A DNA stretch of 64,000 nucleotides from Shimia abyssi (GTDB lineage: Bacteria > Pseudomonadota > Alphaproteobacteria > Rhodobacterales > Rhodobacteraceae), in assembly GCF_003014475.1 (NCBI RefSeq), contig NZ_PYGJ01000012.1, positions 1 through 64,000 of the forward strand. Reading direction: 5' to 3'. A program made the translations under genes and the position numbers. Position 1 is the first letter of the stretch, and the number at the start of each line of letters is the position of its first letter. A model generated the notes under the pieces. It saw only the letters and a program-made list of their open reading frames with translations, ran no database searches and was not told the origin of the DNA. Shown here one piece after another: positions 1 through 64,000 of the stretch.

Positions 1-80
1 CTTTTTCATGTCCCACTCCTCAGTGGTCACGATGAGCCAGAAACTCTCCCTTATCAAACCGCCCTATTTGGACCCATAAG

Positions 81-102
81 CGCTGACGTCAGACAGTCAG
101 CG
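81..102. repeat. Short perfect inverted repeat at the edge of a gene fragment
   Basis: The arms CGCTGAC and GTCAGCG are perfectly complementary and are separated by 8 bases. The hairpin sits exactly where the open frame of the transglutaminase fragment begins, and no run of T follows it. It may mark a rearrangement junction or the end of an element outside the window. This is seen in the sequence; its role is unknown. Confidence 0.4.
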
Positions 103-317
103 CCTATGCGCCGGATGTCGTGCCACAGGATTTTCATGCTGTGACAGAGGTCTATCTTGAAGGGCGGTGGCATTTGATTGATCTGACGGGCATGGCGCGT
201 GTGCCGGAAATTGTACGGATCGGTGTCGGCCGGGATGCTGCCGATGTTTCGTTTATGACATCATACGGCTCTATGGAGCTTATAAATCAGTCAGTTCAGG
301 TGTCCCGCCTGGAATGA
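87..317 (+). pseudogene. C-terminal fragment of a transglutaminase-like protein
   Basis: The frame is open from just after a TGA at 84-86 and ends at 317. The fragment has DFHAVTEVYLEGRW followed by LIDLTGMA, which match the catalytic His and Asp regions of bacterial transglutaminase-like (COG1305) proteins. The RIGVGRDAADVSF stretch is also typical of the C-terminal half of that family. The N-terminal half with the catalytic Cys is missing: the sequence upstream (1-86) does not continue the family in any frame I could follow. A GTG at 120 could initiate only a 65-residue peptide. It lies 57 bases before the Anbu operon, which has its own intact transglutaminase gene. I read it as a decayed gene truncated by rearrangement, although a break in the window's left flank cannot be excluded. 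Confidence 0.6.
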
Positions 318-374
318 ATGGCACCATGGGGCAGGCAGTATTGCAACTCTGAGAGTATCCTCTACCATGTCTGA

Positions 375-1802
375 ATGACTTCAGAACGACGTTACTTTGA
401 TGAGATGCTTTTGAGTTCTGATGACGTACGCGCGCCGTATGCTGAATATCAAAAGTGGTTTGCAAATGAAGACCCGACACGTCTTTCCAAGAAATCCAAA
501 GAAGCCGAGGCGTTCTTTCGGCGAACGGGGATCACGTTTAATGTGTACGGCCAGGCTGCCGCTCAGGAACGGCTGATCCCGTTTGATTTGATTCCGCGCA
601 TTATCGCGAACCGGGAATGGACCAGGTTGTCCAAGGGGATCGAGCAACGTGTCAGCGCGATAAATGCGTTTTTGCATGATATCTATCATCGGCAGGAAAT
701 CCTGCGCGCCGGTGTTGTCCCGGTCGAACTGATTTCACGCAACGAGGCGTTTTTGCCGCAGATGATCGGTGTCACGCCGCCGGGCAATGTTTATACGCAT
801 ATTGTCGGGACCGATATTGTCCGTACCGGCGAAGATGATTTCTTTGTGCTGGAAGACAATGCGCGCACGCCGTCAGGCGTGTCGTATATGCTCGAAAACC
901 GCGAAACGATGCTGCAAATGTTTCCGGAGCTGTTCAGCCAGATCAAGGTGCAGCCGGTCAGTGACTATCCCAAGAACCTTGGGCGCTCGCTTGCTGCTTG
1001 CCCGCCGGACCATTGCAGCGGAAAACCGACCGTGGCGATCCTGACACCCGGAATTCACAACTCGGCGTATTTTGAGCATTCATTTCTAGCCGATCAGATG
1101 GGGGTTGAGCTGGTTGAGGGACATGATTTGCGAGTGGTCGATGGTCATATCGCAATGCGCACGACCGAAGGATATAAAGTCATCGATGTGCTCTATCGCA
1201 GGGTGGATGACGACTATCTCGATCCGCTGAACTTTAACCCGGAATCCATGTTGGGCGTGCCGGGCATTATGGATGTCTATCGCGCCGGGAACATCACGAT
1301 TGCCAATGCGCCCGGAACCGGGATTGCAGACGACAAGGCGATTTATTCGTATATGCCCGATATCGTTGAGTTTTATACCGGCGAGAAGGCGATCCTGAAG
1401 AATGTTCAGACATGGCGGTGTTCGGAGCCTGACTCTCTCGCCTATGTTCTGGATCATCTGGCGGAGCTGGTGGTCAAGGAAGTGCATGGATCGGGCGGTT
1501 ACGGAATGCTTGTCGGACCAGCGGCCAGCCAAAAAGAGTTGGCAAGCTTTGCGGCCAAGTTAAGAAAGAACCCGTCAAACTATATTGCCCAGCCGACCCT
1601 GTCGTTATCAACGGTGCCGATTTTTGCCAAAAAGGGTCTTGCGCCGCGGCATGTTGATTTGCGGCCCTTTGTGCTTGTGTCGCCAAAAGGCATCAACATC
1701 ACGCCCGGCGGGTTGACCCGCGTGGCATTGAAGGCCGGATCGCTGGTTGTCAATTCAAGCCAGGGCGGCGGCACCAAAGATACCTGGGTACTGGAGGACT
1801 AG
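375..1802 (+). CDS. Circularly permuted ATP-grasp protein of the Anbu operon
   Basis: This 475-residue protein matches the circularly permuted ATP-grasp type 2 family (DUF404/DUF407, COG2308) over its whole length. Visible hallmarks are the N-terminal region around DEMLLSSDDVRAPY, the central block FFVLEDNARTPSGVSYM (about 155-171), and the glycine-rich nucleotide loop KEVHGSGGYGMLVGP near residue 367. The family is thought to ligate amino acids or make peptide-like products in an ATP-dependent way, but the substrate is unknown. It is the first gene of a four-gene operon (ATP-grasp, alpha-E, transglutaminase, Anbu) conserved in many proteobacteria. The next gene starts 4 bases after its stop. 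Start ATG at 375 is chosen because family members begin close to the YFDEML segment. Confidence 0.9.
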   Translation: MTSERRYFDEMLLSSDDVRAPYAEYQKWFANEDPTRLSKKSKEAEAFFRRTGITFNVYGQAAAQERLIPFDLIPRIIANREWTRLSKGIEQRVSAINAFLHDIYHRQEILRAGVVPVELISRNEAFLPQMIGVTPPGNVYTHIVGTDIVRTGEDDFFVLEDNARTPSGVSYMLENRETMLQMFPELFSQIKVQPVSDYPKNLGRSLAACPPDHCSGKPTVAILTPGIHNSAYFEHSFLADQMGVELVEGHDLRVVDGHIAMRTTEGYKVIDVLYRRVDDDYLDPLNFNPESMLGVPGIMDVYRAGNITIANAPGTGIADDKAIYSYMPDIVEFYTGEKAILKNVQTWRCSEPDSLAYVLDHLAELVVKEVHGSGGYGMLVGPAASQKELASFAAKLRKNPSNYIAQPTLSLSTVPIFAKKGLAPRHVDLRPFVLVSPKGINITPGGLTRVALKAGSLVVNSSQGGGTKDTWVLED

Positions 1803-1806
1803 CGCG

Positions 1807-2748
1807 ATGCTCGGAAAAACCGCTGGTGGTCTCTATTGGATGTTTCGGTTTCTGGAACGCAGCGAAAACACGGCGCGTCTTGTGGAGGCGGGGTTTCGCA
1901 TTGCGCTGACACGGTCAAAAGATCCGGCGTCGGAATGGAAATCGGTTGTGACCACCGCCGGTGTGCGCAACAGCTATGATGCAAAATACGACAGTTATCT
2001 GGCCGCGAATGTGGTGGACTTTCTGCTGCGGGACACCACGAACCCGTCCAGCGTTATCTCGGCCATTGGGCAAGCCCGGACCAATGCCCGTATGGTTCGA
2101 ACGGCCCTGACCACCGAAGTTTGGGAGGCCGTTAACGAAAGTTGGATGGGACTGAAGGAAACGCTGAAGAAACCCGTCAGGGAAACTGAGTTACCTGCGA
2201 TCCTGGGCGAGATACGCCGACATAACGCGCTGGTGCGCGGCGCAATGCAAGGCACGATGCTGCGCAATGATATCTATGACTTTACCCGGATTGGCATGGT
2301 GTTGGAGCGGGCAGACAACACGGCCCGGATCATCGACGTGAAATACTATACGTTGCTGCCGACCGCCAGTTTCGTAGGGTCTGCGCTGGACAATGTGCAA
2401 TGGGAAACCATTTTGCGGTCTGTGTCGGCGCATCGCTCTTTTCGCTGGCTCAATGGCGATGAGATGACGCCGGCGGCGGTTGCCGAATTTCTTATTCTTG
2501 ACAGTCGCTTCCCGCGCTCGCTGTCGTTTTGCAGTCGCATTCTAGAAGAGAACTTAAGCTATCTGGCCAAGGATTACGGCATCCGCATGCCCTGTCATGA
2601 TCTGATTGATGCGCAACGTGACAGGCTGCGCCAGCAGACGATCAGCACTATCTTTGACGAAGGGCTGCACGAGTTCATCACAACGTTTATCCGCGACAAC
2701 AACGCCATCGGGCGGCAGATCGAAGAAGACTATAGGTTCATTGGATAG
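1807..2748 (+). CDS. Alpha-E domain protein of the Anbu operon
   Basis: This 313-residue, largely helical protein begins MLGKTAGGLYWMFRFLERSE, the classic N-terminus of alpha-E (DUF403, COG2307) proteins. The open frame extends upstream to 1747, but that would overlap the ATP-grasp gene by 56 bases, and the family start is the ATG at 1807. Typical internal blocks include ENTARLVEAGFRIAL and a C-terminal helix ending IEEDYRFIG. The family is always found beside the permuted ATP-grasp protein, and sometimes fused to it, and is presumed to be its partner. Biochemical function is not established. The transglutaminase gene follows after 12 bases. Confidence 0.9.
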   Translation: MLGKTAGGLYWMFRFLERSENTARLVEAGFRIALTRSKDPASEWKSVVTTAGVRNSYDAKYDSYLAANVVDFLLRDTTNPSSVISAIGQARTNARMVRTALTTEVWEAVNESWMGLKETLKKPVRETELPAILGEIRRHNALVRGAMQGTMLRNDIYDFTRIGMVLERADNTARIIDVKYYTLLPTASFVGSALDNVQWETILRSVSAHRSFRWLNGDEMTPAAVAEFLILDSRFPRSLSFCSRILEENLSYLAKDYGIRMPCHDLIDAQRDRLRQQTISTIFDEGLHEFITTFIRDNNAIGRQIEEDYRFIG

Positions 2749-2760
2749 GCAATTGGCACC

Positions 2761-3558
2761 ATGAAGCTGAAAATCACACATACCACAAGCTACTCCTATG
2801 ACGCCCCGGTCACCTATGGCCTGCAACAGGTCAGGTTGACCCCGACCACCAACAAGAGCCAAACGGTTCTGGACTGGAATGTTGAAATTTCGGGTGGGGC
2901 AAAGGAGCTTTCTTTTCAGGATCAACACCAAAACCAGACTTTGCTGGTTCAGGCCGAACCTGGTGCAACGGAGGTCAGTGTTCAGGTCTCTGGCATGGTT
3001 GAGACACATTCATCTGACGGAATTTTCGGCAAGGTCTACGGCGGCGCCCCGCTTTGGCACTTTACTCAAAGCACCTCGCGCACAACTGCGGGAAAGGGTA
3101 TTCGAAATCTGGCCAGAAAAATCCGTAAAGATGTCGATCCCTTGAGCGATTTGCACGACCTGTCAAAGGCCATTCTGATGGCCGTTCCCTATAGCGAAGC
3201 TGATACGGTGGCAGGGACCAGCGCAGAAGAGGCGCTCGCTGCCGGGGGAGGCGTGTGTCAGGATCACGCGCAAATCTTCATCTCGGCGGCGCGTAGCGCG
3301 GGTGTTCCTGCGCGGTATGTCAGCGGATACCTGATGATGAACGACCGGATAGAGCAAGAGGCCAGCCATGCATGGGCGGAGGCGCATATCGATGGGCTTG
3401 GATGGGTTGGTTTTGACGTCTCGAACGGCATTTCCCCGGATGAACGCTATGTCAGGATCGCAACTGGCCTCGATTCACGTGACGCAGCTCCCATAACCGG
3501 GGTCCGCCTAGGGGCTTCTGCTGAATCGATGATTGTGTCGCTGCAGATTCAGCAATAA
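2761..3558 (+). CDS. Transglutaminase-like cysteine peptidase of the Anbu operon
   Basis: This 265-residue protein has the N-terminal beta domain (MKLKITHTTSYSYDAPV) and core of bacterial transglutaminase-like proteins (COG1305). The catalytic triad is visible: Cys in GGGVCQDHAQIFISAARS near residue 165, His in EASHAWAEAHI near 203, and Asp in GWVGFDVSNG near 218. Family members are probably peptidases or amide-forming enzymes. There is no signal peptide, so it is likely cytoplasmic like its operon partners. It is the third gene of the Anbu operon, and the Anbu gene starts 48 bases downstream. Unlike the fragment at 87-317, this copy is complete. Confidence 0.9.
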   Translation: MKLKITHTTSYSYDAPVTYGLQQVRLTPTTNKSQTVLDWNVEISGGAKELSFQDQHQNQTLLVQAEPGATEVSVQVSGMVETHSSDGIFGKVYGGAPLWHFTQSTSRTTAGKGIRNLARKIRKDVDPLSDLHDLSKAILMAVPYSEADTVAGTSAEEALAAGGGVCQDHAQIFISAARSAGVPARYVSGYLMMNDRIEQEASHAWAEAHIDGLGWVGFDVSNGISPDERYVRIATGLDSRDAAPITGVRLGASAESMIVSLQIQQ

Positions 3559-3606
3559 GAACTGCGCAATCACTTCACGGTTTATTATTCCTACTGGACA
3601 AAGACA

Positions 3607-4341
3607 ATGACTTACTGCGTTGGCCTTCGCTTGAACAAGGGCTTGGTCTTTATGTCGGATACGCGCACGAATGCGGGCGTCGACAATTTCTCTGTTACAA
3701 AGAAGATGTTCACATGGAATGTTCCGGGCGAGCGGGTCATCACACTGATGACCGCGGGAAATCTTGCAACCACGCAGGCCCTTGTCAGCCTTTTGGACGA
3801 GCGATCCAAAGTTGTCGCTGAACGCAACCCGACGCTGCTTGAGTTGCCGACGATGTTCGAGATTGCGCGCCTTGTCGGGTCGACCCTGAAAGAGGTGATC
3901 AGCGACAGCAGGCCGGATGGTCTGGAAGCATCATCGAGTTTCAAGGCATCCGTCATTCTGGGCGGTCAGGTCAAAGGCGGCGGGGCGACGATGTTCATGA
4001 TTTATCCGGAAGGCAACTTTATCGAAATCACCGATGACAACCCTTTCTTCCAGATTGGTGAAGCCAAATACGGCAAACCGATCCTTGTGCGGGCCTATGA
4101 CCCTGAAATGAGTTTTGAAGACACTATCAAACTGCTGCTCGTCTCGTTCGATTCAACGATCAAAGCAAACTTGTCCGTTGGGCTACCACTTGATCTTCAG
4201 GTCTATGCGAAAGACAGCTTTGAAGTAATCGAGAGGCCCCGAATTGAGTCAGGTGATAAGTATTATCAGGCCGTTTCTTCCGGCTGGGGTGATGCACTTC
4301 GCAATGCCCTCGCGCAGTTGCCGGGTTACGAACTAAAATAG
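3607..4341 (+). CDS. Anbu, proteasome-type bacterial protease
   Basis: This 244-residue protein belongs to the ancestral beta-subunit (Anbu, COG3484) branch of Ntn hydrolases. It begins MTYCVGLRL, so removal of Met1 exposes Thr1, the nucleophile of this fold. The supporting acidic and lysine residues are seen in FMSDTRTNAGVDN and SVTKKMF. The length is that of the family, and there is no propeptide. Anbu proteins assemble into open-ring or helical oligomers in studied species, and their substrates are not settled. The gene closes an operon with ATP-grasp, alpha-E and transglutaminase genes, suggesting a pathway that makes and trims peptide-like molecules. Downstream, 133 bases of apparently non-coding DNA lead to an IS remnant. 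Confidence 0.92.
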   Translation: MTYCVGLRLNKGLVFMSDTRTNAGVDNFSVTKKMFTWNVPGERVITLMTAGNLATTQALVSLLDERSKVVAERNPTLLELPTMFEIARLVGSTLKEVISDSRPDGLEASSSFKASVILGGQVKGGGATMFMIYPEGNFIEITDDNPFFQIGEAKYGKPILVRAYDPEMSFEDTIKLLLVSFDSTIKANLSVGLPLDLQVYAKDSFEVIERPRIESGDKYYQAVSSGWGDALRNALAQLPGYELK

Positions 4342-4474
4342 GCTCTGGTCGGGCAGAGTGGTCGCCTCAGATTGGGCTTCATTCAAAGGTGAAATATCTT
4401 TGATCGAGCCGCATTCTCGACAGATGTAGATAGTTCGTTTCAAAATGAATTCACTCTGAGAGGCGTCAATTGGG

Positions 4475-5290
4475 TGATTTCAGAGGAAACTCGGTTGTGA
4501 AGGGTAGGGTGGCGATCTAGCTTCTGTATATGACAAAACACTCCCTTTTTCGCTCTTTCAAAACCAGTCTGGAAATCATCCGTCTGCGGTGATGATGTAT
4601 GTCCGATTTCCACCATCGCTTAGAAACGTGGAAGATCTACTGGACGAACGGGGTATCGGTGTCAGCCACGAAACTACCAGGTTTTGGTAGAACAGATTTG
4701 GGCCACTGTTCGCGGCAGAGCCTCGTAAAAAACGGGTCAGTCGGATGCGATGTTACTCGAGCTGGCGTTGGCACCTCGACGAGGTTTTCGTGAAAATCAA
4801 CGGTGAACGATACTACCTTTGGCGCGCGATGGATCACGAAAGGGGGGGTGTTGGAAAGCTATGTAACGAAGCGCCGAGATAAGGTTGCCGCCACTAAATA
4901 TATGAAGAAACCGATGAAAAGGTACGGCAAGCCGGCGGCGTTCGTCACTGACAAATTGCGTTCTTATGGCGCGGTAATGAAAGTCATCGGGCATGCGTAG
5001 AAGCAGGAAACCGGACGTTGGAAGAACAATCGAGTTGAGAATTCTCACTTACCTTTTCGAAGGCGAGAACGAGCCATGCAACGGTTTCGTCGCATGTGAA
5101 GTTTGCAGAAATTTGTTTCCGTCCATGCATCCGTTTTCAATCACTTCAACCGGGAGCGCGGCCTTTCCCAAAGAGACCATTTCAGGCAGAATCGAACCGC
5201 CGCGCTTGCCGAGTGGCGTGTTCTTTGCTCGGCATAAAGGACAGCCATACTGGCCAAGTAGAGACTGGTTCGAATTGGTCTGACACCACC
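4475..5290 (+). mobile_element. Degenerate IS6-type insertion sequence
   Basis: The segment aligns by eye along its length with the IS copies at 20282 and 29811. It has a left part AGGAAACTCGGTTGTGAAGG, an inner GGCGATCTAGCTTC, and a right end GAATTGGTCTGACACCACC. The transposase is broken by several frameshifts. Pieces of the reading frame are recognisable, such as VEDLLDERGIGVSHETT in shifted frames, WRWHLDEVFVKINGERYYLW, and VTDKLRSYGAVMKVIG, which still carries the middle catalytic Asp. The left terminal repeat is eroded, leaving TTTCAGAGGAAAC where CTGTCAGAAGAAAC is expected. It lies in the same orientation as the other three copies. It is non-functional and older than the pair at 20282/29811, because it lacks their shared 2-base loss. 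Confidence 0.85.
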
Positions 5291-5472
5291 GCCACCGACC
5301 CCGACCCCGGTCTCGAATTCCCCTGCAGAATTGATTGCGATTAGTGGCGTGATTTCCGTCGGTTGCGGGGTTGCGTTTTGAACTGAGACGCACCGTGGCG
5401 CTGCATTTCCGTGACTATTCTTGAAAGTCTCAGAGACCCAGTTTCGCCGGTGGGGTTTGGGGCAGGTTTCCC

Positions 5473-6287
5473 GGTTCTGTCAGACAAAACTGGCTTGAGA
5501 CGGGCAGGGCGGTTTCGTAGCTTCGTCGGATGGCCAAACCTGATCCATTCCGCTATTTCAAAACGAGCCGTGAGATAATCCGCCTGGCAGTGATGCTGTA
5601 CGTGCGGTTTCCATTATCGCTCCGCAATGTGGAAGATCTGCTGCATGAGCGCGGCATCGATGTGAGCCATGAAGCTGTTAGATTTTGGTGGCATCGGTTC
5701 GGTCCGATGTTCGCGTCCGAGATCAGAAAACGGCGGATTGCGGGCATGAAATCCAGCAAGTGGCGCTGGCATCTGGACGAGGTGTTCGTGAAAATCAACG
5801 GCGAGCGGCATTATCCATGGCGGGCTGTCGATCATGAGGGTGAAGCCCTGGAAAGCTTCGTTACAAAGACACGCGACAAGAAAGCCGCATTGAAATTCTT
5901 AAAGAAAGCAATGCGTAAGCATGGCAGTCCTGACGTGGTCGTGGCGGACGGGCTGGCATCGTATGGCGCGGCTTTGAAGGAGATTGGCGCTGCAGGCAGA
6001 CAGGAAACCGGTCGCTGGTTGAACAACAGGGCCGAGAACTCACGTCTGCCGTTCCGACGACGAGAGCGTGCGATGCTGCGTTTCAGGCGTATGCGAAGTT
6101 TGCAGAAGTTCGCCTCCGTCCACGCTTCAGTCTACAATCACTTTAATCAGAAACGCAGCCTTTCAACGAGACCAAATTTCAAGCTCAACCGCGCCGCCGC
6201 TCTGGCTGAGTGGCGTGGTCTTGACGCGAGTTAATGGACAGTGTCACTGGCCCTTCAGAGACCAGTTCGAATTAGTCTGCCAGCACC
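5473..6287 (+). mobile_element. Complete IS6-type insertion sequence
   Basis: The 815-base element carries an intact transposase gene between imperfect terminal repeats. The left end is GGTTCTGTCAGACAAA, and the right end read on the complementary strand is GGTGCTGGCAGACTAA, with 13 of 16 positions matching. Eight bases either side (GGTTTCCC and CACGTTGC) do not match, so no target duplication remains. This is common where IS6 elements have recombined or formed cointegrates. It stands 182 bases after the degenerate copy; those intervening bases hold nothing I recognise. Confidence 0.85.
5530..6234 (+). CDS. IS6-family DDE transposase, intact
   Basis: This 234-residue transposase has the full IS6 architecture. 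An N-terminal helix-turn-helix region contains FPLSLRNVEDLLHERGIDVS (about 30-50), then the DDE core. The catalytic residues are visible as Asp in WRWHLDEVFVKI (near 82), Asp in VVVADGLASYG (near 140) and Glu in NNRAENSRLPFRR (near 170). Members move by replicative cointegrate formation and can mobilise DNA lying between two direct copies. This is the only uninterrupted transposase in the window, so it is the one candidate that could act in trans on the broken copies, though its terminal repeats differ somewhat from theirs. Confidence 0.92.
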   Translation: MAKPDPFRYFKTSREIIRLAVMLYVRFPLSLRNVEDLLHERGIDVSHEAVRFWWHRFGPMFASEIRKRRIAGMKSSKWRWHLDEVFVKINGERHYPWRAVDHEGEALESFVTKTRDKKAALKFLKKAMRKHGSPDVVVADGLASYGAALKEIGAAGRQETGRWLNNRAENSRLPFRRRERAMLRFRRMRSLQKFASVHASVYNHFNQKRSLSTRPNFKLNRAAALAEWRGLDAS

Positions 6288-6417
6288 CACGTTGCTGCAA
6301 TTTGCACTCTGGGCTCATACGGGACCTTAGCTGGATGATACCTGAAGGGCCGGTGAGCGGGACAAACCATCCCTTCGTTGTGTCAATACCAAGGTCTGCT
6401 TCAAGTCTAGCTTGGAG

Positions 6418-7818
6418 TCAGTCCGGGTTTGAGTGGGGTGTTCGTTGTTCGGTGGGCGCATTTCCAGCGATACGCCCCAAAGCCGCCGCGGCCAGCAGGC
6501 CGTTTCCGGATAGATACCCACTATCTCCACGACCGGACACACCGCAGGCAGCGCCGCCGCCAGCGAACAGATTGGGGATCGGCAAACCGTCGCGGGTGAT
6601 GACCCGCGCCGAGTTGCCAACACGCAAGCCCCCCTGTGTGTGAAACAGCGCGCCGGTTACTCGCACGCCGCAATAGGGTGGCGCAAGGCGGGTCTTTCCG
6701 AAGACGCGGCCAAAGCTATCCGTGCCAGCCGCTGGGAGACTGTCTATGGTTCCCCCGAGCGCGTCAGCAGGCAGGCCAAGGGCGACGGCCAGTTCGTCCA
6801 GCGAGTTGGCGGTTTTGATCACGCCCTGCGCTTCGGCGCGTTTGAAATCTTCGAACTGCCGCGCGATTTCGGCGATGCGCGCGTCAAAGATGGCAAAGGC
6901 CTCGCCGCCGGGTTGCGACAGCACGGCGCGGGCCGCCTCGGAATAGCCTTGCGCCTCGTTCCAGAAACGCTTTCCTGCGCGGTTCACTTGCACACCGCCT
7001 TCGGTAATCGTGGCCCAGGTGATGAGGATACCGTGGGGATGGGCCACGTTGCCATGGCCCTGATAGGCGCCCAGATGCTGGGTTGCCGCGCCAATCTGAT
7101 CGGCCCAAAGCACGGCCTCGCCTCGGTTGCCATCATGGCCAAACCAAAGGCCGCTTTCGATCTCAGGCATATGCTGGGCCACCAGCGCGCGGTTGCCGCC
7201 AAAGCCGTTGCAGGCAAGGATCAGGCGCTTGCAGCCGATGGTTTCCACCCCGCCATCGGGGCGTCGCGCAGCGATACCATGCACCAGGCCGCCAGTAAAA
7301 TATAGCGTCTCGGCACGGCGTCCGCAGATGATGTCGATGCTTGCACGCTCGGCGGCGCTGCGCAGTGCGTCGATCAGTTCGGCACCCGCGCGCGTTGGCA
7401 GCCCGTGCATGCGGCGGCTGGAATGGCCGGGATAATCAAAATCATCGACGACCGAGAAGGGCAGCCCATGCGTATCGGTGAGCCAGTCGATCACTTCGGC
7501 GGCATTCTGCGCCATGAGATCAACAAGCTCCTGATCGTTCTCGCCATGGGCCTTGGCCTGAATATCTGCTGCGAACTGCGCCGGGTTGTCGTCTATGCCG
7601 GCCGCCTGTTGCAGCTTCGTTCCTGCCGCTGGGATCAGCCCAGCCGAAAGCGCGGTGGAACCTGAAGGGACGGCATCGGCTTCAATCACCAAAACCTCTT
7701 GGCCAGCCTCCTTGGCCGAGAGCGCGGCAATCAGCCCACAGGCGCCCGCGCCAATAATCAAGAGCTCTACCTCAAGATCAAAGCTATCGGGGGGTGGTTT
7801 AACTGTCGGAGCCGTCAT
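6418..7818 (-). CDS. FAD-dependent oxidoreductase, fumarate reductase flavoprotein-like
   Basis: This protein of about 466 residues opens with a Rossmann FAD site, LIIGAGACGLIAALSA (about 18-33), preceded by a short leader. It ends with the C-terminal FAD contact block GDSGYLSGNGLLAAAALGR. Overall it resembles the fumarate reductase/succinate dehydrogenase flavoprotein and 3-ketosteroid dehydrogenase group, which add or remove hydrogens across a C-C bond next to a carbonyl. There is no signal peptide. Start ATG at 7818 is preferred because GGGG lies just upstream, although an ATG at 7830 is also possible. It is the last gene of the leftward cassette A operon and overlaps the lyase gene. The physiological role is presumably oxidation or reduction of a pathway intermediate; substrate unknown. 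Its end lies 130 bases from the IS at 6287. Confidence 0.82.
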   Translation of the reverse strand: MTAPTVKPPPDSFDLEVELLIIGAGACGLIAALSAKEAGQEVLVIEADAVPSGSTALSAGLIPAAGTKLQQAAGIDDNPAQFAADIQAKAHGENDQELVDLMAQNAAEVIDWLTDTHGLPFSVVDDFDYPGHSSRRMHGLPTRAGAELIDALRSAAERASIDIICGRRAETLYFTGGLVHGIAARRPDGGVETIGCKRLILACNGFGGNRALVAQHMPEIESGLWFGHDGNRGEAVLWADQIGAATQHLGAYQGHGNVAHPHGILITWATITEGGVQVNRAGKRFWNEAQGYSEAARAVLSQPGGEAFAIFDARIAEIARQFEDFKRAEAQGVIKTANSLDELAVALGLPADALGGTIDSLPAAGTDSFGRVFGKTRLAPPYCGVRVTGALFHTQGGLRVGNSARVITRDGLPIPNLFAGGGAACGVSGRGDSGYLSGNGLLAAAALGRIAGNAPTEQRTPHSNPD

Positions 7819-8665
7819 ACCGCGCCCCATTTTTTAACATTTCGTCGGTCCCGATCACGCCGTTAAGGCCGCCGAAATCAAACATCCGGTCGGCAAAGGG
7901 CTTGTTCGAGCCGTTGCCGGCCAGGCTCTGGTAATAGTCCTGCGCGGTGCGGGCCAGTGCACGGACAATGCCACCGGGAAAGATCACGATGGAAAACCCT
8001 AGGTTTTCAAGGTCATCCGCACCAGTGATCGGCGTGGCTCCGCCTTCAACCATATTAGCCAGAAGCGGCACGCGCTCCGCAAAGCGCGCTGCGATCTGTT
8101 CCAATTGCGCGCGGTTTTGTGGCGCCTCGATGAATAGCACATCTGCGCCTGCTTCAAGATAGGCCTCGGCGCGGTCTTCGGCGGCGGCAAAACCTTCGAC
8201 GGCAATCGCATCGGTGCGCGCAATGATCAGCGTTTCGTCCGAAGCCCGAGCATCGGCCATCGCGGAAATCTTGCCGACCATTTCCGGGGCCGGGATGAGC
8301 GATTTATCCGCCAGGTGCCCGCAGCGCTTCGGATAGGTCTGATCCTCCATCTGTAGCGCCGAGGCGCCGGCCCGCTCATAGAGCCGCATTGTACGCTGCG
8401 CGTTGAGTGCATTGCCAAAGCCTGTGTCGGCATCAATGATCACCGGCAGCGCGGTGCGATCGGCGATGAGCGTCATCGTATCGGCCATCTCGGAAGCCGT
8501 AGTAAGGCCAATGTCGGGCCGCCCCAACCGCGTGTAGGCCACGGCCGCACCGCTGAGGTAGAGCGCCTCAAACCCTGCCGCCTCGGCGAGTGATGCTGTC
8601 AGCCCGTCAAAAACTCCGGGCGCGACAACGATTTCCTTGTTCTGAAGACGTGTCCCGAGGCTCAT
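7799..8665 (-). CDS. Isocitrate lyase/PEP mutase superfamily lyase
   Basis: This 288-residue TIM-barrel protein contains VIIDADTGFGNALNAQRTMR (metal-binding Asp region, about 85-104), QMEDQTYPKRCGHL near 120, and IARTDAIAVEGF near 160. The KRCGH motif carries the catalytic Cys that marks C-C lyases (isocitrate, 2-methylisocitrate, 2,3-dimethylmalate lyases) rather than phosphonate mutases. Expected chemistry is Mg-dependent retro-aldol cleavage of a 2-hydroxy diacid to an oxo acid plus a carboxylic acid. Oxaloacetate decarboxylase-type activity also exists in this group. The start overlaps the upstream stop as ATGA, indicating translational coupling. Together with the LeuC/LeuD-like genes across the divergent promoter it could cleave a substituted malate. 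The exact substrate is not predictable from sequence. Confidence 0.85.
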   Translation of the reverse strand: MSLGTRLQNKEIVVAPGVFDGLTASLAEAAGFEALYLSGAAVAYTRLGRPDIGLTTASEMADTMTLIADRTALPVIIDADTGFGNALNAQRTMRLYERAGASALQMEDQTYPKRCGHLADKSLIPAPEMVGKISAMADARASDETLIIARTDAIAVEGFAAAEDRAEAYLEAGADVLFIEAPQNRAQLEQIAARFAERVPLLANMVEGGATPITGADDLENLGFSIVIFPGGIVRALARTAQDYYQSLAGNGSNKPFADRMFDFGGLNGVIGTDEMLKNGARYDGSDS

Positions 8666-9282
8666 GACGTGCCCTCGATCAAGGCCAGTGCATCGGCGCA
8701 GCTCATCTGCTGAGTCACCGTGCCCAGCGACAAGAGCGTAGCGTCGTGCACCTCTGGTTTGAAGGCGGCGCAGCCATCTGTCAGAATCACGGTTTCAATG
8801 TTGCGCAGATGCGCATCGCGCAACGTAGAGGCTACACCGCCATTGGTGACGATGCCCCCAACGATAAGATGGTCGATCCCAACGGCGCGCATCAGGTATT
8901 CCAGCCGGGTCTGGTAGAAGGCTGAATAAGCCACTTTTTCGATCACGAAATCTGCAGGCTGGAGCGTATCCACTAGCGCATGCCCAAAGCTACCCGGCGC
9001 AAAATCACCCTTACCCAGAAAAGGGCGTAACTCCTTGAGATGTGGCGCAATCAGCGGCTCGCCGTCCTTGTCAGGAACCAGCGTAAACTGCGCCGAGAAG
9101 TAGCGCCCACCCCTAGCCCGCAGCGCCCGCGCCAGCGGCGCAATGCGATCGGGCAGGTCCGCAATGCTTTCTGCGGCCTGGCCGGCGCGGCCATAGGCGC
9201 CCTTAGGGTGAATAAAATCATTCTGCAAGTCAATCGTCAGAAGTGCCGTGCGTGAGATATCCCAAGTGGCTGGATTGCTCAT
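8662..9282 (-). CDS. Isochorismatase-fold hydrolase lacking the usual cysteine
   Basis: This 206-residue protein has the isochorismatase (cysteine hydrolase) fold. The Asp is present in ALLTIDLQNDFIHPKGAYG and the Lys in FVIEKVAYSAFYQTRL. The nucleophile block normally reads TNxCV, but here it reads GGIVTNGGVASTLRDAH, so Gly replaces the catalytic Cys. DNA reading AAT GGC GGT GTA confirms this. Amidases of the family (nicotinamidase, maleamate amidase) need that Cys, while true isochorismatases such as EntB and PhzD also lack it and hydrolyse an enol ether. So this may cleave a vinyl-ether-like bond, or may be an amidase that has lost activity. Both gene ends overlap the neighbours as ATGA. 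Confidence 0.85.
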   Translation of the reverse strand: MSNPATWDISRTALLTIDLQNDFIHPKGAYGRAGQAAESIADLPDRIAPLARALRARGGRYFSAQFTLVPDKDGEPLIAPHLKELRPFLGKGDFAPGSFGHALVDTLQPADFVIEKVAYSAFYQTRLEYLMRAVGIDHLIVGGIVTNGGVASTLRDAHLRNIETVILTDGCAAFKPEVHDATLLSLGTVTQQMSCADALALIEGTS

Positions 9283-11342
9283 GATACGTCCTCCAAGGGT
9301 TCGATGATGGTGTTGCCAAACTGATCGACTCGGCCCTGTAAATCGGGTTCGATAAGCACCGTGGTGTCAGGCTGCGTGAGGATCGCGGGGCCCTTGATGA
9401 CAGTTCCCACAGGTAGAGCAAGCCGATCATAGATCGCCGTGGAATACCAGCCTTCGGCGAAATGCACCTGCCTCTGGCCCGTAGGCTCGGCCGAGCCGGT
9501 CCCGGACGGGGCTAGAGCGCTCAGGTCGAACTTTGGTCGCTTGCCGGTCACGGCGCTGCGCAGGTTCAGGATACGTCGCACCCCGTTCTGCAAGAGCCTG
9601 CCAAAGGTTGCGCGGTAGGCGGAATCAAAGGCCTCTTCAATCTCGGTGCGTGTCGGAGCAGCGACCCTACCACCCACCGTTTTCACGGTTAGAGGAACCG
9701 ACACGGTATGCGTCTGCCCGATATAGGCCATGTCGAGCTCGAAGCTCAGCTCACGCGCTTCGAATTTGGTACGGGCGGCATCAAGCAGCGCCATTCCCTG
9801 ATCGGCATGATCCTGCATGAAAGCACCTAGTGCTGTCTCATCAAGCGTGTCCACCAGCGAGTTGATTGTCTGTACGAAATCCTGCCGCATATCGGCAATT
9901 ACACATCCCATGGCCGATGTGACCCCGGGATAACGCGGCACGATGGCCCGCGAGATGCCCACTTCGACCAGCATCGCACCTGCATGGAGCGCGCCACCAC
10001 CTCCAAACGGCATGAAGGCAAAGCGCTTGGGATCAAAGCCGCGCTCGATGCTAACAAGGCGGATCGCGCCCGCCATGCGGCTGTTGGCGACCTTGAGTAT
10101 CGCCTCGGCGGCGTCCACCGTGGAAAGCCCCAGTGGGCCGCCGACATGTTCATCAATTGCCCGGCTTGCCGCGTCCACATCCAACCGGTCAAGTTTGCCG
10201 CCGATGGGATTGTCCGGATCGATCCGGCCCAGGACTACATTGGCGTCAGTCACCGTCGGGCGGGTGTTTCCAAGGCCATAAGCTACGGGGCCGGGGTTGC
10301 TGCCGGCGCTTTCGGGGCCGATGTTGAGCAACCCGCCCTTGTCGACCCAGGCAATAGATCCCCCCCCCGCGCCGATGGTGGTGATCTCGATCATCGGGTT
10401 TCGCACGACCATACCGAAATCAATCGAGGTCTGTGGCGCCAACATGGATTGCCCTTCGGCAATCAGGGAAACGTCAAAACTCGTCCCGCCCATATCGCCA
10501 GTGATGATATTCTCGAACCCGGCCGACCCAGCGATATAGCCCGCGGCGATCACCCCAGCCGCAGGGCCAGAAAGCGCCGTACGCACGGGAAGACGGCAAG
10601 CGGTGTCCACGGCCATGACGCCGCCATTGGATTGAACGATCATGAATTCGCCATCGAACCCGCCCGCCTTGAGTGCGTTTTCAAGCCGCCCCAGATAGCC
10701 CGACACCTCGGGCTGCAAATAGGCGTTGAGCGCGGTGGTCGAGAAGCGCTCGAACTCGCGGATTTCGGGCAAAATCTCGGAGGATGCCGACACATGTTCA
10801 TTGTGCCAGACCTCGCGCAGCGCTGCGACTGCAGCGTCTTCGTTGGCGGTATTAGCGTAGGAATTGGCAAACAAAATCGCCACGCCTTCGCAGCCTTGTG
10901 CCTGCAGTGTTTTGGCAGCGGCGCGTACGGCCTCAAGATCCACAGGGGTGCGCACAGTGCCATCGGCCAGGGTGCGTTCCGGCACCTCGAGACGGTTGCG
11001 ACGGTCCACTACGGGTTCGAAGTCGCCGCGCAGTCCCCATGTGCGCGGCCTGTCGCGGCGGCGCATTTCCAGCACATCGCGCAGACCTTCGGTGCAGATC
11101 ACACCTGTTTTCGCGCCCTTGCGTTCCAGAAGCGCGTTCGTGCCCGCTGTGGTACCATGCACCACCACAGCAATCTCGGACAGGTCCTGAACCTCGCGCC
11201 CGATTCCGTCGAGGAAACCGCTCGATTGGTCGGGCCGTGTTGTTGGAACCTTGGCAACGCTTGCCGTGCCTTCGGCCTCATTCAAAACGAAGACATCAGT
11301 AAATGTGCCGCCCACATCGACACCGATCATTCGGCTGCTCAT
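9279..11342 (-). CDS. hyuA: HyuA-type hydantoinase/oxoprolinase subunit (ATP-dependent)
   Basis: This protein of about 687 residues is a HyuA (N-methylhydantoinase A/5-oxoprolinase alpha) homologue with an ASKHA ATPase fold. Landmarks are IGVDVGGTFTDVFVLNE at the N-terminus (phosphate 1), VVHGTTAGTNALLERKG near 65, and GDMGGTSFDVSLIAEG near 290 (phosphate 2). Family members couple ATP hydrolysis to opening of cyclic amides or imides (oxoproline, N-methylhydantoin, caprolactam) or, in acetone and acetophenone carboxylases, to carboxylation. Start ATG at 11342 overlaps the hyuB stop as ATGA. It must work with the HyuB partner just upstream. The substrate cannot be read from sequence. Confidence 0.9.
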   Translation of the reverse strand: MSSRMIGVDVGGTFTDVFVLNEAEGTASVAKVPTTRPDQSSGFLDGIGREVQDLSEIAVVVHGTTAGTNALLERKGAKTGVICTEGLRDVLEMRRRDRPRTWGLRGDFEPVVDRRNRLEVPERTLADGTVRTPVDLEAVRAAAKTLQAQGCEGVAILFANSYANTANEDAAVAALREVWHNEHVSASSEILPEIREFERFSTTALNAYLQPEVSGYLGRLENALKAGGFDGEFMIVQSNGGVMAVDTACRLPVRTALSGPAAGVIAAGYIAGSAGFENIITGDMGGTSFDVSLIAEGQSMLAPQTSIDFGMVVRNPMIEITTIGAGGGSIAWVDKGGLLNIGPESAGSNPGPVAYGLGNTRPTVTDANVVLGRIDPDNPIGGKLDRLDVDAASRAIDEHVGGPLGLSTVDAAEAILKVANSRMAGAIRLVSIERGFDPKRFAFMPFGGGGALHAGAMLVEVGISRAIVPRYPGVTSAMGCVIADMRQDFVQTINSLVDTLDETALGAFMQDHADQGMALLDAARTKFEARELSFELDMAYIGQTHTVSVPLTVKTVGGRVAAPTRTEIEEAFDSAYRATFGRLLQNGVRRILNLRSAVTGKRPKFDLSALAPSGTGSAEPTGQRQVHFAEGWYSTAIYDRLALPVGTVIKGPAILTQPDTTVLIEPDLQGRVDQFGNTIIEPLEDVS

Positions 11343-13033
11343 GCTGTGACCTCTCGCCATTGCGTGCCATATGCGGCATCTGCTTCTGCGCCGCTTACCA
11401 GTCCTCGCGCAACATCGCGGGCCACGGTTTTGGGATCTCGCTCGGACGCCACGCCGTAGCCGCCGCCGCCCGGCGTTTCAAGCCGCACAGCTTGTCCCGG
11501 CTTGAGCTTGATGCCGCGCATCTTCGAGGCCAGTGGTGGGCTGTGCCAGCCGTCATCCTGCTCATAGGTGAAGGCGTTAAGCGCGGCATCGCCGCCGCCG
11601 GCAATCCCCTTGGGAGCAAAGCGCCCGCGTTCGCCGAAGAGGAACGCCTCGGCGCCGTTTTCTTCCAGTACCTCGATCTCGTAGACCGCGCCAAGCCCGC
11701 CGCGATGTGCACCCGCACCGGCGCTGTCGGGGCGCAGTGCCCATTTGCGGAACATGACGGGATAGGCTGCCTCGAGGATCTCCATAGGCGGGATCGTGGC
11801 GGTCGAAATGGGCGCATTGCCGTGGTTGAGCCCGTCGGTTTCAACTGACCCTCCATGGCCGCCGCCATAGAAGGAGAACATGACCCATGGCTGGCCATTG
11901 CTGCGCTTGCCGGCGATGGAAAGCGCATTGATGGTGCCATAGGCGTTGGCGACGACACGCTCGGGTGCGGCCTTCGCGAAGGCAGAAAAGACCACGTCGA
12001 TCATCCTCAGGATGGTTTCGGTATAGCCGCCTGTGGGCGCGGGGAACTGCGCGGCCAAAAGGCTACCCTCGGGCACGATCACATCAATGGGCCGCATTAC
12101 GCCTGCATTGGCAGGCAGCGCGGGAAAGACGTGTTTGATGGCCACATAGGCGGTCGCCACGGTTGTCGGCACAGCGATGTTCACAGGGCCAGCGCATTGC
12201 GGCGAAGACCCGGTGAAATCAAGCGTCATTTCATCGTCTTTGATCTCAAGCGCGATCTTGATCTTTAGTGGTTCGTCGGTGATGCCGTCATTGTCTAGGT
12301 AATCCTCGGCCTCCCAGCGGCCATCGGGCAAATCGGTCAACTCTGACCGCATCAACGCCTCTGCGCGGTGGCCGAGTGCCGCAAGCGCAGCGGTGATCGT
12401 CTCCGCTCCGTATTCATCCAGTAGTTCGTCCATCCGCTTGACGCCCAGATCCAGCGCGCCAAGCTGGCCATTGAGATCGCCCATGGCCGATTGCGGCAGG
12501 CGCGTGTTGCGCAAGAGAATGTCGATGATGTCCTGATTAATTTCGCCTTTTCGGGCGAGCTTCACAGGCGGTAGGTTGAACGCTTCTTGGAATACATCGG
12601 TCGCCGCCGGGTTGTAGTTGCCCGGCACAGCGCCGCCCACGTCATGCCAGTGGCCGACAGAAGCGAGATAGCAAAAAAGCTTGCCATCGTGGAAGTAAGG
12701 CCGCACGAGACGCATGTCCGACAGGTGCGTGCCGCCGATGTGGGCATCGTTGAAGATGTAGATGTCGCCATCTTCCAGATCGCCATCCCTGGCGGCCTTT
12801 TCGATCACGGCTTTCACCGCAAAGGACATGACGCCCACGAAAATGGGCAAGCCCGATTTCCCTTGCACGAGCGTATCGCCCGACACTGCGTGATAGATCC
12901 CGTGACTAGCATCATGCGCCTCAGCGATGATCGGATTGAAGGCCGCGCGAAACAGAGTAGCGTCCATCTCGTCTGCGATCTGCTCCATGCGGCCCGCAAG
13001 AACCGACAGGGTAATTGGGTCAATCTCGCTCAT
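11339..13033 (-). CDS. hyuB: HyuB-type hydantoinase/oxoprolinase subunit
   Basis: This protein of about 564 residues matches the hydantoinase B/oxoprolinase family along its length. It starts MSEIDPITLSVLAGRMEQIA and contains the family blocks GDIYIFNDAHIGGTHLSDMR (about 100-119), GHWHDVGGAVPGNY near 140 and the C-terminal ETPGGGGYGVASERD. The C-terminal subunit forms the cyclic-substrate active site together with HyuA. Start ATG at 13033 is chosen because it overlaps the upstream stop as ATGA and has GAGGG seven bases before it. Together hyuBA would perform the ATP-dependent step of cassette A. Whether this is lactam/imide hydrolysis or carboxylation is open. Confidence 0.9.
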   Translation of the reverse strand: MSEIDPITLSVLAGRMEQIADEMDATLFRAAFNPIIAEAHDASHGIYHAVSGDTLVQGKSGLPIFVGVMSFAVKAVIEKAARDGDLEDGDIYIFNDAHIGGTHLSDMRLVRPYFHDGKLFCYLASVGHWHDVGGAVPGNYNPAATDVFQEAFNLPPVKLARKGEINQDIIDILLRNTRLPQSAMGDLNGQLGALDLGVKRMDELLDEYGAETITAALAALGHRAEALMRSELTDLPDGRWEAEDYLDNDGITDEPLKIKIALEIKDDEMTLDFTGSSPQCAGPVNIAVPTTVATAYVAIKHVFPALPANAGVMRPIDVIVPEGSLLAAQFPAPTGGYTETILRMIDVVFSAFAKAAPERVVANAYGTINALSIAGKRSNGQPWVMFSFYGGGHGGSVETDGLNHGNAPISTATIPPMEILEAAYPVMFRKWALRPDSAGAGAHRGGLGAVYEIEVLEENGAEAFLFGERGRFAPKGIAGGGDAALNAFTYEQDDGWHSPPLASKMRGIKLKPGQAVRLETPGGGGYGVASERDPKTVARDVARGLVSGAEADAAYGTQWREVTA

Positions 13034-13596
13034 GCATTCGCCCTCACTTCGGCCATGTCGTTCCATACATCCTGCCGTGTGATCCTGCCGCCGGTGATCT
13101 CGAAACGATCCACGAAACGAATACCTTCAAAGGTGCTGCCATCGTGGTATTCGCCTTGCAGCATGCCGCGGCAATAGACGATGGCGGCATCCCCCACGCC
13201 CTGCATAGCATCAAACCCGTCATACGTCTTCGTGACAAATTTATAACGCGGTTTTGACCATTCGATCAGTTCTTCCAGCGTGCGCATGGGCGCTGTTCCA
13301 GGGAAGGTCATGGCAAAGCCGTCCCCCAGCATGGCGCGCGCCGTTTCCAGTTTGCGGGCCTCCATCGCGGCGAGGTAGTCTTTCACGATCTGCGCTGGAT
13401 CCGGGAGCGCGGGCGCGGGGCTGCGCTGTATGCGGCCACGATAGTAATTGTCTGTTGGCACATCATGGATCATCACCGTCACAAGCTCCGGCGCGGCGGG
13501 GATGACGAATCGCACCGCATCCGTCAAAACTTCGCTTAGACGTTGTTTTTCCAGAGAATTATAGCCTTCAAGAACATGCAATTCGACGATCGGCAT
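13030..13596 (-). CDS. 4-oxalocrotonate tautomerase domain fused to a SnoaL-like domain
   Basis: This protein of about 188 residues joins two small domains. Residues 1-60 (MPIVELHVLEGYNSLEKQRL onwards) look like the 4-oxalocrotonate tautomerase family, in which Pro1, exposed after Met removal, is the catalytic base. Residues from about 68 (DPAQIVKDYLAAMEARKLET) to the end form a SnoaL/NTF2-like domain with a typical FVDRFEITGGRITRQDVWND ending. Start ATG at 13596 is chosen over a TTG at 13608 because it places Pro at position 2 and has GGGGGA upstream. It is the first gene of the leftward cassette A operon. The fusion suggests keto-enol isomerisation and binding of a small carboxylic intermediate; the exact role is unknown. 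Confidence 0.8.
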   Translation of the reverse strand: MPIVELHVLEGYNSLEKQRLSEVLTDAVRFVIPAAPELVTVMIHDVPTDNYYRGRIQRSPAPALPDPAQIVKDYLAAMEARKLETARAMLGDGFAMTFPGTAPMRTLEELIEWSKPRYKFVTKTYDGFDAMQGVGDAAIVYCRGMLQGEYHDGSTFEGIRFVDRFEITGGRITRQDVWNDMAEVRANA

Positions 13597-13740
13597 GGCT
13601 TCCCCCAATGTTCAATTGGTATTATCTGTAATACAAATAATGTATCTTACCAGAAAAAAAATTTGGATATCTGAAATACTAATACTTGCTTTTGAATGTA
13701 ACATATCTACCCTCCACTGAGAAATACGGGGGAATCACAG
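13597..13740. promoter_or_regulatory. Divergent promoter region with probable GntR operators
   Basis: This A+T-rich gap separates the two divergent cassette A operons. It contains a perfect inverted repeat GTATTA-TCTG-TAATAC at 13619-13634 and a direct repeat of the form TCTGnAATACnAATA at 13625 and 13670, 45 bases apart. Such repeats beside a GntR/HutC gene are good candidate binding sites for the adjacent regulator, which could then control both directions. The GTG start of the regulator at 13741 has GGGGGAA a few bases upstream. The repeats are seen directly; their use as operators is inference. Confidence 0.55.
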
Positions 13741-14541
13741 GTGCGGGCGGAAGCTGTCCAAATACTGCCAGAGGGGGTCAAGGCGCGGCGCGTTTACCTT
13801 TCTCTGCGCGATCAGATCACCGGTGGTGTTTTGCGCGATGGTGAGACCTTGCCAGGCGAACAAAAGCTTGCCGAAACCTTTGGGGTCAGCCGTGTCACCG
13901 TGCGTCGCGCGCTTGATGCGCTGGCCCAAGGCGGCCTGATTGAGCGGCGCGCAGGCAGCGGCACCAAAGTGCGTGCGCGCCCCGCCAACGGCCAGGCAGC
14001 CGCGATGGATTTCACAACGCTGATGCCGCAGCTGGTCGAGATGGGCCAGAAAACCACAGCGCGGCTCTTGTCGTTTTCTTATGGCCGCGCGCCTGATTTC
14101 GTGGCCTCCGCCATGCGGCTTGGCGGCGAAAGCAAGGTCCAGATCGCCACGCGCGTGCGCCTCACGGGGGACGTGCCGTTCTCTCATCTCACAACCTACG
14201 TGCCGGCCCAGATCGCGCAGAACTATTCCGAGAATGACCTTGCGACGACGCCGCTGTTCAAGCTTTTGGAACGTAGCGGCGTGCAGATCGAAGAGGCACA
14301 TCAATCGGTGAGCGCCACGCTTGCGGGTCCGGATGTGGCCGAGGCGCTTGAGGTCGATGTCGGCTCGGCGCTTCTTTCGCTGCGCCGTGTCGTTCGCGAC
14401 ATCGAAGGCAATGGCGTTGAATATCTCTCGGGGCTTTACCGCCCGGATATGTTCCGTCTTGAAATGCCACTTACCCGCGTCGGCCAAGGCGCCGCGCGCC
14501 ATTGGGAGCCGGCGATTGGTCAGAGCGAGGGAGAGGGCTGA
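13741..14541 (+). CDS. GntR-family transcriptional regulator with UTRA domain
   Basis: This 266-residue protein starts with GTG. Residues about 15-80 are a GntR winged helix (ARRVYLSLRDQITGGVLRDG, then KLAETFGVSRVTVRRALDAL). From about residue 100 the protein looks like a UTRA ligand-binding domain of the HutC subfamily, ending with EYLSGLYRPDMFRLEMPL. HutC-type regulators usually repress nearby catabolic genes and release DNA when a pathway metabolite binds. It lies between the divergent operons and overlaps the leuC-like start as TGATG, so it is cotranscribed with the hydro-lyase and TRAP genes. It is therefore likely autoregulated and the local regulator of cassette A. Confidence 0.88.
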   Translation: MRAEAVQILPEGVKARRVYLSLRDQITGGVLRDGETLPGEQKLAETFGVSRVTVRRALDALAQGGLIERRAGSGTKVRARPANGQAAAMDFTTLMPQLVEMGQKTTARLLSFSYGRAPDFVASAMRLGGESKVQIATRVRLTGDVPFSHLTTYVPAQIAQNYSENDLATTPLFKLLERSGVQIEEAHQSVSATLAGPDVAEALEVDVGSALLSLRRVVRDIEGNGVEYLSGLYRPDMFRLEMPLTRVGQGAARHWEPAIGQSEGEG

Positions 14542-15947
14542 TGCACACCCCGCAGACCATGCTCGACAAGCTTTGGGCCGCGCATGAGGTGCTGCAACGC
14601 GAAGATGGCGTTTCGCTGCTCTGGGTCGATCGGCATCTTGTGCATGAGGGCTCGCATCACGCTTTCGCCAAGATAAAGGAACGTGGCTTGCCCGTGGCCG
14701 AACCGTCGCTCACCTTCGCAGTGGTCGATCACTACGCGCCAACGCAGGGCCGCTCAAGGATCGCCGACCCCCAGATCGCGCGGATGATCGACACTCTGCG
14801 CAGCAATGCCAACATCCATGGCTTGCGGCTCTATGATCTTGCCGATCCGCATCAGGGCATCGTGCATGTTCTGGGGCCGGAAGAGGGGCTCACGCTGCCG
14901 GGCCTGCTGGTCAACTGCGGTGATAGCCATACGTCCACCCATGGGGCTTTCGGCGCGCTGGCCTTTGGGATTGGCGCGACCGAGGTGGCCCATGTTCTAG
15001 CCACGCAAACGGTCTGGCAGCGCAAGCCTAAAGCCATGCGCATCACCGTTGATGGCGCACTTGGCGCAGGCGTCACGGCCAAGGATATCGCGCTTGGGTG
15101 GATCGCCAAGTTGGGCACGGACGGTGCACAGGGCCATGCGGTCGAATACGGGGGCAGCACGATCCGGGGCCTTTCGATGGAGGGCCGAATGACGCTATGC
15201 AATCTGTCGATTGAAGGCGGCGCGCGTTTGGGCATGGTGGCACCGGACGAGACAACGTTTGCCTATCTTGAAGGTCGCCGTTTTTCGCCCAAAGGCGCGG
15301 ATTGGCATGCTGCTTGCGCCGATTGGGCAGGGATTGCCAGCGACGAATACGCGCGCTTTGATCGCGAGGTCACGCTCGACGCCGCCGAGATCTCCCCCAA
15401 TGTCACGTGGGGCACAAGCCCCGAACAGGCGGTACCTATCAGCGCGACCATCCCCGATCCCACCGATGTGCCGCCCGATAAGGCCGAAGCCGCTCGCGCG
15501 GCGCTTGATTACATGGGGCTGAAGGCGGGAGAGATGCTTGAAGGCACACCTATTGATCAGGTCTTTATCGGCTCTTGCACAAACGGGCGGATCGAAGATT
15601 TGCGAGCCGCAGCCGCCGTACTAAGGGGGCGCAAAGCCAAAGTTCCAGGGCTTATCTCGCCCGGCTCGACACAGGTCAAAGCGCAGGCCGAAGCCGAAGG
15701 GCTTGACCGGGTCTTTATCGAGGCAGGCCTTGATTGGGTCGCCTCTGGCTGTTCAATGTGCGTGGGCATGAACGGCGATCTTGTGGGAGAGGGCAAGCGC
15801 TGCGCCTCGTCCACCAATCGCAATTTCAAAGGCCGTCAAGGCCGCGGAGCGCGGACCCATCTGATGAGCCCGGCCATGGTTGCCGCCGCTGCGGTGACAG
15901 GTGCGCTTACCGATGTGCGCCCGTTTCTTGAAGGACGGGTGAACTGA
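14541..15947 (+). CDS. LeuC-like aconitase-family hydro-lyase, large subunit
   Basis: This 468-residue protein matches the 3-isopropylmalate dehydratase large subunit family. The 4Fe-4S cluster ligands are visible as one Cys in IGSCTNGRIEDLRAAA (near 350) and two in GCSMCVGMNGD (near 410). It also has NCGDSHTSTHGAFGALAFG near 130. The family hydrates or dehydrates 2- or 3-substituted malates and maleates. Cotranscription with GntR and a TRAP transporter, and absence of leuB or other leucine genes, argue that this copy is catabolic, for example a substituted-maleate hydratase like dimethylmaleate hydratase. Strict isopropylmalate isomerase function is the less likely alternative. The start overlaps the gntR stop, and the leuD-like gene overlaps its own stop. 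Confidence 0.85.
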   Translation: MHTPQTMLDKLWAAHEVLQREDGVSLLWVDRHLVHEGSHHAFAKIKERGLPVAEPSLTFAVVDHYAPTQGRSRIADPQIARMIDTLRSNANIHGLRLYDLADPHQGIVHVLGPEEGLTLPGLLVNCGDSHTSTHGAFGALAFGIGATEVAHVLATQTVWQRKPKAMRITVDGALGAGVTAKDIALGWIAKLGTDGAQGHAVEYGGSTIRGLSMEGRMTLCNLSIEGGARLGMVAPDETTFAYLEGRRFSPKGADWHAACADWAGIASDEYARFDREVTLDAAEISPNVTWGTSPEQAVPISATIPDPTDVPPDKAEAARAALDYMGLKAGEMLEGTPIDQVFIGSCTNGRIEDLRAAAAVLRGRKAKVPGLISPGSTQVKAQAEAEGLDRVFIEAGLDWVASGCSMCVGMNGDLVGEGKRCASSTNRNFKGRQGRGARTHLMSPAMVAAAAVTGALTDVRPFLEGRVN

Positions 15948-16558
15948 TGACAGGGTGGCGCACACACAAGGGCAAGGTGCTTGGCCTGGCGGTCGCGAAT
16001 ATTGACACCGATCAGTTAATCCCGGCGCGCTTTATGTCCGTGCCGCGCGCTGAGGGCTACGGATCTTACCTGTTGCACGATATGCGCCGCGGCGAAACCG
16101 GAGAGCCGCGCGTGGATTTCCCGCTTAATGTCCACCCAGAGGCAAGCGTGATCCTTGCAGGGCGCAATTTCGGTAGCGGCTCTTCGCGCGAGGCAGCGGT
16201 TTATGCGCTTGTCGATGCCGGTATCCGCGCGGTCATCGCGCCTGGTTTCGGCGACATCTTTGCCGCCAATGCCATCAACAACGGCCTACTGCCGGCCAAG
16301 GTCGACGAAGGCAGCTACGCTGCGCTCGACGCGGCACTGGCAAAGGGCCCGCAAGACATCACCATCGATATCGATGCCCGCACTCTCACACTCGGAGCCC
16401 TTCAGGTCTGCTTCGCGCTTGATGACAGCTGGGCGACCAAGCTCATCAATGGCTGGGATGACATCGATCTCACGCGCAATCATAGCGCGGCGATCACAGC
16501 GTTCAAACACATCCGCAGTCAAACCGCAGCCTGGGCATGGCCCGCAGCGGCGGATTGA
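15947..16558 (+). CDS. LeuD-like aconitase-family hydro-lyase, small subunit
   Basis: This 203-residue protein is the swivelling small subunit that pairs with the preceding large subunit. Family motifs are NIDTDQLIPARFM (about 22-34) and NFGSGSSREAAVYALVDAG (about 75-93), the substrate-phosphate/carboxylate loop. ATG at 15947 overlaps the upstream TGA, ensuring matched synthesis. Length is normal for LeuD. Substrate specificity in this group depends on a short loop that I cannot interpret reliably here, so its assignment to a catabolic hydratase rests on gene context. It is followed by an 84-base gap and then the TRAP substrate-binding gene. Confidence 0.85.
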   Translation: MTGWRTHKGKVLGLAVANIDTDQLIPARFMSVPRAEGYGSYLLHDMRRGETGEPRVDFPLNVHPEASVILAGRNFGSGSSREAAVYALVDAGIRAVIAPGFGDIFAANAINNGLLPAKVDEGSYAALDAALAKGPQDITIDIDARTLTLGALQVCFALDDSWATKLINGWDDIDLTRNHSAAITAFKHIRSQTAAWAWPAAAD

Positions 16559-16642
16559 AAACGGCCGCAAAACGCGGCAGCCAGGGCCTGAGGAGGGCCA
16601 GACAAACGGGGCATAAGCCCTAATTCATTGGAGGACGACAAG

Positions 16643-17653
16643 ATGAAGATGAAATTACTGGGAAGCCTACTTGCAGGAGCCACGCTCGTTGCGGGCACGC
16701 TCAAAGCAGAAGAGACCATCTCGGCGGTACATGCCTTCCCCGAAACGCTGATCTACACAAAAAGTTTTCTGAGCTTTGTCGATAAGGTCAACGAGGCAGG
16801 CAAAGGCGTGATCCAGATCGATGTGCGCGGTGGCCCCGAGGCGATCGGCATGTTCCAACAACCCGATGCCGTGCGCGATGGTATCGTGGATATGGTTTAC
16901 ACTCCCGGCTCGTTCTATGGTGGCGCCCTGCCCGAAAAAGATGCGATGGTCGCATCCAACCTGACAGCCGTTGAGACACGCGCCAATGGCGGCATTGCCC
17001 TGATCGATCAGATCCATCAGGAAAAGATGGGGCTCAAGTACCTTGGTTGGTTCGACAGCGGCGTCTGCTACAATCTCTGGACACGCAACGAGCCGAAGTT
17101 CGATGCTGATGGCAATCTGGAGGTCGAAGGCCTCAAACTGCGGGGCAACAACGTCTACAACGCATTCTTTACCAACTATCTAGGCGCGCAAGTCATCGAC
17201 CTGCCGACAGGCGAGGTTTACTCCGCGCTCCAGCGCGGCGTCGTGGATGCGACAGGCTGGACGCAGATCGGCCTCATTGACCTCAAGTGGAACGAGTTCC
17301 TCAACTACCGTATCGAGCCGTGTTTCTTCTCGACCGACCTTGGCGTGATCGTGAACAACGAAAAATGGAATTCGCTGTCGGATGATGCCCGGAAAGTCCT
17401 TCAGGACGTGGCGATCCAGCATGAGAAAGACAGCGTTGAAGCCCTTCGCGCCAAGCGTGATGAAGACTTCGCCGCGCTTGATGCGGCGGGCATGAAAGTT
17501 GTCTCGCTCGAAGGCGAAGCCAAGGCCAACTATCTTGCTGCGGCCCGTGAGAAAACGTGGGAACGCATGAAAGAGGTCATGTCAGGCCAGCCCGGCGGCA
17601 CTGGCAACTATGATCGTCTGATCGAGCTCTTCTACGATCTTGGCGCCGAATAA
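16643..17653 (+). CDS. TRAP transporter substrate-binding protein (DctP family)
   Basis: This protein of about 336 residues is a periplasmic solute-binding protein of the DctP type. It begins with MKMKLLGSLLAGATLVAGTL, a secretory signal peptide probably cleaved near AEE, and contains YNLWTRNEPKFDADGNLEVE and LPTGEVYSALQRGVVDATGW. The last segment holds the conserved region that contacts substrate carboxylates. ATG at 16643 has GGAGGA eight bases upstream; a TTG at 16628 is rejected because it includes that ribosome site. It is the first of three TRAP genes cotranscribed with the LeuCD-like enzymes, so its ligand should be the cassette A substrate, probably a carboxylic acid. Identity is unknown. 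Confidence 0.9.
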   Translation: MKMKLLGSLLAGATLVAGTLKAEETISAVHAFPETLIYTKSFLSFVDKVNEAGKGVIQIDVRGGPEAIGMFQQPDAVRDGIVDMVYTPGSFYGGALPEKDAMVASNLTAVETRANGGIALIDQIHQEKMGLKYLGWFDSGVCYNLWTRNEPKFDADGNLEVEGLKLRGNNVYNAFFTNYLGAQVIDLPTGEVYSALQRGVVDATGWTQIGLIDLKWNEFLNYRIEPCFFSTDLGVIVNNEKWNSLSDDARKVLQDVAIQHEKDSVEALRAKRDEDFAALDAAGMKVVSLEGEAKANYLAAAREKTWERMKEVMSGQPGGTGNYDRLIELFYDLGAE

Positions 17654-17710
17654 TAAGCCCCGTCGCAGGCCTGCCAATTGGTGGGCCTTCAACTTCTTTG
17701 GAGCCATGCA

Positions 17711-18211
17711 TTGATCAATACAACCTATAAGGCGCTGCTATACGGCTTAGCCGGCATTTCCGGCCTGATGCTCGTGTGGATTATGGTCTCTGTCATTGCA
17801 TCTGTCGTGATGCGCAACATGGGGATCCAGCCCTTCGCATGGCTCTTTACATCGGCTGAATACGGCCTTCTCTACATGACGATGCTCGGCGCGCCGTGGC
17901 TGGTTCGCGAAAAGGGCCACGTGCATATCGAACTGTTGACTGCCGCCTTGCCTGGTGCCGCCCGTCGCCTTCTTAGCCGCGCCGTGGCCGCCGCCTGCGT
18001 GCTGATCTGCGTGATCCTCACATGGAAAGGAATTGAGCTGGTGATGACCAATATCGAGCGGGGCGATTTCGACACGCGCGCGTATTATTATCCACGCTGG
18101 CTTCTGACCATCGCCTTTCCGCTCTCATTTGGCATGATGGCTGTTGAATTCTCCCGCTTTGTCTTTGGCCGAGAGCTAATGCACAGTGGTGAAGCAGGGA
18201 TACATGAGTAA
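17711..18211 (+). CDS. TRAP transporter small permease (DctQ family)
   Basis: This protein of about 166 residues has four predicted membrane segments: around LYGLAGISGLMLVWIMVSV, the YGLLYMTMLGAPWLVREKGH region, AAACVLICVILTWKG, and WLLTIAFPLSFGMMAVEF. The GAPWLVREKGHVHIELL block is the DctQ signature. Start TTG at 17711 is proposed because TGGAG lies seven bases before it; a GTG at 17678 would add 11 residues and has no clear ribosome site. It links the binding protein and the large permease of the TRAP system. Its stop overlaps the ATG of the large permease gene. Confidence 0.85.
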   Translation: MINTTYKALLYGLAGISGLMLVWIMVSVIASVVMRNMGIQPFAWLFTSAEYGLLYMTMLGAPWLVREKGHVHIELLTAALPGAARRLLSRAVAAACVLICVILTWKGIELVMTNIERGDFDTRAYYYPRWLLTIAFPLSFGMMAVEFSRFVFGRELMHSGEAGIHE

Positions 18212-19518
18212 TGGAATGGTTCGAGGCACTGGCCCTGCTGCTTGGTACGATTTTGCTTCTTATGGCGATCGGAATGCCGATTGCGCTGGCTTTTCTGGCG
18301 GCCAATATCATCGGTGCATGGGTCTTCATGGGTGGCGAACGCGGCGTGATGCAGCTCTTGAACAACGGTCTTGGGGCGCTCACCAAATACGCGCTGATGC
18401 CGATTCCGCTATTCTTGTTGATGGGCGAGATCTTCTTTCACACAGGTCTTGGCGGGCGCATGTTCACCGCCATCGACAAGCTCCTTGGCCGCCTGCCGGG
18501 ACGGCTCAGTTATGTTACGGTTCTGGGCGGCACGGCCTTTTCCACACTCTCTGGCTCATCCATGGGCTCAACAGCGCTTCTGGGCTCTCTCATGGTCCCG
18601 GAGATGAGCCGCCGGGGCTATAAATCACACATGAGTATCGGCCCGATCCTTGGCACCGGCGGCCTTGCGATCATCATTCCGCCCTCGGCTCTGGCCGTGC
18701 TTTTGGCAACCCTGGCGCAGATCGACGTGGCGGCGCTACTCATCGCGGGTGTTATACCGGGGCTGATCCTTGCAGGTTTTTACATTGCGACGATCTGGTT
18801 GCAGACCCGTATCGACCCGACAGCCGCCCCGGCCTATGACGTGGCACCTATGTCATTCCTGTCAAAGCTGGGCCTTTTGCTGCGCGAAGTCATCCCAATG
18901 GTCAGCGTCATGGTCATCATCATCGCGCTGATGATCAGGGGTTTTGTCACCCCCTCCGAGGCCGCCGCCTTTGGCGCGCTCGGCGTGCTGATCCTGGCGG
19001 CAATCTTCCGCTGCCTGACATGGGAGGCGATGAAAAAATCGGTCATCGGTGCGCTCAAGGTCACACTGATGGCCTATCTCATCGTTTTTGGTTCGGCCAC
19101 ATTCAGCCAGCTTCTGGCATTCTCCGGAGCATCGCGCGGGCTTGTGACCTGGGCGACCAACTTTGACCTTGCACCCTTGGCTATGCTGCTGGTGATGTTT
19201 GCCGTGCTTCTTCTTCTCGGCATGTTCATGGAGCAGATCTCGATCATGTTGTTGACGGTGCCGATCTTCTTTCCGCTCGCACAAACGCTTGGCTTTGATC
19301 CGATCTGGTTTGCGCTCATCATGTTGCTTTCTCTGGAGATCAGTTTCACAACACCGCCGTTTGGATTATTGCTGTTCGTGATGAAAGGGGTGGCGCCCGC
19401 AGGAACAACCATGCGCGAGATTTACACCTCGGCGTTTCCGTTCATTTTCTGCTCGCTTTTCTTGGTGGCACTGCTGATCGTCTTTCCGCAATTGGCTCTT
19501 TGGTTACCATCACTCTAA
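18211..19518 (+). CDS. TRAP transporter large permease (DctM family)
   Basis: This 435-residue membrane protein is a DctM homologue with about twelve hydrophobic segments. It has the conserved family blocks PIPLFLLMGEIFFHTGLGGR (about 65-84), LGGTAFSTLSGSSMGSTALL and GTGGLAIIIPPSALAV. It uses the sodium gradient to move ligand delivered by the binding protein. ATG at 18211 overlaps the small permease stop. It is the last gene of the rightward cassette A operon. The sequence beyond it holds only remnants before the next IS, so the operon's right boundary coincides with the cassette boundary. Confidence 0.92.
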   Translation: MEWFEALALLLGTILLLMAIGMPIALAFLAANIIGAWVFMGGERGVMQLLNNGLGALTKYALMPIPLFLLMGEIFFHTGLGGRMFTAIDKLLGRLPGRLSYVTVLGGTAFSTLSGSSMGSTALLGSLMVPEMSRRGYKSHMSIGPILGTGGLAIIIPPSALAVLLATLAQIDVAALLIAGVIPGLILAGFYIATIWLQTRIDPTAAPAYDVAPMSFLSKLGLLLREVIPMVSVMVIIIALMIRGFVTPSEAAAFGALGVLILAAIFRCLTWEAMKKSVIGALKVTLMAYLIVFGSATFSQLLAFSGASRGLVTWATNFDLAPLAMLLVMFAVLLLLGMFMEQISIMLLTVPIFFPLAQTLGFDPIWFALIMLLSLEISFTTPPFGLLLFVMKGVAPAGTTMREIYTSAFPFIFCSLFLVALLIVFPQLALWLPSL

Positions 19519-19611
19519 ATTGGTCTTCCGGCAGGAGCGAAAGATCCGGGCCTCCCCTAAAAAACCAAGCCACTGGATCTACTGAAACTTGAAAACGGTA
19601 CGCAGCTGGCG

Positions 19612-19851
19612 GTGCTGGGTTTCAGCCAAACCGTCGCCGCCCGAGTTGGGATCAGGAAACGCGGAACTAATCAACGCAATGTCGCGCCATGTAACGGGGC
19701 GGCGCTCCATTTCACCGTTCCAGCCACCATGTGCCAGGAACTGCCGCAAGCCAAATCGGGCATTGCGCTGACACTCGTCCTTGCCGTTATCCTTCCGTTC
19801 AGCCTCATATTCGGCACGTCATCCCGCTTGCTTTTGACGGATTGGCTATGA
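19612..19851 (+). pseudogene. Probable remnant of an SBT-type (bicarbonate transport family) permease
   Basis: The frame ends with a hydrophobic stretch, GIALTLVLAVILPFSLIFGT then SRLLLTDWL, preceded by HFTVPATMCQELPQAKS. This order (VPA-MR-LPEA, then a TFPFN-like segment, then GIPLY-like end) recalls the C-terminus of the sodium-dependent bicarbonate transport family (DUF897). The upstream 90 bases are not recognisable and no complete gene exists, so I read it as a C-terminal fragment left by rearrangement. The match is from memory and approximate. Other hydrophobic carriers are possible. Confidence 0.35.
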
Positions 19852-20281
19852 GCTATCGCGCCTGCCAAATCTTGAAGACCGGCCATTCGCCTGATAAGCA
19901 GCATTCGGTAAAATGGGCTCTTTTTACTCTTTCCTCGCGCGGTGCGTTAACGGCTGACCTGGGATGAACTGACCTTCGCCGCATGGCGCACGAACTGGTA
20001 AGTTGCGGACAAACCGGACATGTGCAGGTGCGGCTGTTGCTGACGCAGCATTTTCTCGCAGATGCAGAATCTCGTTCGTCAGCTCACGGCGGCTATCGCC
20101 TTTCCGGTCTTTCGTAGACATCGGATTGCCTGAAACCGAAGCCGCACTTTCGCTGTCATGTGCTTGAACAAGATTGACGCGGGACAAGAACGGGCGTTCG
20201 AATCGCGCACGCGCGGTAGCCGCTCAGGACCACTGATCAAAGGTCCGAAAATGGTTCGTTACGACCCGAAGCCGTATGAAA
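19852..20281. other. Non-coding or decayed stretch between cassette A and an IS copy
   Basis: No convincing gene lies here. An 87-residue reading frame on the minus strand (19924-20187) has no recognisable domain, is rich in Arg, Ala and Pro, and lacks a ribosome site I can see. The region is probably debris between the SBT-like remnant and the IS at 20282. Confidence 0.4.
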
Positions 20282-21097
20282 GGCGCTGTCAGAAGAAACT
20301 CGGTTGTGAAGGGCAAGGTGCCGATCTAGCCTTCGGTCATGACAAACCGTTCACCATTTCGCTACTTCAAAACCAGCCCAGACATCATCCGCTTAGCGGT
20401 AATGCTCTACGTCAGGTTTCCGCTCTCGCTTAGAAACGTGGAAGATCTGCTGCACGAACGGGGCATTGATGTGAGCCATGAAACTGTACGGTTTTGGTGG
20501 AACAGATTTGGTCCTATGTTTGCTGCTGAAAAACGCAGAAAACGGGTCAGTCGGATGGGATGCTACTCGAACTGGCGTTGGCATCTCGATGAAGTTTTCG
20601 TGAAAATTAACGTTAAACGACACTACCTTTGGCGCGGTAGATCACGAAGGGGAGGTGCTGGAAAGCTATGTGACGAAGCGCCGAGATCGCGCCGCAGCTC
20701 TTCAGTTCTTGAAGAAAGCGATGAAAATATATGGGTCACCGGAAGTCATCGTGACCGGCAAATTGCGTTCGTATGGTGCCGCGATGAAGGTTATTGGGAA
20801 TGTGGTGAAGCAAGAAACCGGCCGTTGTAAGAACAATCGCGCAGAAAATTCACATCTACCTTTTCGAAGACGGGAGCGAGCGATGCACCGCTTTCGTCGT
20901 TTGCGAAGTCTGCAGAAATTTGTGCCCGTTCATACGTCTGTTTCCGACTATTTCAATAAGGAGCGCAGCCTTTCCCAAAGAGATCAATTCACGATTAACC
21001 GCACCGCTGCTCTTGCCGAGTGGCGCGGTCTTTGCGCGGCTTAAAGGACAGCCATACTGGCCAAGTAGAGACTGGTTCGAATTGGTCTGACACCACC
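20282..21097 (+). mobile_element. IS6-type insertion sequence, transposase inactivated
   Basis: This 816-base element is about 98-99 percent identical by eye to the copy at 29811, with roughly a dozen differences. Its left end is GGCGCTGTCAGAAGAA and its right end, on the complementary strand, is GGTGGTGTCAGACCAA. The transposase frame starts at 20339 and is broken near 20636: TGGCGCGGTAGATCAC has lost two bases relative to the other copies, so the C-terminal half continues in another frame to 21044. The middle catalytic Asp is also replaced by Gly (IVTGKLRSYG). It therefore cannot encode an active enzyme. It cuts into the AbrB-family remnant immediately downstream. Flanking octamers show no target duplication. 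Confidence 0.9.
20339..21044 (+). pseudogene. Frameshifted IS6-family transposase
   Basis: The first part (from 20339) begins MTNRSPFRYFKTSPDIIRL and keeps the first catalytic Asp in WRWHLDEVFVKIN. After the frameshift near 20636 the second part reads VDHEGEVLESYVTKRRDRAA and ends with AALAEWRGLCAA. Asp at the second DDE position is Gly. The Glu in NNRAENSHLPFRR is kept. No slippery heptamer is visible at the break, so programmed frameshifting is unlikely. Confidence 0.88.
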
Positions 21098-21098
21098 C

Positions 21099-21266
21099 TT
21101 TTTGGCTTTCGCGCCGGGAGGGCAGGCCGAGATGACCGTTCTGTCCATTGTGGTCGGGGCGGATCTGGGTTTTGTGAATGCTCACCACCTCACCCAGATC
21201 GTGCTTGTGATCACTGGGTTACCGATTGTGGCTACGATTATGAGCCGGACCAGACCTCGGGATTAA
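21099..21266 (+). pseudogene. C-terminal fragment of an AbrB-family membrane protein
   Basis: Directly after the IS end, an open frame reads FLAFAPGGQAEMTVLSIVVG followed by ADLGFVNAHHLTQIVLVITG and ends in TAA at 21264-21266. The AFAPGG-AEM-TVL and FV-HH-RI pattern is the C-terminal end of the AbrB (COG3180, ammonia monooxygenase-like) membrane family. Everything upstream was removed at the IS boundary, so it has no start codon of its own. Its last 29 bases overlap the convergent 2-hydroxyacid dehydrogenase gene. It is a clear scar of the rearrangement that installed this IS. Confidence 0.75.
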
Positions 21267-22218
21267 TCATATGGATCGGGGTGCCGTCGGCAAAGGCATT
21301 GAGTTGTTCATAAATGTCAGAAAACTGAAGGTCGAACTCGTCCTCGGTCACAAATCCAATATGCGGAGTTGCAATCAAGTTGGGATGCGCAAGTAGCGGG
21401 TCGTTGGGATCGGTCAGCGGCTCGGTATCAAACACGTCAATTGCAGCCTTGCCTGGATGGCTGGCGGTCAACGATTCCAGCAACGCGCCCGACACGATGA
21501 GCCCTGCGCGCGACGTATTCACGAACAGCGCATCAGATCGCATCACTGCAAAATCATTCGCTGTGATGATCCCTTTGGTTTCCGGTTTCAGTCGAACGTG
21601 CACGGAAACGATGTCGCTATCTGCAAAGAAGGACGTGCGATCAGCCGCAATTGTTCTACCGTCTGCAGCTGCGCGTTTGCGACCCTCGTCGGACGCCCAC
21701 CAGACTACACGCATTCCAAACGCCTCTGCGTAGCCTGCAACAGCTTTGGCAATCCGGCCGTAGCCGTAAAGCCCCAATTGCCTGCCGTTCAAGGTCTTGC
21801 CCAAACCGGATTGCCAATTGCCTGCCTTTACACTTCCCATCTGTGCAGGAAGGTCACGCATGCCCGCCATGATGAGAGCCCAGGTCAGCTCGGCGGCAGC
21901 GTGATTGGTGCCACCACCGCTGGGTATTTTAGAGCAAACAAGCACTTTGTGCTCGGTACATGCGGGGATATCAATGTGCGGATAGACACCGCGTTGACTG
22001 ATCAGGCGCAGGTCAGGCAGACGCTTAACAAGGTCTCTGCTGACTTTGGTTCGCTCTCGAAACAGGACCAAGGCATCTGCATCCGACAAGCGGTCAGCCA
22101 GCATGTTCACATCCTTGACGTGGTCGGTCCAGACCTGAACTTCGTGACCATCCAGCTTTCTGAAACTGGGCAGCTTGCGCAACGTATCAAACCAATCGTC
22201 CAGGATGTGAATGCGCAT
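21238..22218 (-). CDS. D-2-hydroxyacid dehydrogenase family protein
   Basis: This 326-residue protein is an NAD(P)-dependent D-isomer-specific 2-hydroxyacid dehydrogenase. The nucleotide-binding loop is LGLYGYGRIAKAVAGYAEAF (about 148-167). The catalytic residues are Arg in FVNTSRAGLIVSG (near 235), Glu in AAIDVFDTEPLTD (near 265) and His in IATPHIGFVTEDEF (near 286). It would interconvert a 2-oxo acid and a 2-hydroxy acid. Substrate is unknown; the Tct and PrpF neighbours suggest a di- or tricarboxylate-derived acid. The gene is followed closely on the same strand by a small upstream partner (22221-22400), and its end overlaps an AbrB remnant on the opposite strand. Confidence 0.88.
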   Translation of the reverse strand: MRIHILDDWFDTLRKLPSFRKLDGHEVQVWTDHVKDVNMLADRLSDADALVLFRERTKVSRDLVKRLPDLRLISQRGVYPHIDIPACTEHKVLVCSKIPSGGGTNHAAAELTWALIMAGMRDLPAQMGSVKAGNWQSGLGKTLNGRQLGLYGYGRIAKAVAGYAEAFGMRVVWWASDEGRKRAAADGRTIAADRTSFFADSDIVSVHVRLKPETKGIITANDFAVMRSDALFVNTSRAGLIVSGALLESLTASHPGKAAIDVFDTEPLTDPNDPLLAHPNLIATPHIGFVTEDEFDLQFSDIYEQLNAFADGTPIHMINPEVWSGS

Positions 22219-22220
22219 GA

Positions 22221-22400
22221 TTAATTTCCGCGTTTGTAGGCTTCGATCGTCTGGGCGACACGATCATGCAGCTCGGACAACTGCCGCTTTTCACTGGATT
22301 GGCAGCTTCCGTCGACAAGTTGCTTGCCAAGGGTGTCGCGCACGGCGCGAAGGCGGTCGATAGCTGTGTTGATTTCGACAATGGCGTCGTGGCTGGTCAT
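22221..22400 (-). CDS. Small conserved-looking protein of 59 residues
   Basis: This ORF encodes a mostly helical, charged peptide that starts MTSHDAIVEINTAIDRLRAV and ends with RVAQTIEAYKRGN. It fits tightly between the Usp gene (12 bases upstream) and the 2-hydroxyacid dehydrogenase gene (2 bases downstream). AAGGAA lies several bases before its ATG. Its spacing and codon pattern support translation within the operon. I recognise no family. The two Cys-free amphipathic helices could mediate protein binding, but that is conjecture. Confidence 0.6.
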   Translation of the reverse strand: MTSHDAIVEINTAIDRLRAVRDTLGKQLVDGSCQSSEKRQLSELHDRVAQTIEAYKRGN

Positions 22401-22412
22401 TCTTTCGTTCCT

Positions 22413-23231
22413 TCAGTGGGAGAGCAAGACAGGGATCGGCGCGTCCCGCAAGACACGGGCGGTTACGCCGCCAAGGAAATCTTCGCGAAACTTTGAGTGT
22501 TCATATGCCCCCATGACAAGCAGGCACGGATCGGTCTCTCGGCAATAGGCGATCAGCGCACGTGCGATACCCGGCTCGGCGGGGATGGCTTCGTGGGTGG
22601 CGTCGACATTGTGGCGCGCAAGATGGGTCATCACATCTGCGACCGGACGCGGGGTTGGTTCATTCCCGACAGTCAACACTGTCACGCGCCCCTGATCTTC
22701 CAGCAGTCCCAGACTGTCGGACAAGGCCCGCGCCGAGGCCCGGCTTCCGTCCCAAGCAAGCGCGGCATGGGCGTGGCTTGCATCCGCATCATGGCCTTTT
22801 GGCACGATCAAAACGGGGCGGCCACTCATTAGCGCAATGCGGTCCGGGTGGATCGAGACATGTTCATCCACTTCTTCCGTGCCTTCGTGTCCGACAACCA
22901 ACAAGTCATAGTTGCGCGCGGTTTCCGATAGGACCGCATCAACGCGACCGGAAACCTGTTTGACGTGCAAACGGTCGCCAAGGGAAAGCCTTGGCCGCAA
23001 ATCCTCGAAACGGGTTTGGATCCCGGATAGGATGTCGGCGTTGGCCTGCGCAATGATCTCGCGCGCCTTGGCAGGCACCCACGCCGCATTGCTGTTCACT
23101 GCCTCGTGTTTCGAATGCGCCAGCAAGGCGGTGACATGGGCGCCATTGCGCGCCAGTGACGCTGCGTATTTCAACGCGTATACCGAGCTGTCCGAACCGT
23201 TGAAGGCGACAAGTATGTTGTGAACGCTCAT
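22413..23231 (-). CDS. Tandem universal stress protein (UspA-type)
   Basis: This 272-residue protein consists of two Usp domains. The first begins MSVHNILVAFNGSDSSVYAL. The second, from about residue 155 (HAALAWDGSRASARALSDSL), ends with VMGAYEHSKFREDFLGGVTA, the glycine-rich nucleotide-binding loop of ATP-binding Usp proteins. Such tandem Usp proteins commonly accompany transporters in alphaproteobacteria and are proposed to sense nucleotide status or modulate uptake. The ATG overlaps the PrpF-family stop as ATGA, so it is translated in the tct operon. Its exact role is unknown. Confidence 0.88.
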   Translation of the reverse strand: MSVHNILVAFNGSDSSVYALKYAASLARNGAHVTALLAHSKHEAVNSNAAWVPAKAREIIAQANADILSGIQTRFEDLRPRLSLGDRLHVKQVSGRVDAVLSETARNYDLLVVGHEGTEEVDEHVSIHPDRIALMSGRPVLIVPKGHDADASHAHAALAWDGSRASARALSDSLGLLEDQGRVTVLTVGNEPTPRPVADVMTHLARHNVDATHEAIPAEPGIARALIAYCRETDPCLLVMGAYEHSKFREDFLGGVTARVLRDAPIPVLLSH

Positions 23232-24328
23232 AGATTATCTCCTTGTCCCTGCCAGAGGCTCGCAGGAACATATACATTTCCGTCTGCTAGTTTTCTTGCC
23301 GTGCGTACAAGTCCGGCAGTGTTCAACGAAAAGCCGTTTTCGATTGAGAAGTCGATCAACACGTCGATCTTGCCAGAGGCATGTTCCAATACCAGTTCGG
23401 TCGGGCTTTCGTTGGCGCGCTCTAACAGCCCATCCGAGACGCTGCCCGGGGTTAAAGCGCAAGATGCCAGGCACTGTGCGCCGGTCACGGCCATAGTGGG
23501 ATGGGTTTTCCACGGCATGAAATAACGAACCGCAATGCTTCCACCTTCACGTGCGGGGGCCAGCAGGCCAAATTTTGGCGTCACCGATTTTGATACATCG
23601 CCCATGCCCATCTTTTCACCGGCAGCAACGCGGATGGCTTCCATGCGGGCAAAGAAGTCGGTATTGGCGTCCAGTTTGTCCGCACTTTCATAGCCGGTCA
23701 GGCCGAAATCTTCGGCGCGCGCGATGGCCACGGGCATGGCCACATCCATGCAAGTCACCTCTATCCCGTCGATGGTGTCGCGCAGGTTGCCCGTGGGCAG
23801 AAATGCCCCGGTCGATGACCCGACGACGCCCATGAAGCTCAACTGGATGGGGGCCGACGTTCCGGGAGCGCCAGCGATCTCGGTCGTGCCCTCATAGGAC
23901 AGTTTTCCGCTCGGGGTCTGCACCTTGGCAATCACCTGCGCTCCGGTGTTCACAGCGCGAATGCGAATTTCAGTCACATCGCCAGTGGGGGTAACCAATC
24001 CCATTTCAATGGCGGCGGGGCCGACGCCGGACAGGATGTTTCCGCAAGTGGGCTTGTAGTCAACCAGTCGATCCTCGACCGAGACCTGAGCGAAGAAGTA
24101 ATCCACGTCGGCCCAGTCATCCATGCTTTCGGACAGTATCGCGACCTTGGTGGTCACGGCGGCCCCGCCGCCGATCCCGTCGATGTTCAGGCCATGGCCC
24201 GAGCCGACCGCCGCGATCAGGACCTCGGACAAGGTGTCCAGATCTTCGGGCAGATCTTCGCGGCGGAAATAGGGACCTTTCGAGGTGCCGCCACGCATGT
24301 GGACATAGGGGATAGCTGTCTGGGTCAT
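23228..24328 (-). CDS. PrpF-family isomerase/tautomerase
   Basis: This protein of about 366 residues belongs to the PrpF family (diaminopimelate epimerase fold, two halves). N-terminal MRGGTSKGPYFRREDLP and NIDGIGGGAAVTTKVAIL are its hallmarks. Candidate catalytic cysteines sit in KPTCGNILSGVGPAAIE (near 100) and GAQCLASCALTPG (near 290). Known members isomerise double bonds of unsaturated tricarboxylates: 2-methylaconitate, 4-oxalomesaconate, and methylitaconate (Mii). The ATG at 24328 overlaps the TctAB stop as ATGA, so it belongs to the transporter operon and probably acts on the imported acid or its first product. Which acid is not determined. Confidence 0.87.
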   Translation of the reverse strand: MTQTAIPYVHMRGGTSKGPYFRREDLPEDLDTLSEVLIAAVGSGHGLNIDGIGGGAAVTTKVAILSESMDDWADVDYFFAQVSVEDRLVDYKPTCGNILSGVGPAAIEMGLVTPTGDVTEIRIRAVNTGAQVIAKVQTPSGKLSYEGTTEIAGAPGTSAPIQLSFMGVVGSSTGAFLPTGNLRDTIDGIEVTCMDVAMPVAIARAEDFGLTGYESADKLDANTDFFARMEAIRVAAGEKMGMGDVSKSVTPKFGLLAPAREGGSIAVRYFMPWKTHPTMAVTGAQCLASCALTPGSVSDGLLERANESPTELVLEHASGKIDVLIDFSIENGFSLNTAGLVRTARKLADGNVYVPASLWQGQGDNL

Positions 24329-26355
24329 TTCAACGGCCACGGCAGATCAACCGCCCCTTGCAACAGGCCCGGAGGGAAGTCGCGGTTCAACGCGCCTGCC
24401 ATCAGGCACATGAAGCCGATACCGCAGGCGGCCAGGATTAAGGTTTTGCCCCAACCCGCGCCCGCGCGCACCCGCAGGAAAGCGATCAGGAAGCCAACCA
24501 GCGCAAGGATGAAGCCCAGGAACCACGTGGCGACGATCAACCCGGCGAACCAGGCCAGCGTGGACCACAGCCCATAGGGCGCATCCGCGTCCTCGCCCGC
24601 GACTTCCTTATCGGCAAAGATCGCGTCTCCTTCCTGGCGTCGCATCATCTGCACCAGCAAGATCAGGCAGCACAGCAAAGCAAGGCTTCCCACCACCAGC
24701 GGGATGATCTTGTCGGTCAGGTTATAGTCCGGGATCATGTTGGCGTTGATCAGGGCGACCACCAGATAGGCGGCAATCACAAGAAGGAAGATCAGCGGCG
24801 CGCGTTTCGAGCCCGACTGAACCTCGCCTTCGGCCATAATGGCTTTCGCCTGACGAAGGCCCAGCACCACCGACACAAGGGTGATGATGATCAGTACGAT
24901 CACGATGGGCGAGAAGACGTAGTCGATACCTTCCTCGAAGCTTTTGCGGAAACGGAAGGACGCGATTTGGAACGCTTGGTTCGAGAACTTCTCGACCGGG
25001 TTGGACAGCACAAAACCGATCAGGAAGGCCGGGCGCGACCAGTCAAAGCGGCGCAGGAAGATGCCGATCAGGCCGATGGCGAACAGCGCCAGAAGGTCTT
25101 CGAAGTTCTGGCCCGACTGGAACGCCGCAAAGCTGATCAGCATAAACAGGAACGGCGCCAGATAGGTGAACCGGATCGTCGTCAGCTTGGCGATCCCGCC
25201 CGAAGCTGCGATACACAGGATCGTGCCCACCACATTGGCCAAAGCCAAGAGCCATACGATCGAATATGTGATGTCGAGGTTGTTTTTCAGCATCGCCGGT
25301 CCGACTTCGATGTCGCCCGAGCCCAGCAGGGCAATCGCGCCGATGAAAATCGCCATCGAGCCTGAACCGGGAATGCCGAACAGAAGGGTGGGGACCAGTC
25401 CGCCGCCCTCTTTCGCGTTGTTCGAGCTTTCCGGCCCGATCACACCCCGCACTTCGCCTTTGCCGAAGTTCGTTTTGTCCTTGGTGGTTTGTACCGTGTG
25501 GCCATAGGCGATCCAGTCCACGACTGATCCGCCAAGGCCGGGAATGATCCCCACCACGACACCGATGATCGAGCAGCGCACCGACAGCCATTTGTTTGCC
25601 ATCCAGTCGCGTACGCCGTCCATCCAGCCGGCGCCAAGTGACGCACCTTTGGCGATGGACCGATCCTGACGCAGCAACGAAACGATCTCGGGGATGGCGA
25701 AGATGCCAAGGCCCACGATGACCAGCTTCAGCCCGTCGGTCAGATAGGGAATGTCATAGGTCGCCATGCGCAGAGAGCCTCCGGCATCCGCTTCGCCAAT
25801 AGTGCCGATCATCATGCCCAACCCGGCAGCGGCCAGACCCTTCAAGGCAAAGCGCCCCGCAAGGATAGCGACCATGGACAGGCCCAGAATGGTGATCATC
25901 AACATCTCGGGCAGGCCGAACGCCAACACGATGGGGCGGGCGACCAGAATGAACATGGTCAGGAAGGTCGCGCCCACAAGTCCGCCAAATAGGGACGAGG
26001 TAAAGGCCGCGGCCAAAGCCCGTGCGGCCTGACCGTTTTTGGCCATTGGGAATCCGTCCAGCACCGTCGCCTGTGATGCGGATGACCCGGGGATCCCCAT
26101 AAGAACCGACGCGAATGTGTCCGAGGTCGGCACAACGGCGACCATGCCAATCATCAGCGCCAGACCCAGCACCGGGTCCATTCCGAACATGAAGGGCAGA
26201 AGCAGGGACAGGCCTGCGATGCCGCCCAGACCGGGGAACACGCCCACGGCCAGACCCATGACGACACCAAGGACCAGATAGCCCAGAACAACGGGTTGCA
26301 AGATCAGAGCCCACGCGTCTCCAAGCGCAGGAAGTGCGGTGGCGAAAATCTCCAT
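24325..26355 (-). CDS. Fused TctA-TctB tripartite tricarboxylate transporter membrane protein
   Basis: This protein of about 676 residues combines the large (TctA) and small (TctB) membrane subunits. Residues about 1-500 are TctA, with VFPGLGGIAGLSLLLPFMF and GIPGSSASQATVLDGFPMAK near the start and a repeated GIIPGLGGSVVDWIAYGH later. From about 535 a TctB-like unit with four membrane segments follows (starting near IIPLVVGSLALLCCLILLVQ, ending with a PPGLLQ tail). These are usually separate genes; here they share one frame with no break. Start ATG at 26355 is chosen (MEIFATALPALG) over an upstream in-frame ATG. It imports carboxylates together with TctC. Confidence 0.88.
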   Translation of the reverse strand: MEIFATALPALGDAWALILQPVVLGYLVLGVVMGLAVGVFPGLGGIAGLSLLLPFMFGMDPVLGLALMIGMVAVVPTSDTFASVLMGIPGSSASQATVLDGFPMAKNGQAARALAAAFTSSLFGGLVGATFLTMFILVARPIVLAFGLPEMLMITILGLSMVAILAGRFALKGLAAAGLGMMIGTIGEADAGGSLRMATYDIPYLTDGLKLVIVGLGIFAIPEIVSLLRQDRSIAKGASLGAGWMDGVRDWMANKWLSVRCSIIGVVVGIIPGLGGSVVDWIAYGHTVQTTKDKTNFGKGEVRGVIGPESSNNAKEGGGLVPTLLFGIPGSGSMAIFIGAIALLGSGDIEVGPAMLKNNLDITYSIVWLLALANVVGTILCIAASGGIAKLTTIRFTYLAPFLFMLISFAAFQSGQNFEDLLALFAIGLIGIFLRRFDWSRPAFLIGFVLSNPVEKFSNQAFQIASFRFRKSFEEGIDYVFSPIVIVLIIITLVSVVLGLRQAKAIMAEGEVQSGSKRAPLIFLLVIAAYLVVALINANMIPDYNLTDKIIPLVVGSLALLCCLILLVQMMRRQEGDAIFADKEVAGEDADAPYGLWSTLAWFAGLIVATWFLGFILALVGFLIAFLRVRAGAGWGKTLILAACGIGFMCLMAGALNRDFPPGLLQGAVDLPWPLK

Positions 26356-26429
26356 GGGAGCCGCCTTTCTGTTAGGAAATGTTGGCAAGGGCGCGCGATC
26401 GATTGCGGACCGCGCGCCGAAAAGGTCGC

Positions 26430-27518
26430 TTACTTCAGCGAGACACCATATGCGTTTTGCAGCCAGTCAGTGACATAGGCTTTGGCGCTGTCCGGCACTT
26501 GCGTGGCTGTGCCAAGCGCGCCCTGAGCACCTTCGCCAGTGAAGACCGGGTATTTGCCAACGCGCTTAGACGAGATCTCGGCGAAATCAGCGCGGGCTAC
26601 GACATCTTGGAACGCTTTGGTGTAGGTGTCGATCACGTCCTGCGGCGTGCCAGCGGGCAGGAAGGCCAGTTTCTGAACCGGGAATCCGGCCACGAAGAAG
26701 GCTTTCCATGCGTCCCACGCATCGCCCGAGGTTTCGCAACCATCGGTGGCTTGGCAGACTTCCTTGAAGGTCGCGATATCGGGGAAGGTCGGGTCACGCA
26801 CGATGTTGCCATCGGCGTCCAGAGCGCCCCAAGTCATCATCGGAATGGCCTTGCCATCATTGACCAGCGCGGTCGATCCGCCCAGATAACCGGACGAGGT
26901 CTGGTAGTCGATGTTGGCCTCGCCACGCTCGAACATCAGACGACCATCGCCGCGACCTTTGATGCCGAAGACAGGCTCAACATTCATGCCCAGCATTTGC
27001 CACGCCAGCAGGGGTACAAGGTCAAGGCGAGTTGCACCCTGCGAGCCGTAGATGAAATCGGTGTCTTTCAGCGCGTTGGCCGAGCCGTCAAACTTGGCAC
27101 CATCTTCGGCGTTCAGGTAAGCAACACCGCCGGTGCCAGACGCCATGACTGGGTTCCAGTCATTATATTCATAGCGTACGCGGGGGTCGCCCAGCAGATA
27201 GGGGAATTGCGTCGACCCCGAGGTGCCGAACAACAACGTGCCGTCTTCGTGCTCTTGTTCTTGGAACCAGTTGGCCCCTTTGGTGGAACCAGCACCGGGC
27301 ATAAATTTCACGACCACGGTCGGCTTGCCGGGCAGGGCTTCAGACAGCAGCGGGCCGAAGAAGTTCGCCCATTTGGCCGAGCCACCGGTTTCCGAGAACG
27401 GGATGACCCATTCGATGGTCTTGCCGGTGAAATCGACTTCGGCAGCGGCGGGAGCCGCGATGCCGGCAGCGGCGATAAAGCCCATAACAGCACGACGGGT
27501 GAAGTTAAATTTGGTCAT
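26430..27518 (-). CDS. tctC: TctC-type tripartite tricarboxylate transporter binding protein
   Basis: This protein of about 362 residues is a periplasmic binding protein of the TTT family. It begins with FNFTRRAVMGFIAAAGIAAP, a signal peptide with twin Arg before a hydrophobic core. Then IEWVIPFSETGGSAKWANFF and VKFMPGAGSTKGANWFQEQ contain the two conserved loops that hold the ligand's carboxylate. AGGGAGG precedes the ATG at 27518. It supplies ligand to the TctAB fusion downstream. The divergent gene, tctD, encodes its presumed regulator. The specific ligand (citrate-like or other carboxylate) cannot be deduced. Confidence 0.9.
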   Translation of the reverse strand: MTKFNFTRRAVMGFIAAAGIAAPAAAEVDFTGKTIEWVIPFSETGGSAKWANFFGPLLSEALPGKPTVVVKFMPGAGSTKGANWFQEQEHEDGTLLFGTSGSTQFPYLLGDPRVRYEYNDWNPVMASGTGGVAYLNAEDGAKFDGSANALKDTDFIYGSQGATRLDLVPLLAWQMLGMNVEPVFGIKGRGDGRLMFERGEANIDYQTSSGYLGGSTALVNDGKAIPMMTWGALDADGNIVRDPTFPDIATFKEVCQATDGCETSGDAWDAWKAFFVAGFPVQKLAFLPAGTPQDVIDTYTKAFQDVVARADFAEISSKRVGKYPVFTGEGAQGALGTATQVPDSAKAYVTDWLQNAYGVSLK

Positions 27519-27658
27519 TGGTTCCTCCCTGGTGACCAGACAAACACAAGGGCGTCCTCTTCGCCAGTGCGCAAGCCATATGAATTCTTGGGGTTGATTC
27601 CCCCTTCGATCCAACGATCATGGGAGGCCAACCTTGCGTGAACCTTGCGGAACCGAAA

Positions 27659-28330
27659 ATGCGAATAGTCATCGTCGAAGATAATGAACCACTGGCGAAG
27701 GCAATTTCCTATCGTCTGCGTGACCGTGGGCATGCTGCGGATGTGTTACACGATGGCAGGGATGCAGATGCCTTTCTGGCGCAGGAAAGCGCCGACCTGA
27801 TTGTTCTCGACATCAATCTGCCCGGCAAGACAGGCCTTGAAATCTTGCGGGACTTGCGGGCGCGGGGGGACAATGCCCATGTAATCCTTCTGACCGCCCG
27901 GATCGAGACCAGCGACCGGGTCGCCGGGCTTGACCTTGGGGCGGACGATTATTTGGTAAAACCATTCGAAATGGACGAGCTTGAAGCGCGGATCCGGGCT
28001 CTGTCACGCCGTCGGGACCTGGAATTTGGCGCGATCGAAGCCATTGGCGCGCTGTCCTTTGATCGCACCGCGCGTCAGGTGTCGGCCAACGGATCCTCGC
28101 TGGGGATCCCGCGAAAGGAACTGGCTGTGTTCGAATGTCTACTGGAACGACGTGGCCGGATAGTGTCCAAATCCGTGCTGACGGATCATGTCTATGGGAT
28201 TGGTGCCGATGTTGACGAGACGGCAGTTGAGCCTTTGGTGTCCCGCTTGCGGCGCCGACTGGTCGACCACGGTGTCGCGATTAAAACTGCGCGGGGCCTT
28301 GGCTATATGCTCGATGTGGTTCCCAAATGA
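27659..28330 (+). CDS. TctD-like response regulator
   Basis: This 223-residue OmpR-family response regulator begins MRIVIVEDNEPLAKAISYRL. The receiver domain has the acidic pair in VEDNEP, the phosphoacceptor Asp in DLIVLDINLPGKTGLEILRD (near 51) and Lys in DDYLVKPFEMDELEARIRAL. A winged-helix DNA-binding domain follows from about residue 130 and ends ETAVEPLVSRLRRRL. ATG at 27659 is chosen because the receiver starts there; the frame extends upstream to 27620. It is divergent from tctC, the usual arrangement for tctDE controlling a tricarboxylate transporter. Confidence 0.9.
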   Translation: MRIVIVEDNEPLAKAISYRLRDRGHAADVLHDGRDADAFLAQESADLIVLDINLPGKTGLEILRDLRARGDNAHVILLTARIETSDRVAGLDLGADDYLVKPFEMDELEARIRALSRRRDLEFGAIEAIGALSFDRTARQVSANGSSLGIPRKELAVFECLLERRGRIVSKSVLTDHVYGIGADVDETAVEPLVSRLRRRLVDHGVAIKTARGLGYMLDVVPK

Positions 28331-29727
28331 CGCGGGTTTTTTCTCTGCGTCAGAGGCTCTTCATCCTCATTCTTGTGCCTCTAATGCTGATGGGGCTGGT
28401 GTTGGGTTATTGGCGCGTTGCCGTGGCGCAGGACACAGCCGAAGAATTTTTTGACCGCTCTCTGTTGTCTACTGCATTGGCGATCTCACGCGATGTGGCG
28501 ATCTCCGGAGGCGACGCGCTTTTGCCCTCGACAAGTGACTTGATCAAGGATGCGGCGGGAGGCGAGGTGTTTTATCACGCTACTGGGCCGGGCGGGATCT
28601 ATGTGACGGGCTATGCCTATCCGCCCACTGGGGCCGAATCAGAGATCGATCCTGATACACCACACTACTTCATGGCCGAATATCGCGACGAAGGAGTGCG
28701 TGTTCTGAAAATCGTGGAACGGGTCACCAGCGATGGTGTGTCCGGTAATGCCACAGTGACCGTCTGGCAGAGGTTGTCCGAACGCAACCGCTTTGCCACG
28801 CAACTTGCCTTTCGTGCCGTTGGACTGATCGGGGGGTTGCTTCTAACCCTTGCCTTGGTGGTGTGGTTTGGCGTTGCACGTGGATTGCGCCCGCTGCTTG
28901 ACCTTCAACAAGCCATCGAGGTCCGTTCACCCGACGACCTGGGTCAGATCCGACGCCCTATTCCAATCGAGGCGCAGGGCATTGTCGAAACGCTTAACCG
29001 CCTGTTTGCTAGGGTGCAGGACAGCATGACGGCCCAACAGGTCTTTATCTCAAACGCTGCCCACCAGTTGCGCAACCCGGCTGCGTCAGTGCAGTCCATG
29101 GCCGAAAGTTTGCGCGATGCGCAAAACAGTGAGGACCAACAACAGAGAATCGAAGACCTTGTCGTTGCGGCGCGCGCGTCGACACGCGTGACAGAACAGT
29201 TGCTTTCTATGGATCGACTGCGCCAGCCCATGCCCGGCAATCGCCGATCGAGATTTGACCTGTCCGAATTGCTCAGGACGATATGTGCAGATATGGGTCC
29301 CGAGGTGTTGTCGCGTAATATCGAGTTCGAACTTATCGCGACGAGACATCCGATCGAAATGACGGGTGACCGAGTGTTCATTGCCGAGGCAATTAAAAAC
29401 ATGATCGACAATGCGACGAAGCACGGCGGCCCCAAGCTGAGCTCGATTGTGGTGTGCTTACGGCAGGACGGGAACAAGGCATTGATCACAGTTTATGACG
29501 ATGGAAAGAACTTGTCCCCAAGTGAAAGTGAAACGGCCCTTGGGCGTTTTTCACAAGTTGAGCCGTCGCAGGGAAGCGGTCTTGGTCTTTCCATTGTTTC
29601 AGCGGTTGCAGAGCGACACGGCGGGAATCTTGTGATTGACCAAGTGGAAATTGGCGCAAGTCTAACTCTTTCTTTGATGCTTCAAGCAGAAGGAGAATCT
29701 GAGCCACATTGGACGCCATTCAGATGA
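28327..29727 (+). CDS. TctE-like sensor histidine kinase
   Basis: This 466-residue kinase has two membrane segments: RLFILILVPLMLMGLVLGYW near residue 10-30 and VGLIGGLLLTLALVVWFGVA near 165-185. The periplasmic sensor domain between them would detect the carboxylate. The dimerisation helix carries the phosphoacceptor His in NAAHQLRNPAASVQS (near 240). The N box is NMIDNATKHGG and the G box GSGLGLSIVSAVAERHGG. Its ATG overlaps the tctD stop as ATGA. Its stop lies 83 bases before the IS at 29811, marking the right end of cassette B. Confidence 0.9.
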   Translation: MTRVFSLRQRLFILILVPLMLMGLVLGYWRVAVAQDTAEEFFDRSLLSTALAISRDVAISGGDALLPSTSDLIKDAAGGEVFYHATGPGGIYVTGYAYPPTGAESEIDPDTPHYFMAEYRDEGVRVLKIVERVTSDGVSGNATVTVWQRLSERNRFATQLAFRAVGLIGGLLLTLALVVWFGVARGLRPLLDLQQAIEVRSPDDLGQIRRPIPIEAQGIVETLNRLFARVQDSMTAQQVFISNAAHQLRNPAASVQSMAESLRDAQNSEDQQQRIEDLVVAARASTRVTEQLLSMDRLRQPMPGNRRSRFDLSELLRTICADMGPEVLSRNIEFELIATRHPIEMTGDRVFIAEAIKNMIDNATKHGGPKLSSIVVCLRQDGNKALITVYDDGKNLSPSESETALGRFSQVEPSQGSGLGLSIVSAVAERHGGNLVIDQVEIGASLTLSLMLQAEGESEPHWTPFR

Positions 29728-29810
29728 TTGTAGAGCAACAGCAGATATTTGCGGAAAGGAACATCAGGATAAAACAGTAGGCAATGCTGACCGACTTGAA
29801 ACCACTTACC

Positions 29811-30626
29811 GGCACTGTCAGAAGAAACTCGGTTGTGAAGGGCAAGGTGCCGATCTAGCCTTCGGTCATGACAAACCGTTCACCATTTCGCTACTTCAAA
29901 ACCGGCCCAGACATCATCCGCTTAGCGGTAATGCTCTACGTCAGGTTTCCGCTCTCGCTTAGAAACGTGGAAGATCTGCTGCACGAACGGGGCATTGATG
30001 TGAGCCATGAAACTGTACGGTTTTGGTGGAACAGATTTGGTCCTATGTTTGCTGCTGAAATACGCAGAAAACGGGTCAGTCGGATGGGATGCTACTCGAA
30101 CTGGCGTTGGCATCTCGATGAAGTTTTCGTGAAAATTAACGTTAAACGACACTACCTTTGGCGCGGTAGATCACGAAGGGGAGGTGCTGGAAAGCTATGT
30201 AACGAAGCGCCGAGATCGCGCCGCAGCTCTTCAGTTCTTGAAGAAAGCGATGAAAATATATGGGTCACCGGAAGTCATCGTGACCGGCAATTTGCGTTCG
30301 TATGGTGCCGCGATGAAGGTTATTGGGAATGTGGTGAAGCAAGAAACCGGCCGTTGTAAGAACAATCGCGCAGAAAATTCACATCTACCTTTTCGAAGAC
30401 GGGAGCGAGCGATGCACCGCTTTCGTCGTTTGCGAAGTCTGCAGAAATTTGTGCCCGTTCATACTTCTGTTTCCGACCATTTCAATAAGGAGCGCAGCCT
30501 TTCCCAAAGAGATCAATTCACGACGAACCGCATCGCTGCTCTTGCCGAGTGGCGCGGTCTTTGCGCGGCTTAAAGGACAGCCATACTGGCCAAGTAGAGA
30601 CTGGTTCGAATTGGTCTGACACCGCC
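29811..30626 (+). mobile_element. IS6-type insertion sequence, transposase inactivated (second close copy)
   Basis: This 816-base element is a near twin of the one at 20282 and is in the same orientation. Left end GGCACTGTCAGAAGAA and right end, complementary, GGCGGTGTCAGACCAA share 12 of 16 positions. The same 2-base loss and the same catalytic Asp-to-Gly change are present (IVTGNLRSYG), so the two copies descend from one already defective element. It ends 11 bases before the mechanosensitive channel stop codon. No target duplication is visible. Confidence 0.9.
29868..30573 (+). pseudogene. Frameshifted IS6-family transposase (second close copy)
   Basis: The first frame starts MTNRSPFRYFKTGPDIIRL at 29868 and runs past the WRWHLDEVFVKIN block. 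The frame breaks near 30165 within TGGCGCGGTAGATCAC, and the C-terminal half resumes in the next frame and ends at 30573 with ALAEWRGLCAA. The lesions match those of the 20339 copy. Confidence 0.88.
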
Positions 30627-30637
30627 AAAGTTGTACT

Positions 30638-32944
30638 TTAAGGTTCGTCAGGAATTGGCTTTGGAGGGCCAACGGGTCCTTGGGCCGCCTCTTGGGCTGC
30701 ACCTGCAACGGCACTGCGTTGTTCTTCGGATAAATGTTCACCACCCTCGATTTCGACTTTGACGTTTCGTTCGGCCATACGAATGCCGTTTGCCTCGAAG
30801 ATGTCCCTAACCTTTTGATAGGCGTCGCGTCGGACCAACCATTGTTCGCCCGGTTTGGTCATGAATTTCACCCCGACGACCATGTTGAACTCCTCCATCC
30901 GGCGAACGCCCTGAGACTTCAATGTGCTCAAGATAGAAGGGCCGTAATGCTCATTTGCTTGCAACTCGGCGCCTACCTTTTTGACGAGCTTTTTGACCAA
31001 TTGCAGATCGGTGTCGAATGGAACGCGGAATTCCAACTTCATGATCACCCAGTCTCGGCTGTGGTTGGTCAGGCTTTTGAGCTCGCCATAGGGTACTGTG
31101 TGCACCTTGCCACGATGGTGGCGGATGCGCATTGATCTGACAGAGATGCCTTCGACTGTACCCATGAGATCGCCCACTTCGATGTATTCACCCAGCCTGA
31201 ACGCGTCGTCGATAAGAAAAAAGATGCCGGCCACAATGTCACGCACCAGAGATTGGGTGCCAAAGCCAATTGCGATGCCCACGATTCCGGCGCCCGCGAG
31301 GATTGGAGCAATGTTCACACCAGCGGCGCTCAGCACGCTTAGGATGACCATGATAAGCAAAGTTACCATCAATATCGTCCGTAACAGGGGCAACAATGTA
31401 ATCATTCGGGCCTCTGGCCCCGGAGCCTGACCGTCGACAGGTGGTTCGTAGTCGGCAATGCGTTTGTCGATTACCGATTTGGCCCATGTCCAAACCAGAT
31501 CTGCGAGGAGCAGGGCAACAATACTGTCGATCAGAATTTCGAGAATTCTGCCAACGAGACTGCGATCGGAGGAAAGGTCAAAGATATTCACACCCCAAGC
31601 GGACGAGAGCACCACGACACCCGAAATGATGAAGACAAACCGCGCCGCGCGCTGCACAATTGGGCGAGTGGCGACATAAGGGTCGGCAAACTCTGGTACA
31701 TCAGGCTGCGGCTCGCCTTCCAGCAACTTTCCTTCGCCTTCGGCTGCTGCAAAGTCATCTAGTGCCTTTTGTGCTTCGCCCATGTGTGCTTCGTTTAATG
31801 CGGCGGTAGACTGATCAAAGAAGTGATCGATCCAAGCGCGCATCAATTTTAGGCTAGGCACCATCATGCCAATGACCAAAACGGCCCACATAGCGGAGAA
31901 CAATCCGCTGAGCCAAAGGGCGAACACGACCCCCACAAGGATCATGAGAAAGTTGCGCCAAAAAAGGATCGCGCGCGGCGCGACAGCCATGTCACAAAGG
32001 ACCGGGAGCCGCCTGAATGCTACCCATATGCACGACCAAATCACGAGAAGAACAGCCAGTGCCAATGTCACGGTTTGTGCCAGCGCTACGGTGGCGAGGC
32101 TGGTGTCGATATCCATTCCGTGTTGCTCGACGATGCGGTTCAGCGTGTATGACAAAGCGAAGGCAAGGACGATGGCAAATGCCATAATGCAAATCAGGCG
32201 GTGCAGGAATTTGGCGGCCTTTGTCCCGTAGGGAACCAGACGCAATTCAGGCGCTCTTGGGGCCTGGAAAAACAGTGAAATGGTGGTCAAGATACGGAAC
32301 AACAGCACAGACACCAGTAAGTCCAAGACAATGCCCTCCAACAATGGATGCCAGTCAAAGCTGTCGAATGCGCCAATGCTGCCCACGGCAAAAATTGCAA
32401 GACCTGTAAAGATGATGGCAGCGCGAACGAGTGCTCCGACAAATTTCTGAGAAGGCGCGTCTTTGGGGGCTTGTTCAATACGCAGCAGAGGTCGGCGCAG
32501 AAATTGACGATAGAGCCATTCCAGTCCGAATCCGATGAGTAAAAAGATCAGAATATAAGTGACAGAGCGAACCTTTTGGGCGTGAGAAAGCTCAGTGTCC
32601 CAGACATCCTGTAGCACCGCAGGCATCTGCGGTAACACTTCCCAAGCCAAAATCAGAGACTGAGCGCGGGCTGAAATCCGTTCGATTTGCGTATCAATCT
32701 GCTCTCTGAGAGTCAGCACGGATCCGTTGTCGAGCGAGCCATCGGTGTTAGCACTTTCTGTGATCCAGTTTTGAATAGTTGGATCACCCAGCAGGCGCAG
32801 GAACTCTTTAACATCGTTTGGGGATGGGTCAGAGACTGCGACCGTCTCGGAACTGGCGGAGCTTGGAGCAAACTGGGCTTGTGCCGTCATGGCACATGCG
32901 TGCAGTACAACAAATGTTAGGGCAATTCTCAGAAAACCCATCAT
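30638..32944 (-). CDS. Large MscS-family mechanosensitive ion channel
   Basis: This 768-residue protein starts with a likely signal peptide (RIALTFVVLHACAMTAQAQF) and a periplasmic N-terminal region, followed by about ten to eleven hydrophobic segments. The MscS pore and beta domain lie near the C-terminus, in GIAIGFGTQSLVRDIVAGIF then DDAFRLGEYIEVGDLMGTVE. The size resembles MscK/YbdG-like large channels rather than the 286-residue MscS. It opens under membrane tension to release solutes. The ATG overlaps the preceding ferredoxin-domain gene as ATGA, so the two are translated together. The tail (after residue 735) is rich in Gly, Ala and Pro. Confidence 0.9.
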   Translation of the reverse strand: MMGFLRIALTFVVLHACAMTAQAQFAPSSASSETVAVSDPSPNDVKEFLRLLGDPTIQNWITESANTDGSLDNGSVLTLREQIDTQIERISARAQSLILAWEVLPQMPAVLQDVWDTELSHAQKVRSVTYILIFLLIGFGLEWLYRQFLRRPLLRIEQAPKDAPSQKFVGALVRAAIIFTGLAIFAVGSIGAFDSFDWHPLLEGIVLDLLVSVLLFRILTTISLFFQAPRAPELRLVPYGTKAAKFLHRLICIMAFAIVLAFALSYTLNRIVEQHGMDIDTSLATVALAQTVTLALAVLLVIWSCIWVAFRRLPVLCDMAVAPRAILFWRNFLMILVGVVFALWLSGLFSAMWAVLVIGMMVPSLKLMRAWIDHFFDQSTAALNEAHMGEAQKALDDFAAAEGEGKLLEGEPQPDVPEFADPYVATRPIVQRAARFVFIISGVVVLSSAWGVNIFDLSSDRSLVGRILEILIDSIVALLLADLVWTWAKSVIDKRIADYEPPVDGQAPGPEARMITLLPLLRTILMVTLLIMVILSVLSAAGVNIAPILAGAGIVGIAIGFGTQSLVRDIVAGIFFLIDDAFRLGEYIEVGDLMGTVEGISVRSMRIRHHRGKVHTVPYGELKSLTNHSRDWVIMKLEFRVPFDTDLQLVKKLVKKVGAELQANEHYGPSILSTLKSQGVRRMEEFNMVVGVKFMTKPGEQWLVRRDAYQKVRDIFEANGIRMAERNVKVEIEGGEHLSEEQRSAVAGAAQEAAQGPVGPPKPIPDEP

Positions 32945-34101
32945 GTTGCGCTCGCCGCCTTTTGTGCTACTTGGCGAGGCTGGTCATAATCCAAATTGGA
33001 ATAATCAGGTTCAATGACACGCTCTACTTCCAGAGCGCCGGTCGTAGGCTTTACTTGGCACGCCAGCCGTTCGTTGGGGCCGGCTTGCCATCGCTCCAGA
33101 ACTTTTGCCTCACCGTCGCTCGGAGGTTGAAGGGTTTCGGCTCCTGCAAGGATTTTGACACGACACGTACCGCATCGACCACGTCCACGACACACGCTTG
33201 CATGCGCGATATTGTTTTCTCGCGCCAATTCAAGAAGTGTTAATCCGGTTGTGGTGTTAAATGTCGAAGATCGTTTGCCTGTATAGGTGATGCGAAGCTG
33301 TCCGTTTTGCAGCCTTCTCAGTCGGAACCAGCGAGCCAGGAACGCGAAGGTGATCAGGCCAAGCGAAACGCTTGTAACAAGTTCCTGGCGGTCTCTTGCC
33401 TGATCAATAATGTCCGGAATCAGTTCAGGAGCTACCGTGGGGCCATTTAGATTAGGATCGGAGTCCAAGACAAACCCCATACCGCCCTCTTCGACAGGAA
33501 TAATTTGCCGGCCGGCCTCGACGTAGCCGAGCATAGCGAAAATCGGCAGGGCCACGACAAACGGATAGAAGAACCGCATAGTGCGCACCGAACCGTCTCG
33601 GGACTGCAGCCAGGTGTAGACCCCGATTGCACCATGGATCCATGCGACCACCAGCATGACAATCTGTTGCAATCCATCAAACGGCGACACGACCCAAAAC
33701 TGCCCAAGCACGAGCGCGTAGGTCGGTTCAAGACCAAGCTCTTTCGCGGCCATTACACCAAAGACGTGTTTCGCCAATAGGGGGATAATCAGTATTCCGG
33801 CGATCATTTGGGTCATGTCGTATGCCGGAATACGAAGTGTATTTCGCCTGTAGAGTGACAGCAGCGCCAGTAAAAAGTGCAAAATTAGAGATAACTGCAG
33901 CAAGATTTTGAGCGGCAAGAAATTTGACCATATGCCACTCAGAAGCCAGCGCCAATCTTCCATCAGCTGAACCGAGAATAGGCCCAAAGCGAGATTTGCG
34001 AGGTGCATCGTCACAAAAATGAACATCACTAGGCCGGTCAAAATCATAGCGCGAGTTCGAAAAGATGCGGCCCAAGGTCGTGTGGTTGTTGCGCTGGCCA
34101 T
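32941..34101 (-). CDS. Membrane cytochrome-like protein with C-terminal 2Fe-2S domain
   Basis: This protein of about 386 residues has an N-terminal six-helix membrane region and a C-terminal ferredoxin domain. Membrane histidines suited to bis-His heme ligation occur in FVTMHLANLALGL, LILHFLLALLSLY, PLLAKHVFGVM and AWIHGAIGVYTWL. The 2Fe-2S ligands are in ASVCRGRGRCGTCRVKIL (near 310) with a later Cys in RLACQV. This arrangement matches the N-terminal sensor half of rhizobial membrane adenylate cyclases such as CyaC, but no cyclase domain follows here. ATG at 34101 has GAGGG upstream. It is coupled to the MscS gene. The likely role is redox sensing or electron transfer at the membrane. Confidence 0.75.
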   Translation of the reverse strand: MASATTTRPWAASFRTRAMILTGLVMFIFVTMHLANLALGLFSVQLMEDWRWLLSGIWSNFLPLKILLQLSLILHFLLALLSLYRRNTLRIPAYDMTQMIAGILIIPLLAKHVFGVMAAKELGLEPTYALVLGQFWVVSPFDGLQQIVMLVVAWIHGAIGVYTWLQSRDGSVRTMRFFYPFVVALPIFAMLGYVEAGRQIIPVEEGGMGFVLDSDPNLNGPTVAPELIPDIIDQARDRQELVTSVSLGLITFAFLARWFRLRRLQNGQLRITYTGKRSSTFNTTTGLTLLELARENNIAHASVCRGRGRCGTCRVKILAGAETLQPPSDGEAKVLERWQAGPNERLACQVKPTTGALEVERVIEPDYSNLDYDQPRQVAQKAASAT

Positions 34102-34342
34102 GATGACATCCCTCAATTTTAAATCAGCTCTGCAGAACGCTGATCTGGTGGGCCGTGAGCCTCTAGAAAATGCGCCAACTCGTCAACCCAAGCCGCTAAT
34201 TCTGAACAACATGCGGTCAACGTGGATTGTAGTCTTCCATTGCGGATTGTTACGACAGAATGGGTTGGGTGCTACAGTTGTTTGGGTCGCGAGCGCCAAG
34301 CTTTAGGTTGAATCGCGGTTTCAATACCATCTGGCGGAACAG

Positions 34343-34750
34343 TCACCGCAAAATAAGTACGGAGCATGGGGCGCGACGGGCGACACGGGCTGCTGTTGAG
34401 CCAAGCGCATATCCTTTGGCGTGGGGACTATGCGAGCCGATGATGATGAGATCAACTGCGTTTGCCCTTGCGAACTCAGCGACTTCCACACCCGGCTTGC
34501 CGGACGTCACCTGAGTTAGAATATCCGAGGCATCGCCAGCGGCGGTTTCCAGGGCGCGTTTGACCCGATTGGACAGGTGGTTGCTTTCTTTGATGGTTAC
34601 GAATTCATTGACGAATCCGGGGATGCTTTCAAGGATCGTCAAGAGAGTAATGCGCCCGCCGTCGTCGAGTACTTTGCGTGCCGTCGTTATCTTCCTTTGA
34701 ACGAGGTCTTCGTGATCAAGGGCGACTGGTATCAGAATGTGTTTGTGCAT
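34343..34750 (-). CDS. Universal stress protein (single domain)
   Basis: This 135-residue protein is a single Usp domain starting MHKHILIPVALDHEDLVQRK and ending with GSTAARVARRAPCSVLILR, the ATP-binding-type tail (G-S-TAA-V-R). The GSHSPHAKGYALGSTA segment contains the nucleotide loop. It lies alone between the DHPS cluster and the MscS pair, with 240 bases of unassigned sequence on its downstream side. Confidence 0.88.
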   Translation of the reverse strand: MHKHILIPVALDHEDLVQRKITTARKVLDDGGRITLLTILESIPGFVNEFVTIKESNHLSNRVKRALETAAGDASDILTQVTSGKPGVEVAEFARANAVDLIIIGSHSPHAKGYALGSTAARVARRAPCSVLILR

Positions 34751-34846
34751 CTTCTATTCCTTTTCGAACGAGTAGAGATCAGTCGTATAATTTGATGTAC
34801 AGTGACGTATGTGGTGCGCCTTTTGGCGCGCGGGCGAGCACAGAGA

Positions 34847-35860
34847 TCACACAATTTGGCCAGCGGTTTCACGGAGCTGGTCGACATAGTGTTTTGGCAC
34901 GTTGATCCCGTTTTGTCGGGCGCTGGTGATTGCGGCGGTGCGCCGCTCGCCGGGGAGGCGGGCGCCGTCCAGCTCTGATATCAGGGTGAGTGTTGGTTCC
35001 AACCGATCCATGAATGCGCCGGGATCAGACGGCTTGAGAACAAGCAGAAATTGACCAGAGCCAGACGGCGGGCCATCTGCGGTAAAGAAGGACGCAACGG
35101 ACCTGCTGGGGTTTGCCGCGGGCAGGATGGCGGCCAGGATTTCCACCATAAGCGCCAGCGCGGTTCCTTTTGGACCACCCATTGGGAGCATTGAGCCCGC
35201 CAAAGCAGCGTCAGGATCGGTTGTTGGCAAGCCGTCAGCGTCGACGGCCCATCCTTCAGGAATGGATTGGCCGTTCTTTTTGGCATGCATGACTTTTCCG
35301 CGTGCGACTTTGGAAAGGGATAGGTCAATGACCAAGGGTTCCCCGGTCTTTCGCGGTGCTGCGAACGCAATGGGGTTTGTCCCAAAAACTGGCACACTCG
35401 CCCCCCATGGTGCAATGGCGGCGGGCGCGTTGGCGACCATGAGGCCGATCATTCCTTGGCGGGCGATCTTGTCAACTTGCACCGAAAGAGAACCGCAGTG
35501 ATGTGAGCGGGTCACGGCAACCGACGCGCAGCCGTAGCGTTGGGCAGCTGCGGTTCCAGCGCGAACTGCCAAATCAAGTGCTGGGTAAGCAAATCCGTTG
35601 CAAGCATCGATGGTTAGGGCTGCTTCGCCATCCGTACTGCAACCGGGGATCGCGTATCCGTCAACCTTACCCGAACGGACTTGGGCTATGTAATCAGCGA
35701 GACGCGAGAAACCATGCCCGACCTGACCTTCTGCTTCTGCTGAAACAAGTGCTGTGGCGACGGATTGCGCATTTTCCCGACGAGTACCAGCCGCGACAAG
35801 GGTGGCCGTGACCAGTTTTTCGGCTTCGGCAAGAGTTAGGTGAATTGTAGATGAGGTCAT
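34847..35860 (-). CDS. Ldh/malate dehydrogenase-family NAD(P) dehydrogenase, probable sulfolactate dehydrogenase
   Basis: This protein of about 337 residues belongs to the Ldh2/ComC family of 2-hydroxyacid dehydrogenases. It starts MTSSTIHLTLAEAEKLVTAT and contains SHHCGSLSVQVDKIARQGMI, with the family's conserved HCG, and MVANAPAAIAPWGASVPVFG. It has no Rossmann GxGxxG because the family has its own NAD fold. ComC of this family oxidises (R)-sulfolactate to sulfopyruvate in sulfonate degraders. Its place next to SuyAB-type genes supports a role in sulfolactate/sulfopyruvate interconversion. ATG at 35860 avoids including an inverted repeat in the coding sequence; the frame is open further to 35881. 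Confidence 0.8.
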   Translation of the reverse strand: MTSSTIHLTLAEAEKLVTATLVAAGTRRENAQSVATALVSAEAEGQVGHGFSRLADYIAQVRSGKVDGYAIPGCSTDGEAALTIDACNGFAYPALDLAVRAGTAAAQRYGCASVAVTRSHHCGSLSVQVDKIARQGMIGLMVANAPAAIAPWGASVPVFGTNPIAFAAPRKTGEPLVIDLSLSKVARGKVMHAKKNGQSIPEGWAVDADGLPTTDPDAALAGSMLPMGGPKGTALALMVEILAAILPAANPSRSVASFFTADGPPSGSGQFLLVLKPSDPGAFMDRLEPTLTLISELDGARLPGERRTAAITSARQNGINVPKHYVDQLRETAGQIV

Positions 35861-35867
35861 ATACGTT

Positions 35868-35895
35868 GGTCGGGCAACCATGCGGCCGCCCGACC
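35868..35895. promoter_or_regulatory. Hairpin between suyB-like and ldh-like genes
   Basis: GGTCGGGC and GCCCGACC are perfect 8-base arms separated by 12 bases. The hairpin lies in the transcript between the suyB stop and the ldh start. It has no T run on the minus strand, so it may be an RNA-stabilising or processing element rather than a terminator. This would allow different amounts of the two enzymes; inference only. Confidence 0.4.
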
Positions 35896-35902
35896 CCTTT
35901 TG

Positions 35903-37084
35903 TTATGCGCTGCGATAAAGCTTGGTCATCGAGAACTCTCGGTGGCCCAATGCCTCGGCGGCAGTGCTGCGCCCATTGGCGGTACGGCAAATCATGTCGA
36001 TCAGTGCATCTCCTGCCTCATCAATGGTCAGCTCGCGGCGCAGGATGCCAGAGACATCCACGTCGACATGCTCGCTCATGGTGCGCACGGTGCGCGGATT
36101 AGCGGTGATCTTGATAACGGGCACAATTGGGTTGCCGACGACATTTCCCTGACCCGTTGGGAATGTATGGATGACAGCACCACCAGCAGCCATCAGAGTC
36201 ACGCATTCCGCCGCCGCAGACGATGAATCCATGAAGTAGAGGCCATTGCCCGAACTTGGGGCTTCGGCGGGTTCGAGGATGTCGATATATTGTGACGTAC
36301 GACCGATTTTTTCTAGGTTGCCCAAAGCCTTTTCTTCGATTGTGGTCAAACCACCTTCGATATTGCCCTTGGTAGGCTGGCTGTCAGACAAGTCGTCGGT
36401 TTGATGGGCAAAAATGACGTCGTCCTGATAGGCCTTCCACATTTTGTACCAGCGTTCGCCGACTTCTTCATTAATCGCGCGCTTTTGGCAAATGTGCTCG
36501 GCGCCAGTGATTTCAGAAGTTTCTCCAAAGAATCCGGTGATCCCCTCGGGCAGAAGCTTGTCGTACATGTTGCCAACGGTCGGGCACGAGCCTAGCCCGG
36601 TGGTGGTGTCGCTTTCGCCACATTTGGTCGAAACCCAAAGCTCGGAAATGGAACATTCCTCGCGTTGGTATTCGGACGTCATGTGCACAAATTCCTTGGC
36701 GGCCCAGCTGGCTGCGCGGATTGTTTCGAAGTCGCCCTTTTGCTCGATCGAGAACTCTGCAACGGGTTTGCCGGTTGCTCGGATCCCGTCGGCAATGCGT
36801 TTTGTCCAGCCGGGTTCGATACCGATGACAACAACGGCAGCAACATTGGCGTTTGCACCGGTGCCGATCATGGTACGAAAGTGCAGATCGAGGTCTTCTC
36901 CGAATTGCAACCTGCCATATGCGTGGGGCAGGGCCATTGTGCCTTTGACATTATTAGCGACAGCCTCACAGGCCGCGTTCGAAATGTCGTCGACTGGCAA
37001 GATGATCACGTGATTTCGAACACCTACGCGTCCGTTTTCGCGACGGTATGCCTTCACCGTCATGTTGGAATATTTTGATGCCAT
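35903..37084 (-). CDS. suyB: (R)-sulfolactate sulfo-lyase beta subunit (SuyB/UxaA-type)
   Basis: This 393-residue protein is a UxaA-type (altronate dehydratase C-terminal half) family member, of the length known for SuyB. It has the family start [20 protein letters not shown], then [20 protein letters not shown] and [20 protein letters not shown], which contains the conserved cysteines and metal-binding motif. It ends with [20 protein letters not shown]. SuyB, with SuyA, cleaves the C-S bond of (R)-sulfolactate to give pyruvate and sulfite. An altronate-like dehydratase would be the alternative, but the neighbours (HpsN, HpsO, HpsP, SuyA-like) point to the sulfonate. It overlaps no gene and sits 12 bases after suyA. 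Confidence 0.83.
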
Positions 37085-37096
37085 CTGATCGGTTCC

Positions 37097-37387
37097 TTAC
37101 CAGCGTTTCGTCTTGCAGTTATGGGTGTGGACATGGTCGCCCTTGACGATGTCGGCGACGATTTTACCGATGTCTTCACCGTATTTGATGGCAGTGTCGC
37201 CCTCCTTGAAATCCTTCAGAGCGATCTTGTGGCCAATCGGAACATCCGCACCCGCAGTCAGTCGGAATGTAGAATTGTCGTGGGTTACACAGCACAGCAT
37301 ATCTGTGCCGGCGGTCAGTCCCTCGACGACAACAACGCCAACATTGTCGTCGTGCTCGTGAACGAGAAGGTGGGGGATTTCAGACAT
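37097..37387 (-). CDS. suyA: (R)-sulfolactate sulfo-lyase alpha subunit (SuyA/SAF domain)
   Basis: This 96-residue protein is a single SAF domain, starting MSEIPHLLVHEHDDNVGVVV and ending KGDHVHTHNCKTKRW. In UxaA proteins this domain is the N-terminal half; in SuyAB it is a separate small subunit, as here. HVHTHN near the C-terminus and VPIGHKIALKDFKEGDTAIK are conserved in the family. The gene precedes suyB by 12 bases. Confidence 0.83.
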   Translation of the reverse strand: MSEIPHLLVHEHDDNVGVVVVEGLTAGTDMLCCVTHDNSTFRLTAGADVPIGHKIALKDFKEGDTAIKYGEDIGKIVADIVKGDHVHTHNCKTKRW

Positions 37388-37425
37388 CTTTTTGTCTCCT
37401 TGGTGAAATGCACCGTTTTCTGGCG

Positions 37426-38400
37426 CTATGGTTTCAGAACGATTTTGGGGGCGGCGACCCGCCCGAATTTGATGTCAGCAAAGGCAGCGGCGCCGTTGGA
37501 AAGCGGGCGTTGTTCGATCCAGTCGAGCGGGCCCAGACGACCATCAAAGAGGGCCTGCGCGGTGTCACGGAAATCCTGAGCTGTGTAAGTGTAAGTGCCG
37601 ATGAAGGTGATTTCCTGAAGCGTCAGGCGGCGGATATCGAGGCCGCCAGTGTCTTGACCCAAGCCGATGTGCACGATCACACCACCGGGTAATGCGAGCG
37701 CCGATGCGGTTTCGCGGGTTGCCGCATAGCCGACAGCGTCAACGATGATCGAGGCGTGGGAACTGTGCTTAGCAACCGCGGTCAAATTGCAATTGACCTC
37801 AAGAAAGCTTCGCCTTGCTGGGTTTGGCTCGACAACTACAACGTCGGGTATTCCCATCGCCTTTAAGGCGAGGACAGCGGCGAGGCCGATGGCCCCACCG
37901 CCAATGACGACGGCGGTGCGTTCCATACTCGGATGTAGCGCCTCGATGCCTAGTCGTGCCGCGTGCCAGCTTACGGCAAGTGGCTCGGCCAGCGCGGCCT
38001 TTTCGATACTGACTGTGTTTGGAACACTAATCAGGTTGCTTTCTGGCATTGACACAAACTGTGCGAATGCGCCCTCACGCGGGGCCATCGAGATTATCTG
38101 ACGATCAGGGCAAAGGTTCTCTCGGCGCGCAAGGCAAGCGGTGCATCTACCACATGCAACAAGTGGGTTGATCGTGACACGCTCGCCATCCCGAGAGCCG
38201 CCCACAACGACACCAGCGGCTTCGTGGCCTAGGATGATTGGGGGAGGGCGTCGTGCGTCGTGACCGAGAAACGCGTGCATGTCAGAACCGCAGATGCCAA
38301 CCGCCTGCACTTGGATCAAGAGCTCCTGCTCAGCGGCCTTGGGCTCGGGCACATCGCGAAACACAAGGGTTTCCGGGGCGTCATAAACAAGTGCTTTCAT
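37426..38400 (-). CDS. hpsP: Zinc-dependent alcohol dehydrogenase, probable HpsP-type DHPS 2-dehydrogenase
   Basis: This protein of about 324 residues is a medium-chain Zn alcohol dehydrogenase. Catalytic zinc ligands are in GICGSDMHAFLGHDA (near 37) and LGHEAAGVV; structural zinc cysteines in ACGRCTACLARRENLC (near 90). The NAD-binding loop is AVVIGGGAIGLAAVLALKA (near 163). ATG at 38400 overlaps the preceding SDR stop as ATGA. With an SDR partner, an HpsN-like gene and SuyAB, it fits the HpsO/HpsP pair that racemises DHPS through its 2-oxo form. The symbol rests on this context rather than on any unique residue. Confidence 0.72.
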   Translation of the reverse strand: MKALVYDAPETLVFRDVPEPKAAEQELLIQVQAVGICGSDMHAFLGHDARRPPPIILGHEAAGVVVGGSRDGERVTINPLVACGRCTACLARRENLCPDRQIISMAPREGAFAQFVSMPESNLISVPNTVSIEKAALAEPLAVSWHAARLGIEALHPSMERTAVVIGGGAIGLAAVLALKAMGIPDVVVVEPNPARRSFLEVNCNLTAVAKHSSHASIIVDAVGYAATRETASALALPGGVIVHIGLGQDTGGLDIRRLTLQEITFIGTYTYTAQDFRDTAQALFDGRLGPLDWIEQRPLSNGAAAFADIKFGRVAAPKIVLKP

Positions 38401-39155
38401 TTGGCGGTAAATCCTCCATCGACCATTAGGACCTGGCCAGTCACGAACCGGGACGCCTCGGAACACAAGAACAGCAGCGGGCCATCAAGGTCGCGAAGTT
38501 CGCCGTTACGTCCAACACAGGTTTGATCTGCGTTGCGGGCCGCCCGATCACTGTCTTCGAAAACCGCTTCGGTCAGTTCAGTAGGGAAAAAGCCCGGACC
38601 GATGGCGTTGACGTTGATACCTTTGCCAGACCACGCCTCTGCCATGGCGCGGGTCAATTGGGCGATGCCGCCTTTGCTGGCGCCATAGGCGAGACCGGCC
38701 GGAAACGCGCGAAAGGATTGCAAGGACGCAAAATTCACGATCCTTCCCCAGTTTTTGGCTTGCATAGCGGGAGCTAATTTTTGGCTCATAAAGAAAGGAG
38801 CGGTCAGATTTACCGCAATCGTCGCATCCCATCCTTGAGTAGAGACATCATCCGCAACTTCGCGCGGGTTCAGGCCAGCTGCGTGGATGAGTATGTCTGG
38901 TGATCCGAAAGGGTGCTCAATGGCGCGCGCGCAGGACGTTAGGTTGTCACGGTCCGCTATGTCAGCGGCCACTGCGGCGAAGCTGTCGCCGACACTGTTG
39001 CGCAGTTCCTCCAGCGCCTCTGCCCGTCGAGCTACGCCGACAACCTTCGCGCCAGCGCGTGCCAAAACACTAGCGGCGTGACGCCCCAGACCGGAGCTTG
39101 CCCCGGTAACGCAGGCCACCCGACCGGATACACTAAACAAGTCTTGTTCGCTCAT
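38397..39155 (-). CDS. hpsO: Short-chain dehydrogenase, probable HpsO-type DHPS 2-dehydrogenase
   Basis: This 252-residue SDR has the cofactor motif CVTGASSGLGRHAASVLARA (about 15-34), the NAG-like ILIHAAGLN block, and catalytic Ser/Tyr/Lys in IVNFASLQSFRAFP and LAYGASKGGIAQL. It ends with GQVLMVDGGFTAK, typical of the family. Its overlap with the Zn dehydrogenase and its position just after HpsN suggest it oxidises DHPS at carbon 2 as HpsO. A general SDR role cannot be ruled out from sequence alone. Confidence 0.72.
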   Translation of the reverse strand: MSEQDLFSVSGRVACVTGASSGLGRHAASVLARAGAKVVGVARRAEALEELRNSVGDSFAAVAADIADRDNLTSCARAIEHPFGSPDILIHAAGLNPREVADDVSTQGWDATIAVNLTAPFFMSQKLAPAMQAKNWGRIVNFASLQSFRAFPAGLAYGASKGGIAQLTRAMAEAWSGKGINVNAIGPGFFPTELTEAVFEDSDRAARNADQTCVGRNGELRDLDGPLLFLCSEASRFVTGQVLMVDGGFTAK

Positions 39156-39159
39156 GCGC

Positions 39160-40467
39160 TTACCCTTCGGCCGAAAGGTCGAAGTTTTCCTCTGGGAAAT
39201 ACTTCTTCAAGCGGATGTCGGCCGTGCGGGCGTGACCTTCCATGCCTTCAAGGCGGGCAATGCGCGCCGTCGCCTCTGCGACTGGTTTTGAGCCCTCGCG
39301 GGTTGCGCGTTGCCAGGTTACGATTTTCATGTATTTGTGCACGCTGAGCCCGCCGGTGTAGCTGGCAGCACCCGAAGTTGGAAGAACGTGATTTGTGCCA
39401 GAGGCCTTATCGCCAAAGGCAACGGTCGTTTCCTCGCCCAAGAAGAGCGAGCCATAGCATGATAAACGTTCGAGCCACCATTCGAGGTCTTTAGCCTGTA
39501 CGGTCAGGTGTTCGGGCGCGTAATCATCTGAAGTTGCCGCCATTTCCTCGCGATCGGCGCACAGGATAACTTCTGCATAGTCGCGCCAGGCAGCCGTTGC
39601 GTTTTCGCGGTTCACGTCCGGCAAATCGTCAATCAGAAGCGGCACGAGGCGCATGACTTCTTCGGCAAGCGCTTTATCATCTGTAACCAGCCAGACCGGC
39701 GAGTTATAGCCATGCTCAGCTTGGCCAACGAGGTCGGTCGCTACGACCATGGGGTCGGCGGTGGCGTCTGCGAGGATCAGGCTATCGGTTGGGCCTGCGA
39801 TCATGTCGATCCCTACGCGTCCGAACAACATCCGTTTTGCTTCGGCAACAAATTGGTTTCCCGGGCCGACCAGAATGTTTGCTTTGGGGAGATTAAAGAG
39901 ACCAAATGTCATTGCCGCGACGCCCTGTACTCCGCCCATAGCCAGAATCTTGTCAGCGCCGCACACATGCGCCGCGTAAATGATTGCCGGTGCGATGCCG
40001 ACATCTGGCCGGGGGGGAGAGCATGCGATAATATGTTTGCAACCAGCGACTTTGGCTGTGGTTACGGTCATAATGGCGCTTGCGATGTGGCTGTAGCGTC
40101 CGCCGGGCACGTAACAGCCAGCCGCAGCAACGGGAATGGCCTTTTGGCCCGCGATCAAACCGGGCACAACTTCGACTTCGAAATTGCTCACAGTTTTCTT
40201 TTGCGCCTCGGCAAAGCGTTTCACATTTGCATGAGAAAACTGGATGTCACGTTTGAGCTTGTCCGGCACCAGCTCGGCTGCGGCCGCAATGCTTTCTGGC
40301 GACAACAGCACTTCGCCTTCGTATTTGTCCAGCTTCTTGGCATAGTCCAGTGCAGCCTGATCTCCTCCAGCTTCGATGTCGTCAAGGATGCTGCGAACGA
40401 TCTTCTTGGTTTCCGAGGCGTCGCTCTTGGCGGTGAGCGTTGCTTTCTTGAGGTAGTGTCTCGGCAT
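39160..40467 (-). CDS. hpsN: HpsN, sulfopropanediol 3-dehydrogenase (histidinol dehydrogenase family)
   Basis: This 435-residue protein is a histidinol dehydrogenase-family enzyme without any histidine biosynthesis neighbours. The zinc ligands are seen in GQAEHGYNSPVWLVT (near 246) and FGDKASGTNHVLPTSG (near 360). The NAD region holds MGGVQGVAAMTFGLF and LVGPGNQFVAEAKR. The DHPS-degrading enzyme HpsN is a known member of this family that oxidises (R)-DHPS through the aldehyde to (R)-sulfolactate with two NAD. Flanking HpsO/HpsP, SuyAB and TRAP genes make this the most likely function. The TRAP large permease gene ends 10 bases upstream. Confidence 0.85.
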   Translation of the reverse strand: MPRHYLKKATLTAKSDASETKKIVRSILDDIEAGGDQAALDYAKKLDKYEGEVLLSPESIAAAAELVPDKLKRDIQFSHANVKRFAEAQKKTVSNFEVEVVPGLIAGQKAIPVAAAGCYVPGGRYSHIASAIMTVTTAKVAGCKHIIACSPPRPDVGIAPAIIYAAHVCGADKILAMGGVQGVAAMTFGLFNLPKANILVGPGNQFVAEAKRMLFGRVGIDMIAGPTDSLILADATADPMVVATDLVGQAEHGYNSPVWLVTDDKALAEEVMRLVPLLIDDLPDVNRENATAAWRDYAEVILCADREEMAATSDDYAPEHLTVQAKDLEWWLERLSCYGSLFLGEETTVAFGDKASGTNHVLPTSGAASYTGGLSVHKYMKIVTWQRATREGSKPVAEATARIARLEGMEGHARTADIRLKKYFPEENFDLSAEG

Positions 40468-40476
40468 TGTCGCGTC

Positions 40477-41805
40477 CTATTTGTAGATGTCTGGTAGAAG
40501 AGCGGTGGAAATGATCGGCATGTAAGCGATCATCAGTGTAACGATGAGCATGCACAGCACAAAGGGTACGGCCCGGTAAGCGATCTTGAGGATCGATTCA
40601 CCTGTTATGCCCGCCACCACGAAGAGGTTCAGCCCCAAGGGCGGAGTAATGAACCCAACACCCAACGCGGTGATCATCATGATGCAGAACTGAATTTCGT
40701 TCATACCGATGTCATCAGCGAGCGGCTTAAGGATGGGGGCAAGAATAACGATGTTTGGTGTGGTTTCCATCACGCAGCCCGCCGCAATAAGGATGCAGAT
40801 CATCATAAAGATCAGAACCATCGGATTGTCGCTGACCGAGGTTGCAGCAGAGACGAAGCCCTGCGGAACGCCAATGATTGCCAGTGCTTCGGCCAGTGGT
40901 GCGGAAAAGGCGATGATCGGAAGAATGACACCATTTACTTTGGCGGAGCTGACAAGCATCGCTGGAAAGTCGCTGAGCTTGAGCGTTTTTAGGAAAAAGC
41001 CCATTAGAATGGTTACGACAACGGCGGTTGCGCCGGCCTCGGTTGGAGTGAGGCGGCCCGAGAAGATGCCGTAAAAGATGATGCCGGGCACGAGAAATGC
41101 ATACCAGCCAGATTTCAACGACGTTCCCAGGCGGGAGAAGTATTCCGACATGGAAATGTTTCCGCCGCCTTCCCAGCCGTTCAGGCGGTTCATGATCACG
41201 TTGGTCGCAAGGATCGACAACAGAATGGCGACACCCGGAATGAGCGCGGCGAGAAACAGCGTGGACGCAGATATGCCCAGTACCAAACCGATAATGATAT
41301 AAGCAATCGATGGTGGAATAAGGATGCCAGTACAGGCACCTGCAGCCACCAGTGCGCAGGCATAGGGACGCGGATAGCCTGATTCAACAAGGCGATCGAT
41401 GGTCATGCGACCGACCGCAGCTGCGCCTGCCGCGTCAGAACCAGAGATGGCTGCGAACATGCCGCACACAAGAACTGTTGCAGAACCAAAGCCACCTTTG
41501 GCAAATTGCGTCAGTGCCTCGGCCACGTCGAGAAATTTTCGGCTCAGGCCGGTGCGCACCAGGACGTCTCCGGTTAGGATAAAAAGCGGCACGGCGGTCA
41601 GCGCGAAGAAGTCTATTCCTGAAAAGAGCTTTTCTCCCACAAGGCTAAGCGGCAGCGCACCGGACCAGACCAGCATGAGGATCGCAGATGCGCCAATTGC
41701 GGCCCAAACAGGTACAGCGAGCGCAACAAAGACGACGAAGAGAATGACGGGCCCGTAAAAATCCCATCCAAGAATAACGGATTGATCAAGTTGGTTCCAA
41801 AGCAT
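40477..41805 (-). CDS. hpsM: TRAP transporter large permease (DctM), probable HpsM
   Basis: This 442-residue membrane protein has about twelve hydrophobic segments and DctM signatures: AVPLFILTGDVLVRTGLSRK (about 75-94), VCGMFAAISGSDAAGAAAVG and ACTGILIPPSIAYIIIG. It starts 11 bases after the small permease stop. With the next two genes it forms the import system of the DHPS cluster. Its naming after hpsKLM rests on position. Confidence 0.85.
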   Translation of the reverse strand: MLWNQLDQSVILGWDFYGPVILFVVFVALAVPVWAAIGASAILMLVWSGALPLSLVGEKLFSGIDFFALTAVPLFILTGDVLVRTGLSRKFLDVAEALTQFAKGGFGSATVLVCGMFAAISGSDAAGAAAVGRMTIDRLVESGYPRPYACALVAAGACTGILIPPSIAYIIIGLVLGISASTLFLAALIPGVAILLSILATNVIMNRLNGWEGGGNISMSEYFSRLGTSLKSGWYAFLVPGIIFYGIFSGRLTPTEAGATAVVVTILMGFFLKTLKLSDFPAMLVSSAKVNGVILPIIAFSAPLAEALAIIGVPQGFVSAATSVSDNPMVLIFMMICILIAAGCVMETTPNIVILAPILKPLADDIGMNEIQFCIMMITALGVGFITPPLGLNLFVVAGITGESILKIAYRAVPFVLCMLIVTLMIAYMPIISTALLPDIYK

Positions 41806-41816
41806 CGTTGTATCCC

Positions 41817-42332
41817 TTAATCAAATAACTTGTCGCCTTCGTAGACAGGGCGACCCGCTCGAAGGTCCGCGAGATCACGGATGATGGATTGAAAGAGGCG
41901 TAGTAGAACGAGGCCAAAGCCGATTGGCACAGCCATCAGGAACCAGACCCTACTGATGCGCAGCCCGTCTGTTACGGAGCCGAATTTCGCGGATACGTGA
42001 ACGGTCTCGTACGAGTAATAGAGGGCGACAACGGAAACGGCGACCATCACAAAATCACCAAAAAGGTAGAGCAGTGCTTTTACCCGTGGTGGTACGTAAT
42101 GCATGATCACGTCGATCCGAATATGCCCCCGTTCGCGCACTGCTGCTGCTGCGCCGATCCATGCGAGATAGATGAACGAGTAGCGGACAATCTCTTCGCC
42201 CCAGATCGACGAGTAAGAAAGCAGTTCACGTCTCAGGACTTCGACAAACATCGTCACGACCAACATCGTGTAAAAGACCAGCAACGCCCATCGTTCAGCG
42301 TTTCGGTTCAAGCTTTGCAATATTCGTGCCAT
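41817..42332 (-). CDS. hpsL: TRAP transporter small permease (DctQ), probable HpsL
   Basis: This 171-residue protein has four membrane segments. ERWALLVFYTMLVVTMFVEV is the first, and the DctQ signature YLAWIGAAAAVRERGHIRID follows near residue 55. The third and fourth are FGDFVMVAVSVVALYYSY and WFLMAVPIGFGLVLLRLF. It lies between the large permease and the binding protein genes in the DHPS operon, 112 bases after the binding protein gene. Confidence 0.85.
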   Translation of the reverse strand: MARILQSLNRNAERWALLVFYTMLVVTMFVEVLRRELLSYSSIWGEEIVRYSFIYLAWIGAAAAVRERGHIRIDVIMHYVPPRVKALLYLFGDFVMVAVSVVALYYSYETVHVSAKFGSVTDGLRISRVWFLMAVPIGFGLVLLRLFQSIIRDLADLRAGRPVYEGDKLFD

Positions 42333-42444
42333 GCACGTTTCCTCCCCGCGCCACTACGTGACGCCATCGACCATGTGATCGTTTTCGCGTCAGGAACTCG
42401 GATAGATTGGGGGCGGCAAATATGCGCCGCCCCGGATCGAGCGG

Positions 42445-43590
42445 TTATGCGTCGTGAACGTAATAACGCCCTTTGGTGCCGGCGGCCGCTTCCAACTTGG
42501 CAAAGGTGTCCATGGATCCGGCAAGCTCTACTTTGAACTCGTCCCATTCCGGGCGTTGGTATCCGCCCGCAGCCTGCCATTCACCAAGTTGGTCATCGCT
42601 GAGCGAGTGGAACTCGACGCCAGATTTGACAAGCTCGGCCATGGCATATGCACGTGCCGATGGAACCTTGGCTAGATTTTGGTGCGCAGTCAGTTCGCCA
42701 GCAAATTCAACACCTTCCTGTACATCGGCAGGCAGCGAATTGAACCATTCGAGGTTCATCGAATAGACTTGGCTATCCGGTACAGCCTGGGTGAATGTGA
42801 CGTGGCTCAGGATGTCTTTGAAGCCAAACACGAACAATGCGCCAACTGATGGGTCAAGCGCGTCGGCCACACCTTGTTTGATCGCCGATGGTGTTTCGCC
42901 CCAAGCAACCGGTGTCGGGTTAGCACCAACCATTCGATAGTATTGCTGGAGCATCTTTGAACCCGGAACGCGGAATTTCACACCCGACATGTCGCCTGGA
43001 GTAATAACGGCGTTCCCACCCTTGCGAACGGCCACAACGCGCGGGTCGATGTTGATGTAGAAGAGCGCTTTGAAGCCTGCAGCTTCGATCTTGGGGTGGA
43101 CTTCTGATTTCCACGCATCAGACGTCACGAGGTTCGTGAAACGTTGATTGGAACCGCAGAAGTAGGGCATGTTGATCAGATCTGCAGCGCTAGCGAAGGG
43201 CGCGAAGTTAGACAGTGAATGCTGTGCGCACTGGATTGTGCCAGCCTGAACCGCCTGAACAAGAGCGCCACCCGCGCCAAGCTGTCCGCCGGGTGCAAGT
43301 TTGACATAGATTTTGCCGTTCGTGGCGTTCTGGATGTTTTCCTTGAGGTCGAGCTGCATGATCGGGTAGCTGCGCGATGCGCCAAGAACATATGCAGTTG
43401 CCAACGTCATTGTGTGATCAGCAGCAGCCTGGCGTTCACGCTCTTCCTTGGCAGTCTGAGCCGAGGCTTCGCTCGACCAGAGCAAGCCACCTGCACCAGC
43501 GACGACGGCTGCGGTAAAACTGCCGGACCCGGCCAGCTTTAGAAAGTTACGCCGCTCTTCCGAAGCCAGTTCTAGTTTGTCACGGTCCAT
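42445..43590 (-). CDS. hpsK: TRAP transporter binding protein (DctP), probable HpsK
   Basis: This protein of about 381 residues has an export signal with twin Arg, EERRNFLKLAGSGSF, followed by a hydrophobic run and an Ala-rich cleavage region (SEASAQ). This suggests Tat export. Later parts (GNAVITPGDMSGVKFRVPGS, SAIKQGVADALDPSVGALFV) are typical DctP ligand-contact blocks. ATG at 43590 has AGGGAGG upstream. The binding protein would capture DHPS for HpsLM. The sequence cannot by itself show the ligand. Confidence 0.83.
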   Translation of the reverse strand: MDRDKLELASEERRNFLKLAGSGSFTAAVVAGAGGLLWSSEASAQTAKEERERQAAADHTMTLATAYVLGASRSYPIMQLDLKENIQNATNGKIYVKLAPGGQLGAGGALVQAVQAGTIQCAQHSLSNFAPFASAADLINMPYFCGSNQRFTNLVTSDAWKSEVHPKIEAAGFKALFYINIDPRVVAVRKGGNAVITPGDMSGVKFRVPGSKMLQQYYRMVGANPTPVAWGETPSAIKQGVADALDPSVGALFVFGFKDILSHVTFTQAVPDSQVYSMNLEWFNSLPADVQEGVEFAGELTAHQNLAKVPSARAYAMAELVKSGVEFHSLSDDQLGEWQAAGGYQRPEWDEFKVELAGSMDTFAKLEAAAGTKGRYYVHDA

Positions 43591-43618
43591 GTTTTCCTCC
43601 CTTTGGATCATGTAGTGT

Positions 43619-43801
43619 TCAATTGTCTTTTGATTTTTCGGCCGTCTCTTTTTGCAAAGTCACAACGACAAACGCCAAAGATGCGCAGAACAAGACGATC
43701 ATCTCGCCGACGTCGCCAAGAAACTGAGTTCCGCCATTCGCACCGATTACGACGTTCGCAACAAAGACCGAAAACAAACCGATCGCAGTAAATGTAAACA
43801 A
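43619..43801 (-). CDS. Small membrane protein heading the DHPS operon
   Basis: This 60-residue protein begins at TTG (43801) with GGGGAGG five bases upstream. It has two hydrophobic segments: FTAIGLFSVFVANVVIGANG and MIVLFCASLAFVVVTLQ, then a charged tail KETAEKSKDN. It is the first gene downstream of the operators and just before hpsK (28 bases), so it probably belongs to the transport operon. I know no family for it. It could be an accessory subunit of the TRAP permease; this is inference. Confidence 0.55.
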   Translation of the reverse strand: MFTFTAIGLFSVFVANVVIGANGGTQFLGDVGEMIVLFCASLAFVVVTLQKETAEKSKDN

Positions 43802-43829
43802 AGCAGCCTCCCCACTCCGATTCTTGATG

Positions 43830-43868
43830 AATGTAAGCGCTTACATTGATTTATGCAAGCGCTTACAT
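43830..43868. promoter_or_regulatory. Two LacI-type operators overlapping a promoter for the DHPS operon
   Basis: AATGTAAGCGCTTACATT at 43830-43847 is a perfect 18-base palindrome. A second site, ATGCAAGCGCTTACAT at 43853-43868, is nearly palindromic. Centres are 22 bases apart, about two helical turns. On the minus strand TTGCAT and TACATT, 17 bases apart, fit -35 and -10 elements and fall inside the two sites. The central AGCGCT matches LacI/GalR-family operators, and the regulator gene starts at 43950. Repression of the leftward operon by that regulator is the natural reading. Confidence 0.7.
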
Positions 43869-43949
43869 TTGGCGTGGTGCGAGATAAGTTGCTACTGGTT
43901 GAAACTGGAGTTATTGGGCGAGGGCCACGCACTAAGGGCTGATTTAGAT

Positions 43950-44993
43950 ATGGGAAAATCGGGACAACCTCGGGCGAGCGGTAAGCGACCTTCGTCTCCT
44001 ACATTAGAAGATGTCGCGCGCATGTCGCGTGTTTCGACAGCAACGGTGTCGCGCTGTCTGAATAATCCATCTCAGGTTTCAGAGGCGACGCGTGAGCAAG
44101 TTCTGAAGGCGGTCAACGCATTGGGGTATGCGCCGAATTTCGGTGCGAGGGCGCTGGCGGCAAAAAGAACGAACACGTTCGGCGCAATCATTCCAACCAT
44201 GGACAACGCCATTTTTGCGCGTGGCTTGCAGGCATTTCAGGAAGAGCTGGGTCGACATGGTGTCACAACACTTGTGGCGAGTTCGTCTTACAGCCCAGAG
44301 TTGGAAGAAGAGCAAATTCGCGCGCTAGTGGCACGGGGTGCAGATGCTCTGTTGTTGATCGGACATGATCGCACCGAAAAAAGCTATGCATTCCTCGAGC
44401 AACACCAGATACCTTATGTTGTCGCCTGGACATTCAACAAGGATCAGGCCCGACCTTCCATTGGCTTTGACAATCGCAAAGCAATGGCAAGTTTGACTGA
44501 ACATGTTTTGCGGCAAGGGCACAGGCGCATTGCACTTGTGTCTGCACCCAAATCGGGAAATGACCGCGCCCGAGAACGATGCGACGGTGTGCATGACGCC
44601 ATGATGGCTAATGGCTTAGAACCCGCTGACCTTGTCGTCATTGAAACGCCGTATTCGATTTCCAATGGCGCCAAGGCATTTGAACGCCTGATGGAGCAGA
44701 CAAATCGCCCGACTGCTGTTTTGTGCGGCAACGACGTGTTGGCGGCGGGTGCGCTGACGATGGCGAACAAATTGGGCGTAGACGTACCGGGCGAAGTGTC
44801 GATCACTGGCTTTGATGACATTGAAATTGCGGAAATTGTCTCACCGGCTCTGACGACTGTGCATGTTCCGCACAGAAACATGGGGGCGGGCGCGGCCAAG
44901 TTGTTGGTAGGCATGCGAAACGGGGCGAGTGGCGCGACGCGCATTGAGTTGCAGGCGGATATCAAACTGCGTGCTTCGCTTGGGCCCGTTTAA
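43950..44993 (+). CDS. hpsR: LacI-family regulator of the DHPS cluster
   Basis: This protein of about 347 residues has a LacI HTH (TLEDVARMSRVSTATVSRCL near 20-39) and hinge (RALAAKRTNTFGAIIPTMDN), then a periplasmic-binding-like effector domain ending with FDDIEIAEIVSPALTTV. Start ATG at 43950 puts the HTH at the correct distance; the frame is open to 43824 but that would include the operators. It is divergent from the TRAP-hps-suy operon and lies beside the two operators described. It likely senses DHPS or sulfolactate. The symbol is by analogy. Confidence 0.82.
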   Translation: MGKSGQPRASGKRPSSPTLEDVARMSRVSTATVSRCLNNPSQVSEATREQVLKAVNALGYAPNFGARALAAKRTNTFGAIIPTMDNAIFARGLQAFQEELGRHGVTTLVASSSYSPELEEEQIRALVARGADALLLIGHDRTEKSYAFLEQHQIPYVVAWTFNKDQARPSIGFDNRKAMASLTEHVLRQGHRRIALVSAPKSGNDRARERCDGVHDAMMANGLEPADLVVIETPYSISNGAKAFERLMEQTNRPTAVLCGNDVLAAGALTMANKLGVDVPGEVSITGFDDIEIAEIVSPALTTVHVPHRNMGAGAAKLLVGMRNGASGATRIELQADIKLRASLGPV

Positions 44994-45146
44994 CCGACAG
45001 GTGCGCATTTTGGCGGCGCGGGCGGTTTAATCTGACCCCGAACAAGTGGTGCAGCGAAGGCTTTGCGCAATGGCGAGTCTCGCTTGCGCCCCGGTCAGCG
45101 GAGGGGTAAACGCTTGCTGCACGTATTTACCGGAGAGAGCCCGCTT

Positions 45147-45434
45147 ATGTCGATCGACACCGATACCGCCGCGCGCGTTGCCAAGCTTGCGCGCATCAAA
45201 GTCGAAGAAGATGCGTTGCCTGCGTTGGCGCAGGAGTTCAATACGATTCTCGGCTTTATTGAGCAGCTGAACGAAGTGGATGTTGATGGGGTTGAGCCGA
45301 TGACGTCGGTCACGCCGATGCGTCTCAAGCGCCGCGAAGATGTGGTGACCGATGGCGGTCAGCAAGACAAAGTTCTGTTCAACGCGCCTGACGCGCGCGA
45401 AGGTTTTTTTGCGGTTCCTAAGGTGGTTGAATAA
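45147..45434 (+). CDS. gatC: Asp-tRNA(Asn)/Glu-tRNA(Gln) amidotransferase subunit GatC
   Basis: This 95-residue protein begins [20 protein letters not shown] and ends [10 protein letters not shown], the standard GatC sequence (APDAREGFF and VPKVVE near the end). ATG at 45147 is the family start; the frame is open further to 45063. GatC stabilises GatA in the GatCAB complex that converts misacylated Glu-tRNA(Gln) and Asp-tRNA(Asn). Its stop overlaps the gatA start. No gatB lies in the window. Confidence 0.95.
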
Positions 45435-46921
45435 TGAGCGATCTAAACACGCTGGGGCTGGCTGAAGCCCGCGATAAACTGCGCAATGGTAATGTGACGT
45501 CGGTCGAACTGACTGAGGCATGTTTGACCGCGATCGAAGGCGCCGGGGCGCTGAATGCCTTTGTGCACAACACGCCCGAGTTGGCCATAGAGCAAGCCAA
45601 GGCCGCGGATCTGCGGATCAAGGCGGGAGATGCGCCGGATATGTGCGGTTTGCCGCTGGGGATCAAGGATCTGTTTTGCACCAAAGGTGTTCCAAGTCAG
45701 GCGGCCAGCGGCATTTTGAACGGTTTTGTGCCAGGGTACGAGTCCACCGTTACCCAAAACCTGTTCGATGCGGGCGCAGTTATGCTGGGCAAGTTGAACA
45801 TGGATGAGTTTGCGATGGGGTCGTCTAACGAGACGTCCGTCTATGGCAATGCGGTTAGCCCGTGGCGTCGTGGGAATGAAGAGACAGCCTTGACGCCCGG
45901 CGGAAGCTCGGGTGGATCGGCTTCGGCTGTCGCCGCGGATCTGTGCCTTGCCGCGACAGGGACTGATACAGGTGGGTCCATCCGACAGCCTGCAGCCTTT
46001 GTAGGTATCACGGGTATCAAACCGACCTATGGGCGCTGTTCGCGTTGGGGTGTGGTTGCCTTCGCGAGCTCGCTAGATCAGGCGGGACCGATGACGAAGA
46101 ATGTCCGTGATGCGGCGATCATGCTGGAAACGATGTGCAGTCATGACCCCAAGGACAGCACAAGTGCCGATCTGGCCGTGCCAAATTTTGAGGCGATGCT
46201 GACCGGTGATATCCGCGGCAAGAAGATCGGTATTCCAAAGGAGTACCAAATGGATGGTATGCCTGCGGAGATTGACGCACTTTGGGCCGAAGGGCGCGAG
46301 ATGCTCAAGGTGGCTGGGGCTGAGATCGTGGATATCAGTTTGCCGCATACAAAGTATGCGTTGCCCGCGTATTATGTGATTGCGCCTGCCGAGGCCTCCT
46401 CGAACCTCGCACGGTATGATGGGGTGCGCTACGGTCAGCGCGCCACTTTGGCGCAAGGTGATGGCATCACTGAAATGTACGAAAAAACCCGTGCTGAAGG
46501 GTTTGGTCATGAAGTGCAGCGTCGCGTTATGGTTGGCACCTATGTTCTGTCAGCAGGTTTTTATGACGCCTATTATAACCGTGCCCGCAGGGTCCGTGCC
46601 TTGATCAAGAAGGACTTTGAGGATGTGTTCGCACAAGGTGTGGACGCAATCCTGACCCCGGCAACGCCGTCTGCGGCTTTTGGCCTTGGTGAGATGACAG
46701 ACGCGGATCCGGTTAAGATGTACCTGAACGACGTGTTTACAGTGACAGTGAACCTCGCTGGGTTGCCCGGGATTGCAGTGCCAGCCGGACTGGATTCACA
46801 AGGTTTGCCGCTTGGCTTGCAGTTGATCGGGCGTCCATGGGAAGAGGGTGATCTGCTGAACGCCGCCTATGCGCTGGAACAGGCTGCCGGGTTTGTGGCC
46901 AAGCCGCAAAAATGGTGGTAA
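45434..46921 (+). CDS. gatA: Asp-tRNA(Asn)/Glu-tRNA(Gln) amidotransferase subunit GatA
   Basis: This 495-residue amidase-signature enzyme supplies ammonia for tRNA-dependent amidation. The Ser-cisSer-Lys triad is visible: Lys in [13 protein letters not shown] (near 77), cis-Ser and nearby Ser in [18 protein letters not shown] (near 155), and the nucleophile region [18 protein letters not shown] (near 180). Length and order are typical. The ATG overlaps the gatC stop, so they are made together. Confidence 0.96.
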
Positions 46922-46955
46922 AATAGCCGCCAGGCAAGAAAAGCAGGTCAAATAA

Positions 46956-47813
46956 ATGAAACGGTTTATCCTAGCGGGATGTGCGCTGGTGGCACTTGGT
47001 GCATGCCAGCCAAAAATACCGGACAGCGCGGCGGGTGTTGGGTTTGATAACCAGGTAAATTCACCACAAGCACGTGCGCGCCGTGATGCGCAACTTAGCG
47101 GGCAGGCGGTTCCACCGTCACAGGTTGTATCACAGGAGACCATACCAGAGGCTCCACGTGTTACTGCACAGCCCTTGAGTTCGGGAGAACCGCTGTCGGC
47201 AACGTCTGCTGTTAATCGCCCGGCGCCAACCGCAACGGTAACAGCTGCTAGTACTACAGGTGCGACGACGCAACGTACTAGCGCGCCAGGCACGTCAGGT
47301 AACGATGCATCCGACATTGCAAGAGACACTCAAGCAGCCCTTGCAGCCGCGCAAACCAATTCTGGACAAGCACCGCTTGAAGCGAGCCCGTCCAATCCAC
47401 CGCCACCTGTTTTGTCCAATCCAGGTATCTCGGACGAGAATGACTTTGCCGCAGTAGGGGAGCGTCGCTCGCTTGAGGCGGATGCTGCACAGCGCGAGCG
47501 CAACAAGGCAAATTATACACTGATCCAGCCAACAGAAGTGCCAAAGCGCAGCGGGAATTCCGGGCCGAATATTGTGGCTTACGCGCTATCTACAAATAAC
47601 CCTAGAGGTACACGCGCCTACCAGCGCATTGGATTTAGCTCGGCTTCTAGATATGAAAAGAACTGCGCAAAATATGCCCGTGCAGATCAGGCACAAAGCG
47701 CATTTCTGTCTCGCGGTGGCCCAAAAGTGGACCGGCTGGGGTTGGACCCTGACGGGGACGGCTACGCTTGTGATTGGGACCCGTCACCGTTTCGCAAGGC
47801 AGCCCGGAACTGA
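46956..47813 (+). CDS. Lipoprotein with low-complexity middle and Excalibur-like end
   Basis: This 285-residue protein has a lipobox, FILAGCALVALGACQPKI, so Cys17 should be lipidated and the protein anchored to a membrane. The middle (about 40-160) is rich in Ser, Thr, Ala, Pro and Gln, like a flexible linker. The C-terminus (about 220-280) has ASRYEKNCAKYARADQAQ and LGLDPDGDGYACDWDPSPF, a calcium-binding Excalibur-type motif. Function unknown; an envelope role is likely. It is followed after 3 bases by an amidase gene. Confidence 0.8.
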   Translation: MKRFILAGCALVALGACQPKIPDSAAGVGFDNQVNSPQARARRDAQLSGQAVPPSQVVSQETIPEAPRVTAQPLSSGEPLSATSAVNRPAPTATVTAASTTGATTQRTSAPGTSGNDASDIARDTQAALAAAQTNSGQAPLEASPSNPPPPVLSNPGISDENDFAAVGERRSLEADAAQRERNKANYTLIQPTEVPKRSGNSGPNIVAYALSTNNPRGTRAYQRIGFSSASRYEKNCAKYARADQAQSAFLSRGGPKVDRLGLDPDGDGYACDWDPSPFRKAARN

Positions 47814-47816
47814 TTT

Positions 47817-48494
47817 TTGGCTGGGCAGTTGGATATAGTTGATCGCCCGTCGCCAAATTTTGGACCCCGTAGGGACGAGTTGAGGCCTGAGTATGTCGTC
47901 CTGCACTATACGGCAATGAAAACGGCTGACGCGGCGTTGGAGAGGCTGTGTGATCCAGAATTTGAGGTTTCGGCACATTACCTAATAACAGAAGTTGGGC
48001 AAGTCATTCGGCTGGTCGACGAGCGATTTCGCGCTTGGCATGCCGGGGCAGGGATGTGGCAGGGCAAGGATGACCTGAATTCGAGATCAATCGGGATTGA
48101 ATTGGCCAATCGGGGCAATCATCCCTTTTCTAATTTGCAAATGAACGCCTTGGAATTGCTTCTTGCTGGTATTCTGCAACGCTGGGAGCTTTCTCCGTCT
48201 TGTGTAATAGGACATTCGGACATGGCACCGGATCGCAAGAAGGACCCTGGTCGGCGTTTTGACTGGCGGCGGCTAGCGCACCAAAGGTTGGCAGTTTGGT
48301 CTGATCTGGGTGGCAATCCATTGTGCAAGAGTTTGCCATGGTCTGAGAGCGCGGCAAGGATCGGATATTCGTTAGACGATCAGGTCGCAGCTTTGGACGC
48401 TTTTCGCGCGCGATTTCGGCCGTGGAAAACAGGGCCGCAAGATGGTGAGGATGCTGTTTTGGCTGAAAGCGTGGCGAACCTAATAGAGCGCTGA
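47817..48494 (+). CDS. N-acetylmuramoyl-L-alanine amidase (AmpD-like)
   Basis: This 225-residue protein is an amidase-2 (AmpD/PGRP) domain without a signal peptide. Zinc ligands appear as His in YVVLHYTAMKTADAALERL (near 30), His in CVIGHSDMAPDRKKDPG and the Asp in KKDPG (near 145). It cleaves the amide between muramic acid and L-Ala in cell-wall turnover products. Start TTG at 47817 is uncertain; a downstream TTG at 47832 is close to the family start. The gene follows the lipoprotein tightly and ends before a terminator at 48515. Confidence 0.85.
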   Translation: MAGQLDIVDRPSPNFGPRRDELRPEYVVLHYTAMKTADAALERLCDPEFEVSAHYLITEVGQVIRLVDERFRAWHAGAGMWQGKDDLNSRSIGIELANRGNHPFSNLQMNALELLLAGILQRWELSPSCVIGHSDMAPDRKKDPGRRFDWRRLAHQRLAVWSDLGGNPLCKSLPWSESAARIGYSLDDQVAALDAFRARFRPWKTGPQDGEDAVLAESVANLIER

Positions 48495-48514
48495 AACTCT
48501 GAGTCAGCGCCGCG

Positions 48515-48560
48515 CAAAACACCCGCCCCCCCTTTTTGAAGAGGGAATGCGGGTATTTTG
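48515..48560. terminator. Bidirectional intrinsic terminator
   Basis: CAAAACACCCGC and GCGGGTATTTTG form a stem with one mismatch, and the interior adds CCC/GGG around a T-rich loop. It lies between the convergent amidase and ettA genes. Confidence 0.7.
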
Positions 48561-48571
48561 GTGTTCGTACC

Positions 48572-50227
48572 TTAGCGTGAGAACTTCTTGTGTTTCAAAC
48601 GCTTGGGTTCCAGCGCGTCGGGACCAAGGCGCCGCTTTTTGTCTTCTTCGTAGTCTTCAAAGTTGCCTTCAAACCACTCAACATGGGCATCCCCTTCGAA
48701 CGCGAGGATGTGCGTGCAAATCCGGTCGAGGAAGAAGCGGTCGTGCGAAATGACGACGGCGCAACCGGCAAACTCTGTCAGAGCATCTTCTAGTGCGCGC
48801 AGGGTTTCAACATCCAGATCGTTTGTCGGTTCATCGAGGAGCAGCACATTGCCGCCTTCTTTGAGCAGGCGCGCCATGTGCACACGGTTGCGCTCACCAC
48901 CAGACAAAAGCGAGAGTTTCTTTTGCTGATCGCCGCCTTTGAAGTTGAAGGACGAGCAGTAAGCGCGAGAATTGACCTGTGCGTCGCCCAATTCAATGAT
49001 TTCAGCGCCGCCAGAGATCGCTTCCCAGACGGTATCATTGTCCTTGAGGTCGTCGCGCGACTGGTCGACATAAGACAGCTGCACAGTGTCGCCGTAGCTG
49101 ACCGAGCCTTCGTCTGGCTGTTCCTGTCCGGTCAACATTTTGAACAATGTCGACTTACCCGCACCGTTGGGGCCGATAACGCCGACAATGCCACCCGGAG
49201 GCAGCGAGAATTCCAGGTTTTCGATCAGTTGCTTATCGCCATAATGTTTTCCAAGACCTTCAACGTCGATAACCTTGGAACCCAAACGTGGACCGTTTGG
49301 AATAACAATCTGGGCGCGGGACAGCTTTTCGCGCTCGGACTGGTTGGCAAGATCGTTATAGGCATTGATCCGGGCCTTTGACTTGGCCTGCCGCGCCTTT
49401 TGTCCCTGACGCATCCATTCCAGTTCGCGTTCCAGAGTTTTCTGCTTGGATTTATCTTCACGGGCTTCTTGCTCAAGGCGTTTTGCTTTTTGCTCCAGCC
49501 AAGCGGAATAGTTGCCCTCGTACGGGATACCACGGCCGCGATCCAGTTCTAGGATCCAGCCGGTGATGTCGTCGAGGAAATACCGATCGTGTGTCACGAT
49601 CAGGATTGTGCCCTTGTAATCGATCAGGTGCTGTTGCAGCCATGCGATGGTTTCCGCGTCAAGGTGGTTGGTCGGTTCGTCGAGCAGCAGCATTTCGGGC
49701 GCTTCGAGCAACAGTTTGCAAAGCGCGACACGGCGTTTTTCACCACCCGAAAGGTTGGCAATTTCGGCATCATCTGGAGGGCAGCGCAACGCCTCCATAG
49801 AGACGTCGATCTGGCTGTCCAGATCCCAGAGATTTTCCGCGTCGATCTTATCTTGAAGCTCGGCCATTTCATCGGCCGTTTCATCCGAATAATTCATGGC
49901 CAGCTCGTTGTACCGGTCAAGGATCGCCTTTTTCCCGGCAACGCCGAGCATCACGTTTTCACGCACCGAAAGCGACTCATCAAGCTGTGGTTCCTGAGGC
50001 AGGTAGCCAACTTTAGCTCCTTCAGCCGACCAAGCTTCGCCGGTGAAATCCTTGTCGAGCCCGGCCATGATTTTCATCAGGGTCGATTTGCCGGCGCCGT
50101 TGACGCCGACAACACCGATTTTCACACCGGGCAGAAAGGATAGGTGGATGTTCTCGAAACACTTCTTGCCGCCCGGGTAGGTCTTGGAGACCCCCTGCAT
50201 GTGGTAGACGTATTGATAGGATGCCAT
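48572..50227 (-). CDS. ettA: Energy-dependent translational throttle EttA (ABC-F)
   Basis: This protein of about 551 residues has two ABC domains and no membrane segments. Domain 1 has Walker A GVVGVNGAGKSTLMKI (near 37), signature ANLSGGEKRRVALCKLLLE and Walker B LLLDEPTNHLDAETIAW. Domain 2 has GPNGAGKSTLFKMLTG (near 350), LLSGGERNRVHMARLLKEG and LLLDEPTNDLDVET. The linker with the ARQAKSKARINAYNDL segment is that of EttA, which binds the ribosome E site and gates early elongation with the ATP/ADP ratio. Start ATG at 50227 (MASYQYVYHMQGVSK) is the family start. Confidence 0.93.
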   Translation of the reverse strand: MASYQYVYHMQGVSKTYPGGKKCFENIHLSFLPGVKIGVVGVNGAGKSTLMKIMAGLDKDFTGEAWSAEGAKVGYLPQEPQLDESLSVRENVMLGVAGKKAILDRYNELAMNYSDETADEMAELQDKIDAENLWDLDSQIDVSMEALRCPPDDAEIANLSGGEKRRVALCKLLLEAPEMLLLDEPTNHLDAETIAWLQQHLIDYKGTILIVTHDRYFLDDITGWILELDRGRGIPYEGNYSAWLEQKAKRLEQEAREDKSKQKTLERELEWMRQGQKARQAKSKARINAYNDLANQSEREKLSRAQIVIPNGPRLGSKVIDVEGLGKHYGDKQLIENLEFSLPPGGIVGVIGPNGAGKSTLFKMLTGQEQPDEGSVSYGDTVQLSYVDQSRDDLKDNDTVWEAISGGAEIIELGDAQVNSRAYCSSFNFKGGDQQKKLSLLSGGERNRVHMARLLKEGGNVLLLDEPTNDLDVETLRALEDALTEFAGCAVVISHDRFFLDRICTHILAFEGDAHVEWFEGNFEDYEEDKKRRLGPDALEPKRLKHKKFSR

Positions 50228-50356
50228 TGGCTCGACTCCGTTCGCCATAAGTCACGTTGGCGGGTGTGATAGCGGAACGGAAGAGGAGGGCCAAGCGATT
50301 TCGGATTGCATAGCGTTTGATTGAGTGAGCTGCAGCTGGTGGCCAGGTTAATCCGT

Positions 50357-51232
50357 CTAGAGATGCTTTTCGAAGAAAACATCCGGGTAAGGGTCATCAT
50401 TGAAGCGATCGATTTCCTGCCATCCTGTCGAGCGGTAGAGTTTGACAGCTTCGGGAAGAGCTGAGTTGGTGTCGAGCCGAAGAGTTTTCATGCCAAGGGC
50501 GCGGGCTTCTTTTTCTGCTTTGTCCATCAGACGTTTTGCGAGGCCAAGGCCGCGCGCCGTTTTTGAAACCCATAGGCGTTTTATCTCGCCATAACCTTTG
50601 TCCGTTCCCTTGACGCCGACACAACCAACAGGCAGCCCATCTAGATAGGCGACCAAAAATGAGCCTCTTGGCGGTGTTAGGTCAGCTGCGTCTGGATCAG
50701 CCGACAAGTTGACATCAAACCCCGTGTCAAGCCGTTCGGAGAGCTCTGAATAATACGCTTGCAGGCAGTTTAGGGCATCATCAGCCGCTGATGATATCTG
50801 CAAGATAGTCAAGCTTTCGTGTGTCAGCGCGTTCGCGATTGTATCCATGGCGTTTAATAACTCTTCTGGTTCAGGGCAGCGCAGCAGCATTCCTCTTGCA
50901 CTGTCTTCGGATAATTTTTCATAGGCTTCGAATTCAATTTCGCCATACCTTGTGAGCGTCGCCTTTCGCCTGCGGCCATCCTTCGCATCCTGTTGAACGA
51001 TCAAAAGGCCTTCATCCGAGAGAGTTCGCAAATAGCGGCTGAGCAAAGTCTTGTCCAAGCCGAGGTATTCGCGGATTCTTTCCAGATCTTGGCCAACCGT
51101 ACCAATCGCGTGAATGACGCGCGCCAATCCTAGGGCGCGTCCCCGGCCAAGAAATGACTGATTCAGCGCCCCGGTTTCGCGGGTAATGGCGCGGTTGAAG
51201 CGGCGAACTCTGAGTATCGGATCGAATGTCAT
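50357..51232 (-). CDS. MarR-type regulator fused to a GNAT acetyltransferase
   Basis: This 291-residue protein joins a MarR winged helix and a GNAT domain. The helix-turn-helix region is [20 protein letters not shown] (about 48-67) followed by the wing with [15 protein letters not shown]. The GNAT domain from about 160 has [20 protein letters not shown] and the acetyl-CoA loop [17 protein letters not shown] near 225, ending [17 protein letters not shown]. Such MarR-GNAT fusions are common in proteobacteria. Substrate and regulon are unknown. It is divergent from nadD. Confidence 0.87.
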
Positions 51233-51328
51233 AGTTTACCATGGTCAATTAAATTCGACCTGTGCGCAAGTGGACAATTACGCTTTGAGGTTGACACGAC
51301 ATTTGCGTGGGCAGAGGTATTGCAAGCA

Positions 51329-51931
51329 ATGACTTTTGGACTGCCATATGTGCCTGCGGGGCAAGTTGTCGGGTTGCTGGGCGGTTCATTTGACCCGCCA
51401 CATACCGGGCACGTTCAGATCACGAAGGAGGCGTTAAAGCGTTTCGGGCTTGATCGCGTGTGGTGGCTGGTGTCACCGGGAAATCCACTCAAGAACAATG
51501 GGCCTGCGCCTTTAGGGCTTAGGATGGATGCCGCACGGGCGCTGATGACACATCCCAAGGTCACAGTCTCTGATTTTGAAGTTCAGGCGGGCACGAAGTA
51601 TACGGCTGAGACGATACGTTTGTTGCAATCCAGATATCCCAAAGTCCGGTTTGTTTGGTTGATGGGTGCTGACAACCTTGCTCAATTTCATCAGTGGAAA
51701 GATTGGCAAGAGATCATGGAGCGTGTTCCAGTTGGCGTTTTGGCGCGTCCGGGCGATAGGCTTGGTGCGCGGCAGGCCAAAGCCGCGCGAATGTATGCAT
51801 CCGATAGAATTCGGTCTGAAGCGAGTAGAGGCTTAGCGCTGTGTGACGCACCCGCATGGTGTTTTTTGAATATTCCTATGACGGCCGAAAGTTCCAGTCG
51901 CATCAGAGAGAGCGGACATTGGACAGTGTGA
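51329..51931 (+). CDS. nadD: Nicotinate-nucleotide adenylyltransferase NadD
   Basis: This protein of about 200 residues has the nucleotidyltransferase loop [20 protein letters not shown] (about 18-37) with the T/HxGH motif. [17 protein letters not shown] (near 112) and the C-terminal [14 protein letters not shown] (ISSTxIR-like) are NadD blocks. It makes NaAD from NaMN and ATP in NAD synthesis. ATG at 51329 is preferred over TTG at 51320. Confidence 0.93.
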
Positions 51932-52107
51932 ACAGAGTTCGCGATGCATGTTTCGCCTATCTGGTTTGAGCATAACGCCACCGAGCGTAATCAGTTGCAT
52001 TTTCGTGGCGACCTCTGCGCCATGAGAGTGGTTAACACGCTGGCAAAGCTGTTTAAAACATGTTCTGATATGCTCAGTAAATAGTTCAGCAGGGGTGCTG
52101 TCAGGCC

Positions 52108-53598
52108 ATGAAGAACCCATTTTCAAGAAGGCAATTCTTGGCAGGTTTGCTCGCGAGTACGGCGTTGCCTGCTTTGGCGAACCCGCCGTCTGTATCGCTT
52201 CGCCCTGTTTTGCGGCCAAAATCAATCGCAGTTAAGGCTGCCCCCAGCATAGACTCGGTGCTACAGGAAGCTGGTTTAAGTGGGCGTGTGAGCTTTGCTG
52301 TCGCGAATGCGGCAACAGGAGAAATCCTTGAACAGCATGGCGGTGCCACGGGTCAACCTCCGGCCAGTGTGACCAAAGCTCTTACTGCGCTTTATGCGCT
52401 CGAATACCTTGGGCCTTCACACAGTTTTCAAACGCAATTGATCGCCGTCGGCAATGTGTCGGGGGGTGTTTTAGACGGAGACTTGGTGTTGCGGGGCGGT
52501 GGCGATCCAACGCTTGATACAAACGGTCTTGCAGATTTGGCTCGTATGTTGAGAGACGCGGGAATTCGCGAAGTCAAAGGGCGTTTTACCGTTTGGGGCG
52601 GGGCGTTGCCACATGTCGAGCAGATTGACGACAAACAACCCGCGCCAGCGGGGTATAACCCGTCGATTTCGGGATTGTCGCTGAATTTCAATCGTGTCCA
52701 TTTCGAATGGAAAAAGGGCGCGAACGGTTACGCCGTTTCCATGGACGCACGCTCAAACAAGTATCGACCCGAAGTGTCTGTCGCTAAAATGAAAATCGCT
52801 AACCGCAATTTGCCTGTTTATACATATCAGCAGGTCAATGGCACCGATCGCTGGACGGTCGCGCGGTCTGCGCTTGGGCAGGGTGGCGCAAGGTGGCTGC
52901 CGGTTCGGCAACCGGAAAAATACGCTGGTGAAGTTTTTCGGGGTTTGGCGAGGGCGTTCGGGATTGTTCTGAAAGAGCCAAAGGTTACGCAGAGTGCACC
53001 GCGAGGTTCGGTTCTGGCATCGATTAAGAGCCCGCCGTTGATCAACATCCTGCAAGGAATGTTGAAGTATTCAACCAATATCACCGCTGAAATGGTCGGG
53101 ATGGCGGCAAGTCAGGCACGGGGCGTTGCCATTTCGGATCTGCGCAGTTCGGCACAGGGTATGAACGCCTGGGCAGCGGAAACGTTGAACATGCAGAGCG
53201 CCAGATTGGTTGATCATTCGGGACTAGGAGAGGCGTCGCGGATGCGTGTCGATGAACTGGTCAAGGTTTTGAGTCTAAGCAATCGGCAAGCTGCGTTAAA
53301 GCCGATCATGAAGGAGATCGCGTTACGTGATCGTACCGGTAAGGTCGACAAGGCTCATCCCCTGAAAGTGCGCGCAAAAACGGGTACCTTGCACTTTGTT
53401 AGTGCGCTTGCGGGTTATGTCGACGCCCCCGGCGGAGCGGAGATGACCTTTGCGATCTTGACCGCAGACCTTGATGCACGAAAACGCCTGATTGGCCCGG
53501 ATCGGGAAAGGCCAAAGGGTGCACGCACGTGGAACCGTAGATCGAAGACACTTCAGCAGTCACTTTTAGAGCGTTGGGGAAGCATCTATGGCTCTTGA
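52108..53598 (+). CDS. dacB: PBP4-type D-alanyl-D-alanine carboxypeptidase/endopeptidase
   Basis: This 496-residue protein carries a twin-Arg-like signal (FSRRQFLAGLLASTALPALA). Peptidase S13 motifs are present: SxxK in PPASVTKALTALYALEY (near 89), SxN in GMLKYSTNITAEMVGM (near 315) and KTG in KVRAKTGTLHFVSALAGY (near 423). A long insert between SxxK and SxN (about 100-300) is typical of PBP4. It trims peptidoglycan peptides in the periplasm. Its final bases overlap the start of the next gene. Confidence 0.92.
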   Translation: MKNPFSRRQFLAGLLASTALPALANPPSVSLRPVLRPKSIAVKAAPSIDSVLQEAGLSGRVSFAVANAATGEILEQHGGATGQPPASVTKALTALYALEYLGPSHSFQTQLIAVGNVSGGVLDGDLVLRGGGDPTLDTNGLADLARMLRDAGIREVKGRFTVWGGALPHVEQIDDKQPAPAGYNPSISGLSLNFNRVHFEWKKGANGYAVSMDARSNKYRPEVSVAKMKIANRNLPVYTYQQVNGTDRWTVARSALGQGGARWLPVRQPEKYAGEVFRGLARAFGIVLKEPKVTQSAPRGSVLASIKSPPLINILQGMLKYSTNITAEMVGMAASQARGVAISDLRSSAQGMNAWAAETLNMQSARLVDHSGLGEASRMRVDELVKVLSLSNRQAALKPIMKEIALRDRTGKVDKAHPLKVRAKTGTLHFVSALAGYVDAPGGAEMTFAILTADLDARKRLIGPDRERPKGARTWNRRSKTLQQSLLERWGSIYGS

Positions 53599-54634
53599 GC
53601 CCAAGAGCCGGGGTGATCGATTTTCGACCTGGGGGCTCTTGTGGGGCGGCGTTGTCGCTATTTGGATCTGCGCAATTGGTGCAGAGTTTCTCGTTCAGAG
53701 CGCATGGCACACGCACCCTCTGGAAACGCCATCGGATACCGTGATTTTGCTCACCATGGATGGGGTGCGCATGCATGAGATGTTCGAAGGGTTGGACCCG
53801 GACCTCGCCAAGTCAAAAGGCGAGCAAACGTTAATGCCCTTTTTTACGAAGGAAATGGTTCCTCTGGGTGCGTTTTTGGGCGCGCGGGATTTCGGCAGTC
53901 GGTTTGAGTTGGGGCATCCGATTGGCATCAGTATGCCGTCGTACCATTCGATATTCACCGGGCGTTTTACATGGTGTTTCCGAAACGAGTGCGGTCCTGT
54001 TTGGGGGCAGACACTCTTGTCGCGCGTGATTGACACGTTTGGGCAAGGTGCGTTGGCGTTCTTTTCAACTTATGGGGACCTTTGCCCGGCTTTTTCCGTT
54101 CCGAATGATGTAACACAAATTTGTTTGGGCCGCTCCAACAACGTTGTTGAAAATTTCTCTGAAACGTTTGGATACAGACTTGGCGACAAGGATGCTGCGG
54201 TATTTTCTGTCGCGTATGTCCACGTCAAAGAAGCGAACCGCAAACTTATTTACGTTGGGCTTGAGGAGACGGACATAGCTGGGCATCTGGACCAGTATGA
54301 TGACTACACGCGTATTTTGCGGGAATATGATCAGTATCTTCAATTTTTGGTCGCCGAGATTGATCGCCAGATTGCGACAGGGCGACGGGTGACGCTGATC
54401 GTGACAACGGATCACGCGCGTGGAAGTGGGGAAAACTGGGGCCAGCACCGATGGAGCATTAAAGGCACTGGCGACCTGTGGCTAGCTGCCTATGGCAGCG
54501 GCATTCGCCCGGTTGGGTTCGACGTCACTGGACCAAACCGGTCGCTTTATGATGTCCGCGCGACCATTGAATACCTGCTTGGTCTCGATGTTGCGCGCGC
54601 GGATGTCATGAGCGAAATTCTAGAAATTCCCTGA
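53588..54634 (+). CDS. Alkaline phosphatase-superfamily metalloenzyme
   Basis: This 348-residue protein has an N-terminal membrane anchor (WGLLWGGVVAIWICAIGAEF). The metal and nucleophile site is probably in VILLTMDGVRMHEMFEG and IGISMPSYHSIFTGR, where Ser in MPSYHS takes the position of the nucleophile. Later metal ligands occur in LEETDIAGHLDQYDDY and LIVTTDHARGSGENWGQHRW. Members are phosphodiesterases, sulfatases or phosphoglycerate mutase-like. Substrate unknown. Overlap with dacB suggests an envelope role. Confidence 0.78.
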   Translation: MALEPKSRGDRFSTWGLLWGGVVAIWICAIGAEFLVQSAWHTHPLETPSDTVILLTMDGVRMHEMFEGLDPDLAKSKGEQTLMPFFTKEMVPLGAFLGARDFGSRFELGHPIGISMPSYHSIFTGRFTWCFRNECGPVWGQTLLSRVIDTFGQGALAFFSTYGDLCPAFSVPNDVTQICLGRSNNVVENFSETFGYRLGDKDAAVFSVAYVHVKEANRKLIYVGLEETDIAGHLDQYDDYTRILREYDQYLQFLVAEIDRQIATGRRVTLIVTTDHARGSGENWGQHRWSIKGTGDLWLAAYGSGIRPVGFDVTGPNRSLYDVRATIEYLLGLDVARADVMSEILEIP

Positions 54635-54649
54635 CCCAAGTGGAAAGTG

Positions 54650-55072
54650 TCAGGAGATGTGGCGCGCGCGGGCCCCGCGCTCAATCCCGGCGGCGTGTAG
54701 CCTGTCGATTGTTAGCTCGTACCGGATTTCTTCAAGAAGGCGCAGCTCTGGTTCCGCCAAAGACCCATCCGCAGCCGCCACGTCACATGCGAGCGCATAA
54801 GCGGTTTCAAAGAAGCGTTCAGGCAGATTGTCACGGACCAAACCAAATAAGGCCGCCAGCCCGTCTTCCTGCTCGAAGAGATCGAAGACGATTTGGCTCA
54901 CGATTTTCATGCGATCAATGTCATATTCAGCAAAAACCGGCAGATGGTTCACAGCGGACTGGATTTTGACCAACTCGGCTGTTCGTATATTCTCGTCACT
55001 TGCAGAGACGGCGACCATTACGGCGACCAGGCAATCTTGCGGGGTGAGCGGAGTAAGTATGTCTTGGGACAA
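54650..55072 (-). CDS. TerB-like (tellurite resistance family) protein
   Basis: The C-terminal part is a TerB-like helical domain: LTPLTPQDCLVAVMVAVSAS, then DENIRTAELVKIQSAVNHLP, LACDVAAADGSLAEPELRLL and ending RGARARHIS. The frame stays open far upstream and would overlap the oppositely oriented lysS gene. I propose TTG at 55072, which has GAGGAA five bases before it and gives the usual length (about 140 residues). The DxN-DG and E-L motifs match metal-binding TerB folds. Function in this organism is unknown. Confidence 0.7.
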   Translation of the reverse strand: MSQDILTPLTPQDCLVAVMVAVSASDENIRTAELVKIQSAVNHLPVFAEYDIDRMKIVSQIVFDLFEQEDGLAALFGLVRDNLPERFFETAYALACDVAAADGSLAEPELRLLEEIRYELTIDRLHAAGIERGARARHIS

Positions 55073-55203
55073 ATATCGTTCCTCGCGATAACGGCGTTGC
55101 AGTGCAGAATATTGACTGGCACCGTCAGGAGCAATAGGTAGCGGCGCATTGCCCTGTACATTGTCGTATGGGGAGCGAAACACCGCCTGAACCGGAGAAG
55201 AAA

Positions 55204-56790
55204 ATGTCTGAACTGCGCGAAGCAGCCCTCGTATCGAAAGCATGGCCCTTTGAAGAAGCGCGCCGGGTGCTGAAACGGTACAAGGACAAGGCTCCGGAAA
55301 AGGGGTATGTTCTGTTTGAAACGGGTTATGGGCCATCGGGTTTACCGCATATTGGCACCTTCGGAGAGGTCGCGCGCACAACAATGGTGCGTCGCGCATT
55401 TGAAGCAATCTCTGACATTCCGACCAAGTTAATCTGTTTCTCCGATGACCTTGACGGCATGCGTAAAGTGCCCGGCAATGTCCCTAATCCCGATGCGTTG
55501 CAGACGTATCTCCAGATGCCGCTCACATCAGTTCCGGATCCGTTTGGTGAATACCCAAGTTTTGGTGAATACAACAACGCGATGTTGCGCCGGTTTCTGG
55601 ACACGTTTGGATTTGATTACGAGTTCTACTCGGCGCGCGACTTTTATCGGTCCGGTCAGTTTGACGAAATCCTAAAGCGGGCCGTTGATCGGTATGACGA
55701 TGTCATGGCCATAATGCTCAAAAGCTTGCGTGAGGAACGGCAGAAATCCTATTCGATTTTCTTACCGATCCATCCGGAAACTGGGCGTGTTTTGTATGTA
55801 CCCATGAAGAAGGTTTGCAAAGAAACCTACACTGTGACCTTCGATGACGAAGACGGCAAGGAGTGGACTCTTCCCGTTACGGGCGGGAATGTGAAGCTTC
55901 AATGGAAGCCTGACTTTGGCGCGCGCTGGGCCGCCTTGGATGTGGATTTTGAGATGTATGGCAAAGAACACGCCACCAACGAAAAGATCTATGACGCGAT
56001 TTGTCGTAAGTTGGGTGGACGCCAGCCAAACCATTTCTCTTACGAGTTGTTTCTCGATGAAAATGGTCAAAAGATCTCCAAGTCTTCGGGCAATGGTGTG
56101 TCGATCGATCAGTGGCTGACATATGCCTCCGCCGAGAGCTTGGCCTATTTCATGTACCAAAAACCCAAAACGGCCAAGCGTATGCATTTTGATGTCATTC
56201 CAAAGGCTGTCGACGAATACCATCAACAATTGCGCGCCTATCATGGGCAAGACATCAAGGCGCAGTTGAACAATCCTGTTTGGCATATCCATGGCGGCGA
56301 CGTGCCTGAGAGCAACTTAGTTGTGCCTTTCGCAATGCTATTAAATTTGGCGTCCGTGGCCGGCGCCGAGGAGAAAGATCAGCTTTGGGGCTTCATTCAG
56401 CGGTACGCGCCAGAGACCAGCGCCGCGACGCATCCGGACATGGATGATGCGGCCGGGTTTGCCGTGCGGTACTTCAATGATTTTGTGAAGCCATCCAAGG
56501 TTTACCGCGCACCCACAGAGGATGAGCGTGCGGCGCTTGAAGAACTTCGTGATAAGCTCAAGGCATGGGATGGCGGTTTGGATGCTGAGGCATTGCAATC
56601 GCTGGTGTTCTCGGTTGGGCGGGACCGCTTTGACCCGATGAGAGACTGGTTCAAGGCCCTTTACGAGGTTTTGCTTGGTGCATCACAAGGGCCTCGGTTT
56701 GGTGGCTTCATTGCGCTTTACGGTGTAGCGGAAACAGTCGATCTGATCGAAGCCGGTCTGGCTGGTGAGCTTACACAGGCTGGTTCCTGA
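55204..56790 (+). CDS. lysS: Class I lysyl-tRNA synthetase
   Basis: This protein of about 528 residues is the class I (archaeal-type) enzyme, which most alphaproteobacteria use instead of the class II form. The HIGH-like motif is [18 protein letters not shown] (near 40) and the KMSKS-like motif is [14 protein letters not shown] (near 287). It charges tRNA(Lys). ATG at 55204 has GGAGAAG immediately upstream. Transcription ends at a clear terminator at 56810. Confidence 0.95.
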
Positions 56791-56809
56791 ACACCTGCCT
56801 GCTGACCAT

Positions 56810-56840
56810 GGTTGGCGTCCTGCTCAGGCGCCAACCTTTT
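56810..56840 (+). terminator. Intrinsic terminator after lysS
   Basis: GGTTGGCG and CGCCAACC make a perfect 8-base stem around an 11-base loop, followed by TTTT. It lies 20 bases after the lysS stop and before the DUF4864 gene. Confidence 0.85.
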
Positions 56841-56888
56841 GATCCGCTGAGCCGACCCTTGCGTAACCACAGCGTGGAGGGTTTCGTT

Positions 56889-57287
56889 ATGAAGAATTTT
56901 ATGGCCATCATGTTTGCCGTTTGCCTGGGGTTTCCAGGAGCAGCGCAAGAACAACACATTGAAGATGTGATCCGCCAGCAAATGCAGGCATTTCAGCGCG
57001 ACGATTTTGACGGCGCATTTGATTTTGCTTCGGATGGCATTCAGCAATTTTTCCAAACCCCGGATAATTTTGGAAACATGGTGCGTCGCGGCTATCCGAT
57101 GGTCTATCGGCCCGATAACGTTCAGTTTTTGGAGTTGCGAGAGGTGGCGGGCAACCTCTGGCAGAAAATTATTGTAACTGACGCCACCGGAGTCGTGCAT
57201 TTCTTGGACTATCAGATGCTCGAAACGTCAGAAGGATGGCGTATCGGTGCAGTGCGATTGCTTGAAGCACTAGAGGTAGGTGTTTGA
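56889..57287 (+). CDS. Secreted DUF4864-type protein
   Basis: This protein of about 132 residues has a signal peptide (MKNFMAIMFAVCLGFPGAAQ) and a small domain. It contains DVIRQQMQAFQRDDFDGAFD (about 27-46), FDFASDGIQQFFQTPDNFG and a C-terminal GWRIGAVRLLEALEVGV. This is the pattern of DUF4864. Start ATG at 56889 has GGAGGG nearby; an earlier in-frame start would run through the lysS terminator. Its function is unknown; it is probably periplasmic. Confidence 0.8.
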   Translation: MKNFMAIMFAVCLGFPGAAQEQHIEDVIRQQMQAFQRDDFDGAFDFASDGIQQFFQTPDNFGNMVRRGYPMVYRPDNVQFLELREVAGNLWQKIIVTDATGVVHFLDYQMLETSEGWRIGAVRLLEALEVGV

Positions 57288-57488
57288 AAGCAACGCTTAA
57301 AGTGTTGATTTTGATAAATTATTTACAGCACAGGTGCACTTTGAGAATACGACCGTAACGTTCCCATAATCCCATTGAAAGAGCCTTTTTGATATCCCGT
57401 GTCCGTTCCGGTGACGCGCATCGGAGCATAAATCTTGCAGTCTATGAGCCGGCACTTGGGTATGGCCCGAGGTGCGGAAAGGGATTTG

Positions 57489-59771
57489 ATGAACAAGGCG
57501 ATTACCGATGGTGTGCTGTTTATGCCACCCAATTTTGCGAACGGTCTGGACGTATGGTCCAGCGGCGACGGTACTCCGGGGTCTGACACATACGAAAACG
57601 CTGTAAATGCGGCTTTTGTTCCTGCTGACCAAGATTTTGGCGGCTGTCTTGAAGTGCTTAAAACCAGCAGCACGCAGAAACTGCGCTATATGGGCGAAAC
57701 GCCTATCTTGCCCGGTTGCTATCTGCGCATTACGGCACGGGTCAAAGCCATCAGCGGTAACCTTCCTGCGGTTCGAATCGCCGGTTGGGCTGGGAATGGC
57801 AGCAATGGGCATGTCTCAGGTCTCACAGAAGTTGGCCCTTCGACAACTCTTCAGAGCTACGGCGAAGTAGTCGAAGTTTCGGCAATTGTGGGATCGGGAG
57901 ACCGCAATGGCGTCGATATGGTTTGGGGCGACGCACCCGTCTATGGCCATTTCGGGCTTGACCTGACTGGTTCCAACGGCGGGGTTGTGCGGATTGATGA
58001 CATCCAGATTGAGGATATCACTAGCGTCTTTCACCGGGATATAATGAACTGGGTCGACGTAAAAGATTATGGAGCCAAAGGAGACGGCAGTTCGGACGAT
58101 GCGGATGCATTTGAAGCAGCAAATGCGGCGGCAAACGGGCGTAAAGTGCTTGTTTCCGAGGGGACTTTTTTCCTTGGTCGCAGTGTAACATTTGCCACGC
58201 CGGTGGAATTTGAAGGTACGGTCACAATGAATGCGGCGAGTATTTTCTCGTTGACCAAGAACTTCGATCTTCCGACTTACATTGACGCGTTCGGCAATGA
58301 AGAGCTGGCCTTCAAGAAGGCCTTCCAGTCTTTACTCAACAATTCAGACCATGAAGGTCTGGATCTTGGTGGGCGTCGCATTACGGTTACCGAGCCGATC
58401 GATATGCAGGCGATCGTGCCAAAACGGTCCGAATTTGCTCAACAACGCCATATTTATAACGGGCAGTTTTACGTAACGGGCGACAGTGCGTGGGATTCTG
58501 ACATCGTAACCAGCCAAGCATCATATTCTCCCAGTGAAGGCCGCACGCTGAGCAATGTCTCTAACGTTGCGAACATTCAGGTTGGCTCGCTGGTCACAGG
58601 GAATGGCGTAGGCCGAGAAATCTATGTGCGATCCAAGAATGTCGCAACTCAGGAAGTGACACTGACAAAGCCGCTTTATGACGCACAAGGGACGCAGAAT
58701 TATACATTCACGCGGTTCAAATACCTGCTTGATTTTAGTGGCTTCTCGTGGCTTTCCCAAATGTCGATTTCAAATATTGAGTTTCTCTGCAATGAGCGTG
58801 CTAGTGGTATCTTGCTTTCGCCCTCTGGCGTGATTTTTCGTATCCGGGATTGTTCAATCACACGCCCCGGTATGCGTGGCATTACGTCTCCGGGCGAAGG
58901 GTGTCAGGGGATGTTTGTGGATCGCTGCCAATTCATTACACGTGAAGGTGGGGTGCGTGCCCAGGATCGCGAGACAATTGCCATCAATACAAACGCAAAT
59001 GACGTCAAGGTGCGGAATAATCGCTCAAGCCAATTCCGTCACTTTGCCGTAATTGGTGGTGCCAACGCAACTGTAACGGGCAACCACTTTTTCCAAGGTG
59101 ACGCTGAGAACGACGGAGTTCGCACAGCCGGGATCGTCTTGTCCCAAGGATACACTTCCACAACGATTGATGGGAACTACATAGACAACTGTTCGATCGA
59201 ATGGACCAACGAATATGACTCCGATCCCGATTTTTCGGGCGGATTTTCGTTTGGTGCGCTCTCTGTGACTGACAACGTTTTCTTTTCAGGCGATGTCGCA
59301 CCCTGGTTTGCCTATGTGGTGATCAAGCCCTATGGACGCGATCATTTCATCACCGGGATGAACGTGACCGGGAACAAATTCCGCACGATCCACGGATCCA
59401 TTGACCGGGCCGAGAGGGTGGATACCAGTTTCGCCGATCTGGATATGGCCAAAGGCAAGAATGTTCTGTTTACAGGAAATACATTCCACAACATTGAAAA
59501 GGCGGCCTCTAATCCGCTGAGAGTAGAACATGATCAGAACAGTGTCAGTTCGAGCTGGAGTGTGGACAGTGACGGGAAACTTCCCTTCGGCGGGCGGTGT
59601 CGATCCGTTGAATCGGTGGTGGCGACGTCAGCGTTGAAAAACTCAAACAATGTTACGGTTTACACCGCTCCATATGTCAGCTTGCAACAGGGCTCGGCAG
59701 GGGATCGGGCGGTATTGAATTGGGAAACGGCGTTGCGCGGCGATGTAACCGTTGTGATGCGAATGGACTAG
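57489..59771 (+). CDS. Large beta-helix (pectate lyase/tailspike-like) protein
   Basis: This protein of about 760 residues has an N-terminal carbohydrate-binding-like region (about 1-170, with FANGLDVWSSGDGTPGSDTY) and a junction VDVKDYGAKGDGSSDDADAF. That junction is the start of GH28-related right-handed beta-helix domains. Repeating turns follow (DVKVRNNRSSQFRHFAVIGG, NATVTGNHFFQGD, TTIDGNYIDNCSIEW). No signal peptide is visible. Such proteins occur in phage tails and on bacterial surfaces and may cleave polysaccharide. ATG at 57489 has AAAGGGA five bases before it; starts at 57435 and 57462 are possible. The sugar and location are unknown. Confidence 0.75.
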   Translation: MNKAITDGVLFMPPNFANGLDVWSSGDGTPGSDTYENAVNAAFVPADQDFGGCLEVLKTSSTQKLRYMGETPILPGCYLRITARVKAISGNLPAVRIAGWAGNGSNGHVSGLTEVGPSTTLQSYGEVVEVSAIVGSGDRNGVDMVWGDAPVYGHFGLDLTGSNGGVVRIDDIQIEDITSVFHRDIMNWVDVKDYGAKGDGSSDDADAFEAANAAANGRKVLVSEGTFFLGRSVTFATPVEFEGTVTMNAASIFSLTKNFDLPTYIDAFGNEELAFKKAFQSLLNNSDHEGLDLGGRRITVTEPIDMQAIVPKRSEFAQQRHIYNGQFYVTGDSAWDSDIVTSQASYSPSEGRTLSNVSNVANIQVGSLVTGNGVGREIYVRSKNVATQEVTLTKPLYDAQGTQNYTFTRFKYLLDFSGFSWLSQMSISNIEFLCNERASGILLSPSGVIFRIRDCSITRPGMRGITSPGEGCQGMFVDRCQFITREGGVRAQDRETIAINTNANDVKVRNNRSSQFRHFAVIGGANATVTGNHFFQGDAENDGVRTAGIVLSQGYTSTTIDGNYIDNCSIEWTNEYDSDPDFSGGFSFGALSVTDNVFFSGDVAPWFAYVVIKPYGRDHFITGMNVTGNKFRTIHGSIDRAERVDTSFADLDMAKGKNVLFTGNTFHNIEKAASNPLRVEHDQNSVSSSWSVDSDGKLPFGGRCRSVESVVATSALKNSNNVTVYTAPYVSLQQGSAGDRAVLNWETALRGDVTVVMRMD

Positions 59772-59777
59772 AAGCAA

Positions 59778-59811
59778 TTGTATGGGCGGCTATTTGCAGC
59801 CGCCCAAACAA
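59778..59811. terminator. Bidirectional terminator hairpin
   Basis: GGGCGGCT and AGCCGCCC form a perfect stem around ATTTGC, extended by TTGT/ACAA with an A/T flank. It sits between the convergent beta-helix and EamA genes. Confidence 0.85.
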
Positions 59812-59812
59812 T

Positions 59813-60715
59813 CTAGTTGTCTTGACGGGATCTCGATTCCCGCCACACAAGAATGATAGCGGCCCCGATGATCAATGACGCCCCGAGCCATGAAATTAAA
59901 TCTGGTAGCACAGAGAACACCAGCGCGTCATATAAAGCTGCAAAGGCTAGGGTCGTGTAGAAAAAGGGTGCGACAAAGCTGGCTTCTGCGCGCAACATTG
60001 CGTTAACAAAACACGCTTGCGCAGCCGCCATCAAGACACCCACACCCGCAAGCGCGAGCCATTGTGCAGGGGTCGGGGATGCCCAAACAAAGAATACAGC
60101 AACTGATGATATCGTGAGGCCAATTGCATTGTTCACCAACAATATCTGAAAAGGCTTCTCGCGACGTGCGAGCAATTTGATGAAAATCAGCTCGCCACCC
60201 AGGCAAAGAGCTGCGGCAAGTGCAAGGACAGCGCCAAGTTCGATCGCTCCACTTCCCGGTCGGACGAGGATCAATGCGCCAGCGAATGCAACGGCGGCAG
60301 AGCCCCATCTCCAAATGCCAATGCGTTCCCCGAGAAACGGAATAGCCAGCAACATACCGACAACTGGGTTCAAAAAGCTGATCGCGGTGGCATCGGACAG
60401 CGGTATAAAGGCGGCTGCTGCAAACATTAGCGTGACGCCACCCCATCCCAAAGTAGATCGCCCCAAGTGCAATCCTAACGCGGGCTTTGTGAACTTTGGG
60501 CGCATAATCATGGCAACCAGCGAGATTGCCATGAACGCAAACAAAAAACGGCCATGACTGATTTGCAAAGGGTTGAGTGCGGGGCCAAGCGTGTTTGTCC
60601 CCAATGCTTTGGCAAGTAAGGTTGTCCCGGCGGCAAAGGCGGATGCAGCTAAGGTTAAAGTGGCGGCAAGCGCAGGCTGATTTTGGCCTTGTTCGCCATT
60701 TGATGCTTCAGTCAT
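59813..60715 (-). CDS. EamA/DMT-family transporter
   Basis: This 300-residue protein has ten hydrophobic segments arranged as two EamA repeats. Examples are LNPLQISHGRFLFAFMAISL in the first repeat and LPDLISWLGASLIIGAAIIL at the end of the second. These drug/metabolite transporters export small solutes such as amino acids. The substrate is unknown. It is convergent with the beta-helix gene and divergent from argD. Confidence 0.88.
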   Translation of the reverse strand: MTEASNGEQGQNQPALAATLTLAASAFAAGTTLLAKALGTNTLGPALNPLQISHGRFLFAFMAISLVAMIMRPKFTKPALGLHLGRSTLGWGGVTLMFAAAAFIPLSDATAISFLNPVVGMLLAIPFLGERIGIWRWGSAAVAFAGALILVRPGSGAIELGAVLALAAALCLGGELIFIKLLARREKPFQILLVNNAIGLTISSVAVFFVWASPTPAQWLALAGVGVLMAAAQACFVNAMLRAEASFVAPFFYTTLAFAALYDALVFSVLPDLISWLGASLIIGAAIILVWRESRSRQDN

Positions 60716-60972
60716 GTCTTCTCTATGATGCGGCGTGTCAAAGGAGACAAGCCGAAGCGCGTTTTTTTCTCTTCCCTTTTACGCTGCCCACGCGTAAAGG
60801 GATCACATGATCCAAAGCGCACATATCTTGATTTTGCGACGCCGACGCTAAACAGCGCCTTCGGCTTTTGATCTATTGCGGCAAAATTTGACGCAGCCTT
60901 TTCCATAGTCATTGACGAATTGACCCCAAGTGTTGCAGTCACTGGGTTCTACAAAACAAAAGGATGATCCTG

Positions 60973-62157
60973 ATGATCCCGTCCGTACTACCTACCTATT
61001 CCCGTGCACCTTTGACGTTTGTTAAAGGTGAAGGCAGCTGGATGATTGAGGCAGACGGGCGACGTTTCCTCGATCTGGGTGCAGGGATCGCGGTGAATGT
61101 GCTTGGTCACGCCAATCCGGTGCTGGTCGATGCATTAACAGAGCAGGCAGGAAAACTATGGCATGTCTCCAACCTCTACAACATTGAGCAGCAACAATCG
61201 CTGGCTGACAAGCTGGTGGCGACAACGTTCGCTGATACTGCCTTTTTCACAAACTCCGGAACAGAAGCCTGTGAGTTGGCAGTCAAAATGGCGCGCAAGT
61301 ATTGGAATGACAAAGGTCATCCAGAGCGGGTTGAGATTATCGGCTTTGAAGGGGCGTTCCATGGGCGCAGCTCGGCTGGCATCGCCGCGGCTGGTAGTAA
61401 CAAGCTGACGAATGGTTTCGGACCTCTATTGCCCGGCTTTGCTCAGGTTCCTTGGGGTGATGTGGATGCGGCACAGGCGTTAATCTCAGATAAAACCGCC
61501 GCCGTGATTGTTGAACCTGTTCAAGGAGAGGGCGGTATTCGTCCTCTGGCAGATTCTGATCTAAAGGCGCTACGCGCCATGTGTGACGAAGCTGGTATTC
61601 TGCTAATCTTTGATGAGGTTCAATGCGGTGTCGGGCGCACAGGGCGTTTGTTCGCGCATGAATGGGCTGGCGCATATCCAGATATCATGATGGTTGCCAA
61701 GGGTATTGGCGGCGGATTTCCCCTCGGAGTGGTTCTTGCAACTGAGGATGCAGCAAGCGGTATGACCGCAGGCACCCACGGTTCGACATATGGCGGCAAT
61801 CCTTTGGCATGTGCCGTTGGGTGCGCAGTGATGGACGCCGTTACAGAACCCTCCTTTCTTGACGATGTGAACCGGCGTGCTGGGCTGTTTCGGCAAAAGC
61901 TCGAAGGCTTGGTTGCGGCGCATCCGGATGTTTTTGAATCCGTCCGTGGATCGGGGCTGATGCTGGGGCTAAAGTGCCACGTGGCCTGTGGCGATGTGGT
62001 CTCGGCAGGTTACGAAAACGAAGTGGTCACGGTGCCTGCGGCGGACAATGTTGTGCGCTTGCTTCCGCCTCTCAATATCACTGACAAAGAATTATCAGAG
62101 GCCGTTTCCAGGCTCGACGCTACCGCGTCGCAGATGTCGGCTTCGCTAAAGGATTAA
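60973..62157 (+). CDS. argD: Acetylornithine aminotransferase ArgD
   Basis: This protein of about 394 residues is a class III PLP aminotransferase. The start is [23 protein letters not shown] binding is shown by [20 protein letters not shown] (near 216) and the Schiff-base Lys in [16 protein letters not shown] (near 242). Adjacency to argF supports arginine biosynthesis over a general omega-transaminase. ATG at 60973 has AGGA eight bases upstream; an ATG at 60964 is alternative. Confidence 0.92.
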
Positions 62158-62161
62158 TAAC

Positions 62162-63088
62162 ATGAATCATTTCCTTGATATCAACAAGACCAGCGTCGAA
62201 GAATTGCGGGGCATGATAGACAGCGCCAAGGCGATTAAATCTGCGCGCAATGGCCGCCCCAAAGGCGCATTGGACGACGACCAGCCACTCAAAGACCACA
62301 TGGTCGCGCTGATTTTTGAGAAACCCTCGACGCGAACCCGGGTGAGCTTTGATGTCGGTGTGCGTCAGATGGGCGGACAGACGATGGTACTGTCCGGTAG
62401 CGAAATGCAATTGGGCCATGGTGAAACTGTTGCTGACACGGCGCGTGTCTTAAGCAGGTATGTGGATATGATTATGATCCGCACCTTTGAAGAGGCGACT
62501 TTGCTGGAAATGGCCGAACATGCGACGGTGCCGGTAATCAATGGTCTGACAAATCGTACGCATCCGTGCCAGATCATGGCTGACATTCTGACGTATGAAG
62601 AGCATCGCGGACCAATTGCAGGCAAGAAAGTTGTGTGGTGCGGCGATGGGAACAATGTGTTTGCCAGCTTTGCGCATGCAGCGGGGCAATTCGGCTTTGA
62701 CCTGACATTTTCGGGACCCGAACCATTGGATCCGGAAATGGGTTTTGTTGAGGAAGCGCGCGCAAAAGGCGCCTCTGTGGACATTGAACGTGACCCGGCC
62801 AAAGCCGTGCATGAAGCCGATTTGGTTGTGACGGACACATGGGTCAGCATGCACGATGCTCCGTCGGCGCGTGAACGGCGACACAACCAGCTGCGTCCTT
62901 ATCAGGTGAATGCAGAGCTAATGGCCCATGCAAAGGATGATGCCTTGTTTATGCATTGTCTTCCAGCCCATCGAAACGAAGAGGCGACGAACGTGGTGAT
63001 GGACGGCCCGAATTCGGTGATTTTTGACGAGGCGGAGAACCGTCTGCACGCGCAAAAGGCGGTTATGAAATGGGCACTGCAAAGGTAA
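62162..63088 (+). CDS. argF: Ornithine carbamoyltransferase ArgF
   Basis: This 308-residue protein has the carbamoyl phosphate site [19 protein letters not shown] (near 53), [15 protein letters not shown] (near 138) and the ornithine motif [15 protein letters not shown] (near 264). It makes citrulline from ornithine and carbamoyl phosphate. It starts 4 bases after argD and ends at a terminator. Confidence 0.95.
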
Positions 63089-63113
63089 TTTTTGCGGCTG
63101 TGCTATTTAATGG

Positions 63114-63144
63114 CGCGGGCTCCTTGGGTTCGCGTTTTTCTTTT
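63114..63144 (+). terminator. Intrinsic terminator after argF
   Basis: CGCGGGCTC and GGGTTCGCG form a 9-base stem (three wobble pairs) with a 3-base loop, followed by TTTTTCTTTT. It begins 26 bases after the argF stop. Confidence 0.75.
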
Positions 63145-63232
63145 AGAAACTCGGTCAAAAAATTGCCTCAAATTCGGCATAGTTAACGAGGTGGGCGTTA
63201 AACGCTAATAGTACAAATTTTGGGGAACCATC

Positions 63233-64000
63233 TTGTCAGACACTGCGCTTGCACATGGGCATGGACCCAAAATAGTCATTGCTGGAGCGGGCAGTGTCGG
63301 GTGTTTTGTCGGCGGATTGTTGGCGCGTGGGCTTCATGATGTCACTTTTCTGATGCGTTCTGACAAGTTGGAGGAAATTTCGCGACAAGGGTTGATGCTC
63401 AGCGATTATGGCGATCTCGACGAAGAGCTCCCTCCGGATAGCGTGCATCTGACAACGGATCCGGCAAGCTTGGCTAGTGCAGACATCATCCTGGTATCGG
63501 TGAAAAGTGGCTCCACGCAGGACATGGCCGGGCACATTGCGCGTTTTGCGCCTAAAACGGCTGTTGTTGTAAGCCTACAAAATGGCATCAAGAATGTCGG
63601 CGTATTGCGCGATGCCTTGCCAAATCGCGACGTGCGTGCCGGGATCGTTTTGTTCAATGTGGTTTCAATGGGCGGCGGTCACTTCCATCGCGGCACGAGC
63701 GGCGACATTTTGATCGAAAGAGGGCGCGGCCACATTTCGAGAACCTTGTCCGTTGCGGATCTGGAGATTCACGAGCGCAAGCGCATGCGCCAGCTGCAAT
63801 TGGGCAAGCTGTTGATAAATTTGAATAATGGGTTGAACGCCCTGTCCGGACTTCCCCTTAAGCGGCAGATAAACGAAATGCGTTGGCGGCGTTTGATTGC
63901 GGCGCAAATGTCCGAAGCTCTGCGCGTTTTGGATGCTGCGGGACTTGAACCTGTGAACCCTGTGTCTGGCACGATACCGATTTCCAAGATGCCATCGTTA
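63233..64000 (+). CDS. 2-dehydropantoate 2-reductase-family protein (partial)
   Basis: The open frame continues past the window edge, giving 256 residues without a stop. Its TTG start at 63233 has TGGGGAA 6-10 bases upstream. The Rossmann loop is PKIVIAGAGSVGCFVGGLLA (about 11-30), followed by LVSVKSGSTQDMAG with the conserved Lys and SLQNGIKNVGVLRD. The next block LINLNNGLNALSGLPLKR is also typical. Members reduce ketopantoate or related 2-oxo acids with NADPH. Whether it is PanE or a paralogue cannot be told from this part. It is the first gene after the argF terminator. Confidence 0.8.
   Translation, partial: MSDTALAHGHGPKIVIAGAGSVGCFVGGLLARGLHDVTFLMRSDKLEEISRQGLMLSDYGDLDEELPPDSVHLTTDPASLASADIILVSVKSGSTQDMAGHIARFAPKTAVVVSLQNGIKNVGVLRDALPNRDVRAGIVLFNVVSMGGGHFHRGTSGDILIERGRGHISRTLSVADLEIHERKRMRQLQLGKLLINLNNGLNALSGLPLKRQINEMRWRRLIAAQMSEALRVLDAAGLEPVNPVSGTIPISKMPSL

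Follow-up and report, generated by a model that had tools for sequence, protein, structure and literature searches.

A set of twelve genes in two divergent operons (positions 6418-19518 of the window, the 64-kb stretch of Shimia abyssi DNA analysed here) looks like an undescribed catabolic route in which a nitrogen ring is opened and the acid so produced is cut to pyruvate and glutarate. We place at about 0.4 the probability that this cassette serves to import a carboxylic acid with an N-heterocycle (an imide or lactam) and to open it completely, through to pyruvate and glutarate, with a hematinic-type compound as the best-fitting substrate. The features of the locus are:

6418-7830, minus strand: FAD_binding_2 flavoprotein (fumarate-reductase/TcuA-like; start at 7830 or 7818), proposed dehydrogenase of a saturated triacid
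7799-8665, minus strand: lyase of the ICL/PEP-mutase superfamily (PEP_mutase/ICL; KRCGH), proposed to carry out C-C cleavage to pyruvate and glutarate
8662-9282, minus strand: isochorismatase-fold protein with Gly149 in place of the catalytic Cys and with Asp18 and Lys116 retained, proposed to hydrolyse the opened amide or enamine
9279-11360, minus strand: HyuA, ATP-binding subunit of the cyclic amidase (start at 11360 or 11342)
11339-13066, minus strand: HyuB, second subunit of the cyclic amidase (probable start at 13033)
13030-13596, minus strand: 4-OT tautomerase-SnoaL fusion, proposed isomerase (frame to 13608; conserved start MP at 13596)
13618-13635, no strand: probable GntR operator in the divergent promoter region, with perfect arms GTATTA/TAATAC at 13619-13634
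13741-14541, plus strand: GntR/UTRA (HutC-like) regulator
14502-15947, plus strand: LeuC-like hydratase large subunit (probable start at 14541)
15947-16558, plus strand: LeuD-like hydratase small subunit
16628-17653, plus strand: TRAP solute-binding protein (TRAP P; Pfam DctP)
17678-18211, plus strand: TRAP small permease (Q), by homology to an annotated TRAP gene
18211-19518, plus strand: TRAP large permease (M), by homology to an annotated TRAP gene
4480-6288, plus strand: two IS copies left of the cassette (about 4480-5290 and 5477-6288), resembling the right-hand copy
20289-21097, plus strand: IS copy right of the cassette, in the same orientation as the left copies

The genes named in a preliminary description of this DNA all lie where it had placed them, with their families matched by profile search, and the ATGA overlaps it reported are real at the tautomerase/HyuB, HyuB/HyuA (given the HyuA start at 11342), HyuA/isochorismatase and isochorismatase/lyase junctions; GntR and LeuC, as well as LeuC and LeuD, share one base. 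Open reading frames came from a codon-based caller with which some antisense frames are still called. The probable operator has the consensus TGTATTA-N4-TAATACA. The flanking IS copies presumably belong to the IS6 family; frame 20339-20830 of the right-hand copy weakly matched the IS240 DDE model (25.4 bits, cut-off 27), and a pattern search for IS ends gave one match, not above chance.

The full set of twelve, with its gene order unchanged, recurs in 58 of the best 80 named loci (which include one identical pair, L075/L076) and on all three Sulfitobacter plasmids examined, so that the set goes beyond chance; the six-gene left operon is found in 72 of these 80 loci. In a sample built around the isochorismatase-fold protein, HyuA, HyuB, the Cys-less isochorismatase-fold protein, the flavoprotein, a hydratase and the lyase occur together in 21/38 loci, the three weakest isochorismatase matches (G336, G011 and G160; L234-L236), with no HyuAB near them, being left out of the counts. 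The preliminary description had proposed a conserved catabolic set, in which hydratase and KRCGH lyase travel with HyuAB, and had named absence from other genomes as an outcome that would overturn it; these counts uphold the proposal, and genomes from more than one class have lyase and hydratase next to HyuAB. The types of hydratase and transporter are exchangeable between cassettes. The gene set is conserved and probably mobile. It lies on plasmids in Sulfitobacter and between IS copies in the window, yet neither a described pathway nor a paper on this gene set was found among the matches listed from the open-licence literature, a negative that carries little weight. Whatever compound it acts on, the set represents a reusable six-enzyme catabolic module.

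In the pathway that we infer from these genes, HyuAB would open the ring at the cost of ATP, and the Cys-less isochorismatase-fold enzyme would free the nitrogen, probably with Asp and Lys as acid-base catalysts, aided by a neighbouring carboxylate (amic acid) or via protonation of an enamine as with true isochorismatases, which protonate a vinyl ether. The substituted succinate so formed would, if necessary, be desaturated by the flavoprotein; in genomes that have it, the tautomerase-SnoaL protein may move the double bond or change its geometry. LeuCD (in other clusters a DmdAB/homoaconitase-type or MmgE/PrpD enzyme) would hydrate a 2-methyl-homoaconitate-like triacid, and the PrpB-like lyase would cut the hydrated triacid to pyruvate and glutarate, the latter entering glutaryl-CoA dehydrogenase metabolism. 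We regard the general scheme of ring opening, hydration and lyase cleavage as rather probable, and glutarate plus pyruvate as products as having somewhat less than an even chance. The later steps would resemble the lower half of the methylcitrate cycle (AcnB/AcnD with PrpD, then PrpB), with hydration of a 2-methyl tricarboxylate, as proposed here, followed by PrpB-like cleavage to pyruvate and a dicarboxylate; MmgE/PrpD proteins, as in that cycle, are present in some cassette clusters. The cassette differs in a lyase scoring below the PrpB cut-off (292 vs 354 bits, TIGR02317), in the proposed release of glutarate and not succinate, and in an entry by ring opening and not by citrate synthase.

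In 124 partly overlapping loci with lyases of 50% identity or more, the catalytic loop reads KRCGH in 116 and KKCGH in 8, matching K[KR]CGH throughout. The position of F186 in E. coli PrpB is F in 124/124, and that of L234 is I (123) or V (1), a combination that we take to mark a pyruvate-type pocket. For oxaloacetate, which the preliminary description had put forward as the other possible lyase product, there was no evidence here.

The cassette LeuC and LeuD exceed the 3-isopropylmalate dehydratase cut-offs (628 vs 560 bits for TIGR00170, 141 vs 116 for TIGR00171). They are not the only such pair of the genome, as a role in leucine biosynthesis would have had it: further LeuC/LeuD pairs are present at C9, where the LeuC match crossed a single TGA although the caller found a frame of 474 residues, and at C3. 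In relatives, the hydratase is exchanged among LeuCD, homoaconitase (HacA)/DmdAB-type and MmgE/PrpD enzymes, which points to hydration as a fixed step. The two small subunits of relatives that were scanned exceed the TIGR02087 LeuD/DmdB cut-off of 109 bits (L154, 152; L045, 173), and homoaconitase models are likewise matched by DmdB-type subunits, at scores under the cut-offs. At the Arg of YLRT, presumably the homoaconitase recognition motif, DmdB-type subunits carry Lys in 25/27 loci (partly overlapping: L045/L208, L051/L218) and His in L166 and L168; the LeuD of the window, not being of DmdB type, is not directly covered by this argument.

The fate of the second product is suggested by genes found in some clusters. 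A glutaryl-CoA dehydrogenase (GcdH) gene and a glutarate CoA-transferase-like (CaiB) gene lie inside the Tistrella cluster, and the same two genes stand last in the operon of ten Marivita-type loci, out of 66 named loci with enough sequence. GcdH matches glutaryl-CoA dehydrogenase 1sir at 619.9 bits and keeps YEGTHD and GYRS, which we take to be its functional motifs; the best model for CaiB is succinate--glutarate CoA-transferase (533 and 532 bits, below the cut-off of 750). G247 carries inside its cluster a CaiB 74% like that of Tistrella, and the two, having a common cluster architecture, may count once. Among families present in at least 3 of 45 clustered loci (Marivita L100 and Tistrella L153 included by choice), the catabolic enzymes outside the cassette set that we recognised in more than one lineage were limited to GcdH, CaiB and, in three loci, a xanthine-dehydrogenase-like family. 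Both are missing from the cassette of the window and from most others, GcdH being found in 3/38 loci, all from the genus of Tistrella. As a counter-example, Marivita S6314 (L242) carries the same pair alone, away from its cassette, and the operon copy is the sole GcdH in 5/6 Marivita-type genomes searched, so that the Marivita pair could be a housekeeping one joined by chance. The case for glutarate as a product comes from two lineages. Taken together, GcdH/CaiB, the pyruvate-type lyase residues and the Lys at the homoaconitase Arg in relatives suggest a pathway homologous to the lower methylcitrate one and longer by one carbon.

Two neighbouring chemistries draw on this same evidence, and we judge both to be quite unlikely. 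If the substrate had no methyl group, the flavoprotein and hydratase would lead to homoisocitrate and the lyase to glyoxylate and glutarate; GcdH/CaiB and the homoaconitase matches of DmdB-type subunits would fit equally, and the TcuA-like flavoprotein would have a natural role, but the lyase pocket is of pyruvate type in 124 of 124 loci, and we know of no natural N-heterocycle with this skeleton. Alternatively, a dimethyl- or alkylmaleate-like acid would be hydrated and cleaved to pyruvate and a monocarboxylic acid along the lines of the lower nicotinate pathway of Eubacterium barkeri, which reportedly comprises dimethylmaleate hydratase and dimethylmalate lyase. Like the route proposed here, that system has a lyase of the ICL superfamily acting after a LeuCD/DmdAB-type hydratase, and the DmdB-type subunits of relatives, as well as a 2,3-dimethylmalate lyase (3fa3) among the solved lyase relatives, speak for this reading. 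It leaves GcdH/CaiB unexplained and sits poorly with Lys in the recognition motif; the E. barkeri pathway is said to involve no HyuAB, Cys-less isochorismatase-fold protein or such flavoprotein, and no other gene of it was recognised in the cassettes looked at.

The nitrogen-releasing step of the pathway to pyruvate and glutarate is assigned to the isochorismatase-fold protein, in which the usual catalytic Cys is Gly in 8/8 and 9/9 aligned proteins (overlapping sets), Asp and Lys being kept. It shares its fold, and its proposed place after ring opening, with RutB (its best NCBIfam match) and NicF, which we take to be a maleamate amidohydrolase of this fold, and differs from them by the Cys-to-Gly replacement in all nine proteins. 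Whatever the substrate, it defines a Cys-less isochorismatase-fold family.

The flavoprotein, given no role in the preliminary description, is present within 23 of the 38 loci of the isochorismatase-centred sample. It shares with TcuA and flavocytochrome c fumarate reductase the FAD_binding_2 fold and several substrate-binding residues, those aligned with Fcc3 H365, T377, R402 and H504 (numbering as we assume it) being kept. It remains below the TcuA equivalog cut-offs (156 vs 369 and 120 vs 373 bits), and the position of R544 is not Arg, which makes plain succinate an unlikely substrate. The tautomerase-SnoaL fusion lies just above the Pfam cut-offs (Tautomerase, 26.7 vs 22 bits; SnoaL_2, 28.8 vs 27), and its relatives are common, one scan confirming 485 stretches. 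The fusion or its SnoaL part was matched in 16/26 genomes with the isochorismatase-fold protein vs 13/359 without it, which makes it a strong partner. Five of the 16 matches cover the SnoaL part alone, however, and ten of the 26 genomes have no match, so the tautomerase step of the preliminary description is possible but not universal, and the protein's role in the pathway is a guess. Its presence in 5/38 loci had suggested a mere accessory, a view we dropped because the gene often lies just outside those stretches (12-13 kb off in four genomes) or on another contig.

These enzymes could also be arranged around a six-membered lactam, a very unlikely reading: HyuAB would open a tetrahydro-6-oxonicotinate-like enamide lactam, the isochorismatase-fold enzyme would hydrolyse the enamine to 2-formylglutarate, and the lyase would act as a retro-Claisen hydrolase releasing glutarate and formate. 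This covers HyuAB, the Cys-to-Gly change and glutarate, oxaloacetate acetylhydrolase is a relative of the lyase, and xanthine-dehydrogenase-like genes lie near a few loci; however, LeuCD/PrpD and the flavoprotein are left without a role, and this hydroxylase-like family was found in just 3 of the 45 clustered loci.

For the ring-opening entry to the preferred pathway, the N, middle and C domains of Hydantoinase_A and the Hydantoinase_B domain occur in adjacent genes, and by family as well as by structure HyuAB comes closest to caprolactamase and N-methylhydantoinase, members of the same ATP-dependent cyclic amidase family. Scores remain below the caprolactamase CapAB NCBIfam equivalogs (500 and 325 vs 1000 bits), and the cassette HyuAB is set, unlike CapAB, within hydratase-lyase genes. 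They are also well below the acetone/acetophenone carboxylase cut-offs (ApcC, 310 vs 1500; ApcA, 191 vs 1250; ApcD, 139 vs 1500), so that HyuAB appears hydrolase-like rather than carboxylase-like, in line with the ring-opening role first proposed. Because imides hydrolyse without ATP, HyuAB favours a lactam at least as much as an imide. Carboxylation of a ketone or enol supplied by the tautomerase has little to recommend it: the Apc/Acx subunits are homologous to HyuAB and the tautomerase-SnoaL protein co-occurs with the set, but the best matches are amidases, no further carboxylase subunit was found among the twelve genes, and the fusion is unmatched in 10/26 genomes. It is equally improbable that the genes encode a known route, whether for 5-oxoproline, hydantoin, N-methylhydantoin/creatinine or caprolactam, next to unrelated neighbours. 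The HyuAB family would suit this; the missed caprolactamase cut-offs, the Cys-less partner hydrolase and the recurrence of lyase and hydratase with HyuAB in more than one class oppose it. Because hydratase and lyase travel with HyuAB, we rejected the hydantoin, creatinine and oxoproline routes as explanations on their own.

Hematinic and dihydrohematinic acid are the methyl/carboxyethyl imide derived from haem, bilins and chlorophyll ring D, a monopyrrole that remains once chlorophyll and haem have been oxidatively degraded. They represent the natural N-heterocycle whose skeleton would fit best, although we consider a hematinic-type substrate unlikely, and slightly less likely still the full bacterial mineralisation of hematinic/dihydrohematinic acid via 2-methylhomoisocitrate to pyruvate and glutarate, with the Cys-less enzyme exploiting the substrate's own carboxylate. 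The preliminary description had speculated on maleimides from tetrapyrroles; the class gains strength from the recruitment of glutarate-using enzymes to the operon in two lineages, since the hydrated hematinic-acid skeleton would yield pyruvate and glutarate, and the substrate itself stays conjectural. Against it, hematinic acid, already unsaturated, would not need the flavoprotein step, and among TRAP binding proteins of solved structure the closest is 4mnc, whose ligand is presumably benzoylformate. Uptake accompanies the set as first claimed, with an importer whose type differs between genomes (TRAP, branched-chain-amino-acid-type ABC or TctC-type protein). A link with homarine was also considered; among the matches listed, the literature gave nothing for it. 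If the substrate is right, the cassette would explain bacterial use of the last ring fragments of chlorophyll and haem, provide marker genes for that flux, and matter for the recycling of these pigments. PMC7318184 reports hematinic acid in leaves, a hydrogenated ring D in chlorophylls other than c, and chlorophyll synthesis and degradation at a scale of 10^12 kg yearly.

In a general inspection of the neighbourhoods, no tetrapyrrole gene was noticed beside the cassettes, which counts against a hematinic-type substrate. The cassette is flanked by octopine-dehydrogenase-like genes in 7 of the 80 named loci, by HCDH-like genes in 7 and by HisC-like genes in 5, HisC being also matched at 42% in L041; we treat these as a neighbouring unit, and a second TRAP system lies near some cassettes.

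Genome mining of the window confirmed all twelve genes of the divergent two-operon locus that the preliminary description had placed at 6418-19518, several of them joined by ATGA or one-base overlaps. This cassette is real and widespread, and comprises:

6418-19518, left operon: tautomerase-SnoaL fusion protein, HyuB, HyuA, isochorismatase-fold protein, lyase, flavoprotein
6418-19518, right operon: GntR, LeuC, LeuD, TRAP transporter
13619-13634, divergent region: inverted repeat with perfect arms GTATTA/TAATAC

The GTATTA-N4-TAATAC arms recur in 28/81 upstream regions (80 named loci plus the window), which makes the inverted repeat a probable GntR operator, with the consensus TGTATTA-N4-TAATACA. 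The named loci are the best 80 of the 485 stretches confirmed in a scan for tautomerase-SnoaL relatives, with one genome per species. Among these 80, the twelve genes kept their order in 58 and the left operon in 72; seven of the eight left-operon exceptions lie less than 5 kb upstream of a contig end, and the set is absent from the eighth (L138). Named carriers include marine Roseobacter-group bacteria as well as Azospirillum and Paraburkholderia, which are soil or plant genera. Two identical stretches (L075 and L076) were assigned to a Roseobacter and a Flavobacteriia MAG, the copy in the latter being probably a contamination.

A wider sample, searched in overlapping draws with an alignment of the isochorismatase-fold protein, gave matches in 29/385 genomes of the window's class, 8/398 of its phylum and 6/200 in the family that includes G725, itself a genome from another class. 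Removal of three weak matches left 38 loci in 37 genomes, the window's locus counted. HyuA and HyuB were each found in 34 loci, the lyase in 30, a hydratase (LeuCD, DmdAB/homoaconitase-type or MmgE/PrpD) in 29, the flavoprotein in 23, the fusion in 5, the glutarate CoA-transferase-like CaiB in 4 and glutaryl-CoA dehydrogenase (GcdH) in 3, with all six core enzymes in 21; these counts are lower bounds, as contig ends cut some stretches and genes more than ~10 kb away were missed. The fusion count is too low because this gene often sits beyond the stretch sampled. Anywhere in the genome, a fusion or SnoaL match occurred in 16/26 genomes of the class that matched the isochorismatase-fold protein strongly (11 full fusion, 5 SnoaL part only) and in 13/359 that did not (odds ratio 43, Fisher p 3e-14, ignoring shared ancestry), the two draws appearing to be the same 385 genomes. 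The core is therefore HyuAB, the Cys-less isochorismatase-fold protein, the flavoprotein, the hydratase and the lyase, often joined by the SnoaL protein. Two annotated plasmids agree with this view: that of Azospirillum oryzae carries the core with an ABC importer, the fusion being absent from the stretch, and that of Paraburkholderia carries HyuAB, isochorismatase, DmdB-type LeuCD and lyase, the flavoprotein and fusion being absent from the stretch.

HyuAB is nearer to caprolactamase and N-methylhydantoinase than to carboxylases. In the isochorismatase-fold protein Asp18 and Lys116 are retained, while Gly149 replaces Cys in 9/9 aligned proteins, as in true isochorismatases; it should therefore work by acid-base chemistry, with an enamine as substrate or an amide assisted by a carboxylate. 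Compared with flavocytochrome c, the flavoprotein aligns at H365, T377, R402 and H504 of the fumarate reductase reference Fcc3 but not at R544. In 124 loci the lyase reaches at least 50% identity; its loop reads KRCGH in 116 of them and KKCGH in 8, and the positions of E. coli PrpB F186 and L234 hold F (124/124) and I (123) or V (1), a combination of the pyruvate-accepting type. The DmdB-type small subunit, found in 27 loci (25 distinct), has Lys at the Arg position of YLRT, the homoaconitase motif, in 25/27 and His in L166 and L168; this Lys suggests a substrate with an extra carboxylate. The window's LeuD is of bacterial type, with ARFM in the YLRT region. The host genome holds further LeuC/LeuD pairs, one of which (G000:C3, L239) lies close to TRAP genes and to a gene resembling a four-carbon acid sugar kinase, named from its sequence start alone. 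A full-length relative of the fusion has been solved and deposited as Tautomerase (PDB 9mua, 9mup); the literature for these entries gave only a crystallisation-methods paper, unrelated by its title and abstract.

From this gene content we infer a pathway and substrate: a general scheme of ring opening, hydration and lyase cleavage appears well supported, glutarate and pyruvate are moderately supported as predicted end products, and hematinic or dihydrohematinic acid is the leading hypothesis for the exact substrate. A PrpB-type lyase giving pyruvate and glutarate would have to cleave 2-hydroxy-2-methyl-3-(2-carboxyethyl)succinate, whose alkene is opened hematinic acid and the saturated parent of that alkene opened dihydrohematinic acid. 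The role of the flavoprotein would be explained by a saturated imide, that of the SnoaL protein by an isomer whose double bond is out of place. Hematinic acid is a classical product of haem and bilins, and dihydrohematinic acid one of chlorophyll ring D. According to PMC7318184, hematinic acid is found in leaves and ring D is hydrogenated in chlorophylls except chlorophyll c. The marine, soil and plant habitats of the named carriers are where such ring fragments would arise. The gene set was not found described in the literature searched, and it is assembled from known enzyme families.

The clue to the product comes from GcdH and CaiB. Plasmid pTM2 of Tistrella mobilis has the order GntR, HyuB, HyuA (a frame unannotated, yet matched), isochorismatase, acyl-CoA dehydrogenase, CaiB, LeuC, LeuD; by similarity, the dehydrogenase is a putative glutaryl-CoA dehydrogenase (619.9 bits to 1sir), and the best match of CaiB is succinate--glutarate CoA-transferase, with a score of 533 bits that falls short of the 750 cut-off. 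The operon also closes with a GcdH-CaiB pair in ten Marivita-type loci (seven carry the name Marivita) out of the 66 named loci whose downstream sequence suffices; in L100 the dehydrogenase and flavoprotein frames overlap by 14 bases. The G247 cluster has CaiB inside and GcdH elsewhere in the genome; it may form one lineage with the Tistrella clusters, and we count two independent recruitments to the cassette. Against this clue, the GcdH-bearing loci (3/38) all come from Tistrella's genus, and in Marivita S6314 (L242) the pair lies apart from the cassette. The operon GcdH is moreover the sole copy in 5/6 Marivita-type genomes, and so may be a housekeeping gene.

The cassette is probably mobile. 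Its G+C content (0.57-0.63 in 2-kb windows, 6-18 kb) is above most of the window, 24-28 kb being likewise G+C-rich (0.59-0.61). IS copies at 4480-6288 and 20289-21097, in the same orientation and 70-80% alike, flank it and possibly form with it a compound mobile unit. HyuB is 93-94% shared with the nearest named relatives (L068-L071), and the same twelve-gene set occurs on the three Sulfitobacter plasmids examined; in Sulfitobacter pontiacus DSM 110277 the cassette is plasmid-borne.

A second uptake/catabolic unit, two-component system included, lies nearby; it also encodes a 420-residue protein with no Pfam match:

21238-29727: D-2-hydroxyacid dehydrogenase, universal stress protein, PrpF-family protein, TctA transporter

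Elsewhere, octopine-dehydrogenase-like and 3-hydroxyacyl-CoA-dehydrogenase-like genes adjoin the cassette in seven loci (L084-L088, L103, L112), some of which also carry a second related TRAP system, an aminotransferase or an Asp/Glu racemase. In L054 and L055, a related lyase and tandem SnoaL domains are accompanied by genes resembling UbiX, CoA-transferase (both named from sequence starts alone) and CaiB; these may belong to another pathway that shares the lyase.
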